A stretch of DNA of 33,725 nt from a virus, in the IMG/VR virus record IMGVR_UViG_3300025141_014966, positions 1 through 33,725 of that record; one strand, given 5' to 3'. Under the pieces are notes generated by a model. The model was not told the DNA's origin. It saw only the letters and a list, made by a program, of their open reading frames with translations, and made no database searches. Shown here piece by piece: positions 1 through 33,725 of this stretch (positions are counted from its first letter, which is position 1; each line of letters begins with the position of its first letter). A program made the position numbers and the translations under genes.

Positions 1-145
1 CATACCAATAAACCTCAAACTCCTCATCCGATTCTTTGAGCCTTCCCGGCCCCATGCGAATAATAATCCCCATGCGCCTCCACGGACACGGAAACTGTTG
101 CAAGTCTGCGCGTTGTTTATAAGTTACGAGATCACCGATCTTCAT
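1..145 (-). CDS. GDLV-family small protein, 3' end off window
   Basis: The first 48 residues are visible, starting MKIGDLVTYKQ; the rest lies beyond base 1. The N-terminus has the family motif M-K-I-G-D-L-V, later G-I-I-I, and an acidic stretch before E-V-Y-W. I infer a small SH3-like beta barrel of unknown function, as for its neighbours. The ATG at 145-143 lies inside the tail of the gene before it (14-nt overlap). A GGAG that is part of that gene's codons sits 7 nt upstream of the ATG and can serve as Shine-Dalgarno. Confidence 0.8.
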   Translation of the reverse strand, partial: MKIGDLVTYKQRADLQQFPCPWRRMGIIIRMGPGRLKESDEEFEVYWY

Positions 146-326
146 CTGGCAGCTCCATATTATCTTTCCCAATAATCCATTTCCACTCGGGATTACTTCC
201 AACCATTTTGAGTTCTACTCCGGTTTTACCGGGAAAACTGAGTATCTCAAAGGTTTCATCCAAGTAGTTTTTCATCCAATCCACTTTAGGTTCTGCAATC
301 AATTTTACGATGTCACCGATTTCCAT
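132..326 (-). CDS. GDLV-family small protein (64 aa)
   Basis: Starts MEIGDIVKLIAEP and ends MELPDEDR. The pattern of alternating hydrophobic residues, W-K-W near residue 50 and the C-terminal x-E-L segment fit the small barrel family that fills this region. It overlaps both neighbours by 14 nt. Its last codons (GAT GAA GAT CGG TGA) hold the next start (ATG AAG ATC GGT GAT) in another frame. The start is set by the family motif and by GGAG 7 nt upstream. Function unknown. Confidence 0.8.
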   Translation of the reverse strand: MEIGDIVKLIAEPKVDWMKNYLDETFEILSFPGKTGVELKMVGSNPEWKWIIGKDNMELPDEDR

Positions 327-480
327 TGATCAACTCCACAATACTTTCGTTCTCAAGGCTCCAAGTTCCATCGGCAAACTGAATACGAATCGCGTTTTCG
401 ACTTCTTCGTGATCCCACCAAACAGCGGTGACAATCCCAATACCGATATGTCCGACTTTCACCAAGTCACCGACTTTCAC
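313..480 (-). CDS. GDLV-family small protein, GTG start (55 aa)
   Basis: Short gene with a GTG start: (V/M)KVGDLVKVGHIGIGIVTAV at the N-terminus, then W-W-D-H-E-E, an I-R-I-Q-F strand, G-T-W-S-L-E-N and a final V-E-L-I-N-G-N-R. The regular arrangement of short beta strands suits an SH3-like fold. It is linked to the genes on both sides by 14-nt overlaps. GGAG lies 7 nt before the GTG and is encoded by the upstream gene's L-E-L codons. It is easy to miss because of its length and start codon, but fills an otherwise empty slot between two family members. Confidence 0.8.
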   Translation of the reverse strand: MKVGDLVKVGHIGIGIVTAVWWDHEEVENAIRIQFADGTWSLENESIVELINGNR

Positions 481-661
481 TTACCAACTCCAAATCTCTG
501 GCACGGTATGAGCCGCGATCTGTGCCTCCGCTCTTGTGGACCCATTCTATAACTTTGATTTCATCAGTACCGGGGATTTCCCGCACGATTAGTCCGAGCC
601 ACTCGCTGTGGTCAGGGGAATGGGTCGCCGTTCGATACTTTACTAGATCGCCAATCTTCAT
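467..661 (-). CDS. GDLV-family small protein, head of a four-gene chain (64 aa)
   Basis: MKIGDLVKYRTATHSPD start, central G-L-I-V-R-E and I-E-W-V strands, and a C-terminal R-D-L-E-L-V-S-E-S-R tail. This is the best example of the family consensus: N-terminal G-D-L-V, a G-[LI]-[VI]-V turn, a V-x-W strand and a D-L-E-L-[VI]-S end. It is the first gene after a promoter whose -10 lies only 6 nt from the ATG, so its mRNA is probably leaderless, and no Shine-Dalgarno is present. The next three genes follow in overlap. Function unknown. Confidence 0.85.
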   Translation of the reverse strand: MKIGDLVKYRTATHSPDHSEWLGLIVREIPGTDEIKVIEWVHKSGGTDRGSYRARDLELVSESR

Positions 662-667
662 GCTTAT

Positions 668-696
668 AGCATACCATGACAGAGCCGGTACGTCAA
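668..696 (-). promoter_or_regulatory. sigma70-type promoter, leaderless
   Basis: On the minus strand: TTGACG, 17 bp, TATGCT, then ATAAGC and the ATG. A start site about 7 nt after the -10 would fall on the A of the ATG. The -35 contains the TGA stop of the upstream gene. Confidence 0.75.
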
Positions 697-935
697 GAAA
701 AATATTTGCGAACTATGTCAAGGTCTTGTAGCAAATGAGTGTCTCGCCCCAAAGGCCAGTGGACCGTAGCAAGTTCCGTGCCAGCAGCACTATACTGATC
801 GGGTAGCAGTTGTTGAATCTTATCCTCAAGCGTACCTACGCGCACCACAACACCTACCGCGTGAGCATCCATATCGGGATACCATGCCGCCACAACACCA
901 TCGACCGTCAGGCGCACCAGATCGCCAACCTTCAT
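693..935 (-). CDS. GDLV-family small protein (80 aa)
   Basis: The frame is open further upstream, but the start is placed at MKVGDLVRLTVDG because that is the family N-terminus and gives an ATGA overlap with the preceding gene. Features: G-V-V-V-R-V strand near residue 30, V-H-W strand near residue 60, C-terminal L-Q-D-L-D-I-V-R-K. It is longer in the middle than most members. The stop codon TGA forms part of the -35 of the next promoter. Confidence 0.8.
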   Translation of the reverse strand: MKVGDLVRLTVDGVVAAWYPDMDAHAVGVVVRVGTLEDKIQQLLPDQYSAAGTELATVHWPLGRDTHLLQDLDIVRKYFS

Positions 936-1171
936 GCTGCGACCGATATTACCCTGATCTGGTTCTTCGTGCAGTGCGAAGCCTGTTCGTGCTGCATTGA
1001 CTTCCATACCAGAAACCTGGGATTGACAAACCAACGAACTATGAAGCCATCAACGTAGTTATACTGATTGTTGGTAATCTCCCTTTCCTCAATGATGATC
1101 CCTTGTCCTTTGACATAGCCCCGCTTCGTTTCAACGAGGGAGCCAACTCTGTACTTACTTTTTCGTGCCAT
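932..1171 (-). CDS. GDLV-like small protein with extended N-terminus (79 aa)
   Basis: Starts MARKSKYRVGSLVETKRGYV, so the family G-D-L-V appears as V-G-S-L-V preceded by a basic extension. G-Q-G-I-I-I-E-E and G-F-I-V-R-W-F correspond to the G-[LI]-V and V-x-W strands of its relatives. It heads a two-gene unit: its ATG is 6 nt from a consensus -10, so the message is predicted leaderless. It ends in an ATGA overlap with the next gene. Family membership is likely but less certain than for the others. Confidence 0.75.
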   Translation of the reverse strand: MARKSKYRVGSLVETKRGYVKGQGIIIEEREITNNQYNYVDGFIVRWFVNPRFLVWKSMQHEQASHCTKNQIRVISVAA

Positions 1172-1177
1172 GTTTAT

Positions 1178-1206
1178 ATCTTATCACCTTTCGTCGCTCG
1201 TGTCAA
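1178..1206 (-). promoter_or_regulatory. sigma70-type promoter, leaderless
   Basis: TTGACA, 17 bp, TAAGAT, then ATAAAC and the ATG of the 79-aa gene. The -35 is encoded within the Val-Asp-Thr codons of the upstream gene's tail, and the -10 directly follows that gene's TGA. Confidence 0.8.
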
Positions 1207-1519
1207 CAAGAAAATCGTCCAATGCGTTCAAATAAGCTACGCCGTTCGGGACTTGCCCGCGCAGGATGCCGCCGTGCTTTGCTATTACATTTGTTACCAC
1301 CGATACCGGAACATAACCATACACCGTTTCAGTAGGCTCGTCAGGATTTTCAGCCCAAGGCATAATGATTTCTTCGGCGTGGCTCGGATAGCCGACTTCT
1401 ACCTGCGTGTACTTTTCTGCATCATCAATGCGCGGCGAACAATAAGCCCCATCGTGTGCCTGAACGGACATTCTAAATCCGTCGCGACAAACAACTGTTT
1501 CATTTCTTTTGTAGGACAT
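1184..1519 (-). CDS. conserved phage protein of unknown function (111 aa)
   Basis: Residues 9-45 (VVCRDGFRMSVQAHDGAYCS and following) and 48-80 (V-E-V-G-Y-P-S, then P-T-E-T-V-Y-G-Y-V-P) resemble, from memory, a small protein often seen in marine phage genomes with the same order of motifs (C-x-D-G-F-R-M-S-V-Q, Y-C-x-P-R, E-V-G-[FY]-P, P-T-E-T-V-Y-G-Y-V-P). No function is known to me. It follows tRNA-Ile by 16 nt with AAGGAA before the ATG, so the tRNA and this gene probably share a transcript. Its C-terminal codons carry the next promoter's -35. Confidence 0.8.
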   Translation of the reverse strand: MSYKRNETVVCRDGFRMSVQAHDGAYCSPRIDDAEKYTQVEVGYPSHAEEIIMPWAENPDEPTETVYGYVPVSVVTNVIAKHGGILRGQVPNGVAYLNALDDFLVDTSDER

Positions 1520-1535
1520 AAGATTCCTTCGATAT

Positions 1536-1612
1536 TGGTAGGGCAGGCGGGACTTGAACCCGCGACCGGCGCTTTATAAGAACGCTACTCTGACCTACTG
1601 AGTTACTGCCCT
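1536..1612 (-). tRNA. tRNA-Ile (anticodon UAU), CCA encoded
   Basis: A full cloverleaf can be folded on the minus strand: acceptor AGGGCAG/CTGCCCT, D stem ACTC/GAGT, anticodon stem GCGTT/AGCGC with loop CTTATAA, T stem GCGGG/CCCGC with loop TTCAAGT, discriminator A and a genomic CCA. The anticodon is at 1576-1578. A genomic UAU anticodon reads AUA without needing lysidine modification of a CAU tRNA. Confidence 0.92.
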
Positions 1613-1680
1613 GCGCGGGGAAGTAAGTCATTTCTGAGTATACTCTTAGGTTCGTAAGCGTCGGCCTAACTCTTATTAAA

Positions 1681-1860
1681 CTAGAAGTTAATCAATTCAC
1701 GCCATTCATTACGAATATTGTGATAGGTTTTCAAGGTGGACAGTAGTTCGCCAAACGGTTCGCCGTTGGGCGAGGGGAGGTCGTGAAGTTCTGCAATGAT
1801 AGTAGACATTTTTTCAGAAATGAGAATATCTACCAGTTCCGTCATATTATCAGACATCAT
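1681..1860 (-). CDS. small protein of unknown function (59 aa)
   Basis: Begins MMSDNMTELVDILISEKMST, then I-I-A-E-L-H-D-L-P-S-P-N-G-E-P-F and T-Y-H-N-I-R-N-E-W-R-E-L-I-N-F. Mostly helical and acidic; no recognised domain. It lies 3 nt after the 88-aa gene and just before tRNA-Ile, so it is probably in the same unit. A second in-frame Met follows the first, so the exact start is uncertain by one codon. Confidence 0.65.
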   Translation of the reverse strand: MMSDNMTELVDILISEKMSTIIAELHDLPSPNGEPFGELLSTLKTYHNIRNEWRELINF

Positions 1861-1863
1861 TTT

Positions 1864-2130
1864 TTACTCTTCAATCTCAAATGTATCGTCGTCGGAAGCG
1901 TCACTAACAAAATGATTCTTTACCTTCGACCAGTTTGTAACGTCCCATTCAAGTTCCTTGACCGCAACGCCACTCCTTTTTGCATAAGTAACTTTGTTCA
2001 TCATTTGAGGGTAAGTAATGTTCTCGTCCATCTCGTTTTGAATCGCAAGGTGAGCCTCCTGTCGGGTTCTTGACGCATTCCAAATTTCGATCAGCCGAAT
2101 GGCAAAAGCCGTTTTGTTCACATATTCCAT
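1864..2130 (-). CDS. small protein of unknown function (88 aa)
   Basis: Starts MEYVNKTAFAIRLIEIWNAS and ends in an acidic tail (D-A-S-D-D-D-T-F-E-I-E-E). The first 50 residues look helical. Residues 43-60 (M-M-N-K-V-T-Y-A-K-R-S-G-V-A-V-K-E-L) could form a helix-turn-helix-like segment, but this is only an impression. AAAGGAAAA lies about 6 nt before the ATG. It is the first gene after a promoter with a structured leader. Confidence 0.75.
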   Translation of the reverse strand: MEYVNKTAFAIRLIEIWNASRTRQEAHLAIQNEMDENITYPQMMNKVTYAKRSGVAVKELEWDVTNWSKVKNHFVSDASDDDTFEIEE

Positions 2131-2155
2131 TTAATTTTCCTTTTCTATTGGGGAT

Positions 2156-2169
2156 GGGCGTTAACGCCC
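2156..2169 (-). promoter_or_regulatory. leader hairpin upstream of the 88-aa gene
   Basis: The transcript contains GGGCGTTAACGCCC, a perfect 14-nt palindrome able to form a 5-bp stem with a TTAA loop, between the promoter and the ribosome binding site. It has no U-run, so it is not a terminator; an mRNA-stabilising or operator role is possible. Confidence 0.5.
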
Positions 2170-2186
2170 GTCTTTACTGTCCTTTT

Positions 2187-2215
2187 AGTATACCTCATAG
2201 GGTGAGGCTAGTCAA
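2187..2215 (-). promoter_or_regulatory. sigma70-type promoter
   Basis: TTGACT, 17 bp, TATACT on the minus strand. The -35 spans the Val-Asp-stop codons (GTT GAC TAG) of the 88-aa gene ending at 2208. Unlike the leaderless promoters nearby, this one has a leader of about 50 nt. Confidence 0.75.
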
Positions 2216-2474
2216 CCTTTTTCTTCCTTTTTTCGTAACTTTCTTTCGCCTGTCCAGCCAGCGCGCCAATATCTCCCAGAAAATCGGAGAGTTGCTCATC
2301 ACCCTTCGCCGTTCCCGTAAAGTATTTAGACGGACCAACCCGCATCGCATCGGGGGCATTCGGCATTTCTCCGGTTTTCATATTCTCGCGGATTTCTTCC
2401 TCGGTATCACCATAAGGCGACCACCAGCCGCCGCCGGGTTGAAGAATCTTTCCATCTGGTCCCATTACACTCAT
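2208..2474 (-). CDS. small Gly/charged protein of unknown function (88 aa)
   Basis: Starts MSVMGPDGKILQPGGGWWSP; then an acidic helix (D-T-E-E-E-I-R-E-N), and ends with a basic E-K-R-K-K-K-V-D. No recognisable domain. The ATG overlaps the stop of the preceding gene by 4 nt (ATGA). The last two codons plus stop form the -35 of the next promoter. Confidence 0.75.
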   Translation of the reverse strand: MSVMGPDGKILQPGGGWWSPYGDTEEEIRENMKTGEMPNAPDAMRVGPSKYFTGTAKGDEQLSDFLGDIGALAGQAKESYEKRKKKVD

Positions 2475-2707
2475 ACTTGTCCACTTCCGTTCATTATTGT
2501 ATTGTGATCTCCGTGTCCGAATAAAGCGGCGACTGGCGCAAAAGAACCTCCGTCAGCCGGGTGTCTCAGTGTTACCATAACTGCCTGACAATATGCGAGA
2601 CTAATGTACCAAAAGCATTCTTTTCGAGAATCCCATTTGGCAACTGCCGTATCTTCGTGAATGCCGAAGTAACTTACGTTATTAACGAGGTCTATTTTTG
2701 AAATCAT
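2471..2707 (-). CDS. small protein of unknown function (78 aa)
   Basis: The frame is open upstream inside the previous gene, but MISKIDLVNNVSYFGIHEDT is the more likely start. The protein is a compact alternating sequence (V-A-K-W-D-S-R, C-F-W-Y-I-S-L-A-Y-C-Q-A-V-M-V-T-L-R-H) ending H-G-D-H-N-T-I-M-N-G-S-G-Q-V. No family recognised. It overlaps the upstream gene by 26 nt and the downstream gene by 4 nt. Confidence 0.7.
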   Translation of the reverse strand: MISKIDLVNNVSYFGIHEDTAVAKWDSRKECFWYISLAYCQAVMVTLRHPADGGSFAPVAALFGHGDHNTIMNGSGQV

Positions 2708-2924
2708 TTTTTCTTTTGTCCCTCGGGCCTCGGCGCTCGGGCGCGGGCCAACAGATTTTAAGTTCAATTAACTCGGCAGCGGTTTTTTGAAACCACTCGT
2801 CCATGTGTCGGATGTGCCCCCTATCAATAAGAAACTGCCACGCACCCCTAATGATCTCTATATCGTCGTAGACGATCTGTCCTTCGGCAATATCGCGGGC
2901 TTCTGTAAAGGTCATTCCTTTCAT
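2682..2924 (-). CDS. conserved small phage protein (80 aa)
   Basis: MKGMTFTEARDIAEGQIVYD, then I-I-R-G-A-W-Q-F-L-I-D-R-G and W-F-Q-K-T-A-A-E-L-I-E-L-K-I-C. The A-W-Q-x-L-I-D-x-G ... W-x-x-x-T-A-x-x-L-I arrangement is, from memory, common in small early proteins of marine phages of unknown function. A basic tail (P-E-R-R-G-P-R-D-K-R-K-N) extends over the next gene's start. The ATG is 6 nt from a -10, so its mRNA should be leaderless. Confidence 0.8.
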   Translation of the reverse strand: MKGMTFTEARDIAEGQIVYDDIEIIRGAWQFLIDRGHIRHMDEWFQKTAAELIELKICWPAPERRGPRDKRKNDFKNRPR

Positions 2925-2930
2925 AGTATT

Positions 2931-2959
2931 ATTCTACCACACGCTATCAATTTTGTCAA
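2931..2959 (-). promoter_or_regulatory. sigma70-type promoter, leaderless
   Basis: TTGACA, 17 bp, TAGAAT, then AATACT and ATG. The first three bases of the -10 are the TAG stop codon of the 50-aa gene, and the -35 overlaps its Phe-Asp codons. Confidence 0.8.
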
Positions 2960-3086
2960 ATGCTTCTTTCAAAATCATTTGCACAAACTGTTCAGAAGGA
3001 CTGAGGGGGCGACCAGACTCCACTTCTTCCAGTAGCCGCAACAGTGTTTCAATGTGGCTCTTTTCAAAATTAAGATGGGTTCTCAT
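2934..3086 (-). CDS. small helical protein of unknown function (50 aa)
   Basis: MRTHLNFEKSHIETLLRLLE, then E-V-E-S-G-R-P-L-S-P-S-E-Q-F-V-Q-M-I-L-K-E-A-F-D-K-I-D-S-V-W. Two amphipathic helices are likely. The frame is also open upstream into tRNA-Leu, but a start there would read through the tRNA, so the ATG 15 nt after the tRNA is preferred. It is probably co-transcribed with tRNA-Leu. Confidence 0.65.
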   Translation of the reverse strand: MRTHLNFEKSHIETLLRLLEEVESGRPLSPSEQFVQMILKEAFDKIDSVW

Positions 3087-3101
3087 GGTTGTTTCGTCAC
3101 T

Positions 3102-3187
3102 TGGTAGCGCGGGCGGGACTCGAACCCGCAAGCCCTGTGGGCGGCAGATTTTGAGTCTGCTGTGTATACCGATTCCACCACCGCGCC
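3102..3187 (-). tRNA. tRNA-Leu (anticodon CAA), CCA encoded
   Basis: Type II tRNA on the minus strand: acceptor GGCGCGG/CCGCGCT, anticodon stem GCAGA/TCTGC with loop CTCAAAA, a long variable arm with GCCC/GGGC, T stem GCGGG/CCCGC with TTCGAGT, discriminator A and genomic CCA. The long variable arm and CAA anticodon identify tRNA-Leu for UUG codons. Confidence 0.93.
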
Positions 3188-3199
3188 ATTCATATCCTT

Positions 3200-3228
3200 A
3201 TCATACTACAGCAGCGAGCCGCTGTCAA
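3200..3228 (-). promoter_or_regulatory. sigma70-type promoter for tRNA-Leu
   Basis: TTGACA, 17 bp, TATGAT, 12 nt before the mature tRNA 5' end. The -35 lies in the Ile-Asp-Ser codons of the upstream gene, whose TAG stop immediately precedes the -10. Confidence 0.8.
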
Positions 3229-3436
3229 TCTTTTTCTCGGTTAATTTGTTCACTACCTCAAAATCTTCTTCAGACAGATCAAGAGTGTGACTTCCAAAAC
3301 GCGCGCTCACAATATGATAAATATAACCATGCTGTGCGTGTTCCACGGGCCAATAATCCAATACTATGCCAACTGAGGGGCTGGGCTGCATGAACTCGTT
3401 TTTTAATCTTACAAGATCACCGACTGCGAACTTCAT
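3206..3436 (-). CDS. GDLV-family small protein (76 aa)
   Basis: MKFAVGDLVRLKNEFMQPSP start, so two residues are inserted before the G-D-L-V motif. S-V-G-I-V-L-D-Y-W, I-Y-H-I-V-S-A-R-F and E-E-D-F-E-V-V-N-K-L match the family strand pattern. It overlaps the preceding gene by 20 nt; the two extra codons lengthen the usual 14-nt overlap, while the stop still falls in the Gly-Asp codons. The tail K-I-D-S-G-S-L-L hosts the tRNA promoter. Confidence 0.82.
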   Translation of the reverse strand: MKFAVGDLVRLKNEFMQPSPSVGIVLDYWPVEHAQHGYIYHIVSARFGSHTLDLSEEDFEVVNKLTEKKIDSGSLL

Positions 3437-3608
3437 CGGGAGGCCTGCTTACTAGCTTAAACTCAGCATCCACCACTTCTTTCGGAAAAAGACTTTCGTC
3501 GTCTCCGCGCACGGCATGTAACTGGTAGCTATATTCTCCGACATCAGTGACGAGCCACCTGATAACCAGCTTTTTGTTTTCAATGATGTCGCCTACTTTA
3601 AATGTCAT
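3417..3608 (-). CDS. GDLV-family small protein, head of a two-gene unit (63 aa)
   Basis: MTFKVGDIIENKKLVIRWLV start, Y-S-Y-Q-L-H-A-V-R, D-A-E-F-K-L-V-S-R and a final D-E-V-R-S-R. It is a divergent but recognisable member. The ATG is 8 nt from a consensus -10 and has no Shine-Dalgarno. The stop codon TGA is supplied by the GGT GAT codons of the following family member. Confidence 0.82.
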   Translation of the reverse strand: MTFKVGDIIENKKLVIRWLVTDVGEYSYQLHAVRGDDESLFPKEVVDAEFKLVSRPPDEVRSR

Positions 3609-3616
3609 CTAGGTAT

Positions 3617-3645
3617 AGTGTAGCAAGATTGTTAACTGATGTCAA
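3617..3645 (-). promoter_or_regulatory. sigma70-type promoter, leaderless or nearly so
   Basis: TTGACA, 17 bp, TACACT, then 8 nt (ATACCTAG) and the ATG at 3608. It lies just downstream of the zinc-ribbon mini-gene. Confidence 0.8.
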
Positions 3646-3652
3646 CAGTTTT

Positions 3653-3751
3653 TTACTTTTCTTTTAGGGGCACGCTGCTGCCGCAGGCCAAACAACAGTA
3701 CCACTGTTTGTGCGTGTGCCAGCCGCAAAATCTGCAATAAAACTTATTCAT
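3653..3751 (-). CDS. mini zinc-ribbon protein (32 aa)
   Basis: A very short gene, MNKFYCRFCGWHTHKQWYCC followed by L-A-C-G-S-S-V-P-L-K-E-K. The spacing C-x2-C-G ... C-C-x2-C-G is that of a zinc ribbon with two knuckles, here almost without anything else. It overlaps the stop of the preceding family gene by 8 nt, which suggests translational coupling. Binding partner and role are unknown. Support rests on the four well-spaced cysteine positions and the exact fit in the operon. Confidence 0.65.
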   Translation of the reverse strand: MNKFYCRFCGWHTHKQWYCCLACGSSVPLKEK

Positions 3752-3938
3752 TCCTGCTCGCCAACTTCCATTGTAGAGGATCGGTCATAAATGGTTGGGG
3801 CTTATCAAAATACTGAATTTTCATTCGGCCAAACAACGGTGAAGCCGCTACGCTCAACACTATCGCCAGCGTATCGCCGGGAGGACGGTGATGGGCGCGC
3901 TTCAACTTGATCAAGTCGCCAACTTCAAACTGTTCCAT
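3744..3938 (-). CDS. GDLV-family small protein (64 aa)
   Basis: Start placed at MEQFEVGDLIKLKRAHHRPP; a Met two codons earlier is possible. L-A-I-V-L-S-V, R-M-K-I-Q-Y-F and L-Q-W-K-L-A-S-R-N-E follow the family pattern. With this start the overlap with the preceding gene is 14 nt, although here the upstream TGA falls in the Phe-Glu codons rather than Gly-Asp. Confidence 0.8.
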   Translation of the reverse strand: MEQFEVGDLIKLKRAHHRPPGDTLAIVLSVAASPLFGRMKIQYFDKPQPFMTDPLQWKLASRNE

Positions 3939-4140
3939 CGACACTGCTCACTATTTCTATATCTTCAAGTTGCCAAGTCCACGTACCTTCTTCGCCGGTA
4001 TGTTGGTGTCGCGTCAGAACAGTGACGGCTGGGTATACATCGTGCCACTTCGGGCGAAGGTCATACACTTCGGACATAACAATTCCAAGCCTGCCGTCGT
4101 TGGGGTCCGCGCAGTATCTTACCAAGTCACCGATATTCAT
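3925..4140 (-). CDS. GDLV-family small protein (71 aa)
   Basis: MNIGDLVRYCADPNDGRLGI start, G-I-V-M-S-E-V-Y, V-T-V-L-T-R, W-Q-L-E-D-I-E-I-V-S-S. Joined to both neighbours by 14-nt overlaps; its ATG-AAT-ATC-GGT-GAC carries the TGA stop of the gene before. The Shine-Dalgarno is weak (GAGCAGAG), so translation probably depends on ribosomes finishing the upstream gene. Confidence 0.83.
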   Translation of the reverse strand: MNIGDLVRYCADPNDGRLGIVMSEVYDLRPKWHDVYPAVTVLTRHQHTGEEGTWTWQLEDIEIVSSVDGTV

Positions 4141-4324
4141 TTGCTCTGCTCACAATGTCAAAGTTATCGCGCGCGACCAACCCATCTTCTCCGTGCAGCC
4201 GCACATAATATCCATCATCATGGCTGACGAGAAAAATCTTCAAGGCGGTCGCTATAATATAAGATGGAGGAAGACAGGTCACCTTGAATCTTACGAGATC
4301 GCCCACGGTCGGTAGTTGTTCCAT
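4127..4324 (-). CDS. GDLV-family small protein, head of a four-gene chain (65 aa)
   Basis: MEQLPTVGDLVRFKVTCLPP start, I-A-T-A-L-K-I-F-L-V, Y-Y-V-R-L-H-G-E-D, R-D-N-F-D-I-V-S-R. The ATG sits 6 nt after a -10, so the mRNA is predicted leaderless. It is followed by two more family members and the zinc-ribbon mini-gene. Confidence 0.82.
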   Translation of the reverse strand: MEQLPTVGDLVRFKVTCLPPSYIIATALKIFLVSHDDGYYVRLHGEDGLVARDNFDIVSRANEYR

Positions 4325-4326
4325 GT

Positions 4327-4521
4327 CTATAGTGTAGCAGATGAGGAGGCGCGTGTCAAGGGTTTATTGTAACCTTTGCTGACGACCTCGATACTCTTCA
4401 TCGAAGCCCAAAAAGTGCCGTAGTCATCGCTCCAGCATACTTTAACGTAGCGGTCGAGTACCTCGATCACGATGCCTAGAAGCCCACTGCTATATCTTCT
4501 CACCAGATCGCCACTCTTCAC
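4327..4521 (-). CDS. GDLV-family small protein, GTG start (64 aa)
   Basis: (V/M)KSGDLVRRYSSGLLGIVIE, Y-V-K-V-C-W-S-D-D-Y-G, S-I-E-V-V-S-K-G. The GTG start is fixed by the motif and by GGAGG 6 nt upstream. The gene begins inside the preceding 63-aa gene (32-nt overlap). Its last codons (Pro-Leu-Thr to the stop) encode the whole promoter of the next chain in another reading. Confidence 0.8.
   Translation of the reverse strand: MKSGDLVRRYSSGLLGIVIEVLDRYVKVCWSDDYGTFWASMKSIEVVSKGYNKPLTRASSSATL
4331..4359 (-). promoter_or_regulatory. sigma70-type promoter, leaderless
   Basis: TTGACA, 17 bp, TACACT, then ATAGAC and ATG. It lies wholly within the last coding bases of the upstream gene, whose TAG stop falls just after the -10. 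Confidence 0.82.
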
Positions 4522-4681
4522 TGATATCCTCCACCCTTATTTTAGCATACTCAGGGTGAACGTCAAGGAGAATCTCAATTAATCTTTCTTTCTCATAGCC
4601 GGTTGTCCTGATCAGAAACTTCTTTTCGGTATTGTCACTAGTGTCAAGAACCGCCAGTTTCCAGCACTGTTCAAACTCCAT
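4490..4681 (-). CDS. small protein of unknown function (63 aa)
   Basis: MEFEQCWKLAVLDTSDNTEK, then K-F-L-I-R-T-T-G-Y-E-K-E-R-L-I-E-I-L-L-D-V-H-P-E-Y-A-K-I-R-V-E-D-I. The predicted order is two strands, a helix and a strand. No family recognised. TAAACT followed by ATTCTC precedes the ATG, like the leaderless -10s nearby, but no good -35 is present. It overlaps the next gene by 32 nt. Confidence 0.72.
   Translation of the reverse strand: MEFEQCWKLAVLDTSDNTEKKFLIRTTGYEKERLIEILLDVHPEYAKIRVEDISEEWRSGEKI
4539..4566 (-). promoter_or_regulatory. possible sigma70-type promoter inside the 63-aa gene
   Basis: TTGACG, 16 bp, TAAAAT on the minus strand, 17 nt before the GTG at 4521, with GGAGG in between. 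Weaker than the other promoters listed. Confidence 0.45.
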
Positions 4682-4690
4682 GAGAATAGT

Positions 4691-5101
4691 TTAAAACGAC
4701 AGTATAGTACGCTGTGGCGTATACGGCCTGAACTCATAAACAAAAGCATTTTCGCTGCTTTCTTCGGGTACTAAAAGATAAGAAACATGTTCTCCGCCGT
4801 GGAAATGCGTGAAGAACTTGGTCATAACCTGGGCTGCGAGGTTCGCGGCTGTTTTATCGTGGACCCCATCCCATGTAATTACTACTATGTTACGTCCGTC
4901 TTCGCAGTCAATATATTCGGCAGCTTTAAACGTGGTCTTGTTTTTTATATTCAGCACTTCATAGGCGTCGATAGTTCCGTAGTTATCGGTTTTGGTACAC
5001 GTTTCTGCATATATACTTTTCTTAACCTGGATCTGGTCCGTCGTTGCGCAAGACGCTAACAATAAGCATGCCAGCGGTAATATATTTTTAACTTTTCTCA
5101 T
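4691..5101 (-). CDS. small secreted lipoprotein (136 aa)
   Basis: Residues 1-18 (MRKVKNILPLACLLLASC) form a classic lipoprotein signal: basic start, hydrophobic core and L-A-S-C lipobox with Cys18, implying lipid modification and membrane anchoring in a Gram-negative-type host. The mature part is about 118 residues with further Cys residues at about 35 and 65, possibly a disulfide. No enzyme motif is seen. The start overlaps the preceding 48-aa gene by 14 nt, with AAGGAG upstream. Candidate roles such as superinfection exclusion are inference only. Confidence 0.8.
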   Translation of the reverse strand: MRKVKNILPLACLLLASCATTDQIQVKKSIYAETCTKTDNYGTIDAYEVLNIKNKTTFKAAEYIDCEDGRNIVVITWDGVHDKTAANLAAQVMTKFFTHFHGGEHVSYLLVPEESSENAFVYEFRPYTPQRTILSF

Positions 5102-5234
5102 TCTTTCTTTTCTCCTTCTTAATCGTGTAGATCGATCGCGTGCTTTTACGCGGAGCGTCGATCCACTTCCATCCTCCCTTTGAATCAGGGACTTTAATCT
5201 TCATCGGTTCAATATTTATTATTCTTGTAGGCAT
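5088..5234 (-). CDS. small basic protein (48 aa)
   Basis: MPTRIINIEPMKIKVPDSKG, then G-W-K-W-I-D-A-P-R-K-S-T-R-S-I-Y-T-I and a Lys-rich end. A strong GGAGG 6 nt before the ATG supports translation. The Lys-rich tail overlaps the lipoprotein gene by 14 nt. No known family; it could bind nucleic acid through its basic tail. Confidence 0.65.
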   Translation of the reverse strand: MPTRIINIEPMKIKVPDSKGGWKWIDAPRKSTRSIYTIKKEKRKNEKS

Positions 5235-5245
5235 TCCGCCTCCTT

Positions 5246-5506
5246 TCATCTTCCAATTCTGTTGCATTGAAGTTCATCATAGTGCCGGAGCAACTTTAAT
5301 CTTTGAGCTGCAGCGGTTGTCTCGGCGCCTAGTGGAATTATGTTTGGTTGAAACATTCTTTTCGGCCTGGCTGGGGACTCTATGAGCTCATAACTTTTAT
5401 TTATCTGTTCCACTAGTGCGTCACACGCGGGGGCGCGTTCGGGCTCACAGTGTGTGACCATGAGAAACAGTGCGAAATACAGGGAACCAGCTACTTTAGT
5501 TGTCAA
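5246..5506 (-). CDS. small protein with N-terminal hydrophobic segment (86 aa)
   Basis: Residues 5-19 (V-A-G-S-L-Y-F-A-L-F-L-M-V-T-H) are hydrophobic and followed by Cys20, so a signal peptide or membrane anchor is likely; the V-T-H-C sequence is a poor lipobox. The mature part is helical with Cys at about 28 and 81. The start is a TTG 6 nt after the previous stop, and the ribosome binding site is weak, so the start is uncertain. It sits next to a clear lipoprotein gene. Confidence 0.6.
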   Translation of the reverse strand: MTTKVAGSLYFALFLMVTHCEPERAPACDALVEQINKSYELIESPARPKRMFQPNIIPLGAETTAAAQRLKLLRHYDELQCNRIGR

Positions 5507-5512
5507 TGGAAT

Positions 5513-6205
5513 TTATTCTTCTGCGGCCCTTCGAAACAGCACTTTTGCCACTCCACGCTTTTGCCAACGGTATTTGGGCGTCTTTTCTTCCAGTAAGGAC
5601 TGCTCCACACACTTTACATATTTACCGTAAGCAACTCTTTGTTTCTCAGTGAGTTCACCCAAGTCAATTTTAACCTTCATTGAAGCGCCTTCGTATTCGT
5701 CGTCAAAGAAGGGAATAATAAACTTTCTTCCTTTCACCTGAGAATAGAAATCTTCTCGCCCTTGCACGTCGGCACCAGACATAGAAACTTGTCGCGTCTC
5801 AATAGTGGTGTCGCCCTCGATGTATTCAAAATCAAACCAGACGCCCTCGTCGTCCTCTCTTTTCTCGCCCCAAATGATAGCCTCCTGCCCGAAATCCTTT
5901 CCAAGAACAGTCGCTTCGCTGCGAGGTATATTCATAACCATGAAAGACTTTTCCGGAGAACCAAACTTTCCTTGAATTTTTCTGAATCCATAATTGCCGG
6001 CTCGTAGTCTTTTTTCTAGAGCTGCGTTATTTTCTTTATTAACTTCGCGCGGAGCAGGTTCGCCGCCAGGATTTTCTCCGGTAAGAAAAGAAATCGTTTG
6101 TATGTTCGGAATAACTCCTACCATCGCCTGCCTCGTGCGGGCAAATCCGGCTTCATTTAATTCTTCACGTATTATTCGTTTTAACTTAGTCTTGGAGATC
6201 CTCAT
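5513..6205 (-). CDS. DUF3293-like phage protein (230 aa)
   Basis: The N-terminus MRISKTKLKRIIREELNEAG is a basic amphipathic helix of a type I recall at the start of many marine-phage virion proteins. Residues 35-115 (I-S-F-L-T-G-E-N-P, N-K-E-N-N-A-A-L, P-E-K-S-F-M-V-M-N-I, F-G-Q-E-A-I-I-W) follow the motif order of the DUF3293 family as I remember it. A C-terminal half of about 110 residues is unassigned. It is probably a late or virion-associated protein; no catalytic motif is evident. TAAATAGTT on the plus strand lies just upstream. Confidence 0.75.
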   Translation of the reverse strand: MRISKTKLKRIIREELNEAGFARTRQAMVGVIPNIQTISFLTGENPGGEPAPREVNKENNAALEKRLRAGNYGFRKIQGKFGSPEKSFMVMNIPRSEATVLGKDFGQEAIIWGEKREDDEGVWFDFEYIEGDTTIETRQVSMSGADVQGREDFYSQVKGRKFIIPFFDDEYEGASMKVKIDLGELTEKQRVAYGKYVKCVEQSLLEEKTPKYRWQKRGVAKVLFRRAAEE

Positions 6206-6219
6206 ATACTAAATAGTTC

Positions 6220-6402
6220 TTATCGAATGACACGACCGAGTTCATTTTCTTTGTGAGTCGTCACCGGCATACGAGGATCTAGTCTATCATGCCAATCTAC
6301 CATATAAAGAAGCTGATTCTCTATTTTCATCGTACCTACCACTTCTCCGATCCGTCCTTCGCCACGAAGCACCACCAAATCTCCAATCTTAAATGACCTC
6401 AT
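6220..6402 (-). CDS. GDLV-family small protein (60 aa)
   Basis: MRSFKIGDLVVLRGEGRIGE, then V-V-G-T-M-K, L-L-Y-M-V-D-W and N-E-L-G-R-V-I-R. The start overlaps the stop of the previous family member by 4 nt (ATGA). Confidence 0.82.
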   Translation of the reverse strand: MRSFKIGDLVVLRGEGRIGEVVGTMKIENQLLYMVDWHDRLDPRMPVTTHKENELGRVIR

Positions 6403-6611
6403 CGCTGAAAATTTTCATCTTCTACCTTCTTAAGTTTGTCGCTTGAGATTATAAAGCCGCCAGGATTGCCTTCAAACGCGACCTTCACCCAGCTTATCCC
6501 CATAGTTTTTACAACGGCTTGACGCCCCACGAAGTGCGCGAGAGCCACCTCCGTAAGTATTTTTTCTTCGTCTATCTCGACCACATCGCCAATGCGAAAG
6601 GGTAAACTCAT
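6399..6611 (-). CDS. GDLV-family small protein (70 aa)
   Basis: MSLPFRIGDVVEIDEEKILT, R-Q-A-V-V-K-T-M-G-I-S-W-V-K-V-A-F-E-G and S-D-K-L-K-K-V-E-D. Here the family start appears as R-I-G-D-V-V. It directly follows the 58-aa gene (1-nt gap) and overlaps the next member by 4 nt. Confidence 0.8.
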   Translation of the reverse strand: MSLPFRIGDVVEIDEEKILTEVALAHFVGRQAVVKTMGISWVKVAFEGNPGGFIISSDKLKKVEDENFQR

Positions 6612-6612
6612 T

Positions 6613-6789
6613 TTATAAACTTTCTTTTCTGCGCCATTTGTGTCTCCAGGCGTCCTCGCATAACCCCATGTGATTAAAATGCTTGATGCACTTAGTGTCG
6701 TGTCGGCTTAAATTCCTGCAACGGCGCAACTCGCCGCCGGGAAGTTTTCTGAGGAGTGCCGTCCAAAGATCGATAAGCCATTTTTTCAT
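6613..6789 (-). CDS. small basic Cys/His protein (58 aa)
   Basis: MKKWLIDLWTALLRKLPGGE, then L-R-R-C-R-N-L-S-R-H-D-T-K-C, H-F-N-H-M-G-L-C-E and a basic end. Three Cys and four His in the second half could bind a metal, but the spacing is not a standard finger. The first helix is amphipathic. It overlaps the stop of the repeat protein by 4 nt and sits 1 nt before the next gene. Confidence 0.65.
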   Translation of the reverse strand: MKKWLIDLWTALLRKLPGGELRRCRNLSRHDTKCIKHFNHMGLCEDAWRHKWRRKESL

Positions 6790-6998
6790 TTGTTTTCTTT
6801 TCGCAGCTCCGCTAGCCTTCGTTTAATGTAGGGGTGTTCTTGAATCATGGCCTTTTCGAATGTTTCGGCGCGAAGTTCAGCGATACGGCGCGCAATATAT
6901 TTTTCTGTGCACTCGTCCATTAACAACGGAAGAATGTCGCCTCGAAGCTCAGCATTACGACGAGTTGTGTATTTTTCTGTTCGTTCCTTCGCTGTCAT
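6786..6998 (-). CDS. three-repeat charged helical protein (70 aa)
   Basis: From MTAKERTEKYTTRRNAELRG the protein is built from three copies of a helical unit: T-E-K-Y-T-T-R-R-N-A-E-L-R, T-E-K-Y-I-A-R-R-I-A-E-L-R and H-P-Y-I-K-R-R-L-A-E-L-R. The start is set at 6998 because a strong promoter ends 7 nt before it; an open frame continues further upstream but would cross the promoter. Strong charge and regular Arg-Arg spacing suggest nucleic-acid or protein binding, but nothing more can be said. Confidence 0.7.
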   Translation of the reverse strand: MTAKERTEKYTTRRNAELRGDILPLLMDECTEKYIARRIAELRAETFEKAMIQEHPYIKRRLAELRKENK

Positions 6999-7005
6999 AC
7001 TGTTA

Positions 7006-7034
7006 ATATTAGCACACTTATCCATGCAAGTCAA
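7006..7034 (-). promoter_or_regulatory. sigma70-type promoter, leaderless
   Basis: TTGACT, 17 bp, TAATAT, then TAACAGT and ATG. The -35 lies in the Ile-Asp-Leu codons at the end of the upstream gene, and its TAA stop falls in the spacer. Confidence 0.78.
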
Positions 7035-7248
7035 TTGCTCCCTGCGTTTTTTTAAGGTATTCTTCCAGCATTTCGAAGGTCTGCCCATTGAAAAATTTTA
7101 CTTCCCAAAGGTTCCACTGTGCTCGCGATCCTTTTTTATTCAGTCTAGTTAGAAGTCCCGGCCCCTGCTGTGCAGGATAGTCCTCGTGCCGAGTGTCGTG
7201 TTCTACTATGTCGCCCACTCTTAGTTTTTTTGTATCAGAATAGTTCAT
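7018..7248 (-). CDS. GDLV-family small protein (76 aa)
   Basis: The start is placed at MNYSDTKKLRVGDIVEHDTR because it gives a 14-nt overlap and has GAGGAG about 10 nt upstream; a start six codons earlier is possible. G-L-L-T-R-L-N, W-N-L-W-E-V-K-F-F and M-L-E-E-Y-L-K follow the family pattern with an N-terminal extension of about nine residues. The tail A-I-D-L-H-G carries the next promoter's -35. Confidence 0.78.
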   Translation of the reverse strand: MNYSDTKKLRVGDIVEHDTRHEDYPAQQGPGLLTRLNKKGSRAQWNLWEVKFFNGQTFEMLEEYLKKTQGAIDLHG

Positions 7249-7537
7249 CGTTTTCAAACTCCTCATCTTCCGCTGGCTCTAAAAAAACAGGGGACTCAAA
7301 AGATTTTGGTGCTGGCTCCACCCGAGGTCGATGAGGAGATTCAATGCGTAAGTTTTTCACCGAATTCCACACGAAAAGCTTATCGAGAGGACTTTGTTTG
7401 TTCCATCTGACTGCCACTTTTCCATGATCGTCAGGCCCGTCAAACACTATTCCTAACGCGCCCTGGCATGGGCCTAAAATTTCAAGCTGGGATGCGTGGT
7501 AAGATACCAAATCTCCCTTTTTGGGTTTTCGATCCAT
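7235..7537 (-). CDS. GDLV-family protein with acidic C-terminal tail (100 aa)
   Basis: MDRKPKKGDLVSYHASQLEI, then A-L-G-I-V-F-D-G-P-D-D, K-V-A-V-R-W-N and V-K-N-L-R-I. After about residue 70 an added Pro-rich and acidic tail (E-P-A-E-D-E-E-F-E-N-D-E-L-F) makes it longer than its relatives. It overlaps its upstream neighbour by 1 nt (TAATG) and the downstream member by 14 nt. Confidence 0.8.
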   Translation of the reverse strand: MDRKPKKGDLVSYHASQLEILGPCQGALGIVFDGPDDHGKVAVRWNKQSPLDKLFVWNSVKNLRIESPHRPRVEPAPKSFESPVFLEPAEDEEFENDELF

Positions 7538-7920
7538 TATACGTCAGCAGGAGCATTTCCGAAACGCTCTTGCTCCCCATCGTCCCACGTTAAAATACTG
7601 GAATTGCCAGGGTGCGGCTTAATGTGAATTTTAATAAAATCAGCCATCGAATCAAATATAGCCAATGCACCGCGCGGGGCTGGAGTAAGCCAGTGGATGA
7701 TAGCTTGTCCCGTCGCCAGAACAACTCCTTCAATCACAACCCCAACACCAGACACTCCCGTTTCATCATATTGGCGAGCTATCGTAAATGTACGAATTCC
7801 CTGTGGTGCTTGTGTGGCGGGGCGCTTAGGTTTAAGAACTTCCGGTTCGGTTGAAACCTCTTCCTTAACCTCGTCTGGCGCTGGCGCTGGCGCCTTTTTT
7901 TTGGTGGTTTTGCGTGCCAA
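7537..7920 (-). CDS. small protein, disordered start plus barrel-like domain (127 aa)
   Basis: Residues 1-40 are Lys/Pro/Ala/Glu-rich and probably disordered (A-R-K-T-T-K-K-K-A-P-A-P-A-P). Residues 44-110 (T-F-T-I-A-R-Q-Y-D-E-T-G, G-V-G-V-V-I-E-G-V, A-I-I-H-W-L) form a strand-rich domain that may be a distant relative of the neighbouring barrels; similar G-V-V-x-E-G-V-V ... W domains occur in marine phages as far as I recall. The start is TTG with AGGAGT upstream. Confidence 0.72.
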   Translation of the reverse strand: MARKTTKKKAPAPAPDEVKEEVSTEPEVLKPKRPATQAPQGIRTFTIARQYDETGVSGVGVVIEGVVLATGQAIIHWLTPAPRGALAIFDSMADFIKIHIKPHPGNSSILTWDDGEQERFGNAPADV

Positions 7921-7923
7921 AAC

Positions 7924-9174
7924 TTACTCCTGTTCTGCTAACGATTTTTGAACATCGTAGGCGGTTCCCACGGCATCTAAAAGTTTGCCCATGTATCCCC
8001 CTCGACGCAATACTTTAAACGCAAGATTCTCCGTAGAATAGATGCCCCCTTTTTCGAGGCCACCCCTTCTCATTTTTTTAATTTTGTCTTTGGTTTTTCG
8101 TCCCAGCGAGAGAGCTGCGTCATACTCTTGACGGTCGAGGTGCCTGTCTACTTTATCTATGTCACGCATAATGTGTCGAGCCTTTTTGAATATGTTTACC
8201 TTGTCTATGCTAAATTCTTGTCGAGAGGGGCGTAACTCCCACTCGTCATTTAATATAGAATAAATTCCTGTGGATGTATGTTTTTCATCGTCGTCCTGAA
8301 CATACAACTCAACCTCGTATCCCTTCACCTTGATGTCGTGATTGCGGTTCCAGTTAGCTCGGACGGCGTCAAAATATTTCTTAATCAATCCTTCATCCTC
8401 GCCAATCTCTCTAAAATCTACTACGATGTGTACATCCAGATCCGAATACTCGGACCAGTTGTAGTTAGCGAGAGATCCTGTTAGTATTATATCCTTTATT
8501 TCCGCATTTGGCAAGTCTAATTTTTCAATAAATTCCTCTGCGATTTCTTGCAGCCTGTGTCTGATCTCGGGGCGCATCTGATCACGCACCCAGATCTGCG
8601 GATTAAATATTGGTTGCATCTCAAAAGAGGTTATTAATTTTCCTCCCGCGGGACGAATTTTTATTTTAAGTTCCTCGAGGCCACCAGCGCCAGCGGGGGA
8701 CGATTTCGATCTTTTCATAGAAGGCCGCGTAATTCCTTTGCCGCCACCGGTATGCCGATTGCCACCTTTGCCAATCAGTCTTTTTTTCTTCCTGGAGTGT
8801 CCCACTCTATATTTTCTTTGTACTTCTTCTTCTTCCCGCAGTTCTTCTGCTTTTTCAGCTGTATGTCGGCGCACGCTCACGCCACGCATTTTATTAATGT
8901 CGTTAGCTATTTGTTGAGTTAGTATATCTCTGTCCAATTTTTTTGGTAGGCGTACGCGTAATTTCAATGTTGAAAGGAAATGATCTGCCAACTGTTTTTG
9001 TACGCCACCGTCGGCGGCCTCAACGGTCGACACCGTTAATACTTCTGGAACAGCGCGAATGTCATTTTTAACTTCATCGCGATTGCCGCCGCGCTCATTA
9101 GAAAGCGCCACCAACAAAAATGCATTGAAGGTTTCTTGATCGTATACCGGATCGTCTCTCCACTTAGCAACCAT
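7924..9174 (-). CDS. nucleotidyltransferase-domain phage protein (416 aa)
   Basis: Three parts. Residues 1-100 are helical and unassigned; about 110-180 are strongly basic and Gly-rich (S-R-K-K-K-R-L-I-G-K-G-G-N). Residues 225-300 hold a minimal nucleotidyltransferase motif: I-L-T-G-S-L-A-N-Y-N-W-S-E-Y-S-D-L-D-V-H-I, with the Gly-Ser and Asp-x-Asp of the DNA polymerase beta superfamily. Such enzymes transfer a nucleotide to RNA, antibiotics or proteins; the substrate here is unknown. Phages often carry this domain in large unassigned proteins, so a virion location is possible. Shine-Dalgarno GAGGAG precedes the ATG. Confidence 0.8.
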   Translation of the reverse strand: MVAKWRDDPVYDQETFNAFLLVALSNERGGNRDEVKNDIRAVPEVLTVSTVEAADGGVQKQLADHFLSTLKLRVRLPKKLDRDILTQQIANDINKMRGVSVRRHTAEKAEELREEEEVQRKYRVGHSRKKKRLIGKGGNRHTGGGKGITRPSMKRSKSSPAGAGGLEELKIKIRPAGGKLITSFEMQPIFNPQIWVRDQMRPEIRHRLQEIAEEFIEKLDLPNAEIKDIILTGSLANYNWSEYSDLDVHIVVDFREIGEDEGLIKKYFDAVRANWNRNHDIKVKGYEVELYVQDDDEKHTSTGIYSILNDEWELRPSRQEFSIDKVNIFKKARHIMRDIDKVDRHLDRQEYDAALSLGRKTKDKIKKMRRGGLEKGGIYSTENLAFKVLRRGGYMGKLLDAVGTAYDVQKSLAEQE

Positions 9175-9255
9175 TAAATATCACTCTCCTCTATAAATAG
9201 TTCCAAGTGTTCTTAAGGCTCTTGTCTCTCGGTGAGAAAAGATAGGTGGTTTTCA

Positions 9256-9480
9256 TTAAGCATCCCCTCGTGGCGTAAGACTGCGAACCAACATTTCTTC
9301 CAGTCCCTCTTGAATCGATTTTTGAGCCTCAACTTCTTGAGCTCGCATCTCATCAATAAATAGCCACAGGGCATCTCTTTCGTCTGTTATCTCTTCTAAC
9401 TTTGCGACCTTTTCTTCCAATTGACGCAAACGTTCCTTTAGTTCTTTCATTTCTATTCGATTACGAAAAAATCTTCTCAT
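9256..9480 (-). CDS. coiled-coil protein (74 aa)
   Basis: MRRFFRNRIEMKELKERLRQ, then L-E-E-K-V-A-K-L-E-E-I with heptad spacing of Leu and Val through about residue 35, followed by another helix. No family recognised. The ATG lies 8 nt after a perfect TATAAT, so the message should be leaderless. A gap of 81 nt separates it from the 416-aa gene. Confidence 0.75.
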   Translation of the reverse strand: MRRFFRNRIEMKELKERLRQLEEKVAKLEEITDERDALWLFIDEMRAQEVEAQKSIQEGLEEMLVRSLTPRGDA

Positions 9481-9488
9481 CTATAGTA

Positions 9489-9517
9489 ATTATACACTAA
9501 TTTTTTTCTAGTGTAAA
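9489..9517 (-). promoter_or_regulatory. sigma70-type promoter, leaderless or nearly so
   Basis: TTTACA, 17 bp, TATAAT, then TACTATAG and ATG. The -35 is formed by the Leu-His codons at the end of the 79-aa gene, whose TAG lies in the spacer. Confidence 0.78.
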
Positions 9518-9747
9518 GTGGGTTGTGCAAAAATTATATTTTGCAATTCTTCACGAGTAATGATGCCAGATTTTCTTGTCCTCATCAAATAAAGCAACTC
9601 GAACTGCTGTTCTCGCGAGAGGGGAAAAGGATATTTATCTAATTTCTCCCTTTCTTTTACGATCAGTCCGAGCGGTTCAGGCGCGTCGTAAATTGTAGGC
9701 TTTTCTATTTTTTGAGTCAATAGTATCGGCTCTTTTCTATTTTTCAT
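9508..9747 (-). CDS. small protein of unknown function (79 aa)
   Basis: MKNRKEPILLTQKIEKPTIY, then D-A-P-E-P-L-G-L-I-V-K-E-R-E-K-L, F-P-L-S-R-E-Q-Q-F-E-L-L-Y-L-M-R-T-R-K and G-I-I-T-R-E-E-L-Q-N-I-I-F. The C-terminal half looks helical, possibly a small recognition fold. GGACGTAAGG precedes the ATG. It follows the VWA lipoprotein gene by 28 nt. Confidence 0.72.
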   Translation of the reverse strand: MKNRKEPILLTQKIEKPTIYDAPEPLGLIVKEREKLDKYPFPLSREQQFELLYLMRTRKSGIITREELQNIIFAQPTLH

Positions 9748-9775
9748 CCTTACGTCCTTTCATATAAATAAATAG

Positions 9776-10819
9776 TTAGTTGCCAGAAGAATCATCATCG
9801 TCGCCGGCGTTGGGGAGGAAGGTGTCTATTACATATCCTATTTCTACTAAACTTCCCTCGGGAGGCAACACGTCAAATTGCACGCTGTTCGTCGAGCTGT
9901 CGTAAGTCCAGTCTGTAAACTCAACAAAATCTACAAAAACAATTATAGTGTCTGGGAGGGGAGGGTGAGTCAATTCCCACTCCTCGTACGGCTGCACCTG
10001 AATTGCGGCAGCTTGAACCCCTGGTGCCCAATCCGCAGAGCAAATGTCAACAACGGTGCCTCCAAAATAATTGGTCGCATCAATGTATCGCTGACCGATG
10101 TATGTCCCGTGATGGCTCTGGTTACACAAAGACTGGGCTGGCGGTAGATTGACGATACTTGCCATGAAGACAGAGTTTCTCTGACCGGCATACCAATTAA
10201 TAAAGTCTTGCACCCCAAGAGCACTATTGTTAAAATGATGATTACTCTGTTCTTCTTCATCACTCACAAACACAACCAATAGTCCCGCATCTGGACGCAG
10301 CCAAGTAGGGTTATAGGTGTTGTCGATCATGTAAGAATATAGAGAATCGAAACCAGCTTCAAGCCCATAATTTCCAATGGCGTTATAAGCATCCCAGGCA
10401 TCCTGAACTGTAGCGCCTGGGATAAGAGGGAACTCTTGTATGCTAGCAGAGTTTTGCCAAGCTGTCGTGCTAATTCCTAAGCGCCAGCCAGTTGCCGGAA
10501 GAGCCAGCATCATCGCCTCAATTCCATTTACAACCGATTGTGCATGCTGATTCATGGAGCCTGATTGATCTATAAGCCAAATGATATCAACCCCATTAAC
10601 CGTATACGGCTGTTCGAACGAGTCGATCCAAACCTCTCCCCCCTCGCCCGGTATTTCTACTGGGACTTCAACAATAACTTCTACTGGGATTTCAACGATG
10701 ACTTCTACTGGGACTTCAATCTCGACAATTTCTGGCTCGTGTAAACTGTAGAGAGCATAATCTCCTTCCACACATCCTACCACTACTAGAATTCCGAATA
10801 GTAACGCGAGGCGCCTCAT
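9776..10819 (-). CDS. VWA-domain lipoprotein (347 aa)
   Basis: Residues 1-16 (MRRLALLFGILVVVGC) are a lipoprotein signal with Cys16. Residues 33-57 are a Val/Glu/Pro repeat (unit V-E-V-I-V-E-[IV]-P) likely to be an extended stalk. From about 78 a von Willebrand A domain begins with W-L-I-D-Q-S-G-S-M-N, the metal-site Asp84-x-Ser86-x-Ser88; V-V-F-V-S-D-E-E-E-Q follows near residue 185. The C-terminus is Asp-rich (D-D-D-D-S-S-G-N), a style I associate with deltaproteobacterial lipoproteins. VWA domains bind protein ligands through a divalent metal. It starts 1 nt after the protease lipoprotein gene, so the two are probably made together and act at the host envelope. Confidence 0.88.
   Translation of the reverse strand: MRRLALLFGILVVVGCVEGDYALYSLHEPEIVEIEVPVEVIVEIPVEVIVEVPVEIPGEGGEVWIDSFEQPYTVNGVDIIWLIDQSGSMNQHAQSVVNGIEAMMLALPATGWRLGISTTAWQNSASIQEFPLIPGATVQDAWDAYNAIGNYGLEAGFDSLYSYMIDNTYNPTWLRPDAGLLVVFVSDEEEQSNHHFNNSALGVQDFINWYAGQRNSVFMASIVNLPPAQSLCNQSHHGTYIGQRYIDATNYFGGTVVDICSADWAPGVQAAAIQVQPYEEWELTHPPLPDTIIVFVDFVEFTDWTYDSSTNSVQFDVLPPEGSLVEIGYVIDTFLPNAGDDDDSSGN
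10653..10724 (-). repeat. 24-bp tandem repeat, three copies, in the VWA gene
   Basis: Copies start at 10653, 10677 and 10701 on the plus strand and share CTACTGGGA-TTCAA. They encode the eight-residue Val/Glu/Pro stalk unit. Confidence 0.85.
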
Positions 10820-10820
10820 C

Positions 10821-11642
10821 TTAATCCCTCGTCCCCCCGCGCCGGGGAGCTTGTGCGCCGGGGATCGCTTTTAAAACACCGGCAGGATCTGCTGTTAGAA
10901 CGCGCGACTTAAGGGTCGGTTCATGAAAGTTCCACGCTGGAGAAACCCACACAATGCTGTCGAGGGGAATAGGAATTTGCCAATTTCCGGCATCAATCGC
11001 ACTTACCACTCCAATGAACCGACCTCTTTGATCAAAGACGCCCGAACCAGACGCTCCAAACCATCCAAACATATTTGCTATTATATGGCCGCGTTCCAGC
11101 GCTGCTACATGCCCTCGTATGGTCATCAAATCATGGATGCCAGGAAATCCTGTGTAGCAGATGTTTGTTCCTAATAGATTTTTGTCGTCACGCCTGATCT
11201 TCCAGTCCATAGCTATTCTGCTTTGTACCTGGGGAGTGACGAGAACGGCGAGATCAGCGTCGGAGTTACGATAAATGACGCGCGCCGTTACTACTTCTTC
11301 ATCGCGCCCATGAATTTCTACGGTGTTAAAATCCTCAACAACGTGTGCGGCCGTGACTACCACGAAACGCCCGTACATCTTCATATACGTGCCGGATCCG
11401 TGATTCCCGGTGAAAGGGTCAACTATTTTGACCGCGGCGTTTCGGGTTTTGGTTTCTGTCGCGCTAAGTTGACTTAACTCCATGACGGAGACAGTTTGGC
11501 GATAAGCGTCTTTTGCTGTTTGTTCTAGGGCTTCTTCAAATGGGGTGACGGCGAGGGCCGGAGTGTTGTCGGAAAAGTTACTGCATCCCGATAACGCCAT
11601 ACACGAGATGATGAGAACAATAAGTTTTTTCCAGCCGGCCAT
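10821..11642 (-). CDS. trypsin-like serine protease lipoprotein (273 aa)
   Basis: The N-terminus MAGWKKLIVLIISCMALSGC is a lipoprotein signal with Cys20. The chymotrypsin/HtrA-type catalytic triad is present: His100 in V-V-T-A-A-H, Asp130 in D-A-D-L-A-V-L and Ser198 in F-G-A-S-G-S-G-V-F. There is no PDZ domain after the protease fold, only about 70 residues rich in Pro and basic residues. It should be anchored in the periplasm or outer membrane. GGAGG lies 8 nt before the ATG. With the adjoining VWA lipoprotein it forms a two-gene envelope unit, unusual for a phage. A virion or host-surface role cannot be told from sequence. Confidence 0.88.
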   Translation of the reverse strand: MAGWKKLIVLIISCMALSGCSNFSDNTPALAVTPFEEALEQTAKDAYRQTVSVMELSQLSATETKTRNAAVKIVDPFTGNHGSGTYMKMYGRFVVVTAAHVVEDFNTVEIHGRDEEVVTARVIYRNSDADLAVLVTPQVQSRIAMDWKIRRDDKNLLGTNICYTGFPGIHDLMTIRGHVAALERGHIIANMFGWFGASGSGVFDQRGRFIGVVSAIDAGNWQIPIPLDSIVWVSPAWNFHEPTLKSRVLTADPAGVLKAIPGAQAPRRGGTRD

Positions 11643-11800
11643 CGCCGAGGCCTCCTATAATTAATTCTTCTTTCTCGTCTACTTCTGTTGTACCTACTCT
11701 TGCATATGCAACCTTTCTGACCCGGTCGGCAACAATGGTTGCCCTATTAGTAAGTATGAAGAAAATTGGCTTTAACGTCCTGCTGGCTGTTTTTATTCAA
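11643..11800. promoter_or_regulatory. non-coding region with palindromes upstream of the lipoprotein unit
   Basis: Between the Hsp20 terminator and the protease gene. It holds a perfect 12-bp palindrome TTGCATATGCAA (11700-11711) and an inverted repeat GGCAAC-AATG-GTTGCC (11728-11743). No good sigma70 promoter was found. These are possible operator sites, but nothing identifies the binding protein. Confidence 0.4.
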
Positions 11801-11827
11801 ATAAAAAAGGCGCCCGAAGGCGCCTTT
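11801..11827 (-). terminator. intrinsic terminator after Hsp20
   Basis: The minus-strand transcript forms AAAGGCGCC-TTCG-GGCGCCTTT, a 9-bp stem with a stable UUCG loop, followed by TTTATTT. It lies 20 nt after the Hsp20 stop. Confidence 0.93.
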
Positions 11828-11846
11828 GATATCGTAAAAAGATTTT

Positions 11847-12266
11847 TTACTTCACTTCAATGCGGTGAGAAACGGGAATTTCAGTCTCGGGCTTTGGCAC
11901 AATCACCGAAAGGATTCCTTGATTATACTCTGCATTCACGTTCGTAGGATCAACATTTTTAGGAAGCGTCCAACTACGATGAAAAGAGCTGTAAGATACA
12001 ATATTGCTGTTGCCTTCCTTCGCCTCGTGGGAGATGGAAATGGTTGTATCATTCACGTCAATATTAATATCATTCTTGTCGAGCCCGGGCATCACAAGGT
12101 CGATCCGATAATCACTATCGGATGCCGTGACATTCGTTTTAATTTGTGGAGTAGCCTCTCGCAAAAAAGAATTAAAAATCGGAGCAAATCCCCAATCATC
12201 CTCAAAAATACTGTCTAGCAGGCTTCTCGTGGTCGGAACATTCGACCGTCTAATAATAGGATACAT
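11847..12266 (-). CDS. Hsp20 small heat-shock protein (139 aa)
   Basis: An alpha-crystallin domain spans about 42-130: K-T-N-V-T-A-S-D-S-D-Y-R-I-D-L, M-P-G-L-D-K-N-D-I-N-I, A-E-Y-N-Q-G-I-L-S-V-I-V-P-K. The C-terminal I-E-V is the I-x-[IV] anchor used for oligomer assembly. The N-terminal 40 residues are short and Phe-rich. Such proteins hold unfolded proteins in an ATP-independent manner. The gene has its own promoter, a strong AAGGAGGG ribosome site and its own terminator, so it is expressed on its own, near the phage GroEL operon. Confidence 0.95.
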   Translation of the reverse strand: MYPIIRRSNVPTTRSLLDSIFEDDWGFAPIFNSFLREATPQIKTNVTASDSDYRIDLVMPGLDKNDINIDVNDTTISISHEAKEGNSNIVSYSSFHRSWTLPKNVDPTNVNAEYNQGILSVIVPKPETEIPVSHRIEVK

Positions 12267-12287
12267 ATGTTATCCCTCCTTCAAAGT

Positions 12288-12317
12288 ATAATATAATCAC
12301 TTATCTAGGAGTGTCAA
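12288..12317 (-). promoter_or_regulatory. sigma70-type promoter for Hsp20
   Basis: TTGACA, 18 bp, TATTAT, followed by a short leader with AAGGAGGG. The -35 includes the TGA stop of the cupin gene. No heat-shock sigma32-like pattern was seen. Confidence 0.75.
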
Positions 12318-12703
12318 GCAGAAATATTTGGCGCACGATTATAATCATCTTCCAGGCGTATTACATCGGTCAATTCCGGTGTACTAACTTCCATTAGTTC
12401 TACGTCGTATTCTTCTGGCGCACAAAAGCGATGGACAGCCTCGGGCCTGATGTGGTAGGCCTCTCCTTCTAATAATCCAAGAATAAGAATATCATCATTT
12501 TCGTTATCGGGCCCAAGCTCTAGCACCAAGGGGCCGGAAATAACGTAAATCGTCTCATCTTTCTTTTCGTGATACTGTCGCGATAATTTATGATTGGCTT
12601 TGATAAATATATATTTTGCTACGTATTTATCAGTCTGCGCCCAAATTCTTTCGTAGCCCCACGGCTTCTCTATGTACGGGATATCCTCGTCTATCTTCAA
12701 CAT
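12314..12703 (-). CDS. cupin-fold protein, mannose-6-phosphate isomerase-like (129 aa)
   Basis: Residues 13-50 (K-P-W-G-Y-E-R-I-W, Y-I-F-I-K-A-N-H-K-L-S-R-Q-Y-H) and 52-108 (E-T-I-Y-V-I-S-G-P-L-V-L-E-L-G, Y-H-I-R-P-E-A-V-H-R-F, E-V-S-T-P-E) are the cupin 1 and 2 motifs in the order seen in type II phosphomannose isomerases. The ending I-R-L-E-D-D-Y-N-R resembles that family's E-D-x-Y-G-R. It could alter sugars for surface or virion glycans, or simply bind a sugar ligand. AAGGGGTGAT precedes the ATG. Confidence 0.82.
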   Translation of the reverse strand: MLKIDEDIPYIEKPWGYERIWAQTDKYVAKYIFIKANHKLSRQYHEKKDETIYVISGPLVLELGPDNENDDILILGLLEGEAYHIRPEAVHRFCAPEEYDVELMEVSTPELTDVIRLEDDYNRAPNISA

Positions 12704-12707
12704 ATTA

Positions 12708-13013
12708 TCACCCCTTCAAAAGCTGCTTTGTGCTAACAAATATCTTTTCTGCTAGCACTGACGGAGAGCCGACCACTGTTATGGCAGAAACATTGTTACC
12801 GCTTCCAAATTGAATGCGAGAGAACTCCTGTCTGGTATCTAAGTCTTTCGGGAGACTGCCTTTGGCTAGGTTGTTTTTCATGGTATTGTCGGCCCTGATC
12901 TGCAAAATAGAATCCGGATTAATCCACGTCTCGTGTAGTTCATAACAGACAGTACCTTTGTGTTCTGCTACATTAAAACTGTTAACTTTCTTTACTTCGA
13001 CTAACTTAATCAT
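12708..13013 (-). CDS. small protein of unknown function (101 aa)
   Basis: MIKLVEVKKVNSFNVAEHKG, W-I-N-P-D-S-I-L-Q-I-R, F-S-R-I-Q-F-G-S-G-N-N-V-S-A-I-T-V-V-G-S-P-S-V-L-A-E-K-I. The N-P-D-x-I ... V-x-x-S-x-x-x-L ... I order is loosely like the FlbD type of small beta protein, but I do not claim homology. It overlaps the upstream gene by 8 nt. Confidence 0.75.
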   Translation of the reverse strand: MIKLVEVKKVNSFNVAEHKGTVCYELHETWINPDSILQIRADNTMKNNLAKGSLPKDLDTRQEFSRIQFGSGNNVSAITVVGSPSVLAEKIFVSTKQLLKG

Positions 13014-13356
13014 CTTTTACATCATTTTCTGCCGTTTCCGCATCGTCGCGCGGTAGTTCCTCGGCTTCTGATTTTTGTAATACCAGTTGACGCACCTGGC
13101 GATGGTAATCGCCTAGGCCAGAAATTACTTGCTCGACCTCCACACAGCGCGCATCAATTTTGCCGAGATTTCCCCTCAGAGTAACCATGTTTTTGTGAAA
13201 TTTATCCGAATTGAGTTCTTCACCATTCAGATCGCCTATCATTTCCCTGTAGAGTTCGATCGATTCTAGAAACATATCTGCTAGATTTCCCAGAAGCAGT
13301 GCGGCCTCGATTGGTACTTCGTCGATCTCAGCCGTGTAGCTAAGTTTAACTCTCAT
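13006..13356 (-). CDS. small helical protein of unknown function (116 aa)
   Basis: Begins MRVKLSYTAEIDEVPIEAAL; then long helices with Leu/Ile spacing (L-A-D-M-F-L-E-S-I-E-L-Y-R-E-M-I) and an acidic disordered end. No family recognised. AAAGGAATAA precedes the ATG. It lies between the coiled-coil/TM gene and the 101-aa gene in the GroEL operon. Confidence 0.75.
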   Translation of the reverse strand: MRVKLSYTAEIDEVPIEAALLLGNLADMFLESIELYREMIGDLNGEELNSDKFHKNMVTLRGNLGKIDARCVEVEQVISGLGDYHRQVRQLVLQKSEAEELPRDDAETAENDVKDD

Positions 13357-13371
13357 ATTTATTCCTTTCGT

Positions 13372-13656
13372 TTATATAATCGCTTTCCATGCGGTTGTAA
13401 CCACAAGGCCTAGGCCGACCGTTATCACAATCCACAAGATTTTTGTATTGTTGTTTTTCCACGATTCCAGTCCCAGTAAACGCGCATCGAGCCGATTTAG
13501 TCTCGCATAAAGCCCTTCGTCGGGATTGTATACCGCCTCTTTGATTTTGCTTACATTTTCTGCGAGCTCTTCTTGCTTGTCTATTAAGATTTCGATTCTG
13601 CTCGTGAGCTCTGCCAAAGCAACGACAATCTGACCTTCGTTTTCCAAATCTGGCAT
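13372..13656 (-). CDS. coiled-coil protein with C-terminal membrane segment, XhlA-like (94 aa)
   Basis: Residues 1-65 are a coiled coil (A-L-A-E-L-T-S-R-I-E-I-L-I-D-K-Q-E-E-L) and residues 72-92 (K-I-L-W-I-V-I-T-V-G-L-G-L-V-V-T-T-A-W) are one transmembrane segment at the end. This layout matches XhlA-type phage proteins linked to lysis or membrane anchoring. Orientation and function are inferred. GGAGG lies about 9 nt before the ATG; it follows groEL by 41 nt. Confidence 0.72.
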   Translation of the reverse strand: MPDLENEGQIVVALAELTSRIEILIDKQEELAENVSKIKEAVYNPDEGLYARLNRLDARLLGLESWKNNNTKILWIVITVGLGLVVTTAWKAII

Positions 13657-13697
13657 TCGTTTTTGCCTCCACGCTTATCTCGCTGTCCTAAGTAGTA

Positions 13698-15269
13698 TCA
13701 TTTTTCTATAATAGCGTGGCTCGTGGTGATTAATGTGCCAGCAGCGGAGGCCGCATTTTGGAGCGCAGCCCTCGTTACTTTTAAAGGATCAATAATTCCC
13801 GCATCGTACATGTTGACAATCGAAAAGTCTCGAAAATTAAAGCCGTAGTTTTTTTTGGCTTTTCGTATTTCATCTTCAATGAGATCTGGGCTTTGGCCGG
13901 CATTAATTGCCATCTGTCTTAGGGGCGCGAGAAGCGCTTTTTTAATTATTTCTACCCCAAGCTCTTGATCCTCGTTATCTGTGGTAACCTGCAACCGCTT
14001 TGAGGCCTTTAACAGAGCCACGCCGCCGCCTGGGAGCGTGCCTTCCTCTTGCGCAGCTTTAACAGCCTCCAGGGCGTCCTCTATGCGGTGTTTCTTTTCT
14101 GTCATTTCTACCTCGGTGGCTGCGCCAACGTTAATGACGGCGACTCCAGCAGCCAGCTTAGTGATGCGGTTCTGGATTTTTTCACACTTTCGAATATCAT
14201 CGGTTTGTTGCAGCTCGCTCTTCAGAAGATCAATCCTCTTATCTATCTCCTCGAAATCTCCTTTGCCTCCAATTACAGTTGTCATGACCTTGGTAATGTC
14301 TATGGATTTACATTGTCCAAAGTCAGTGAGTTTGGCGGTGCGCAGGCTGGTTGCCGATTCTCTTGTAATAAAAGTTGCACCGGTGGAAATAGCCAAATCG
14401 CTTAACATATTCTTCCTCGCGTCTCCGTAAAGAGGAGCTTTCACGGCTGCAATTTTCATCGTTCCGCGGACCGTATTCATGATGAGAGCAGCTAGTGCCT
14501 GACCTTCTATCTCTTCCGCAAAAATCACGAGAGGGCGCCCGTCACGCGATAGGGTTTCTAGAACAGGAAGAATTTGATCCACCGTGTCGATTTTTATATC
14601 GGTGACAAGGAGAAGTGGACTGTCATACTTGATTGCGCCGCGGCGATCATCCGTTACAAAAGCCGATGCTATGTAGCCAGCTGGCATCCGAAAACCCTCT
14701 ATTATATCGAGAGAAGTTTCCATCGAGCGCGCCTCTTCAACGGTTATGGCGCCATCAGCGCCGGCTTTATCGATAGCTGTCGCGACGAGCTTCCCAATCA
14801 CCGGATCGTTATTGGCCGAAATGGTTGCAATATTCTCTATATCTTCTAGGCTGCTTACCGGAGTTGACATCTCTTTAAGCCTTTCAACAATGACTTCCAC
14901 TGCTTTATCGATTCCTCGCTTAAGCTCAATAGGGGATGCTCCAGCAGTGAGATACTTTTGAGCCTGGCTAAATATTTCTCTTGCCATAACTGTTGCGGTG
15001 GTAGTGCCGTCGCCGGCTACCGTGTTTGTTTCGGAAGCAGCTTGCTTTAAAATTTGTGCCGCGGCGTTCTCAAACTCATCGTCCAGATGAACAAAAATAG
15101 AAACCGTCACGCCATCCTTAGTAATGAAAGGCTCTTTACCTTTCTCTTGCAGAATTACGTTCCTCCCCTTTGGTCCTAGCGTAGTTGCCACGTTGTCTGC
15201 TAGTTTATCTACTCCCCTTAAGAGCTTCTCATTAAGTACACGCCGATCCTCAAACTTACACGTTACCAT
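13698..15269 (-). CDS. groEL: GroEL chaperonin (523 aa)
   Basis: Full-length Hsp60 subunit. A-T-T-L-G-P-K-G-R-N-V (residues 28-38), G-D-G-T-T-T-A-T-V (86-94, with the ATP-site Asp87) and G-A-A-T-E-V-E-M-T-E-K-K near 390, followed by the catalytic Asp in R-I-E-D-A-L, are all present, as is G-G-G-V-A-L-L. It differs from bacterial GroEL by the start MVTCKF, by scattered shortening and by the lack of the Gly-Gly-Met tail (it ends H-A-I-I-E-K), common in phage chaperonins. It folds proteins in an ATP-driven cage with GroES. The groES gene lies 13 kb away in the replication operon. Its promoter is near-perfect and GGAGG precedes the ATG. Confidence 0.97.
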   Translation of the reverse strand: MVTCKFEDRRVLNEKLLRGVDKLADNVATTLGPKGRNVILQEKGKEPFITKDGVTVSIFVHLDDEFENAAAQILKQAASETNTVAGDGTTTATVMAREIFSQAQKYLTAGASPIELKRGIDKAVEVIVERLKEMSTPVSSLEDIENIATISANNDPVIGKLVATAIDKAGADGAITVEEARSMETSLDIIEGFRMPAGYIASAFVTDDRRGAIKYDSPLLLVTDIKIDTVDQILPVLETLSRDGRPLVIFAEEIEGQALAALIMNTVRGTMKIAAVKAPLYGDARKNMLSDLAISTGATFITRESATSLRTAKLTDFGQCKSIDITKVMTTVIGGKGDFEEIDKRIDLLKSELQQTDDIRKCEKIQNRITKLAAGVAVINVGAATEVEMTEKKHRIEDALEAVKAAQEEGTLPGGGVALLKASKRLQVTTDNEDQELGVEIIKKALLAPLRQMAINAGQSPDLIEDEIRKAKKNYGFNFRDFSIVNMYDAGIIDPLKVTRAALQNAASAAGTLITTSHAIIEK

Positions 15270-15291
15270 TCATCCTCCGAGTCGTAGGTTT

Positions 15292-15319
15292 ATTATAACA
15301 CAAAATTTTCAATTGTCAA
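15292..15319 (-). promoter_or_regulatory. sigma70-type promoter for groEL
   Basis: TTGACA, 16 bp, TATAAT: both hexamers match the consensus exactly. It starts one base after the TAG stop of the 561-aa gene. No CIRCE-type inverted repeat is visible. Confidence 0.85.
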
Positions 15320-15320
15320 A

Positions 15321-17006
15321 CTAATTTTCTTCAGTTTGTGCGGTTAACTCTTTTGTATGGCCCTGAAGAACTGTCGCATCATCGGCGGCCCTGAAAGCAT
15401 CGCCCGGGCGATTCTCAAAATAAAATCCGTTAATATGCCTAGTGAGTTCGTCAAGGGTTTCGTAAATGGGCAACACGAGTTGTTCAAGCCGATCCGAATA
15501 CTGGGTAAGAGCCCTAATGATCGCTCGCTGCGAAATATTAATTGTGCCGTAAACAGTACTCCTGCCGCGAACGGTGACTGGCTGGATGTGAAATTGTGTT
15601 TTTATTCGCGCGGATTCCAATAGTTGTGCCCATTCAATTACAGATTCGGCTGTTTTGGTCTTTAGAATGTCTTTTAGCCTCTCTTGAACCGCAATGCCCT
15701 TCATTTGGCCCGTCTTGGGATTTAACATTGCGTAATATCTCTGAATATGTATCGGGGCATCGCTTGGTTGATCAAATCCCCAGTCGGATATCGCGTCCAG
15801 GTATGCTGCGCGGCGTTGGCGCGCCAGTTTGGCTAGCGCCATGGCGGCCTCAGTTCTGGCTTCGGAATTCTCGTCCTGCAAAAACTGTGTTATGAGCTCG
15901 GGGTCGATCTCTAAGCCGGCAATGACACCCTCGGGAACCCCGAACTTTCTCTGCTTGAAGTAGTTAAATGATTCTTTGCCTGCGTCGCTCAAAATAATTT
16001 CAGCTACCGATTCTATCCGCGAGCGGGCCGTACTAGGAATAGGGATGGCGACTCTCCAATTTGTGATTTTCTTCCAATCTAAATTAATGTCTTGCTCTGG
16101 TGAAAGGCCCATCATTGGATAGCGATATCTCTTTACATTATTAATCCATGTCCGAGCGTTTTTAGTGATTGTTTCTGGCGCGTTTAGTCCGGGGTTTTCC
16201 TCTGCCTCTGTCACTAAATCATCTCCTGTCGTTTCGAAATCCACACCAGCTCCCGCTAATTTATTAAAATCAAAGTAGCTTTCATCAATCCAGTTAAAGA
16301 AATCATCTGGGGTTATTGTAAATGAGTAGAGATCTAGTCGGTTTCCTTTGGTCTTGGTGGCAACAATATATTCAATACCTTTTTCGTTAGCCACAGCAGC
16401 GATATCGGGGCGCATAAAAAACCCAAGTAGGTTTACTAGGCTCCCTTCAATAATAGTTTTTGCGCTGAGCAACTTGAGGCTGACTGGTTGCCCGGGCTCT
16501 CCGGTTTTAGGATTCACAAAAAACATGCAGTCTTCGATCGGCAGTGTTCCGCCAACTTTCTCGGTTACTTGTTTTCCCTCTAGTAGTGCAGACAAAAATG
16601 CTTCAAACAAAAATCCTGCCGTCGACTCATTAAAATCATCCAGCGTTTGTTGTAACATTTTGAGGGCGCCCAAAGATGATAAGATCTCTGAGATGGGTGC
16701 GTTTTCATCCACGTCGCCGGCGGCTACCATATTAATTTGCTCAATCTTTTCGGTTAGTGTATCCCCGGTAATGTTTTTCGAGATGTATTTTTGAAATACT
16801 TGACGTTCGGCCGAATTGAGCTTTCCGGCTTGCTCGGTGGGCGCCTTAAACTGGCCCAGCACCATATCATATACTCTTCTCCCCTTGCTGCTCGACTTTT
16901 TGCCTTCCATTATCTCTTCAATCAGTTCAACAATGTTTTCGAAACCGAAAACATCTTCTCTTTCTCTGAAGTGGTTCTCCACTATCTGATCAAAATCGTT
17001 GGTCAT
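15321..17006 (-). CDS. large phage protein of unknown function, possible PD-(D/E)XK fold (561 aa)
   Basis: No family is named with confidence. Residues 132-178 read F-L-F-E-A-F-L-S-A-L-L-E-G, then I-E-D-C-M-F-F and P-V-S-L-K-L-L: a Glu in a helix, an Asp in a strand and an S-L-K strand in the order of PD-(D/E)XK nucleases. The region around 360-430 is helical and rich in Ala and Arg. The C-terminal 100 residues hold more mixed structure. Similar long proteins occur among marine phage virion genes as far as I recall, so a structural role is an alternative. AGGAGC precedes the ATG. Confidence 0.7.
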   Translation of the reverse strand: MTNDFDQIVENHFREREDVFGFENIVELIEEIMEGKKSSSKGRRVYDMVLGQFKAPTEQAGKLNSAERQVFQKYISKNITGDTLTEKIEQINMVAAGDVDENAPISEILSSLGALKMLQQTLDDFNESTAGFLFEAFLSALLEGKQVTEKVGGTLPIEDCMFFVNPKTGEPGQPVSLKLLSAKTIIEGSLVNLLGFFMRPDIAAVANEKGIEYIVATKTKGNRLDLYSFTITPDDFFNWIDESYFDFNKLAGAGVDFETTGDDLVTEAEENPGLNAPETITKNARTWINNVKRYRYPMMGLSPEQDINLDWKKITNWRVAIPIPSTARSRIESVAEIILSDAGKESFNYFKQRKFGVPEGVIAGLEIDPELITQFLQDENSEARTEAAMALAKLARQRRAAYLDAISDWGFDQPSDAPIHIQRYYAMLNPKTGQMKGIAVQERLKDILKTKTAESVIEWAQLLESARIKTQFHIQPVTVRGRSTVYGTINISQRAIIRALTQYSDRLEQLVLPIYETLDELTRHINGFYFENRPGDAFRAADDATVLQGHTKELTAQTEEN

Positions 17007-17026
17007 AATACAAGCTCCTGATATAA

Positions 17027-17620
17027 TTAGACGATTATATCTGCAATACCCATTTCAACCGCTTCTTCTGCGCTAAAGTATGCATCAAGGTTTTTAGCAA
17101 CAATCTTCTTTACCTGCTTCATTGTTAAATTGGTCTCTTCTACCAGCGCTTCGAACATCATAAGCTCCATGATTTCCGCTTCTTTAACGGAAGCCTGAAT
17201 ATTGTGGAGACTGCCGCTTTCGCCCGTTAAAACACGATGTAGCATTATGCGACAGTTCTTGCCAATACGACGCTCACCTTTGGTGCCTGCCGCTAACAAC
17301 AATACACCGGCCGACATTACTTTGCCTATTCCAAAAGTGTGGAGAGGACAGTCTTCTCGAACCATTCGCATCATATCATAGACGGCAAACATTTCTGCCA
17401 CGTTGCCGCCGCCTGTTGAAATATAGAAATCGACTGGCTTAAGCGGAATGATCCCATCCTCATCTGGAGGGCCCTCGCAAGTATGGTGATAGTGAAGAAG
17501 CCCTATTAAAAATTCCTGTGTGTTCTCTTCGTTGACGTCTCCATAAATTCCCAGCACTCTTGGCTCGTCCGGCTCGTCTTCGCTCTCAAATACAATAACT
17601 TCTTCTTCTTGGTCGCTCAC
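17027..17620 (-). CDS. clpP: ClpP-like serine protease, first copy (197 aa)
   Basis: The ClpP/crotonase fold is clear: S-T-G-G-G-N-V (oxyanion loop), G-K-V-M-S-A-G-V-L-L-L with catalytic Ser103, I-M-L-H-R with His128 and L-D-A-Y-F-S-A with Asp179, so the triad is complete. An acidic stretch replaces the usual processed N-terminus (D-Q-E-E-E-V ... E-S-E-D-E-P-D). ClpP forms barrel peptidases fed by AAA unfoldases; no ClpX or ClpA is in this window, so it may use the host partner or act as a capsid-maturation protease. The GTG start overlaps the previous stop by 4 nt. A second ClpP-like gene lies 4 kb upstream. Confidence 0.92.
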   Translation of the reverse strand: MSDQEEEVIVFESEDEPDEPRVLGIYGDVNEENTQEFLIGLLHYHHTCEGPPDEDGIIPLKPVDFYISTGGGNVAEMFAVYDMMRMVREDCPLHTFGIGKVMSAGVLLLAAGTKGERRIGKNCRIMLHRVLTGESGSLHNIQASVKEAEIMELMMFEALVEETNLTMKQVKKIVAKNLDAYFSAEEAVEMGIADIIV

Positions 17621-18012
17621 TGTTGCTCCTTATGCATTTCATCGAGTTGTTTCATAGCCTCTTTCCAATTGGTAAACTTTGTGACGAAAGAAAAAGAACG
17701 AGGCGTGTTAGTCAATATATTTTGTACAACTGATTCTTTCCAGTTATTTATGGTTTTGTCGTCCACTCCCATGAATTCTTTAATACGCTTTTTATCGAAG
17801 TCAGCTTTTCTCAAATGATTATATTTAATCTCTCGAACAAAAGCAACATCTTCATTAATCTTGGCACACATTAGAAGACAACGATATATAGTCTTCTCCA
17901 CAACGTGAGCAGCATGTGAGACTTCAAAAAATTGTGTAGCAAACTTGCAGGAGAACACGCCAAATAAATACACGCAAACTAATATGGCAGTCTGAATATC
18001 GGTTAGTTCCAC
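17617..18012 (-). CDS. small membrane protein of unknown function (131 aa)
   Basis: Residues 8-26 (T-A-I-L-V-C-V-Y-L-F-G-V-F-S-C-K-F) form a probable membrane segment or signal anchor. The rest is soluble and basic, with R-E-I-K-Y-N-H-L-R-K-A-D-F-D-K-K-R and a Trp-containing helix (T-I-N-N-W-K-E-S-V). The start is GTG with GGAG 6 nt upstream. It is the first gene after a promoter placed inside a terminator-like hairpin, and is coupled to the ClpP-like gene by a 4-nt overlap. Confidence 0.75.
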   Translation of the reverse strand: MELTDIQTAILVCVYLFGVFSCKFATQFFEVSHAAHVVEKTIYRCLLMCAKINEDVAFVREIKYNHLRKADFDKKRIKEFMGVDDKTINNWKESVVQNILTNTPRSFSFVTKFTNWKEAMKQLDEMHKEQQ

Positions 18013-18021
18013 CTTAACTCC

Positions 18022-18052
18022 AAAAAAAAACCGCGGGGAGTTCCCACGGTTT
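18022..18052 (-). terminator. intrinsic terminator after the acidic repeat protein
   Basis: Minus-strand RNA: AAACCGTGGG, loop AACTC, CCCGCGGTTT and a run of U. A 10-bp stem with one G-U pair. The A-run on the other side could give weak termination in the plus direction as well. Confidence 0.88.
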
Positions 18053-18053
18053 T

Positions 18054-18082
18054 ATTATAACAGCTCTTGTTCTATTTATCAA
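18054..18082 (-). promoter_or_regulatory. sigma70-type promoter overlapping a terminator
   Basis: TTGATA, 17 bp, TATAAT. The predicted start at about 18047 falls inside the 5' arm of the terminator stem, so RNAs begun here lack about half of that arm and may escape termination, while read-through from upstream is stopped. Confidence 0.75.
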
Positions 18083-18106
18083 TCAAATACTGCTTTTTAT
18101 TTTAGT

Positions 18107-18916
18107 TTAAAATTCTGTTGCCCTTGACATCTTCGATAGCTGACCTAAGTGACGAGTGAGGAATCTCCTTTGCTCGTCGTCGAGTTTCTCCGCGTCGGGC
18201 CACTGACTAACAATACTTTCAGGATCTAGCCGCGGCTCCCCGGGGCCCGGAGGTTGTAGCTTCCGGGCGGCGTCCTCGAGCTCTCTCTGAAACCTTTTAA
18301 CGAGACGCCCCTTCCATCCGGGCAAGTTAAACTCAGTTAGGGGCTCTTCAGACTTTTTTTTTTTATCTTGGAGAGCTTCCTGCACTATTCTCTTGGCAAC
18401 GCGTTTCGTAATCTTATCAATCATTTCTTGTAGCTCTGGCGCGGGCTCATCCGCGGGTGCATCACCCAGCTCGGCTTCCATCTCCATAGGCTCTTCGACG
18501 GGCTCTTCTTCGACGTCGTCCTCTTGATCAACTTCAACTTCATCTCCAAGAACGTCCTCTAGCGCTACCTCTAGCGCGGCAAGAAAATCATCAACACTTA
18601 CTTCGCGACCACCGCCAACATCTTCAAGCGGCTCATCGAGCGGATCTTCAAGGCCTGGTTCGTCAAGGCCTGGTTCGTCGAGGCCGGGCTCGTCGAGGCC
18701 GGGCTCTTCCAGAGGGAGTTCCTCTTCTCCGGGGAGTTGCTCTTCTAAACGAGAATTTTGGTCTTCATGTCCGTACCCTGCGGCGCCTTCTCTTTTGCCG
18801 CGGCCATGGCTTTCGCCGAGACCATCAACAAAGCCAGCCGAAAGTGGCTCTAAATTAGCAAGTTTCATGAATTGACGAACTTGAACCTCGGTAAGTAGAT
18901 TTTCTTTTTTACTCAT
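18107..18916 (-). CDS. acidic repeat protein, possible head scaffold or core (269 aa)
   Basis: The N-terminus (L-L-T-E-V-Q-V-R-Q-F-M-K-L-A-N-L-E-P-L) resembles, from memory, start motifs of virion proteins in marine myoviruses. Residues 60-155 are extremely acidic and Pro-rich with repeats of G-L-D-E-P. Residues 160-190 are a basic helix (I-T-K-R-V-A-K-R-I-V-Q-E-A-L), and a C-terminal helical domain ends with S-K-M-S-R-A-T-E-F. The acidic middle with helical ends suits a prohead core or scaffold, but this is inference. AGGAGAAT precedes the ATG. Confidence 0.75.
   Translation of the reverse strand: MSKKENLLTEVQVRQFMKLANLEPLSAGFVDGLGESHGRGKREGAAGYGHEDQNSRLEEQLPGEEELPLEEPGLDEPGLDEPGLDEPGLEDPLDEPLEDVGGGREVSVDDFLAALEVALEDVLGDEVEVDQEDDVEEEPVEEPMEMEAELGDAPADEPAPELQEMIDKITKRVAKRIVQEALQDKKKKSEEPLTEFNLPGWKGRLVKRFQRELEDAARKLQPPGPGEPRLDPESIVSQWPDAEKLDDEQRRFLTRHLGQLSKMSRATEF
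18651..18710 (-). repeat. 15-bp tandem repeat, four copies
   Basis: Four 15-bp units (plus strand AGGCC[TG]GG[TC]TC[GT]TC[AGC]) encode the Gly-Leu-Asp-Glu-Pro repeat in the acidic protein. Copies 1-2 and 3-4 differ from each other mainly at third positions. Confidence 0.85.
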
Positions 18917-18957
18917 TATAATATTCTCCTAAAACGAACAAGTGTTGCTACATTTAA

Positions 18958-19197
18958 TTAGTATCTATCAAACATAACGACGCTTTTTATTTTATTCAAA
19001 GTATCGTCAACTATCTGTTTTGCCCTCACTATACTTATGTGGTGTCGGGCTGCCACTTCTTTTAACGTCATGGGTCCGTGTCTATGAACCGCAATGAGGG
19101 TGCAATTATGGTCTTCCGGATAGTCGATCCACATTCGACACTCTTCTTCCGTACAACACTTTTCTCTTAACATACAACGTTTGGAACATTCTCTCAT
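18958..19197 (-). CDS. zinc-knuckle plus sigma region 4-like DNA-binding protein (79 aa)
   Basis: A Cys cluster at residues 4, 8, 14, 15 and 20 (C-S-K-R-C, C-C-T-E-E-E-C) suggests a metal site. Residues 30-72 (C-T-L-I-A-V-H-R-H-G-P-M-T-L-K-E-V-A, then H-H-I-S-I-V-R-A-K-Q-I) read like the helix-turn-helix of sigma-70 region 4. There is no region 2, so it is not a full sigma factor; it may act as an adaptor or late-transcription factor. It is the second gene of a two-gene regulatory pair, joined by an ATGA overlap. Confidence 0.78.
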   Translation of the reverse strand: MRECSKRCMLREKCCTEEECRMWIDYPEDHNCTLIAVHRHGPMTLKEVAARHHISIVRAKQIVDDTLNKIKSVVMFDRY

Positions 19198-19514
19198 AAC
19201 TCTGGTATCTCCTCTTCTATTAAATCAAATATGTTTTCTACATCTTCTTCTGTAATCCCCAGCTTTTTCATTAAATCTTTTCCACTTTCTCTTAGTCTCG
19301 CCGACTTTTTTATATTAGCTTTGGATTGTAATTTTTGATCTCCTTTATAAAAATCTAAAAACTCCATAAATTTATCATTCTTTTCTAAGTAAGAAATGAC
19401 ACAGGCTCTAAAAAATTCACTCTGTGTTTTAAAACCATCGTAGTGCATTCTTATTTTCAAATCCTCGTGTAACCGCGGGTGAAGAAAAAAACTCACAGTT
19501 GAATTGTTTTTCAT
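19194..19514 (-). CDS. ribbon-helix-helix-like regulator (106 aa)
   Basis: Residues 5-48 match the Arc/MetJ-type plan: a beta strand (T-V-S-F-F-L), a helix, a turn and a second helix (K-T-Q-S-E-F-F-R-A-C-V-I-S-Y-L). The rest is Lys-rich followed by an acidic helix (E-E-D-V-E-N-I-F-D-L-I-E-E-E). It probably binds DNA as a dimer; its targets are unknown. It overlaps the genes on both sides by 4 nt. Confidence 0.75.
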   Translation of the reverse strand: MKNNSTVSFFLHPRLHEDLKIRMHYDGFKTQSEFFRACVISYLEKNDKFMEFLDFYKGDQKLQSKANIKKSARLRESGKDLMKKLGITEEDVENIFDLIEEEIPEL

Positions 19515-20554
19515 CGACTCAGTATGTGGGTTGAGCTTTCCGCCTGACCCGCTGTTGATTGAACAATAAACTGTGCTTTTTCTTGCAACTCCTTAATAGA
19601 TCGCGCGCCTGAATATGACAGGCCGCTTCGAATCCCTCTCCTAATCTCTTTTAATACTTCAGATACTGGACCTCGGCAGGGAACAACGGTAGAGATGCCT
19701 TCAAGAGACGCGGTCTTCCCGTGCCAATCTATCTGTGCATCTTTGCTAGCCATTCCTCGATAAGTCTTAAACTTTCCTTTTTTTGTTTCCAAAATTTCTC
19801 CAGGGCACTCATCGGTACCAGCGAGAAGTGATCCAACCATCACGAAATCAGCGCCACACGCTAGCGCTTTAACGATATCTCCGGAATTTTTGATGCCACC
19901 GTCGGCTATTACTTTAACGTTGGCGAAGCGACCTCCTTGCTTAGCCACGCGTGTGGCTATAATCGACTCCAAGGTGGGAATTCCATGTCCAGTTTGAATT
20001 CTTGTACTACAAATGCTGCCGCCACCAATTCCAACACGTACGCTGTCTGCTCCCCAATTGGCCAAATCAACGAACCCCTCAAGGGTGGCAACATTTCCAG
20101 CCATTATATGAACTTTATTTCCGAAAGTCTGTCGAAGCTTATGAAGAGCGTTTTTCACGTGAAGATGATGGCCGTGGGCTACGTCGATACAAAGAATACG
20201 CACGCCAGCATCATACAGTGCCCTTGCTCGGTCTAAATAATCTCCAGCTGCCCCAGTGGCTGCAGCCGCATTAGCGCCACGCCCGACTATAACTGCATCA
20301 GCTAGTGACGCCTGTTCCTCTATGGTGTTATATCTGTGAATTATTGCGAAGGCGCCCTCCTTCCACATTGTTACACCCATCTCTACTTCGGTTATAGTAT
20401 CCATTGGGCTACCGATAATAGGAAGAGAAAACTGAACTGTAGCATACGGGCCCGGTAGCGTGCTCGTGATATTAATCTCTGATCGACTTTTGATATCTGA
20501 ATATTGTGGCGCCAAAAGTATATCGCCGTATGATAGTGCTTCTTTACTTTGCAT
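19511..20554 (-). CDS. IMP dehydrogenase/GMP reductase family enzyme, no CBS domains (347 aa)
   Basis: A single TIM-barrel enzyme: D-I-L-L-A-P at 11-16, the [11 protein letters not shown] loop with catalytic Cys182, and V-I-A-D-G-G-I. The Y-R-G-M-A-S motif is followed by a short flap that lacks the Arg-Tyr of IMP dehydrogenase, and T-G-H-G-I-P after the Cys loop is closer to GMP reductase, while the C-terminal S-G-A-R-S-I-K-E-L is closer to IMP dehydrogenase. I favour GMP reductase (GMP to IMP, NADPH), but either reaction is possible. It shares an operon with adenylosuccinate synthetase, which consumes IMP. Confidence 0.9.
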
Positions 20555-20813
20555 TTTTTTCTTCCGTTAGTAATTGAACCTGTTCCCAGCATGATGGGCA
20601 GCTGAGACGTATGACTTTTCTTTCTTCAAACACAACAACATGCCATGTGTCTGCCATCTCTTTACTTTTCTTGTCAAATTTTGTACTGCACGTGCAGCAC
20701 TCTTCGGGTACGTCCAAAAACATACTCGTTCTTTTTTGAAGCTCTTCCTGCGTCTCTTTGCGCTCTCTCTTTCGCTTTGCGGTATCTATTTTTCGCAGCT
20801 TGGGACGACTCAT
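20544..20813 (-). CDS. zinc-ribbon protein (89 aa)
   Basis: A basic N-terminus (K-L-R-K-I-D-T-A-K-R-K-R-E-R-K-E), then E-E-C-C-T-C-S-T-K-F and L-S-C-P-S-C-W-E: two C-x2-C-type pairs about 30 residues apart with a strand-rich section between, a zinc-ribbon layout. It may bind nucleic acid or protein. Joined to its neighbours by 4-nt and 11-nt overlaps. Confidence 0.78.
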   Translation of the reverse strand: MSRPKLRKIDTAKRKRERKETQEELQKRTSMFLDVPEECCTCSTKFDKKSKEMADTWHVVVFEERKVIRLSCPSCWEQVQLLTEEKNAK

Positions 20814-21328
20814 GTGCGCTCCATTGGATAGAAGCTGGGCGCCAAAGCAACCGGGGGCCTATATAAAGTATTTGAATGAAACACTACGACGGCGGAGGGA
20901 AATGGTGCCGCGTTTTCTGACGTTCCAAACTTTAATCTGCCGCGAACTAGATGTACTTCTTTGGCTTTCATCACATAATCATGCCACCACTTGGTGTCTG
21001 TCCTAGATGGAACCAGCATCACGACTAGGGTATTGTGCTTTTTAGATTCCTCATATCCCTTCTTTAGCCACACACCGATGCCGCGGCCGTAGGGAGGATT
21101 AGCGAAAACGGTGTGACCCTTCCAGTCTTGTGCTAGACCATCCTCTTTCTTGGTGAAATATTTCTTACATTTGGTGTTGGCTTCTGTTGCACATGGATCT
21201 AAAGTAAATTCAAATTGCTCGTCAAGCTTATCAAAAAATGCTTGTGGCGTATCCCACTCGCCGCTCTCCGAACTAAATCCAACGGCGCCCTCTGACCTCT
21301 TCCATAGGCCTCCAGTTTCAACTTGCAT
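20810..21328 (-). CDS. phage DNA N6-adenine methyltransferase, Dam-like (172 aa)
   Basis: Start MQVETGGLWKRSEGAVGFSS; an upstream Met is less likely because this one gives an 11-nt overlap with dut. W-D-T-P-Q-A-F-F-D-K-L at 25-35, L-D-P-C-A-T near 44 (SAM site) and F-A-N-P-P-Y-G near 75 (the N-P-P-Y catalytic motif) match the phage Dam family. It methylates adenine in DNA, perhaps to protect the phage from restriction. No cognate endonuclease is adjacent. Confidence 0.92.
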   Translation of the reverse strand: MQVETGGLWKRSEGAVGFSSESGEWDTPQAFFDKLDEQFEFTLDPCATEANTKCKKYFTKKEDGLAQDWKGHTVFANPPYGRGIGVWLKKGYEESKKHNTLVVMLVPSRTDTKWWHDYVMKAKEVHLVRGRLKFGTSENAAPFPSAVVVFHSNTLYRPPVALAPSFYPMERT

Positions 21329-21782
21329 CAGTACTCCCCAATGCGCCGTCACCGCGCGCGCTTATCGTGACCGGATATTCATACAGTTCTCCATCTTCAT
21401 TTTCCCAAGCCTGAAACGAAACAACAGGTACCATCACAAGCTGGGCTATCTTTGTTCCCTTTTCAATCATTTGAGTGTCGTTTCCAACGTTGTGAAGATT
21501 AATAAACACTTCGCCGGCGTAGCCTGAGTCTATTACGCATGCGCCCACAATGAGATTCCGGTTCGCCGCAATGCTGGAGCGGTTCTTGACCTCTAACATA
21601 TATCCATGTGGTACTTCAAACCTCAATCCTGTTTGCAGTAGGGCGCCCTCGCCGGGCTCAATCCGGCGTGCCGAAGTAGAAAAGTCATCGGGACAATAAT
21701 ACACATCCAGGCCCGCATCACTCGGATGCCCCCTGGTTGGTTCAATTGCGTCCTTACGGACTCGGTGGTACTGTATAATCAT
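21318..21782 (-). CDS. dut: dUTP diphosphatase (154 aa)
   Basis: All five trimeric dUTPase motifs are present in order: S-D-A-G-L-D-V-Y (21-28), V-K-N-R-S-S-I-A (65-72), V-I-D-S-G-Y-A-G-E-V (83-92), K-G-T-K-I-A-Q-L-V (108-116) and A-R-G-D-G-A-L-G-S-T-D (142-152). It hydrolyses dUTP to dUMP, keeping uracil out of DNA and supplying dTMP synthesis. GGAGAAA precedes the ATG. It sits between the ClpP-like and Dam genes. Confidence 0.97.
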   Translation of the reverse strand: MIIQYHRVRKDAIEPTRGHPSDAGLDVYYCPDDFSTSARRIEPGEGALLQTGLRFEVPHGYMLEVKNRSSIAANRNLIVGACVIDSGYAGEVFINLHNVGNDTQMIEKGTKIAQLVMVPVVSFQAWENEDGELYEYPVTISARGDGALGSTDAS

Positions 21783-21790
21783 TTTTTCTC

Positions 21791-22393
21791 CTATTCAAAA
21801 TCAATGTTAACGTTAACTGTTATGTTAAACTTGGGTACTCGTATTTGGCTAGCTAGGTTGTGGCTCTTTGCCTCGGCAGCATCTAGAAACCAGTCAGCAT
21901 GGCCGCGGCCGTGGATAAGATCCAAAAAGTAATCATCTTTCTTACCACAGTTTCTGGCCATCATCTTATAAACTATTTGATTCAATCGTTCCGCTTCTGC
22001 CGCGTCTGCTTTAATTTCCTCCACCTTGCCCCATACGGATGTTGAAACATCATGTATCATTAAGGTAGCATCAGGATCCATAAACCTCATCCCATCGTCT
22101 CCAAAAGAAAACAGGATCGCTCCACAAGACATGGCCTTTCCCTCAATGATAGTGGCTACGGGGAGTTCTGCGTGCTTAATGGATGATATCATTGCCATTA
22201 GGCTGTAGACTTGACCACCGTATGAATCAACAATAACCGGGATAACTGATTGTCCCGTATTGTGGGCCGCCGATATCTGAGCGCCAAACTCTTTTGCAGC
22301 TTTGTTATTAAATTCGTTTACCCTCACGACCACCGGCGCCTTCCGAAGCTCTGGCTCCTTCAAAAGCGGGCTACATGTGATAGTGGTTTTCAT
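21791..22393 (-). CDS. clpP: ClpP-like serine protease, second copy (200 aa)
   Basis: V-D-S-Y-G-G-Q-V (oxyanion loop, 55-62), G-K-A-M-S-C-G-A-I-L-F with Ser89, L-M-I-H-D with His114 and H-A-D-W-F-L-D-A with Asp167 complete the ClpP triad. The C-terminus ends in alternating strands (F-N-I-T-V-N-V-N-I-D-F-E), unlike standard ClpP. It is clearly not a recent copy of the other ClpP-like gene, since the flanking residues differ. The start codon shares a base with the purA stop (TAATG). Placed among nucleotide genes, it may be made early. Confidence 0.92.
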   Translation of the reverse strand: MKTTITCSPLLKEPELRKAPVVVRVNEFNNKAAKEFGAQISAAHNTGQSVIPVIVDSYGGQVYSLMAMISSIKHAELPVATIIEGKAMSCGAILFSFGDDGMRFMDPDATLMIHDVSTSVWGKVEEIKADAAEAERLNQIVYKMMARNCGKKDDYFLDLIHGRGHADWFLDAAEAKSHNLASQIRVPKFNITVNVNIDFE

Positions 22394-23385
22394 TATATTC
22401 TCTCCGGATTATCTGAAAAATGAAGTTCCACCTGGGGAAGATAAAGTTCTAGATAATCTTTCCAGCTGTCTTCATTCTGCAGATGAATCTCAACGTTATT
22501 TTTGTTATCGAGTCTGAATGACCACCGATCAAGCTCTCGTAAAATATCTACCTTATTGATTACCAAGTCGGTTACTCCATTAATATTTATAGATTTCACT
22601 AGGAGGTTTAAATTGGTCCAGTTACACTGGCGGGGGCGGCCTGTGGTGGCGCCGAATTCTTTACCCGTTTCTTGTAGTTTGTCAAATATTTCACCTTTGC
22701 CGTGAAACTTCTTAGATCCTACGTAGGTTTCGTAGGCCTTTGCAACCCCCCATACGTTGCGGACCGCGGTGGCAGGAATGCCATTCAAGAGCGCTCCCGC
22801 TGTCGTACAGTGGCTTGAGGTAACATATGGGTAATCTCCCCAGTCGATGTCCAGTCCAAAGCCTTGTGCGCCCTCACAGAGGATCACAGCATGTGGATGT
22901 TCATGAAGTTCTTTATAAAGATCAACTACATAGTCCATGAGAGCCGGTACCATTTCTGCGCGAATACCCCTGCGTGCGTACTTATCTCGATAAGCCGGGC
23001 CGTTGCCGCGCTTGGTTGTACCTATGGTGCTCTCACTGGTTTCTTCGTCAAGGTGCTTGTCTGTAACAATATGTGCATTCTTTGCTATTCTTACTAGTTC
23101 ATTACAGGGAATCCCGTTCTCTTCCAGTGTTTCTATTTCCTTGAAAAATTGTTCTAGGTTAACCACACACCCTGCGCCGATAATAGATTTAACTCCAAAG
23201 AAAACACCGGCCGGAATATGATGGGTTACAAACTTCTTGCCCTCATGGTAAATGGTGTGGCCCGCATTACATCCGCCGTTGTAGCGAAGACAGTGTGTGT
23301 AAGCACCTTGGCGTAGTAAATGGTGGGTTATCTTTCCCTTGCCGCAGTCACCGTACTGTAAATCAACTACTATGTCTGCTATCAT
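22393..23385 (-). CDS. purA: adenylosuccinate synthetase, short archaeal/viral form (330 aa)
   Basis: The start is set at MIADIVVDLQYGDCGKGKIT because AAGGA precedes it and it overlaps the stop of the small basic gene by ATGA. G-D-C-G-K-G-K (12-18) keeps the catalytic Asp13 (bacterial G-D-E-G-K-G-K); N-A-G-H-T (40-44) keeps the catalytic His. I-G-T-T-K-R-G-N-G-P-A-Y, E-G-A-Q-G-F-G-L-D-I-D and G-A-T-T-G-R-P-R are also present. Length about 330 is that of archaeal PurA and viral PurZ, not the 430 of bacterial PurA. It converts IMP, Asp and GTP to adenylosuccinate. In PurZ the Asp is, as I recall, replaced by Ser, so retention of Asp points to PurA activity. Confidence 0.93.
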   Translation of the reverse strand: MIADIVVDLQYGDCGKGKITHHLLRQGAYTHCLRYNGGCNAGHTIYHEGKKFVTHHIPAGVFFGVKSIIGAGCVVNLEQFFKEIETLEENGIPCNELVRIAKNAHIVTDKHLDEETSESTIGTTKRGNGPAYRDKYARRGIRAEMVPALMDYVVDLYKELHEHPHAVILCEGAQGFGLDIDWGDYPYVTSSHCTTAGALLNGIPATAVRNVWGVAKAYETYVGSKKFHGKGEIFDKLQETGKEFGATTGRPRQCNWTNLNLLVKSININGVTDLVINKVDILRELDRWSFRLDNKNNVEIHLQNEDSWKDYLELYLPQVELHFSDNPERI

Positions 23386-23525
23386 TTTCCTTGCCCTCGA
23401 TACTTTTTCTTGTAGCACTTATTGCCTCCATGTGGGCCCGGTGTGCCGCGTTTAGTAAATTTGCTGTTACCAATACTTGTCTTCTTTTTGCGAGTGATTC
23501 CTTTTTCGCCTTCTCTTCTGGCCAT
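23382..23525 (-). CDS. small highly basic protein (47 aa)
   Basis: MARREGEKGITRKKKTSIGN, then S-K-F-T-K-R-G-T-P-G-P-H-G-G-N-K-C-Y-K-K-K-Y-R-G-Q-G-K. About one third Lys/Arg, similar in feel to a ribosomal-type or DNA-binding tail. AGGAGAG 5 nt before the ATG and the ATGA overlap with purA support it as a real gene. Function unknown. It is preceded 120-150 nt upstream by a perfect promoter inside dnaE. Confidence 0.72.
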   Translation of the reverse strand: MARREGEKGITRKKKTSIGNSKFTKRGTPGPHGGNKCYKKKYRGQGK

Positions 23526-23533
23526 TTTCTCTC

Positions 23534-26500
23534 CTATCCTAGTAGCTTCATGTTTCTTCTAATCGATCTTGTGCTAAATCCCCATTGTTCATTATAATCC
23601 AGCCGCGCCATGTAGGGTCGATTAACAAATACTCGATCTTTACCTGGCATTATACCCCAGCATCTAATCTTTGTCAAGGCAGAGTTGCCATCGATTACAG
23701 TGATAATTAAATAAGGTTTACCATTCTTTGTCTTCCGCTCAACAACTTCGCGAGGAATGAACCAGACCAGTCCCAACTCCCGGTCGTACTCCGAGATTGG
23801 AGGAACATACAGTTCATCCAGGCGATTTTGAATTCTATGATCCACCACCAAATCCATGGGAAATATCCCCGTAAGGCTTACTGTATTCTCAATCTCTTCT
23901 TCGTGAGAAAAATTACCCTCCGGCTCGTATGTTTCTATGTTTTCGTTAAACTTCTTCTTGTTCTTGGGCCTGTCAACCGCAACTGACGACCAAAAATGTT
24001 TGCGCCCCGAAAAACGATCGTCTATTAAACTATCCATCGCCCCACTACGTACCAACACATCCAGTGCCTTCTTATTGAACTTAGAGTATACCACATCTGG
24101 ATGGAAAATAGCATCCTCAATTGTTTCAAATGGACGATTTTTAAGTACCTGCTCAATGGCTGCGTCTCCGAGCCCCTTCAAAGAAGAGAGCGGCTGCACT
24201 AGTGTCATACTGTCGACAGCATCGATTTCCCACACATTCCCTGAAGCATTAATGTCTGCCTTCTCGATATTAAATCCGTAGCTCTTCGCAATATTGATTG
24301 CCTTCTCTTTTCGGGACTCAGGCTCTTTGTCAAGAAAAGCCGCCATCCATTCGGATGGATAATAATTGAGCAGCCACGCGCACTGGAATGAAATAATAGA
24401 ATAAGAAACTGCGTGAGACTTATTAAAGCCGTACCCGGAGAAATACTCAAACGTTTTCCACAGTCTGTCTGCCTCCGAAATACGTAGGCCCTTCTCTTGA
24501 CAGCCCTCAACAAATTTTGCATAAAGCTTATTCTTAACTTCGCTCTCCTTGCCGGTTCCTTTCTTCGTTAGGACTTTGCGCAGCATGTTTCCTTCGTCCA
24601 AACTAAGGTTCTTGCCCAGCTTATGAGCAAGCAACGCAATCTGCTCCTGGAAAATTAAGAAGCCGAATGTTTCTTTTGTTTCTGCCTCAACAATATCGTG
24701 AATGTGTTCGATATCATCTGGATTATTCTTGGCGTCCACGTATTGCTCATGAACGTTAGCCGAGAGTGGGCCCGGACGATAAATAGAAGTGATGGCTGCG
24801 AGGTCGATCAGGCTTTCAGGCTGAGCCCTCTTGCAAAAGCTTTGTGCAGGCTGTTCCGTAAACTGAAAGATGCCTGCCCAGTTTCCCTTTTGAAAAATAT
24901 TCTCGTATACTTCCTGATCATTAAAATCTATCTTGTCTGGGTGCAGATACTTACTATAAAAATCTTTGACATCTTTAAACGTAGGCTCTGTAATATTGTA
25001 ATGTCGCCGCAGCACATGGCGAACACAACCATCAATCATGCGAAGGGTTGAGAGTCCAAGTAAATCGAACTTGATAAACCCGAGCGGCTCTAAGTGGCGT
25101 ACATGTTGTCCTTCGGCCCATGGTGCCTGACGAACGCCACCGGAGTTAATCAGTGGCATTCTCTCGTCCAAGTTCTCAGCCACTAGAACGCCGCCGGCGT
25201 GTCGAGAGCAAGAACGCACCTGACCGACTAGCGCTTCGACGTGTGTCTTAACATTCGGGTACTTTATTAGGAAGCCGCGCAAGGATGGACTAAATTCCAT
25301 GACCTCTTTCCACGTGGGATTGTAGACGCCGGCCTTAATATCATGCTTGCGCTTGGCGTCAGGAGTGGCCTCTCTTACCATAATACTCGTAACCTTATTG
25401 ACTTCTATAAACGGAATGTCGTAAAACTTGCTGATATCCTTCAAAAGAGATCTTAGCTGAAGCGTATTCCAATTGGAAATTGGCACAACGGTGTTCTCTC
25501 CCCACTCTTCGGCGAGGCGTTCTTTGAGTTCCATCGGTTCCGACACATCAAAGTCGATGTCAGGGTAATCTGTGGCATCTCGACGCAGGAATCTCTCGAA
25601 GAGAAGTCCCCATCGAATAGGATCTACCTGTGTAATGTCTAGTACATAAGCGACGAGCGAGCCAGCGGCTGAGCCGCGGCCTGGGCCTGTTATCTGAACC
25701 TCATTAGCCTTGTCTACAATAGCTTTCATGGTCAAAAAATACTTGCTGAATCCTCGATCTTCAATTACGGCGAGTTCCATTTTTAACCGATCGGCGTACT
25801 CTGGATTCTCATGAAGATTCTTTGTCCGCAGGCTGTCAATTGCCAGCTTTTGAAGTGCGTCTTCTGCGGTCGCCCCTTCTGGCACTACGAAGTCAGGAAG
25901 TTTAATAGACGTGTCCGGTTGAAAATCCTCAATTCGGCTGAACGCGATGTGGTGAGTTTCTGTCAACGAATCCAACACCAGGTCATCATCGTATTCTACT
26001 CCACACAACTCTGAATATTTTTTGTACGACTCCCACATCTGATCACCATTTTTGGGGTATAGTTCGTAGCCAATGACGTCGATGTCTGCTGGTAGCTCAT
26101 TAGATAGATAGTCCGGTCGATTCTTACCGCCGAGCCAGCCGAGTCGTTTATAAAGCTCTCGATCCTTCCAGGCTGTTGGGTTTGGATAGTGACTGTCAGC
26201 AGTAGAAATCAACGTAATACCATACTCGTTTTTCATTTGGATGATATACTTATTTAATTCGTGCTGCTGAGGAACATTGTTCCACTGCAATTCTCCGTAC
26301 CAACGATCTCCAAAGATTTCTACCATATTCTCAGTGGTAGTACGCATCGCATTTAGAACTGCCTCTTCTCCTGCCTCGTGATTGCTCCAATAATCTCCGG
26401 CATATATGCCTCCCAAACACGCGCTGGAAGCGATTACTCCTTCGCTGTATTTCTCTAGCATTTCGTAATCAACACGGGGATAACGATAAAAGTTTTCTTG

Positions 26501-26971
26501 CCTGTAGCTTTCGGAGATTAGCTTAAAGATATTATTCAACCCTGTTTGATTTTGAGCTATGAGAACCATGTGACGACGATGATTTAAAAGGCTCCTAATG
26601 GCCTTCTTGCTTTCTTCTTCGTCTTCAATCGTAGTGCCGCTCATTTCATTGTTGAGCTTGCGCGACTCTTTAGTGTCCTGCTTTATTCTTTCATACTCTT
26701 CGCGCCATTCTTTAATGCTGGGAATAAAATAAGCTTCTACTCCGTAGATCGCTTTAAAATCCTTTCCCTCGGCCTTCATCTTTTGTACATGTAACAACTG
26801 GTGGCTGAATCCATTCATGTTCCCATGGTCCGTTAAGGCCAATCCTTCGGCGCCGTTGCCGTACGCAAAATCCATATGCTCTGGCGGATATCCAATCGCA
26901 TCAAAGATGCTTCCCGCTACGCTGTGCGCGTGCAGTCCCACAAACGGGATCGAGGGCTCTTTTCTATTCAC
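23534..26971 (-). CDS. dnaE: DNA polymerase III alpha subunit, DnaE-type (1145 aa)
   Basis: Family C replicative polymerase. The N-terminal PHP domain is seen in G-L-H-A-H-S (12-17) and L-T-D-H-G-N (46-51). Near 425-475, G-P-G-R-G-S-A-A-G-S-L and Y-P-D-I-D-F-D-V provide the palm and its catalytic Asp pair; H-A-G-G-V-L-V and F-N-K-S-H-A-V-S-Y-S follow. Residues 1030-1140 look like the OB fold. Length fits bacterial DnaE. It starts with GTG, 8 nt inside the preceding gene, with AGGAG upstream. A phage using DnaE instead of a family B or A polymerase is uncommon. A beta clamp and epsilon subunit were not found here, so host partners are likely. Confidence 0.96.
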   Translation of the reverse strand: MNRKEPSIPFVGLHAHSVAGSIFDAIGYPPEHMDFAYGNGAEGLALTDHGNMNGFSHQLLHVQKMKAEGKDFKAIYGVEAYFIPSIKEWREEYERIKQDTKESRKLNNEMSGTTIEDEEESKKAIRSLLNHRRHMVLIAQNQTGLNNIFKLISESYRQENFYRYPRVDYEMLEKYSEGVIASSACLGGIYAGDYWSNHEAGEEAVLNAMRTTTENMVEIFGDRWYGELQWNNVPQQHELNKYIIQMKNEYGITLISTADSHYPNPTAWKDRELYKRLGWLGGKNRPDYLSNELPADIDVIGYELYPKNGDQMWESYKKYSELCGVEYDDDLVLDSLTETHHIAFSRIEDFQPDTSIKLPDFVVPEGATAEDALQKLAIDSLRTKNLHENPEYADRLKMELAVIEDRGFSKYFLTMKAIVDKANEVQITGPGRGSAAGSLVAYVLDITQVDPIRWGLLFERFLRRDATDYPDIDFDVSEPMELKERLAEEWGENTVVPISNWNTLQLRSLLKDISKFYDIPFIEVNKVTSIMVREATPDAKRKHDIKAGVYNPTWKEVMEFSPSLRGFLIKYPNVKTHVEALVGQVRSCSRHAGGVLVAENLDERMPLINSGGVRQAPWAEGQHVRHLEPLGFIKFDLLGLSTLRMIDGCVRHVLRRHYNITEPTFKDVKDFYSKYLHPDKIDFNDQEVYENIFQKGNWAGIFQFTEQPAQSFCKRAQPESLIDLAAITSIYRPGPLSANVHEQYVDAKNNPDDIEHIHDIVEAETKETFGFLIFQEQIALLAHKLGKNLSLDEGNMLRKVLTKKGTGKESEVKNKLYAKFVEGCQEKGLRISEADRLWKTFEYFSGYGFNKSHAVSYSIISFQCAWLLNYYPSEWMAAFLDKEPESRKEKAINIAKSYGFNIEKADINASGNVWEIDAVDSMTLVQPLSSLKGLGDAAIEQVLKNRPFETIEDAIFHPDVVYSKFNKKALDVLVRSGAMDSLIDDRFSGRKHFWSSVAVDRPKNKKKFNENIETYEPEGNFSHEEEIENTVSLTGIFPMDLVVDHRIQNRLDELYVPPISEYDRELGLVWFIPREVVERKTKNGKPYLIITVIDGNSALTKIRCWGIMPGKDRVFVNRPYMARLDYNEQWGFSTRSIRRNMKLLG
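23649..23677 (-). promoter_or_regulatory. perfect sigma70 promoter inside the 3' part of dnaE
   Basis: TTGACA, 17 bp, TATAAT: both hexamers and the spacing are ideal. It lies about 120 bp before the dnaE stop and would give a leader of roughly 117 nt before the 47-aa gene, driving the purA-clpP-dut-dam unit. Confidence 0.75.
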
Positions 26972-27860
26972 TGTCGTTTTCTCCTATACTGATGTGACCA
27001 GTAACAAAACCATAAGGTCGTTTGATGTCTTTGTAATGTCCTGATGTTATTAGTGTACAATATTGGGCCCACGTTGTCAAGTCATAAAACCAAGGAAGTT
27101 CATTTATTATTGCATCTGATAAGTCGGCATCTTTAAAAACGTCTAGGAGCTTGAAATGCCTGGACTTTCTGCGCTCTTCTGGGGGGAGTTTCCTGCTCGG
27201 TATTTTCTCTCCTTCAAGTGGAGGATAATATGAGCGAGAGTTGGACTTAATAATATTTCTTGCTCGGCGCCACTCGGCAGTGTCGAAAGTAAAACTTAAA
27301 GGAATCCCGTCGCACACCGTCTTTCCTCCGTAAGAAAAGTAATAAGATTTAGAGGTACTTAATTTGCTCTTTGCTTTTTTAACTTCTTGGAGATCGCACA
27401 GACCGAAAGGAAAGCTGACGTAGTATCTATCGGGGATTAACCAGCGGCCTAGGCGCCTACAAATCCAATATGCAACATTTGCGCCGTGGAGGATAGACCA
27501 AGCATAACAGTCGTACTTATCTCGATGTTTTGGTTCAATGGGCACGTAGTAAATAGGAATAGAGACGTGGTGCTCTTTGGGGTAGTTTACGTAGCGGCCT
27601 TTTTCGATCGTATACAAATCTTCTGTCCAGTCTCCTACCCTGTGTTTAATCAGCGGGGCGATATCATCATTGCACACTATCCATATAGATTCACATCCCG
27701 CATAAGAGCACTCAGCGACAGCAGCCTCGATCAGGTTAAAATCAGGGGCCACGGGCATGAATACGTCATGCCCCGGAAGACCAAACTCTCCCGACGAAGC
27801 AGCTACTGGTACGATGCCGGCGAGATGAAACGAATGAGGGTTTTGAGCTGCTATGTCCAT
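26964..27860 (-). CDS. nucleotidyltransferase-like conserved phage protein (298 aa)
   Basis: Residues 10-68 (H-L-A-G-I-V-P-V-A-A-S-S-G-E-F-G-L-P-G-H-D, M-P-V-A, L-I-E-A-A-V-A-E-C-S-Y-A-G-C-E-S-I-W-I-V) look like the start of a sugar-nucleotide transferase (GT-A) fold, although the usual L-x-G-G-x-G-T-R-L loop is not present. The remainder has Y-V-P-I-E-P-K-H-R-D-K-Y-D-C, Y-Y-V-S-F-P-F-G and a basic C-terminal part. I recall proteins of this type in marine phages but no proven function. Joined to the upstream gene by a 10-nt overlap. Confidence 0.78.
   Translation of the reverse strand: MDIAAQNPHSFHLAGIVPVAASSGEFGLPGHDVFMPVAPDFNLIEAAVAECSYAGCESIWIVCNDDIAPLIKHRVGDWTEDLYTIEKGRYVNYPKEHHVSIPIYYVPIEPKHRDKYDCYAWSILHGANVAYWICRRLGRWLIPDRYYVSFPFGLCDLQEVKKAKSKLSTSKSYYFSYGGKTVCDGIPLSFTFDTAEWRRARNIIKSNSRSYYPPLEGEKIPSRKLPPEERRKSRHFKLLDVFKDADLSDAIINELPWFYDLTTWAQYCTLITSGHYKDIKRPYGFVTGHISIGENDSE
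27052..27080 (-). promoter_or_regulatory. sigma70-type promoter inside the 3' end of the 298-aa gene
   Basis: TTGACA, 17 bp, TACACT. It would give a leader of about 70 nt before the dnaE GTG start. The same -10 is used at three of the promoters in this window. Confidence 0.7.
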
Positions 27861-28585
27861 GAGTTGGTTATATTAAAAAAATTTATGTTAGGGGGCAGAT
27901 CGCTACTCTGTATAAATTCTTTTTTATTTTTATGAAGAACTCGCCGATCATGCTCCAGCACAAGATTAAGATAGTGAGTCTTTTCTCCAAAGCTACGCCG
28001 AGGGCCACGCAAGCCGTTCTCTTTAATAAGCCTCATCGTGGCCATCTTGGCTGCTGTTTCAGAATATTCAAATTCTTCAAGCCGATGAGGAGATATGTAA
28101 GATTTCGTATAACAATCTTTAAAAGAGCCATCGTTACCGTCTTTTCTTATCGAAGGATAAAAAACTACCTTTCGAATAAAGTCTGTGGGGGTTAAGATCT
28201 TGCACGCAGGTTGTTTAGCGCCTCGCTTGATATCAAACCAATCATATACAACATATTCCTCTATTTTTTCCTCCACTGGAATTCCTTCTATTAAATCCAT
28301 ATCATATATATAAAGCTGTTCAAAATGTATTTTAATCAGTCTGTGGAACTCTGTTATAACGTTAGCTGTGCTGTTTTCGATACGAATGCTCTCTATTGTG
28401 GAAGGGATCGGCGTGAGGCCTCGCATTCCCAGATCAAATGTCAGGCGATACCACTTATCTTCGCGCTCTTTATGCTCCACCGGGTGCGGTGTTGTAGCAC
28501 CATTGAGGAGAAGCATTGCATTCTGTGTTTCGGCAAACTGAAGAGCTTCTAGGCTGTATCCGATGACGAGCTTTTTTGTGTTCAA
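27851..28585 (-). CDS. conserved protein paired with the nucleotidyltransferase-like gene (244 aa)
   Basis: No domain recognised. N-K-E... start region K-K-L-V-I-G-Y-S-L-E-A-L-Q at 4-16, W-Y-R-L-T-F-D-L-G-M-R-G near 50, Y-V-V-Y-D-W-F-D-I-K-R-G near 112-122 and a basic C-terminal half with R-L-I-K-E-N-G-L-R-G-P-R-R. The start is a TTG 11 nt after groES, with a weak ribosome site, so the true start may differ. The 10-nt overlap with the 298-aa gene suggests the two products act together. Confidence 0.7.
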   Translation of the reverse strand: MNTKKLVIGYSLEALQFAETQNAMLLLNGATTPHPVEHKEREDKWYRLTFDLGMRGLTPIPSTIESIRIENSTANVITEFHRLIKIHFEQLYIYDMDLIEGIPVEEKIEEYVVYDWFDIKRGAKQPACKILTPTDFIRKVVFYPSIRKDGNDGSFKDCYTKSYISPHRLEEFEYSETAAKMATMRLIKENGLRGPRRSFGEKTHYLNLVLEHDRRVLHKNKKEFIQSSDLPPNINFFNITNSWT

Positions 28586-28596
28586 CTCTGGTGCTT

Positions 28597-28860
28597 TTAT
28601 GATAAGGCCCCGATCACATAGTTTTCTTTAACCACTGTAAAGGTCTTGCCATTGTACTCAATATCCCGAAGCATCTGGGCCTCTACAACGAGAACGGACC
28701 CCGGGGTCCATGGCGCCGCCATCGAGGCACCCAAGACCCTCACAGCGGCAAACGGCTTTTCTGCCGATCGGTAATTCTGGGGGAGCAATACTCCCGTTTC
28801 TTCTTTGTCTTCTGTTAACACTTCTACGTAAAGGTGGTTATTTACCGGTGTGAATCTCAT
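28597..28860 (-). CDS. groES: GroES co-chaperonin (87 aa)
   Basis: The seven-strand GroES plan is complete in a short chain: N-H-L-Y-V-E-V-L (8-15), a mobile loop with T-G-V-L-L-P near 21-26 that should grip GroEL, R-V-L-G-A (41-45), G-S-V-L-V-V-E near 54 and the closing E-N-Y-V-I-G-A-L. It caps GroEL during protein folding; phage versions (such as T4 gp31) can work with host GroEL. It sits in the replication operon, apart from groEL. ATGA overlap with iscU. Confidence 0.9.
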   Translation of the reverse strand: MRFTPVNNHLYVEVLTEDKEETGVLLPQNYRSAEKPFAAVRVLGASMAAPWTPGSVLVVEAQMLRDIEYNGKTFTVVKENYVIGALS

Positions 28861-29231
28861 TTACTCTCCAAATCTTCTATCGCTGCTTTAATTGCCTCTT
28901 CGGCTAAAACCGAACAGTGTATCTTAACCGGAGGAAGCGATAATTCCTCCACGATGTCTGTGTTCTTAATATCGGCCGCTTCTTTTAGGGTTTTACCCCT
29001 TATCCACTCTGTTGCCAGAGAAGAGGCGGCGATGGCGGATCCGCACCCAAAGGTTTTAAACTTCGCATCGCATATGTGCCCCCCCTCATCCGCTTTAATC
29101 TGTAACTTCATAACATCCCCGCATTCGGGCGCTCCTACAATGCCGGTGCCAACGCTTGGATCTTTTTTGTCTAGAGAACCTATATTACGCGGGTTGTCGA
29201 AATGATCTATAACTTTTTTTGAGTATGCCAT
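28857..29231 (-). CDS. iscU: IscU-type iron-sulfur cluster scaffold (124 aa)
   Basis: A complete IscU/NifU N-terminal domain. Cys37 (E-C-G-D), Cys63 (F-G-C-G-S-A) and Cys106 (I-H-C-S) are at the same positions as in bacterial IscU, with Asp39 and His105. The L-P-P-V-K motif (99-103), which binds the HscA chaperone, is intact. It accepts sulfur and iron to build Fe-S clusters and passes them on. AGGAGAAA precedes the ATG. The client in this phage is not clear, since its class II reductase does not need a cluster; an IscS, HscA or ferredoxin gene is not in the window, so host partners are probable. Confidence 0.95.
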   Translation of the reverse strand: MAYSKKVIDHFDNPRNIGSLDKKDPSVGTGIVGAPECGDVMKLQIKADEGGHICDAKFKTFGCGSAIAASSLATEWIRGKTLKEAADIKNTDIVEELSLPPVKIHCSVLAEEAIKAAIEDLESK

Positions 29232-29249
29232 AATTTTCTCCTATACTAA

Positions 29250-31670
29250 TTAGCCGCATTTGGCATAACCACACGCTTTACAAGTAATACATCCTTCAAC
29301 ATACACGAGTCCTTCGGCTTTACATTCCGAACAAACCTTTTCAGAAGCGTTAGCTCCATTGATAATATATCCTTTCAAAACTCTAGAAACGCCCTTGGCA
29401 AAACTAAATAAATCCGCATCGCGATCCTTTTGTAATTGTTCCACCACGTACTGAATATTTGCTCCGGTTCGGAGCGCTAGCGAGATCATCCGAGTGAACG
29501 CTGAATGGTTTGGGTTGTCAAATGCTTTTACCAGATCTTTTACTATTACCGTATCACCATTTGTTCCGATCTGCAAGTCATAAACCGCGTTCATTGTTTT
29601 TCTTGGGTGTTTGACCAAAGTTCCCTTAGCCTTGGCGCGAGGAATCTCAATAAGATTAGAAAGACCCCCCATAACTTCGTAGGGCTTGCCGTCCATTAGA
29701 CCTACCATGATTACCCACTTCTCTCCTTGTATGGTGGTATGATGGATATTACAGGGAAGCTCAAGCGGCCGCTTGGGCGCGGTGTGGTGTGGAAATCGTT
29801 CCTTCCCCTTCTCCACCAGGACGCCTGATCGAGATCCATCAACGTATACCGTAATTCCTTTAAGGCCCTGTTTCCACCCTTCCATATAAATATCAGCCAC
29901 AACCTGTGGGTCGGTGCCTTTGGGAAGATTAATAGTAGAGCTGATGGAATGGTCGATACTTCGTTGGATTGCTGCTTGCACCTTAACGCGTTTTGTCCAT
30001 TCAATGTCGTTCGACTCTACAAAAAAATCAGGCGCCACGTCCCCCCCAAACAAATCAAGATACTCACGAACATTGTGGTGAAACACTCTATATTCTAACC
30101 ACTTGTCTCCCAAGTCGTCAGTGTAATCGGCTTCAAGGTCTTGTTCGTTGTGTGATAGTTTACGTCGACGAATATAAAGGTTTCTGAACACCGGCTCTAA
30201 ACCAGAGGAAGTCTGGGACATAATGGAAACCGATCCCGTAGGGGCGTTGGTTAAAATAGAAATATTACGGCGCCCAAAAGTCTCAATTTTTTCGGACAGA
30301 TTTTTTGGGAGCCTTTTGATATATGAGTTATTTTTCTCTTTTTGCCAGTCAAATACCGGAAAGGCGCCGCGTTCTTGGGCTAGGTATACACTCTCCAGGT
30401 ATGCCGTATCGCGGAGTGTTTCGTAAATCTTTTCGATAATTTCAATCGCCTCGTCAGAATCGTAGGCCAGGTTGAGGCGGGCCACGGCGTCGGCCAATCC
30501 ATGAGTGCCCAGGCCGGTACGACGACCATTCACGCATGCGCTGTATAAATTACTCCATAAATCCTTCTCGCTGCTGGTGTCACAGGCTTCTTTTATGGCT
30601 TCCAGTTTTTCCAACTCAAGTTCCACCAGATCATCTGACAGCCGCATGCCTACTGAGGCAATCTCTTTAAGTTTATTAAAATCAAACACGGCCTTGTCGC
30701 TGAACGGATTACGCACCAAGTGTTTAAGATTTAAGGAAATAAGGCGACAACTATCGTACGCCGACAGGGGTATTTCTCCACACGGATTGGTCGTAAGTGT
30801 TCGAAATCCCTCATCTTTATAGCACTCCGCTGGTAAATTATTAATAATGTTGTCCCACATAAGGAGCCCTGGTTCTGCTGTCGCTGTCGCTGATTTTACT
30901 ATCTCATCCCACAGATCCGATGCTCGGATCTCCTGTGTGTGAGTGGGGCTCTCGGAATCAACCGGGAACTGCAGGGTAAATGACTTCTTATTCTCAACCG
31001 CTCTCATAAAAGAGTCGCTTATTTTCACCGAGACATTTGCGCCCGTTACTTTCGCAAGGTCCTGCTTCATGGTGACAAACTTTTTTATATCGGGATGACG
31101 GACGTCCATCGAAATCATAAGCGCGCCACGTCGGCCATTTTGACCTATCATGCGACAAATATAAGAATAGAAATCGGCAAACGACCATGCTCCCGTGGTG
31201 GTGCGCGCGGAGTTATTTACTTGAGCGTTTTCGGGTCGCAAATTAGATATGTCGAGGCCAACTCCACAACGACGTTTAAATAAATTAGCCAAATGTTTTC
31301 CGGCATCAACAATTGAGCTGATATTATCATCGGGTGATTCAACGACAACACAATTGGATAAAGACACGTTAACATAATTATTTCCTATTCCCATCATCGG
31401 AGAGCCCTGTGGCACAATGTACTTGAAGTTTTTAAAGTAGGAAAAAATCTCTTCCTCTGTTAAGGCATGCTCGCCCGCGAGTTCGCTGAACTTATCTTCA
31501 ATGCGCGCGAATTCGCGCGACATGCGTACATGCATATCGTGCGGAGTCTTTTCTACAAAGCTCCCCTCGTTATCCCGCATGCAATACTTGGTCATAAAAA
31601 CGTTGGTAGCTAGCTCGTCGCCATTAAAATATTCTAGAGTCGCTTCTCGTGCTTCTTCTTCTGTGTACAT
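29250..31670 (-). CDS. nrdJ: ribonucleotide reductase, class II (adenosylcobalamin-dependent) (806 aa)
   Basis: Reduces ribonucleotides to deoxyribonucleotides using vitamin B12. V-S-L-S-N-C-V-V and R-R-C-G-V-G-L-D-I-S (100-155), N-P-C-G-E-I-P-L-S-A-Y (active-site loop, near 290) and A-P-T-G-S-V-S-I-M are present. The C-terminus has the Cys-rich ribbon C-S-E-C-K-A ... C-I-T-C-K-A-C-G-Y-A-K-C-G that passes electrons. No NrdB-like or NrdG partner is adjacent, as expected for class II. Length is normal. It starts 1 nt after the helicase, with GGGAG upstream. Because it needs B12 but no oxygen, the host must supply cobalamin. Confidence 0.97.
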   Translation of the reverse strand: MYTEEEAREATLEYFNGDELATNVFMTKYCMRDNEGSFVEKTPHDMHVRMSREFARIEDKFSELAGEHALTEEEIFSYFKNFKYIVPQGSPMMGIGNNYVNVSLSNCVVVESPDDNISSIVDAGKHLANLFKRRCGVGLDISNLRPENAQVNNSARTTTGAWSFADFYSYICRMIGQNGRRGALMISMDVRHPDIKKFVTMKQDLAKVTGANVSVKISDSFMRAVENKKSFTLQFPVDSESPTHTQEIRASDLWDEIVKSATATAEPGLLMWDNIINNLPAECYKDEGFRTLTTNPCGEIPLSAYDSCRLISLNLKHLVRNPFSDKAVFDFNKLKEIASVGMRLSDDLVELELEKLEAIKEACDTSSEKDLWSNLYSACVNGRRTGLGTHGLADAVARLNLAYDSDEAIEIIEKIYETLRDTAYLESVYLAQERGAFPVFDWQKEKNNSYIKRLPKNLSEKIETFGRRNISILTNAPTGSVSIMSQTSSGLEPVFRNLYIRRRKLSHNEQDLEADYTDDLGDKWLEYRVFHHNVREYLDLFGGDVAPDFFVESNDIEWTKRVKVQAAIQRSIDHSISSTINLPKGTDPQVVADIYMEGWKQGLKGITVYVDGSRSGVLVEKGKERFPHHTAPKRPLELPCNIHHTTIQGEKWVIMVGLMDGKPYEVMGGLSNLIEIPRAKAKGTLVKHPRKTMNAVYDLQIGTNGDTVIVKDLVKAFDNPNHSAFTRMISLALRTGANIQYVVEQLQKDRDADLFSFAKGVSRVLKGYIINGANASEKVCSECKAEGLVYVEGCITCKACGYAKCG

Positions 31671-31671
31671 T

Positions 31672-33030
31672 TTATCTGCTCCCGTCCTTAAACTTCTTAT
31701 ACTTCTCTGCTAGTTTTTGTTTCTGAGCCTGGGGGCTTACCTCAACCTCTTCATCCGCGGTAGGTTCTAATACTTTTATAGACACGGTACTGGTATCCAT
31801 AAAGAGAGGGTATATTATGCCATCAGGGCCGTTACGATTTTTAGCAATAAATACTCTTCCTGTATTTCCCAGCTTGTCGTCGGTTGTTCTAGAGATGCTG
31901 AAAATAAAGTCCGAGACAAAGCACTTGTTAAAGGCCTCCGATATAGATTCCATCGTTATGACCTCAGCGTTGAGTCCTGATCGGTTGGTCTGGGAAGCGG
32001 TCCATATGGGGCACTTATATTCTTGCGCCAGGCCGCGGAGTTCTTCGTAGATAGATTCGAGTTCATTACGCTTCTCCCTCTGGGCGGTTACGGGCCGCAG
32101 AAGATCGGCATAATCTACTATGATCATGTCAATAGGGATGTCCTTCATGCGTAAGCGTTCCAGGTGTGTTTTAAGGGTATGAGTTGATGCCGACTTGGTA
32201 GGATATTCTTTGATGATCAGGCGCCCCTCAATATTTTGCACCTCTTCATAGATCTTTTCTTTAAATGTCATCAGATCGCCCAACTCAATGCGCGTTAGAC
32301 AACTATCGTACCGGGAACCTACCACCGTATCTTGCAACTCCAACGTATAATGAACTACCGTCTTGCCCTCCTTAAGCGCCTGGGTTCCCAAGTGTACCAG
32401 GGCCATCGATTTGCCGGCACCTGTCGGGGCTATCACTACGCCCAGTTCCTTTTGTCCGAGGCCTCCCTGACAGATATCGTCTATGAGAGGCCACCCCGTA
32501 GTGACGGGGTTCCTAAACCGAGGTCTAAAGCGTTCTTCGAAATCTTTCTTCCAGTCATAGCCGCCGTTATTGTCTGCGCCGAGCTTGAGTGATTCGTTGA
32601 TTACTATTGCTATCTCATCGAATGAAGAACTCTTCAATAGCCCAATGGATTTTATCATGGCGGATTTAAGATTCTGTTTGCGACAAAAATCGAGAGCAGT
32701 GTCTTTAATGTACTCTTGGTTTTCTAGACGAGTAGACATAACGCGAGCATAGTATTCTCTCACCTGCTGTTGAGTCATTTCATTTTCGTCATCTATGCCC
32801 GAACGCAGAATGGTGCCTAGAATTGCTCTAGAAGGATGGACGCCATATTTCTGTCTGTATTGAAATATTACTTTGAGGAAAAGTTTTAAGTAGCGAAGCT
32901 CCAAGAAGTTAACATCTAAAACCTCTTCTATCTGATCAGCAAAGGGACGATCGTCCAGAATAACCACACACAGTTGTTCTTGAAACGATTTACCATAACG
33001 AGAAAAGGTAACCTTCTCTTTTGATTCCAT
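31672..33030 (-). CDS. DnaB-type replicative helicase (452 aa)
   Basis: Residues 1-150 are a helical N-terminal domain. The RecA-like domain has Walker A A-P-T-G-A-G-K-S near 200, Walker B I-I-V-D-Y-A-D-L-L near 303, A-S-Q-T-N-R near 340 and I-A-K-N-R-N-G near 400. This is the order of DnaB and T4 gp41 helicases, which unwind DNA at the fork as hexamers. The C-terminus has a Lys-rich tail. The ATG at 33030 is preferred over a GTG two codons upstream because AGAGAGG is then well spaced. Confidence 0.93.
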   Translation of the reverse strand: MESKEKVTFSRYGKSFQEQLCVVILDDRPFADQIEEVLDVNFLELRYLKLFLKVIFQYRQKYGVHPSRAILGTILRSGIDDENEMTQQQVREYYARVMSTRLENQEYIKDTALDFCRKQNLKSAMIKSIGLLKSSSFDEIAIVINESLKLGADNNGGYDWKKDFEERFRPRFRNPVTTGWPLIDDICQGGLGQKELGVVIAPTGAGKSMALVHLGTQALKEGKTVVHYTLELQDTVVGSRYDSCLTRIELGDLMTFKEKIYEEVQNIEGRLIIKEYPTKSASTHTLKTHLERLRMKDIPIDMIIVDYADLLRPVTAQREKRNELESIYEELRGLAQEYKCPIWTASQTNRSGLNAEVITMESISEAFNKCFVSDFIFSISRTTDDKLGNTGRVFIAKNRNGPDGIIYPLFMDTSTVSIKVLEPTADEEVEVSPQAQKQKLAEKYKKFKDGSR

Positions 33031-33045
33031 GCCCACCTCTCTCTG

Positions 33046-33074
33046 ATTCTACTAGCTTTTGAGCGCTTTGTCAA
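33046..33074 (-). promoter_or_regulatory. sigma70-type promoter for the helicase-nrdJ unit
   Basis: TTGACA, 17 bp, TAGAAT. The -35 lies in the Ile-Asp-Lys codons at the end of the exonuclease gene, and the -10 begins with the second of two TAG triplets (stop, then TAGAAT). A short leader with AGAGAGG follows. Confidence 0.78.
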
Positions 33075-33725
33075 TGGCAAATCGGTTCATAGTTGCAAAT
33101 AAATCGTTCCAGTTAAAAACCCCGAAACCATCTTCGTTCATCATCTTGATGAACTCAGTTCTATTGAACTCGTATCCCAAATTATCAAATACATAATCGA
33201 CCTTCTGTCTGCTTTGTCTAGAGAGGTTGGGATCGTATAACTGCATCAACTTGTAGTTCCTTATAATTAGGTTTTTGTTCTCCGTAACGCGGTCAAAAAA
33301 TACTACTTTTCCTTCGGCTTTCTCACAAAAATCTATAACCTCTTGAAATGAATACTCTTTGTCTTCAAATAAAAATGGTAATCTTTTTTTCACGGTAGGT
33401 AAACCTGCGCCCCCGATGCCCTTAAGGTTATCAGATTTGTCTCCGGAGATGGCCCGGGCGAGCGCAAAGTTGCGAGGATGAATACCATAAGTCTCCAAAA
33501 TATTCTTCGTGGTGAGCACTTCTTTCTGGATGGGCCGAAACAAAACTGTCTCGTCATCGCACAATTGAATGAAGTCTTTATCGCTGGATACTATTACCTT
33601 CTGCCATCCCTTAAACTTCTCCGACTGAACGATATAGGCAATCACATCATCTGCTTCTACCTCGGGAAACATAAACTGTGGAATGGGAAGTTCGTTAAGA
33701 TATTCTAGAAGCCGCGTCTGCTGCC
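33052..33725 (-). CDS. 5'-3' exonuclease, T4 RNase H/FEN-like, N-terminus off window
   Basis: About 223 C-terminal residues are visible. E-V-E-A-D-D-V-I-A-Y (metal-binding Asp cluster), V-I-V-S-S-D-K-D-F-I-Q-L (second Asp pair), I-S-G-D-K-S-D-N-L-K-G-I-G-G-A-G (the helix-hairpin-helix with G-D-x-S-D-N) match FEN/T4 RNase H. It removes RNA primers and flaps at the replication fork. Continuation upstream (L-L-E-Y-L-N-E-L-P-I-P-Q-F-M) shows that the gene extends beyond the window. It directly precedes the helicase promoter. Confidence 0.93.
   Translation of the reverse strand, partial: QQTRLLEYLNELPIPQFMFPEVEADDVIAYIVQSEKFKGWQKVIVSSDKDFIQLCDDETVLFRPIQKEVLTTKNILETYGIHPRNFALARAISGDKSDNLKGIGGAGLPTVKKRLPFLFEDKEYSFQEVIDFCEKAEGKVVFFDRVTENKNLIIRNYKLMQLYDPNLSRQSRQKVDYVFDNLGYEFNRTEFIKMMNEDGFGVFNWNDLFATMNRFAIDKALKS

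Follow-up and report, generated by a model that had tools for sequence, protein, structure and literature searches.

Mini-genes at the left end of the window

The window, by which we mean the whole 33,725-nt stretch of viral DNA that was analysed, carries sixteen related mini-ORFs on the minus strand of positions 1-7537, which sum to ~3.34 kb and make up about 44% of this region. The array that an earlier note had described from the letters alone is thus present, and the two tRNAs that interrupt it are real (Ile, 1536-1612; Leu, 3102-3187). The first ORF, m00, is cut by the contig end; m01 to m15 follow, the last ending at 7537. The genes are as follows.

2..145, minus strand: m00, truncated by the contig end; ortholog at L082:13347-13544, 81% identical
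132..326, minus strand: m01, 64 aa; G001 has a different family member in the same slot
313..480, minus strand: m02, 55 aa, GTG start; subthreshold CarD_TRCF_RID match
467..661, minus strand: m03, 64 aa; five-strand SH3-like barrel in the AlphaFold2 model
693..935, minus strand: m04, 80 aa
932..1171, minus strand: m05, 79 aa; G001 ortholog 80% identical
3206..3436, minus strand: m06, 76 aa
3417..3608, minus strand: m07, 63 aa; G001 ortholog 77% identical
3744..3938, minus strand: m08, 64 aa
3925..4140, minus strand: m09, 71 aa
4127..4324, minus strand: m10, 65 aa
4327..4521, minus strand: m11, 64 aa
6220..6402, minus strand: m12, 60 aa; G001 ortholog 73% identical
6399..6611, minus strand: m13, 70 aa, most divergent; predicted KOW-like barrel
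7018..7248, minus strand: m14, 76 aa counted from an internal ATG (82 aa from 7266)
7235..7537, minus strand: m15, 100 aa

Motif counts, decoy searches, leave-one-out HMMs and dN/dS together ruled out chance and ORF artefacts. The strict motif [IVLF]GD[LIVM][VIL] occurs 13 times in the six frames of 1-7537, where 300 first-order Markov randomisations average 0.22 and never exceed 3, and only once in the remaining 26 kb. Every held-out member ranked first or second among the non-training matches of a leave-one-out HMM (605 ORFs), and an HMM built from other contigs only, with the N-terminal motif removed, ranked 14 of the 16 window members among the best 18 of 270 sequences. The two members that it did not recover are m10, which is the weakest on sequence outside the motif, and m13, whose membership is supported by an ortholog and by its predicted fold. 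Pairwise identity of the window paralogs is below 40%, and no near-identical tandem copies were seen among them. A relative at 74% identity, G001, has 34 family members; the array runs on beyond the window's left edge.

Across metagenomic phage contigs we identified 2,070 members in 226 array loci, comprising 1,863 distinct proteins, with 0 reversed decoys. The carriers are uncultured phages of large size, most of which come from marine metagenomes, and large contigs hold 12 to about 34 members each. Strand orientation is uniform in the first 120 loci, where all 1,134 members follow the majority of their locus; median length is 63 aa, with one barrel each. The median dN/dS of 0.20 across the family points to purifying selection on the array genes. 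A copy at least 70% identical was found within the same locus for 4 of 1,263 members and in another locus for 546, counts that come from pools of unequal size, with some loci from near-identical or the same contigs; redundant, near-identical copies are almost absent within one array. Among the cultured phages of INPHARED, tblastn of one member and of the family consensus gave no match, and four named phages held 0 members (two phages) or 1 member (two phages).

Predicted fold and family matches

AlphaFold2 predicted a five-strand KOW/SH3-like barrel for the typical member m03 (pLDDT 88) and the same barrel type for m13 (pLDDT 80), the latter from its own, independent two-sequence alignment. 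Foldseek comparison with SH3/KOW domains gave TM-scores of ~0.6-0.7 and a best E of 0.005; no match reached E ≤0.001, as expected because the barrel is so small. The family profile matches the PDB chains HERC2, Spt5 KOW, PsaE and uL24. The SH3-like barrel guessed at in the earlier note therefore holds, and from sequence profiles and models taken together we are highly confident that the members form one family with a predicted SH3-like/KOW-like fold.

The members resemble the KOW/SH3-like superfamily (Spt5 KOW, uL24, L14e, PsaE, NdhS, PetP, YorP, HspQ) in the predicted five-strand barrel and in the G-D-x-V and G-x-V pattern, but those of the window fall outside every curated Pfam family and identity to solved structures of the superfamily is only about 10-25%. 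No window member matched KOW (PF00467) at E up to 1, let alone at the curated cut-off, and one of 106 family members matched it (E 4e-5). For CarD_TRCF_RID (PF02559), m02 scored 15.6 bits, under the cut-off of 23, and 2 of 106 family members matched (best E 2.9e-4). PADLOC returned a single weak, YodC-like match (E=0.002). With scattered weak matches only, assignment to one known Pfam, PHROG, NCBIfam or PADLOC family was ruled out. The anti-defence or anti-repressor role suggested earlier found no support, given this one PADLOC match and no member with a known target; none of the family matches points to inhibition of a named defence system. The 15-row family alignment held no stretch conserved enough for a pattern search, and peptide patterns found no relatives of m13 in viral contigs.

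The seam between genes and the probable exchange of cassettes

The commonest overlap between neighbouring genes is exactly 14 nt, found at 874 junctions. These share ~35 nt, here called the seam, with the consensus tTGGAGGTgATCAGTGAAAGTCGGTGATTTGGT, which encodes the C-terminus of the upstream gene (LEVISESR-stop), a Shine-Dalgarno sequence and the start of the downstream gene (MKVGDLV). A Shine-Dalgarno-like sequence lies upstream at 91% of seams, and the Gly codon is GGT in all seam starts with a canonical head. In the window, 6 of 15 junctions have the 14-nt overlap, some of them drifted.

467..480, minus strand: m03/m02 14-nt seam, GTGAAAGTCGGTGA; the m03 stop lies within the m02 Gly-Asp codons
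313..326, minus strand: m02/m01 14-nt seam
132..145, minus strand: m01/m00 14-nt seam
4127..4140, minus strand: m10/m09 14-nt seam
3925..3938, minus strand: m09/m08 14-nt overlap, drifted from the seam consensus
7235..7248, minus strand: m15/m14 14-nt overlap, drifted from the seam consensus

The C-terminal motif listed in the earlier note is correct, but part of it is dictated by how the following gene starts. A search of cultured phages with the seam DNA gave chance-level partial matches only; the one inspected, in Det7, is on the other strand from the annotated genes.

Indels were compared in contig pairs at least 85% identical. Each of the 14 indels of family genes spans between one and four complete genes and has its breakpoints in the seam, where the two sides share 19-51 nt of near-exact homology, whereas five indels without family genes show no such homology and mostly have 0-8 nt in common. 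The clearest case is L097 versus L099, a pair at 99.5% identity in which one contig has exactly one gene more than the other. Genes are reordered between L143 and L156/L107 and between L087 and L240. Different arrays have 36 isolated blocks in common, 35 of which are single genes and 35 of which end ≤35 nt from gene ends; the 35 single genes are 85-99% identical between arrays that are otherwise unalignable, and in six exchange pairs that we inspected the neighbouring genes were mostly unrelated. The exchange breakpoints fall at the conserved junction sequence. Because all contigs are metagenome assemblies, misjoining at repeats is possible, although two cassette states are each present in more than one independent contig (L107/L156 and L136/L281). 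Selection that removes broken genes would likewise leave breakpoints at gene ends.

From these sequence comparisons, we consider exchange of cassettes at seams to be very probable. The old, diversified expansion proposed earlier fits the strong divergence of the paralogs, but the set also appears to be actively reshuffled, because whole genes are gained, lost and reordered at the seam and single cassettes are exchanged between phages. The double-coding seam and both of these processes had escaped the earlier reading.

A proposed recombining array and its alternatives

Our preferred reading, to which we assign a probability of about 0.6, is a recombination-shuffled cassette array of small barrel binders that would have different host targets. 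Each cassette is a single gene; its product is a predicted KOW/SH3-like barrel of ~60 residues in which the framework is conserved and the loops vary. Through the 14-nt overlap, each junction doubles as upstream C-terminus and stop, Shine-Dalgarno sequence and downstream start. Recombination between two seams would delete, insert or reorder whole genes and, because each junction has nearly the same word, would do so without loss of frame or ribosome binding. The recombinase is probably the phage's own RecA/UvsX, as a RecA-type gene is present in 10 of 10 large contigs, and the proteins may be co-produced by coupled translation. We put at even odds that the members act as small binders whose host targets differ, most likely in host takeover or counter-defence.

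An integron-like array mobilised by a site-specific integrase would also have single-gene cassettes head to tail with a repeated junction, and phage-borne integrons have been reported (PMC9892861). A tyrosine integrase was, however, detected in none of 10 large contigs but in 14 of 14 control genomes, and the attC-type GTTRRRY/RYYYAAC pair occurred at 6 of 874 seams and in 9 of as many control windows. The seam has no strong hairpin and lies inside both genes. Integron cassettes were rejected on these grounds, and the likeness to integrons, which we regard as a highly improbable explanation, is confined to ordered, exchangeable single-gene units.

It is unlikely, but far less so, that the seam is kept for its beta-strand, ribosome binding and stop/start while joining is random and selection retains the joins at gene ends. 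Each seam base does have a coding or translational reason, and heads without the 14-nt overlap favour the same codons (GGT 435/529). The near-exact homology at all family-gene indels argues against random joining, as does the third (Val) codon, which is GTC in 510/636 and GTT in 3/636 seams, against 259/407 and 31/407 at non-seam heads, although the upstream Arg codon partly accounts for this bias. Extreme copy number and turnover could also mark a non-adaptive by-product, cheap small genes spread via an easily copied seam with little benefit to the phage; we think this improbable, given the low dN/dS and the near absence of the near-identical tandem copies expected from unequal crossing-over.

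The members might be binders of one type, directed at nucleic acid or the transcription/translation machinery (KOW-like, as in NusG/Spt5, uL24 and the T4 MotB N-terminus), with the many copies tuning how they bind the RNA polymerase, ribosome or nucleoid of the host. We give both this and the tuning a small chance. The nearest predicted folds and profile matches are indeed KOW domains of Spt5 and ribosomal proteins, and m02 has its subthreshold match to the CarD/TRCF RNA-polymerase-interaction domain. In T4 MotB, an early, DNA-binding protein that acts with H-NS, the N-terminal domain is likewise small and predicted to be KOW/SH3-like (PMC7827196). MotB is encoded by one gene only and carries a second domain, an OB fold, at its C-terminus, whereas array members are stand-alone ~60-residue barrels of non-uniform charge, and their pI (deciles 4.4 to 9.8; 560 acidic, 431 basic) makes a common nucleic-acid-binding role unlikely. 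The window members also have no curated KOW match.

For the shuffled array, we would suggest, somewhat tentatively, a previously undescribed integrase-free cassette system that recombines at the double-coded overlap of consecutive genes and through which T4-like marine phages trade barrel-arsenal genes singly. PubMed Central yielded no earlier description of such arrays, subscription papers and preprints being outside this search. In such a system, any cassette could join any other in frame, ribosome-binding site included, and a set of probable host-targeting proteins could be reshuffled gene by gene. The large repertoire on one small scaffold with variable loops could serve as a library for screening host targets and counter-defence activity.

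Conserved short sequences bordering genes were long ago proposed, for lambdoid phages, as a source of mosaic genomes, yet at most mosaic boundaries none can be found (PMC3029335). The array resembles that model in that short gene-end DNA gives homology for whole-gene exchange; it differs in having one word at hundreds of junctions, inside a two-gene coding overlap, that links members of one protein family. With hundreds of visible junctions and near-identical genome pairs showing the products, boundary-sequence mosaicism becomes directly testable here.

The array in the window and its protein family

The window is one entire IMG/VR virus contig of 33,725 bases, and its left 7.5 kb carries sixteen related ORFs on the minus strand (m00–m15), an array interrupted by the contig end. 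The count of sixteen, the coordinates (1–7537) and the 45% share of the left arm reported in the earlier note were all correct. A strict motif occurred 13 times in the left 7.5 kb, compared with a mean of 0.22 after randomisation, and once in the other 26 kb. In leave-one-out HMM searches, every held-out member was the first or second non-training match among 605 ORFs, and an HMM trained on other contigs only, with the N-terminal motif removed, placed 14 of the 16 within the top 18 of 270 sequences, with m10 and m13 outside. The 127-aa phrog_7499 protein at 7537–7920 (minus strand) has a similar GVGVVIE...IIHW stretch; it ranked 12 by the HMM from which the N-terminal motif was removed, and could be a 17th member of greater length.

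With a median length of 63 residues, the 1,863 distinct sequences of the family formed 1,121 clusters at 50% identity. Their conserved columns (MKVGDLV, G-[IV]-V, V-x-W, W and LE[VI][IV][SN]) are separated by stretches variable in both sequence and length. The SH3-like barrel guessed at previously was also predicted by AlphaFold2, as a five-strand barrel for m03 with 106 relatives (pLDDT 88) and with the same strand order for m13, the most divergent member, with its own ortholog only (pLDDT 80). In Foldseek both models fell among SH3/KOW barrels, and a profile run against the PDB sequences matched HERC2, Spt5 KOW, PsaE and uL24. The median dN/dS was 0.20 (0.11 in longer genes of the same loci), which marks these as real proteins under purifying selection; the family's value will be slightly inflated by the 14-nt gene overlap, which restricts some synonymous sites.

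Spread of the arrays among viruses

Using the window's neighbouring nucleotidyltransferase gene as bait, we obtained six related contigs with arrays, including G001 (170.9 kb, 34 members, nucleotidyltransferase gene 74% identical to the window's) and G002 (32 members). The DNA pattern of the gene junction matched more than 120 stretches in viral contigs and five in metagenome-assembled bacterial genomes (L213–L217; Deltaproteobacteria, Flavobacteriales, Acidiferrobacteraceae, Opitutales and WOR-3), where phage DNA may have been binned together with its bacterial hosts, giving a lead to those hosts. Two more DNA patterns enlarged the set to 226 loci (1.99 Mb), in which the HMM search returned 2,070 members (E < 0.01), with no matches to reversed decoys. 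In the first 120 loci, 1,134 of 1,134 members lay on their own locus's majority strand. Twelve large contigs (134–293 kb) held 12 to 31 members apiece (HMM E ≤ 0.01), and no member or a single one was found in each of four named phages (one of Microcystis, one of Flavobacterium, a cyanophage and an uncultured phage of 484 kb). A gp23 capsid protein of the T4 type is encoded by 9 of 10 large contigs with arrays, so the carriers are mostly T4-like large phages; from the IMG sample numbering they are presumably marine. Several of the structure matches in BFVD shared accession prefixes (A0A516M7xx, A0A516LBxx/LCxx), so that more than one member may be present in a single deposited virus, or in each of two.

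Gene junctions and whole-gene turnover

An overlap of exactly 14 nt was found for 874 pairs of neighbouring genes in the larger set, and one of 4 nt for another 142; most of the remaining pairs were spaced more widely. The consensus of this junction, or seam, is tTGGAGGTgATCAGTGAAAGTCGGTGATTTGGT; its upstream frame encodes LEVISESR-stop, its downstream frame (M/V)KVGDLV. The downstream gene's Shine-Dalgarno sequence GGAGGT falls within the upstream gene's Glu-Val codons. The upstream gene, in turn, ends inside the Gly-Asp codons of the downstream one, with TGA as its stop, or TAA/TAG if the residue is Asn/Ser. Shine-Dalgarno-like sequence preceded 91% of seam starts versus 60% of other starts. 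Six of the window's junctions overlap by 14 nt, and four of these six retain a recognisable seam; among a hand-picked list of 25 ORFs, no other gene pair has this overlap.

The loci L097 and L099 are 99.5% identical, except that L097 has one additional family gene (8364–8543), with a shared 20-nt head at the breakpoints. When loci of 85% identity or more were compared systematically, there were 14 distinct family-gene indels (or 13, with both sides of the L087/L240 swap counted as a single event), each removing one to four whole genes, and seam sequence of 19–51 nt lay at the breakpoints in 14 of 14; in four, one flanking gene was under the HMM cut-off and the repeat was still plainly seam. 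Of five indels without family genes, none had a seam at the break, and one bears a tRNA-like segment. Gene order also differed between L143 and L156/L107 and between L087 and L240, and in G001 the m01 of the window's m02-m01-m00 order is swapped for another family member. In L159 (7253–7469) and L202, whose arrays are 99.6% identical, a segment whose 3′ end is tRNA-like was gained or lost, with only 8 nt of homology at the break.

Exchange was also seen between different arrays: 35 of 36 isolated shared blocks (85–99% identical, between arrays without other alignable sequence nearby) were exactly one gene. In the six pairs that were read, the neighbouring genes were mostly unrelated; L265/L273 had an additional similar gene close by (64% identical) and L134/L154 a second shared block at another place.

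Because seam windows make up 24% of array sequence, random breakpoints would rarely all fall at seams, and selection for intact genes contributes to their location there. All data are metagenome assemblies, with misassembly as the main technical risk; two cassette states were found again in independent contigs. Because a RecA-family recombinase was present in 10 of 10 large contigs tested and a tyrosine integrase in 0 of 10 (both searches were positive in 14 of 14 control genomes), and because the seam has neither an attC signature nor a strong hairpin, the simplest reading is that the phage's own recombinase would carry out homologous recombination between seams.

Possible roles and accompanying genes

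A copy at least 70% identical was found in the same locus for 4 of 1,263 members and in another locus for 546. Near-identical copies are therefore nearly lacking within loci, even though recombination is easy. It seems that duplicates disappear and dissimilar members stay, which is consistent with members that differ in function. Barrels of the KOW type bind proteins or nucleic acids. Because the charge range is wide (pI deciles 4.4 to 9.8), the loops vary, members are non-redundant and cassettes turn over rapidly, we favour, at a probability of about one half, a family of putative binders that differ in host target, for example host-takeover or counter-defence proteins. Among phages, T4 MotB is a precedent for a host-takeover protein with a KOW domain (PMC7827196). 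The ingredients all have precedents: KOW domains occur in phages, and boundary sequences have been proposed to cause mosaicism (PMC3029335). A search of PubMed Central found no prior account of a long one-family array with double-coded recombination seams at its junctions.

Other genes in the window
1184–1519, minus strand: 111-aa protein with homologs inside the arrays of about 30 loci
5513–6205, minus strand: DUF3293 protein (E 6e-14), inside the array
11847–12266: HSP20, just outside the following stretch
13698–31670: GroEL, ClpP, DnaE-type polymerase III alpha, NifU_N (IscU-like) protein, dUTPase and Dam

The DUF3293 protein also matches S-AdoMet lyase below the threshold (E 0.001), and its gene is possibly an anti-restriction SAM-lyase-like gene. 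A pair consisting of a MoxR-like AAA ATPase and a DUF2201 metallopeptidase/VWA protein (L115, 10840–13390) recurs inside arrays at about 36 other loci. The polymerase III alpha subunit in the window, alongside the T4-type gp23 capsid of its relatives, is an unusual mix.
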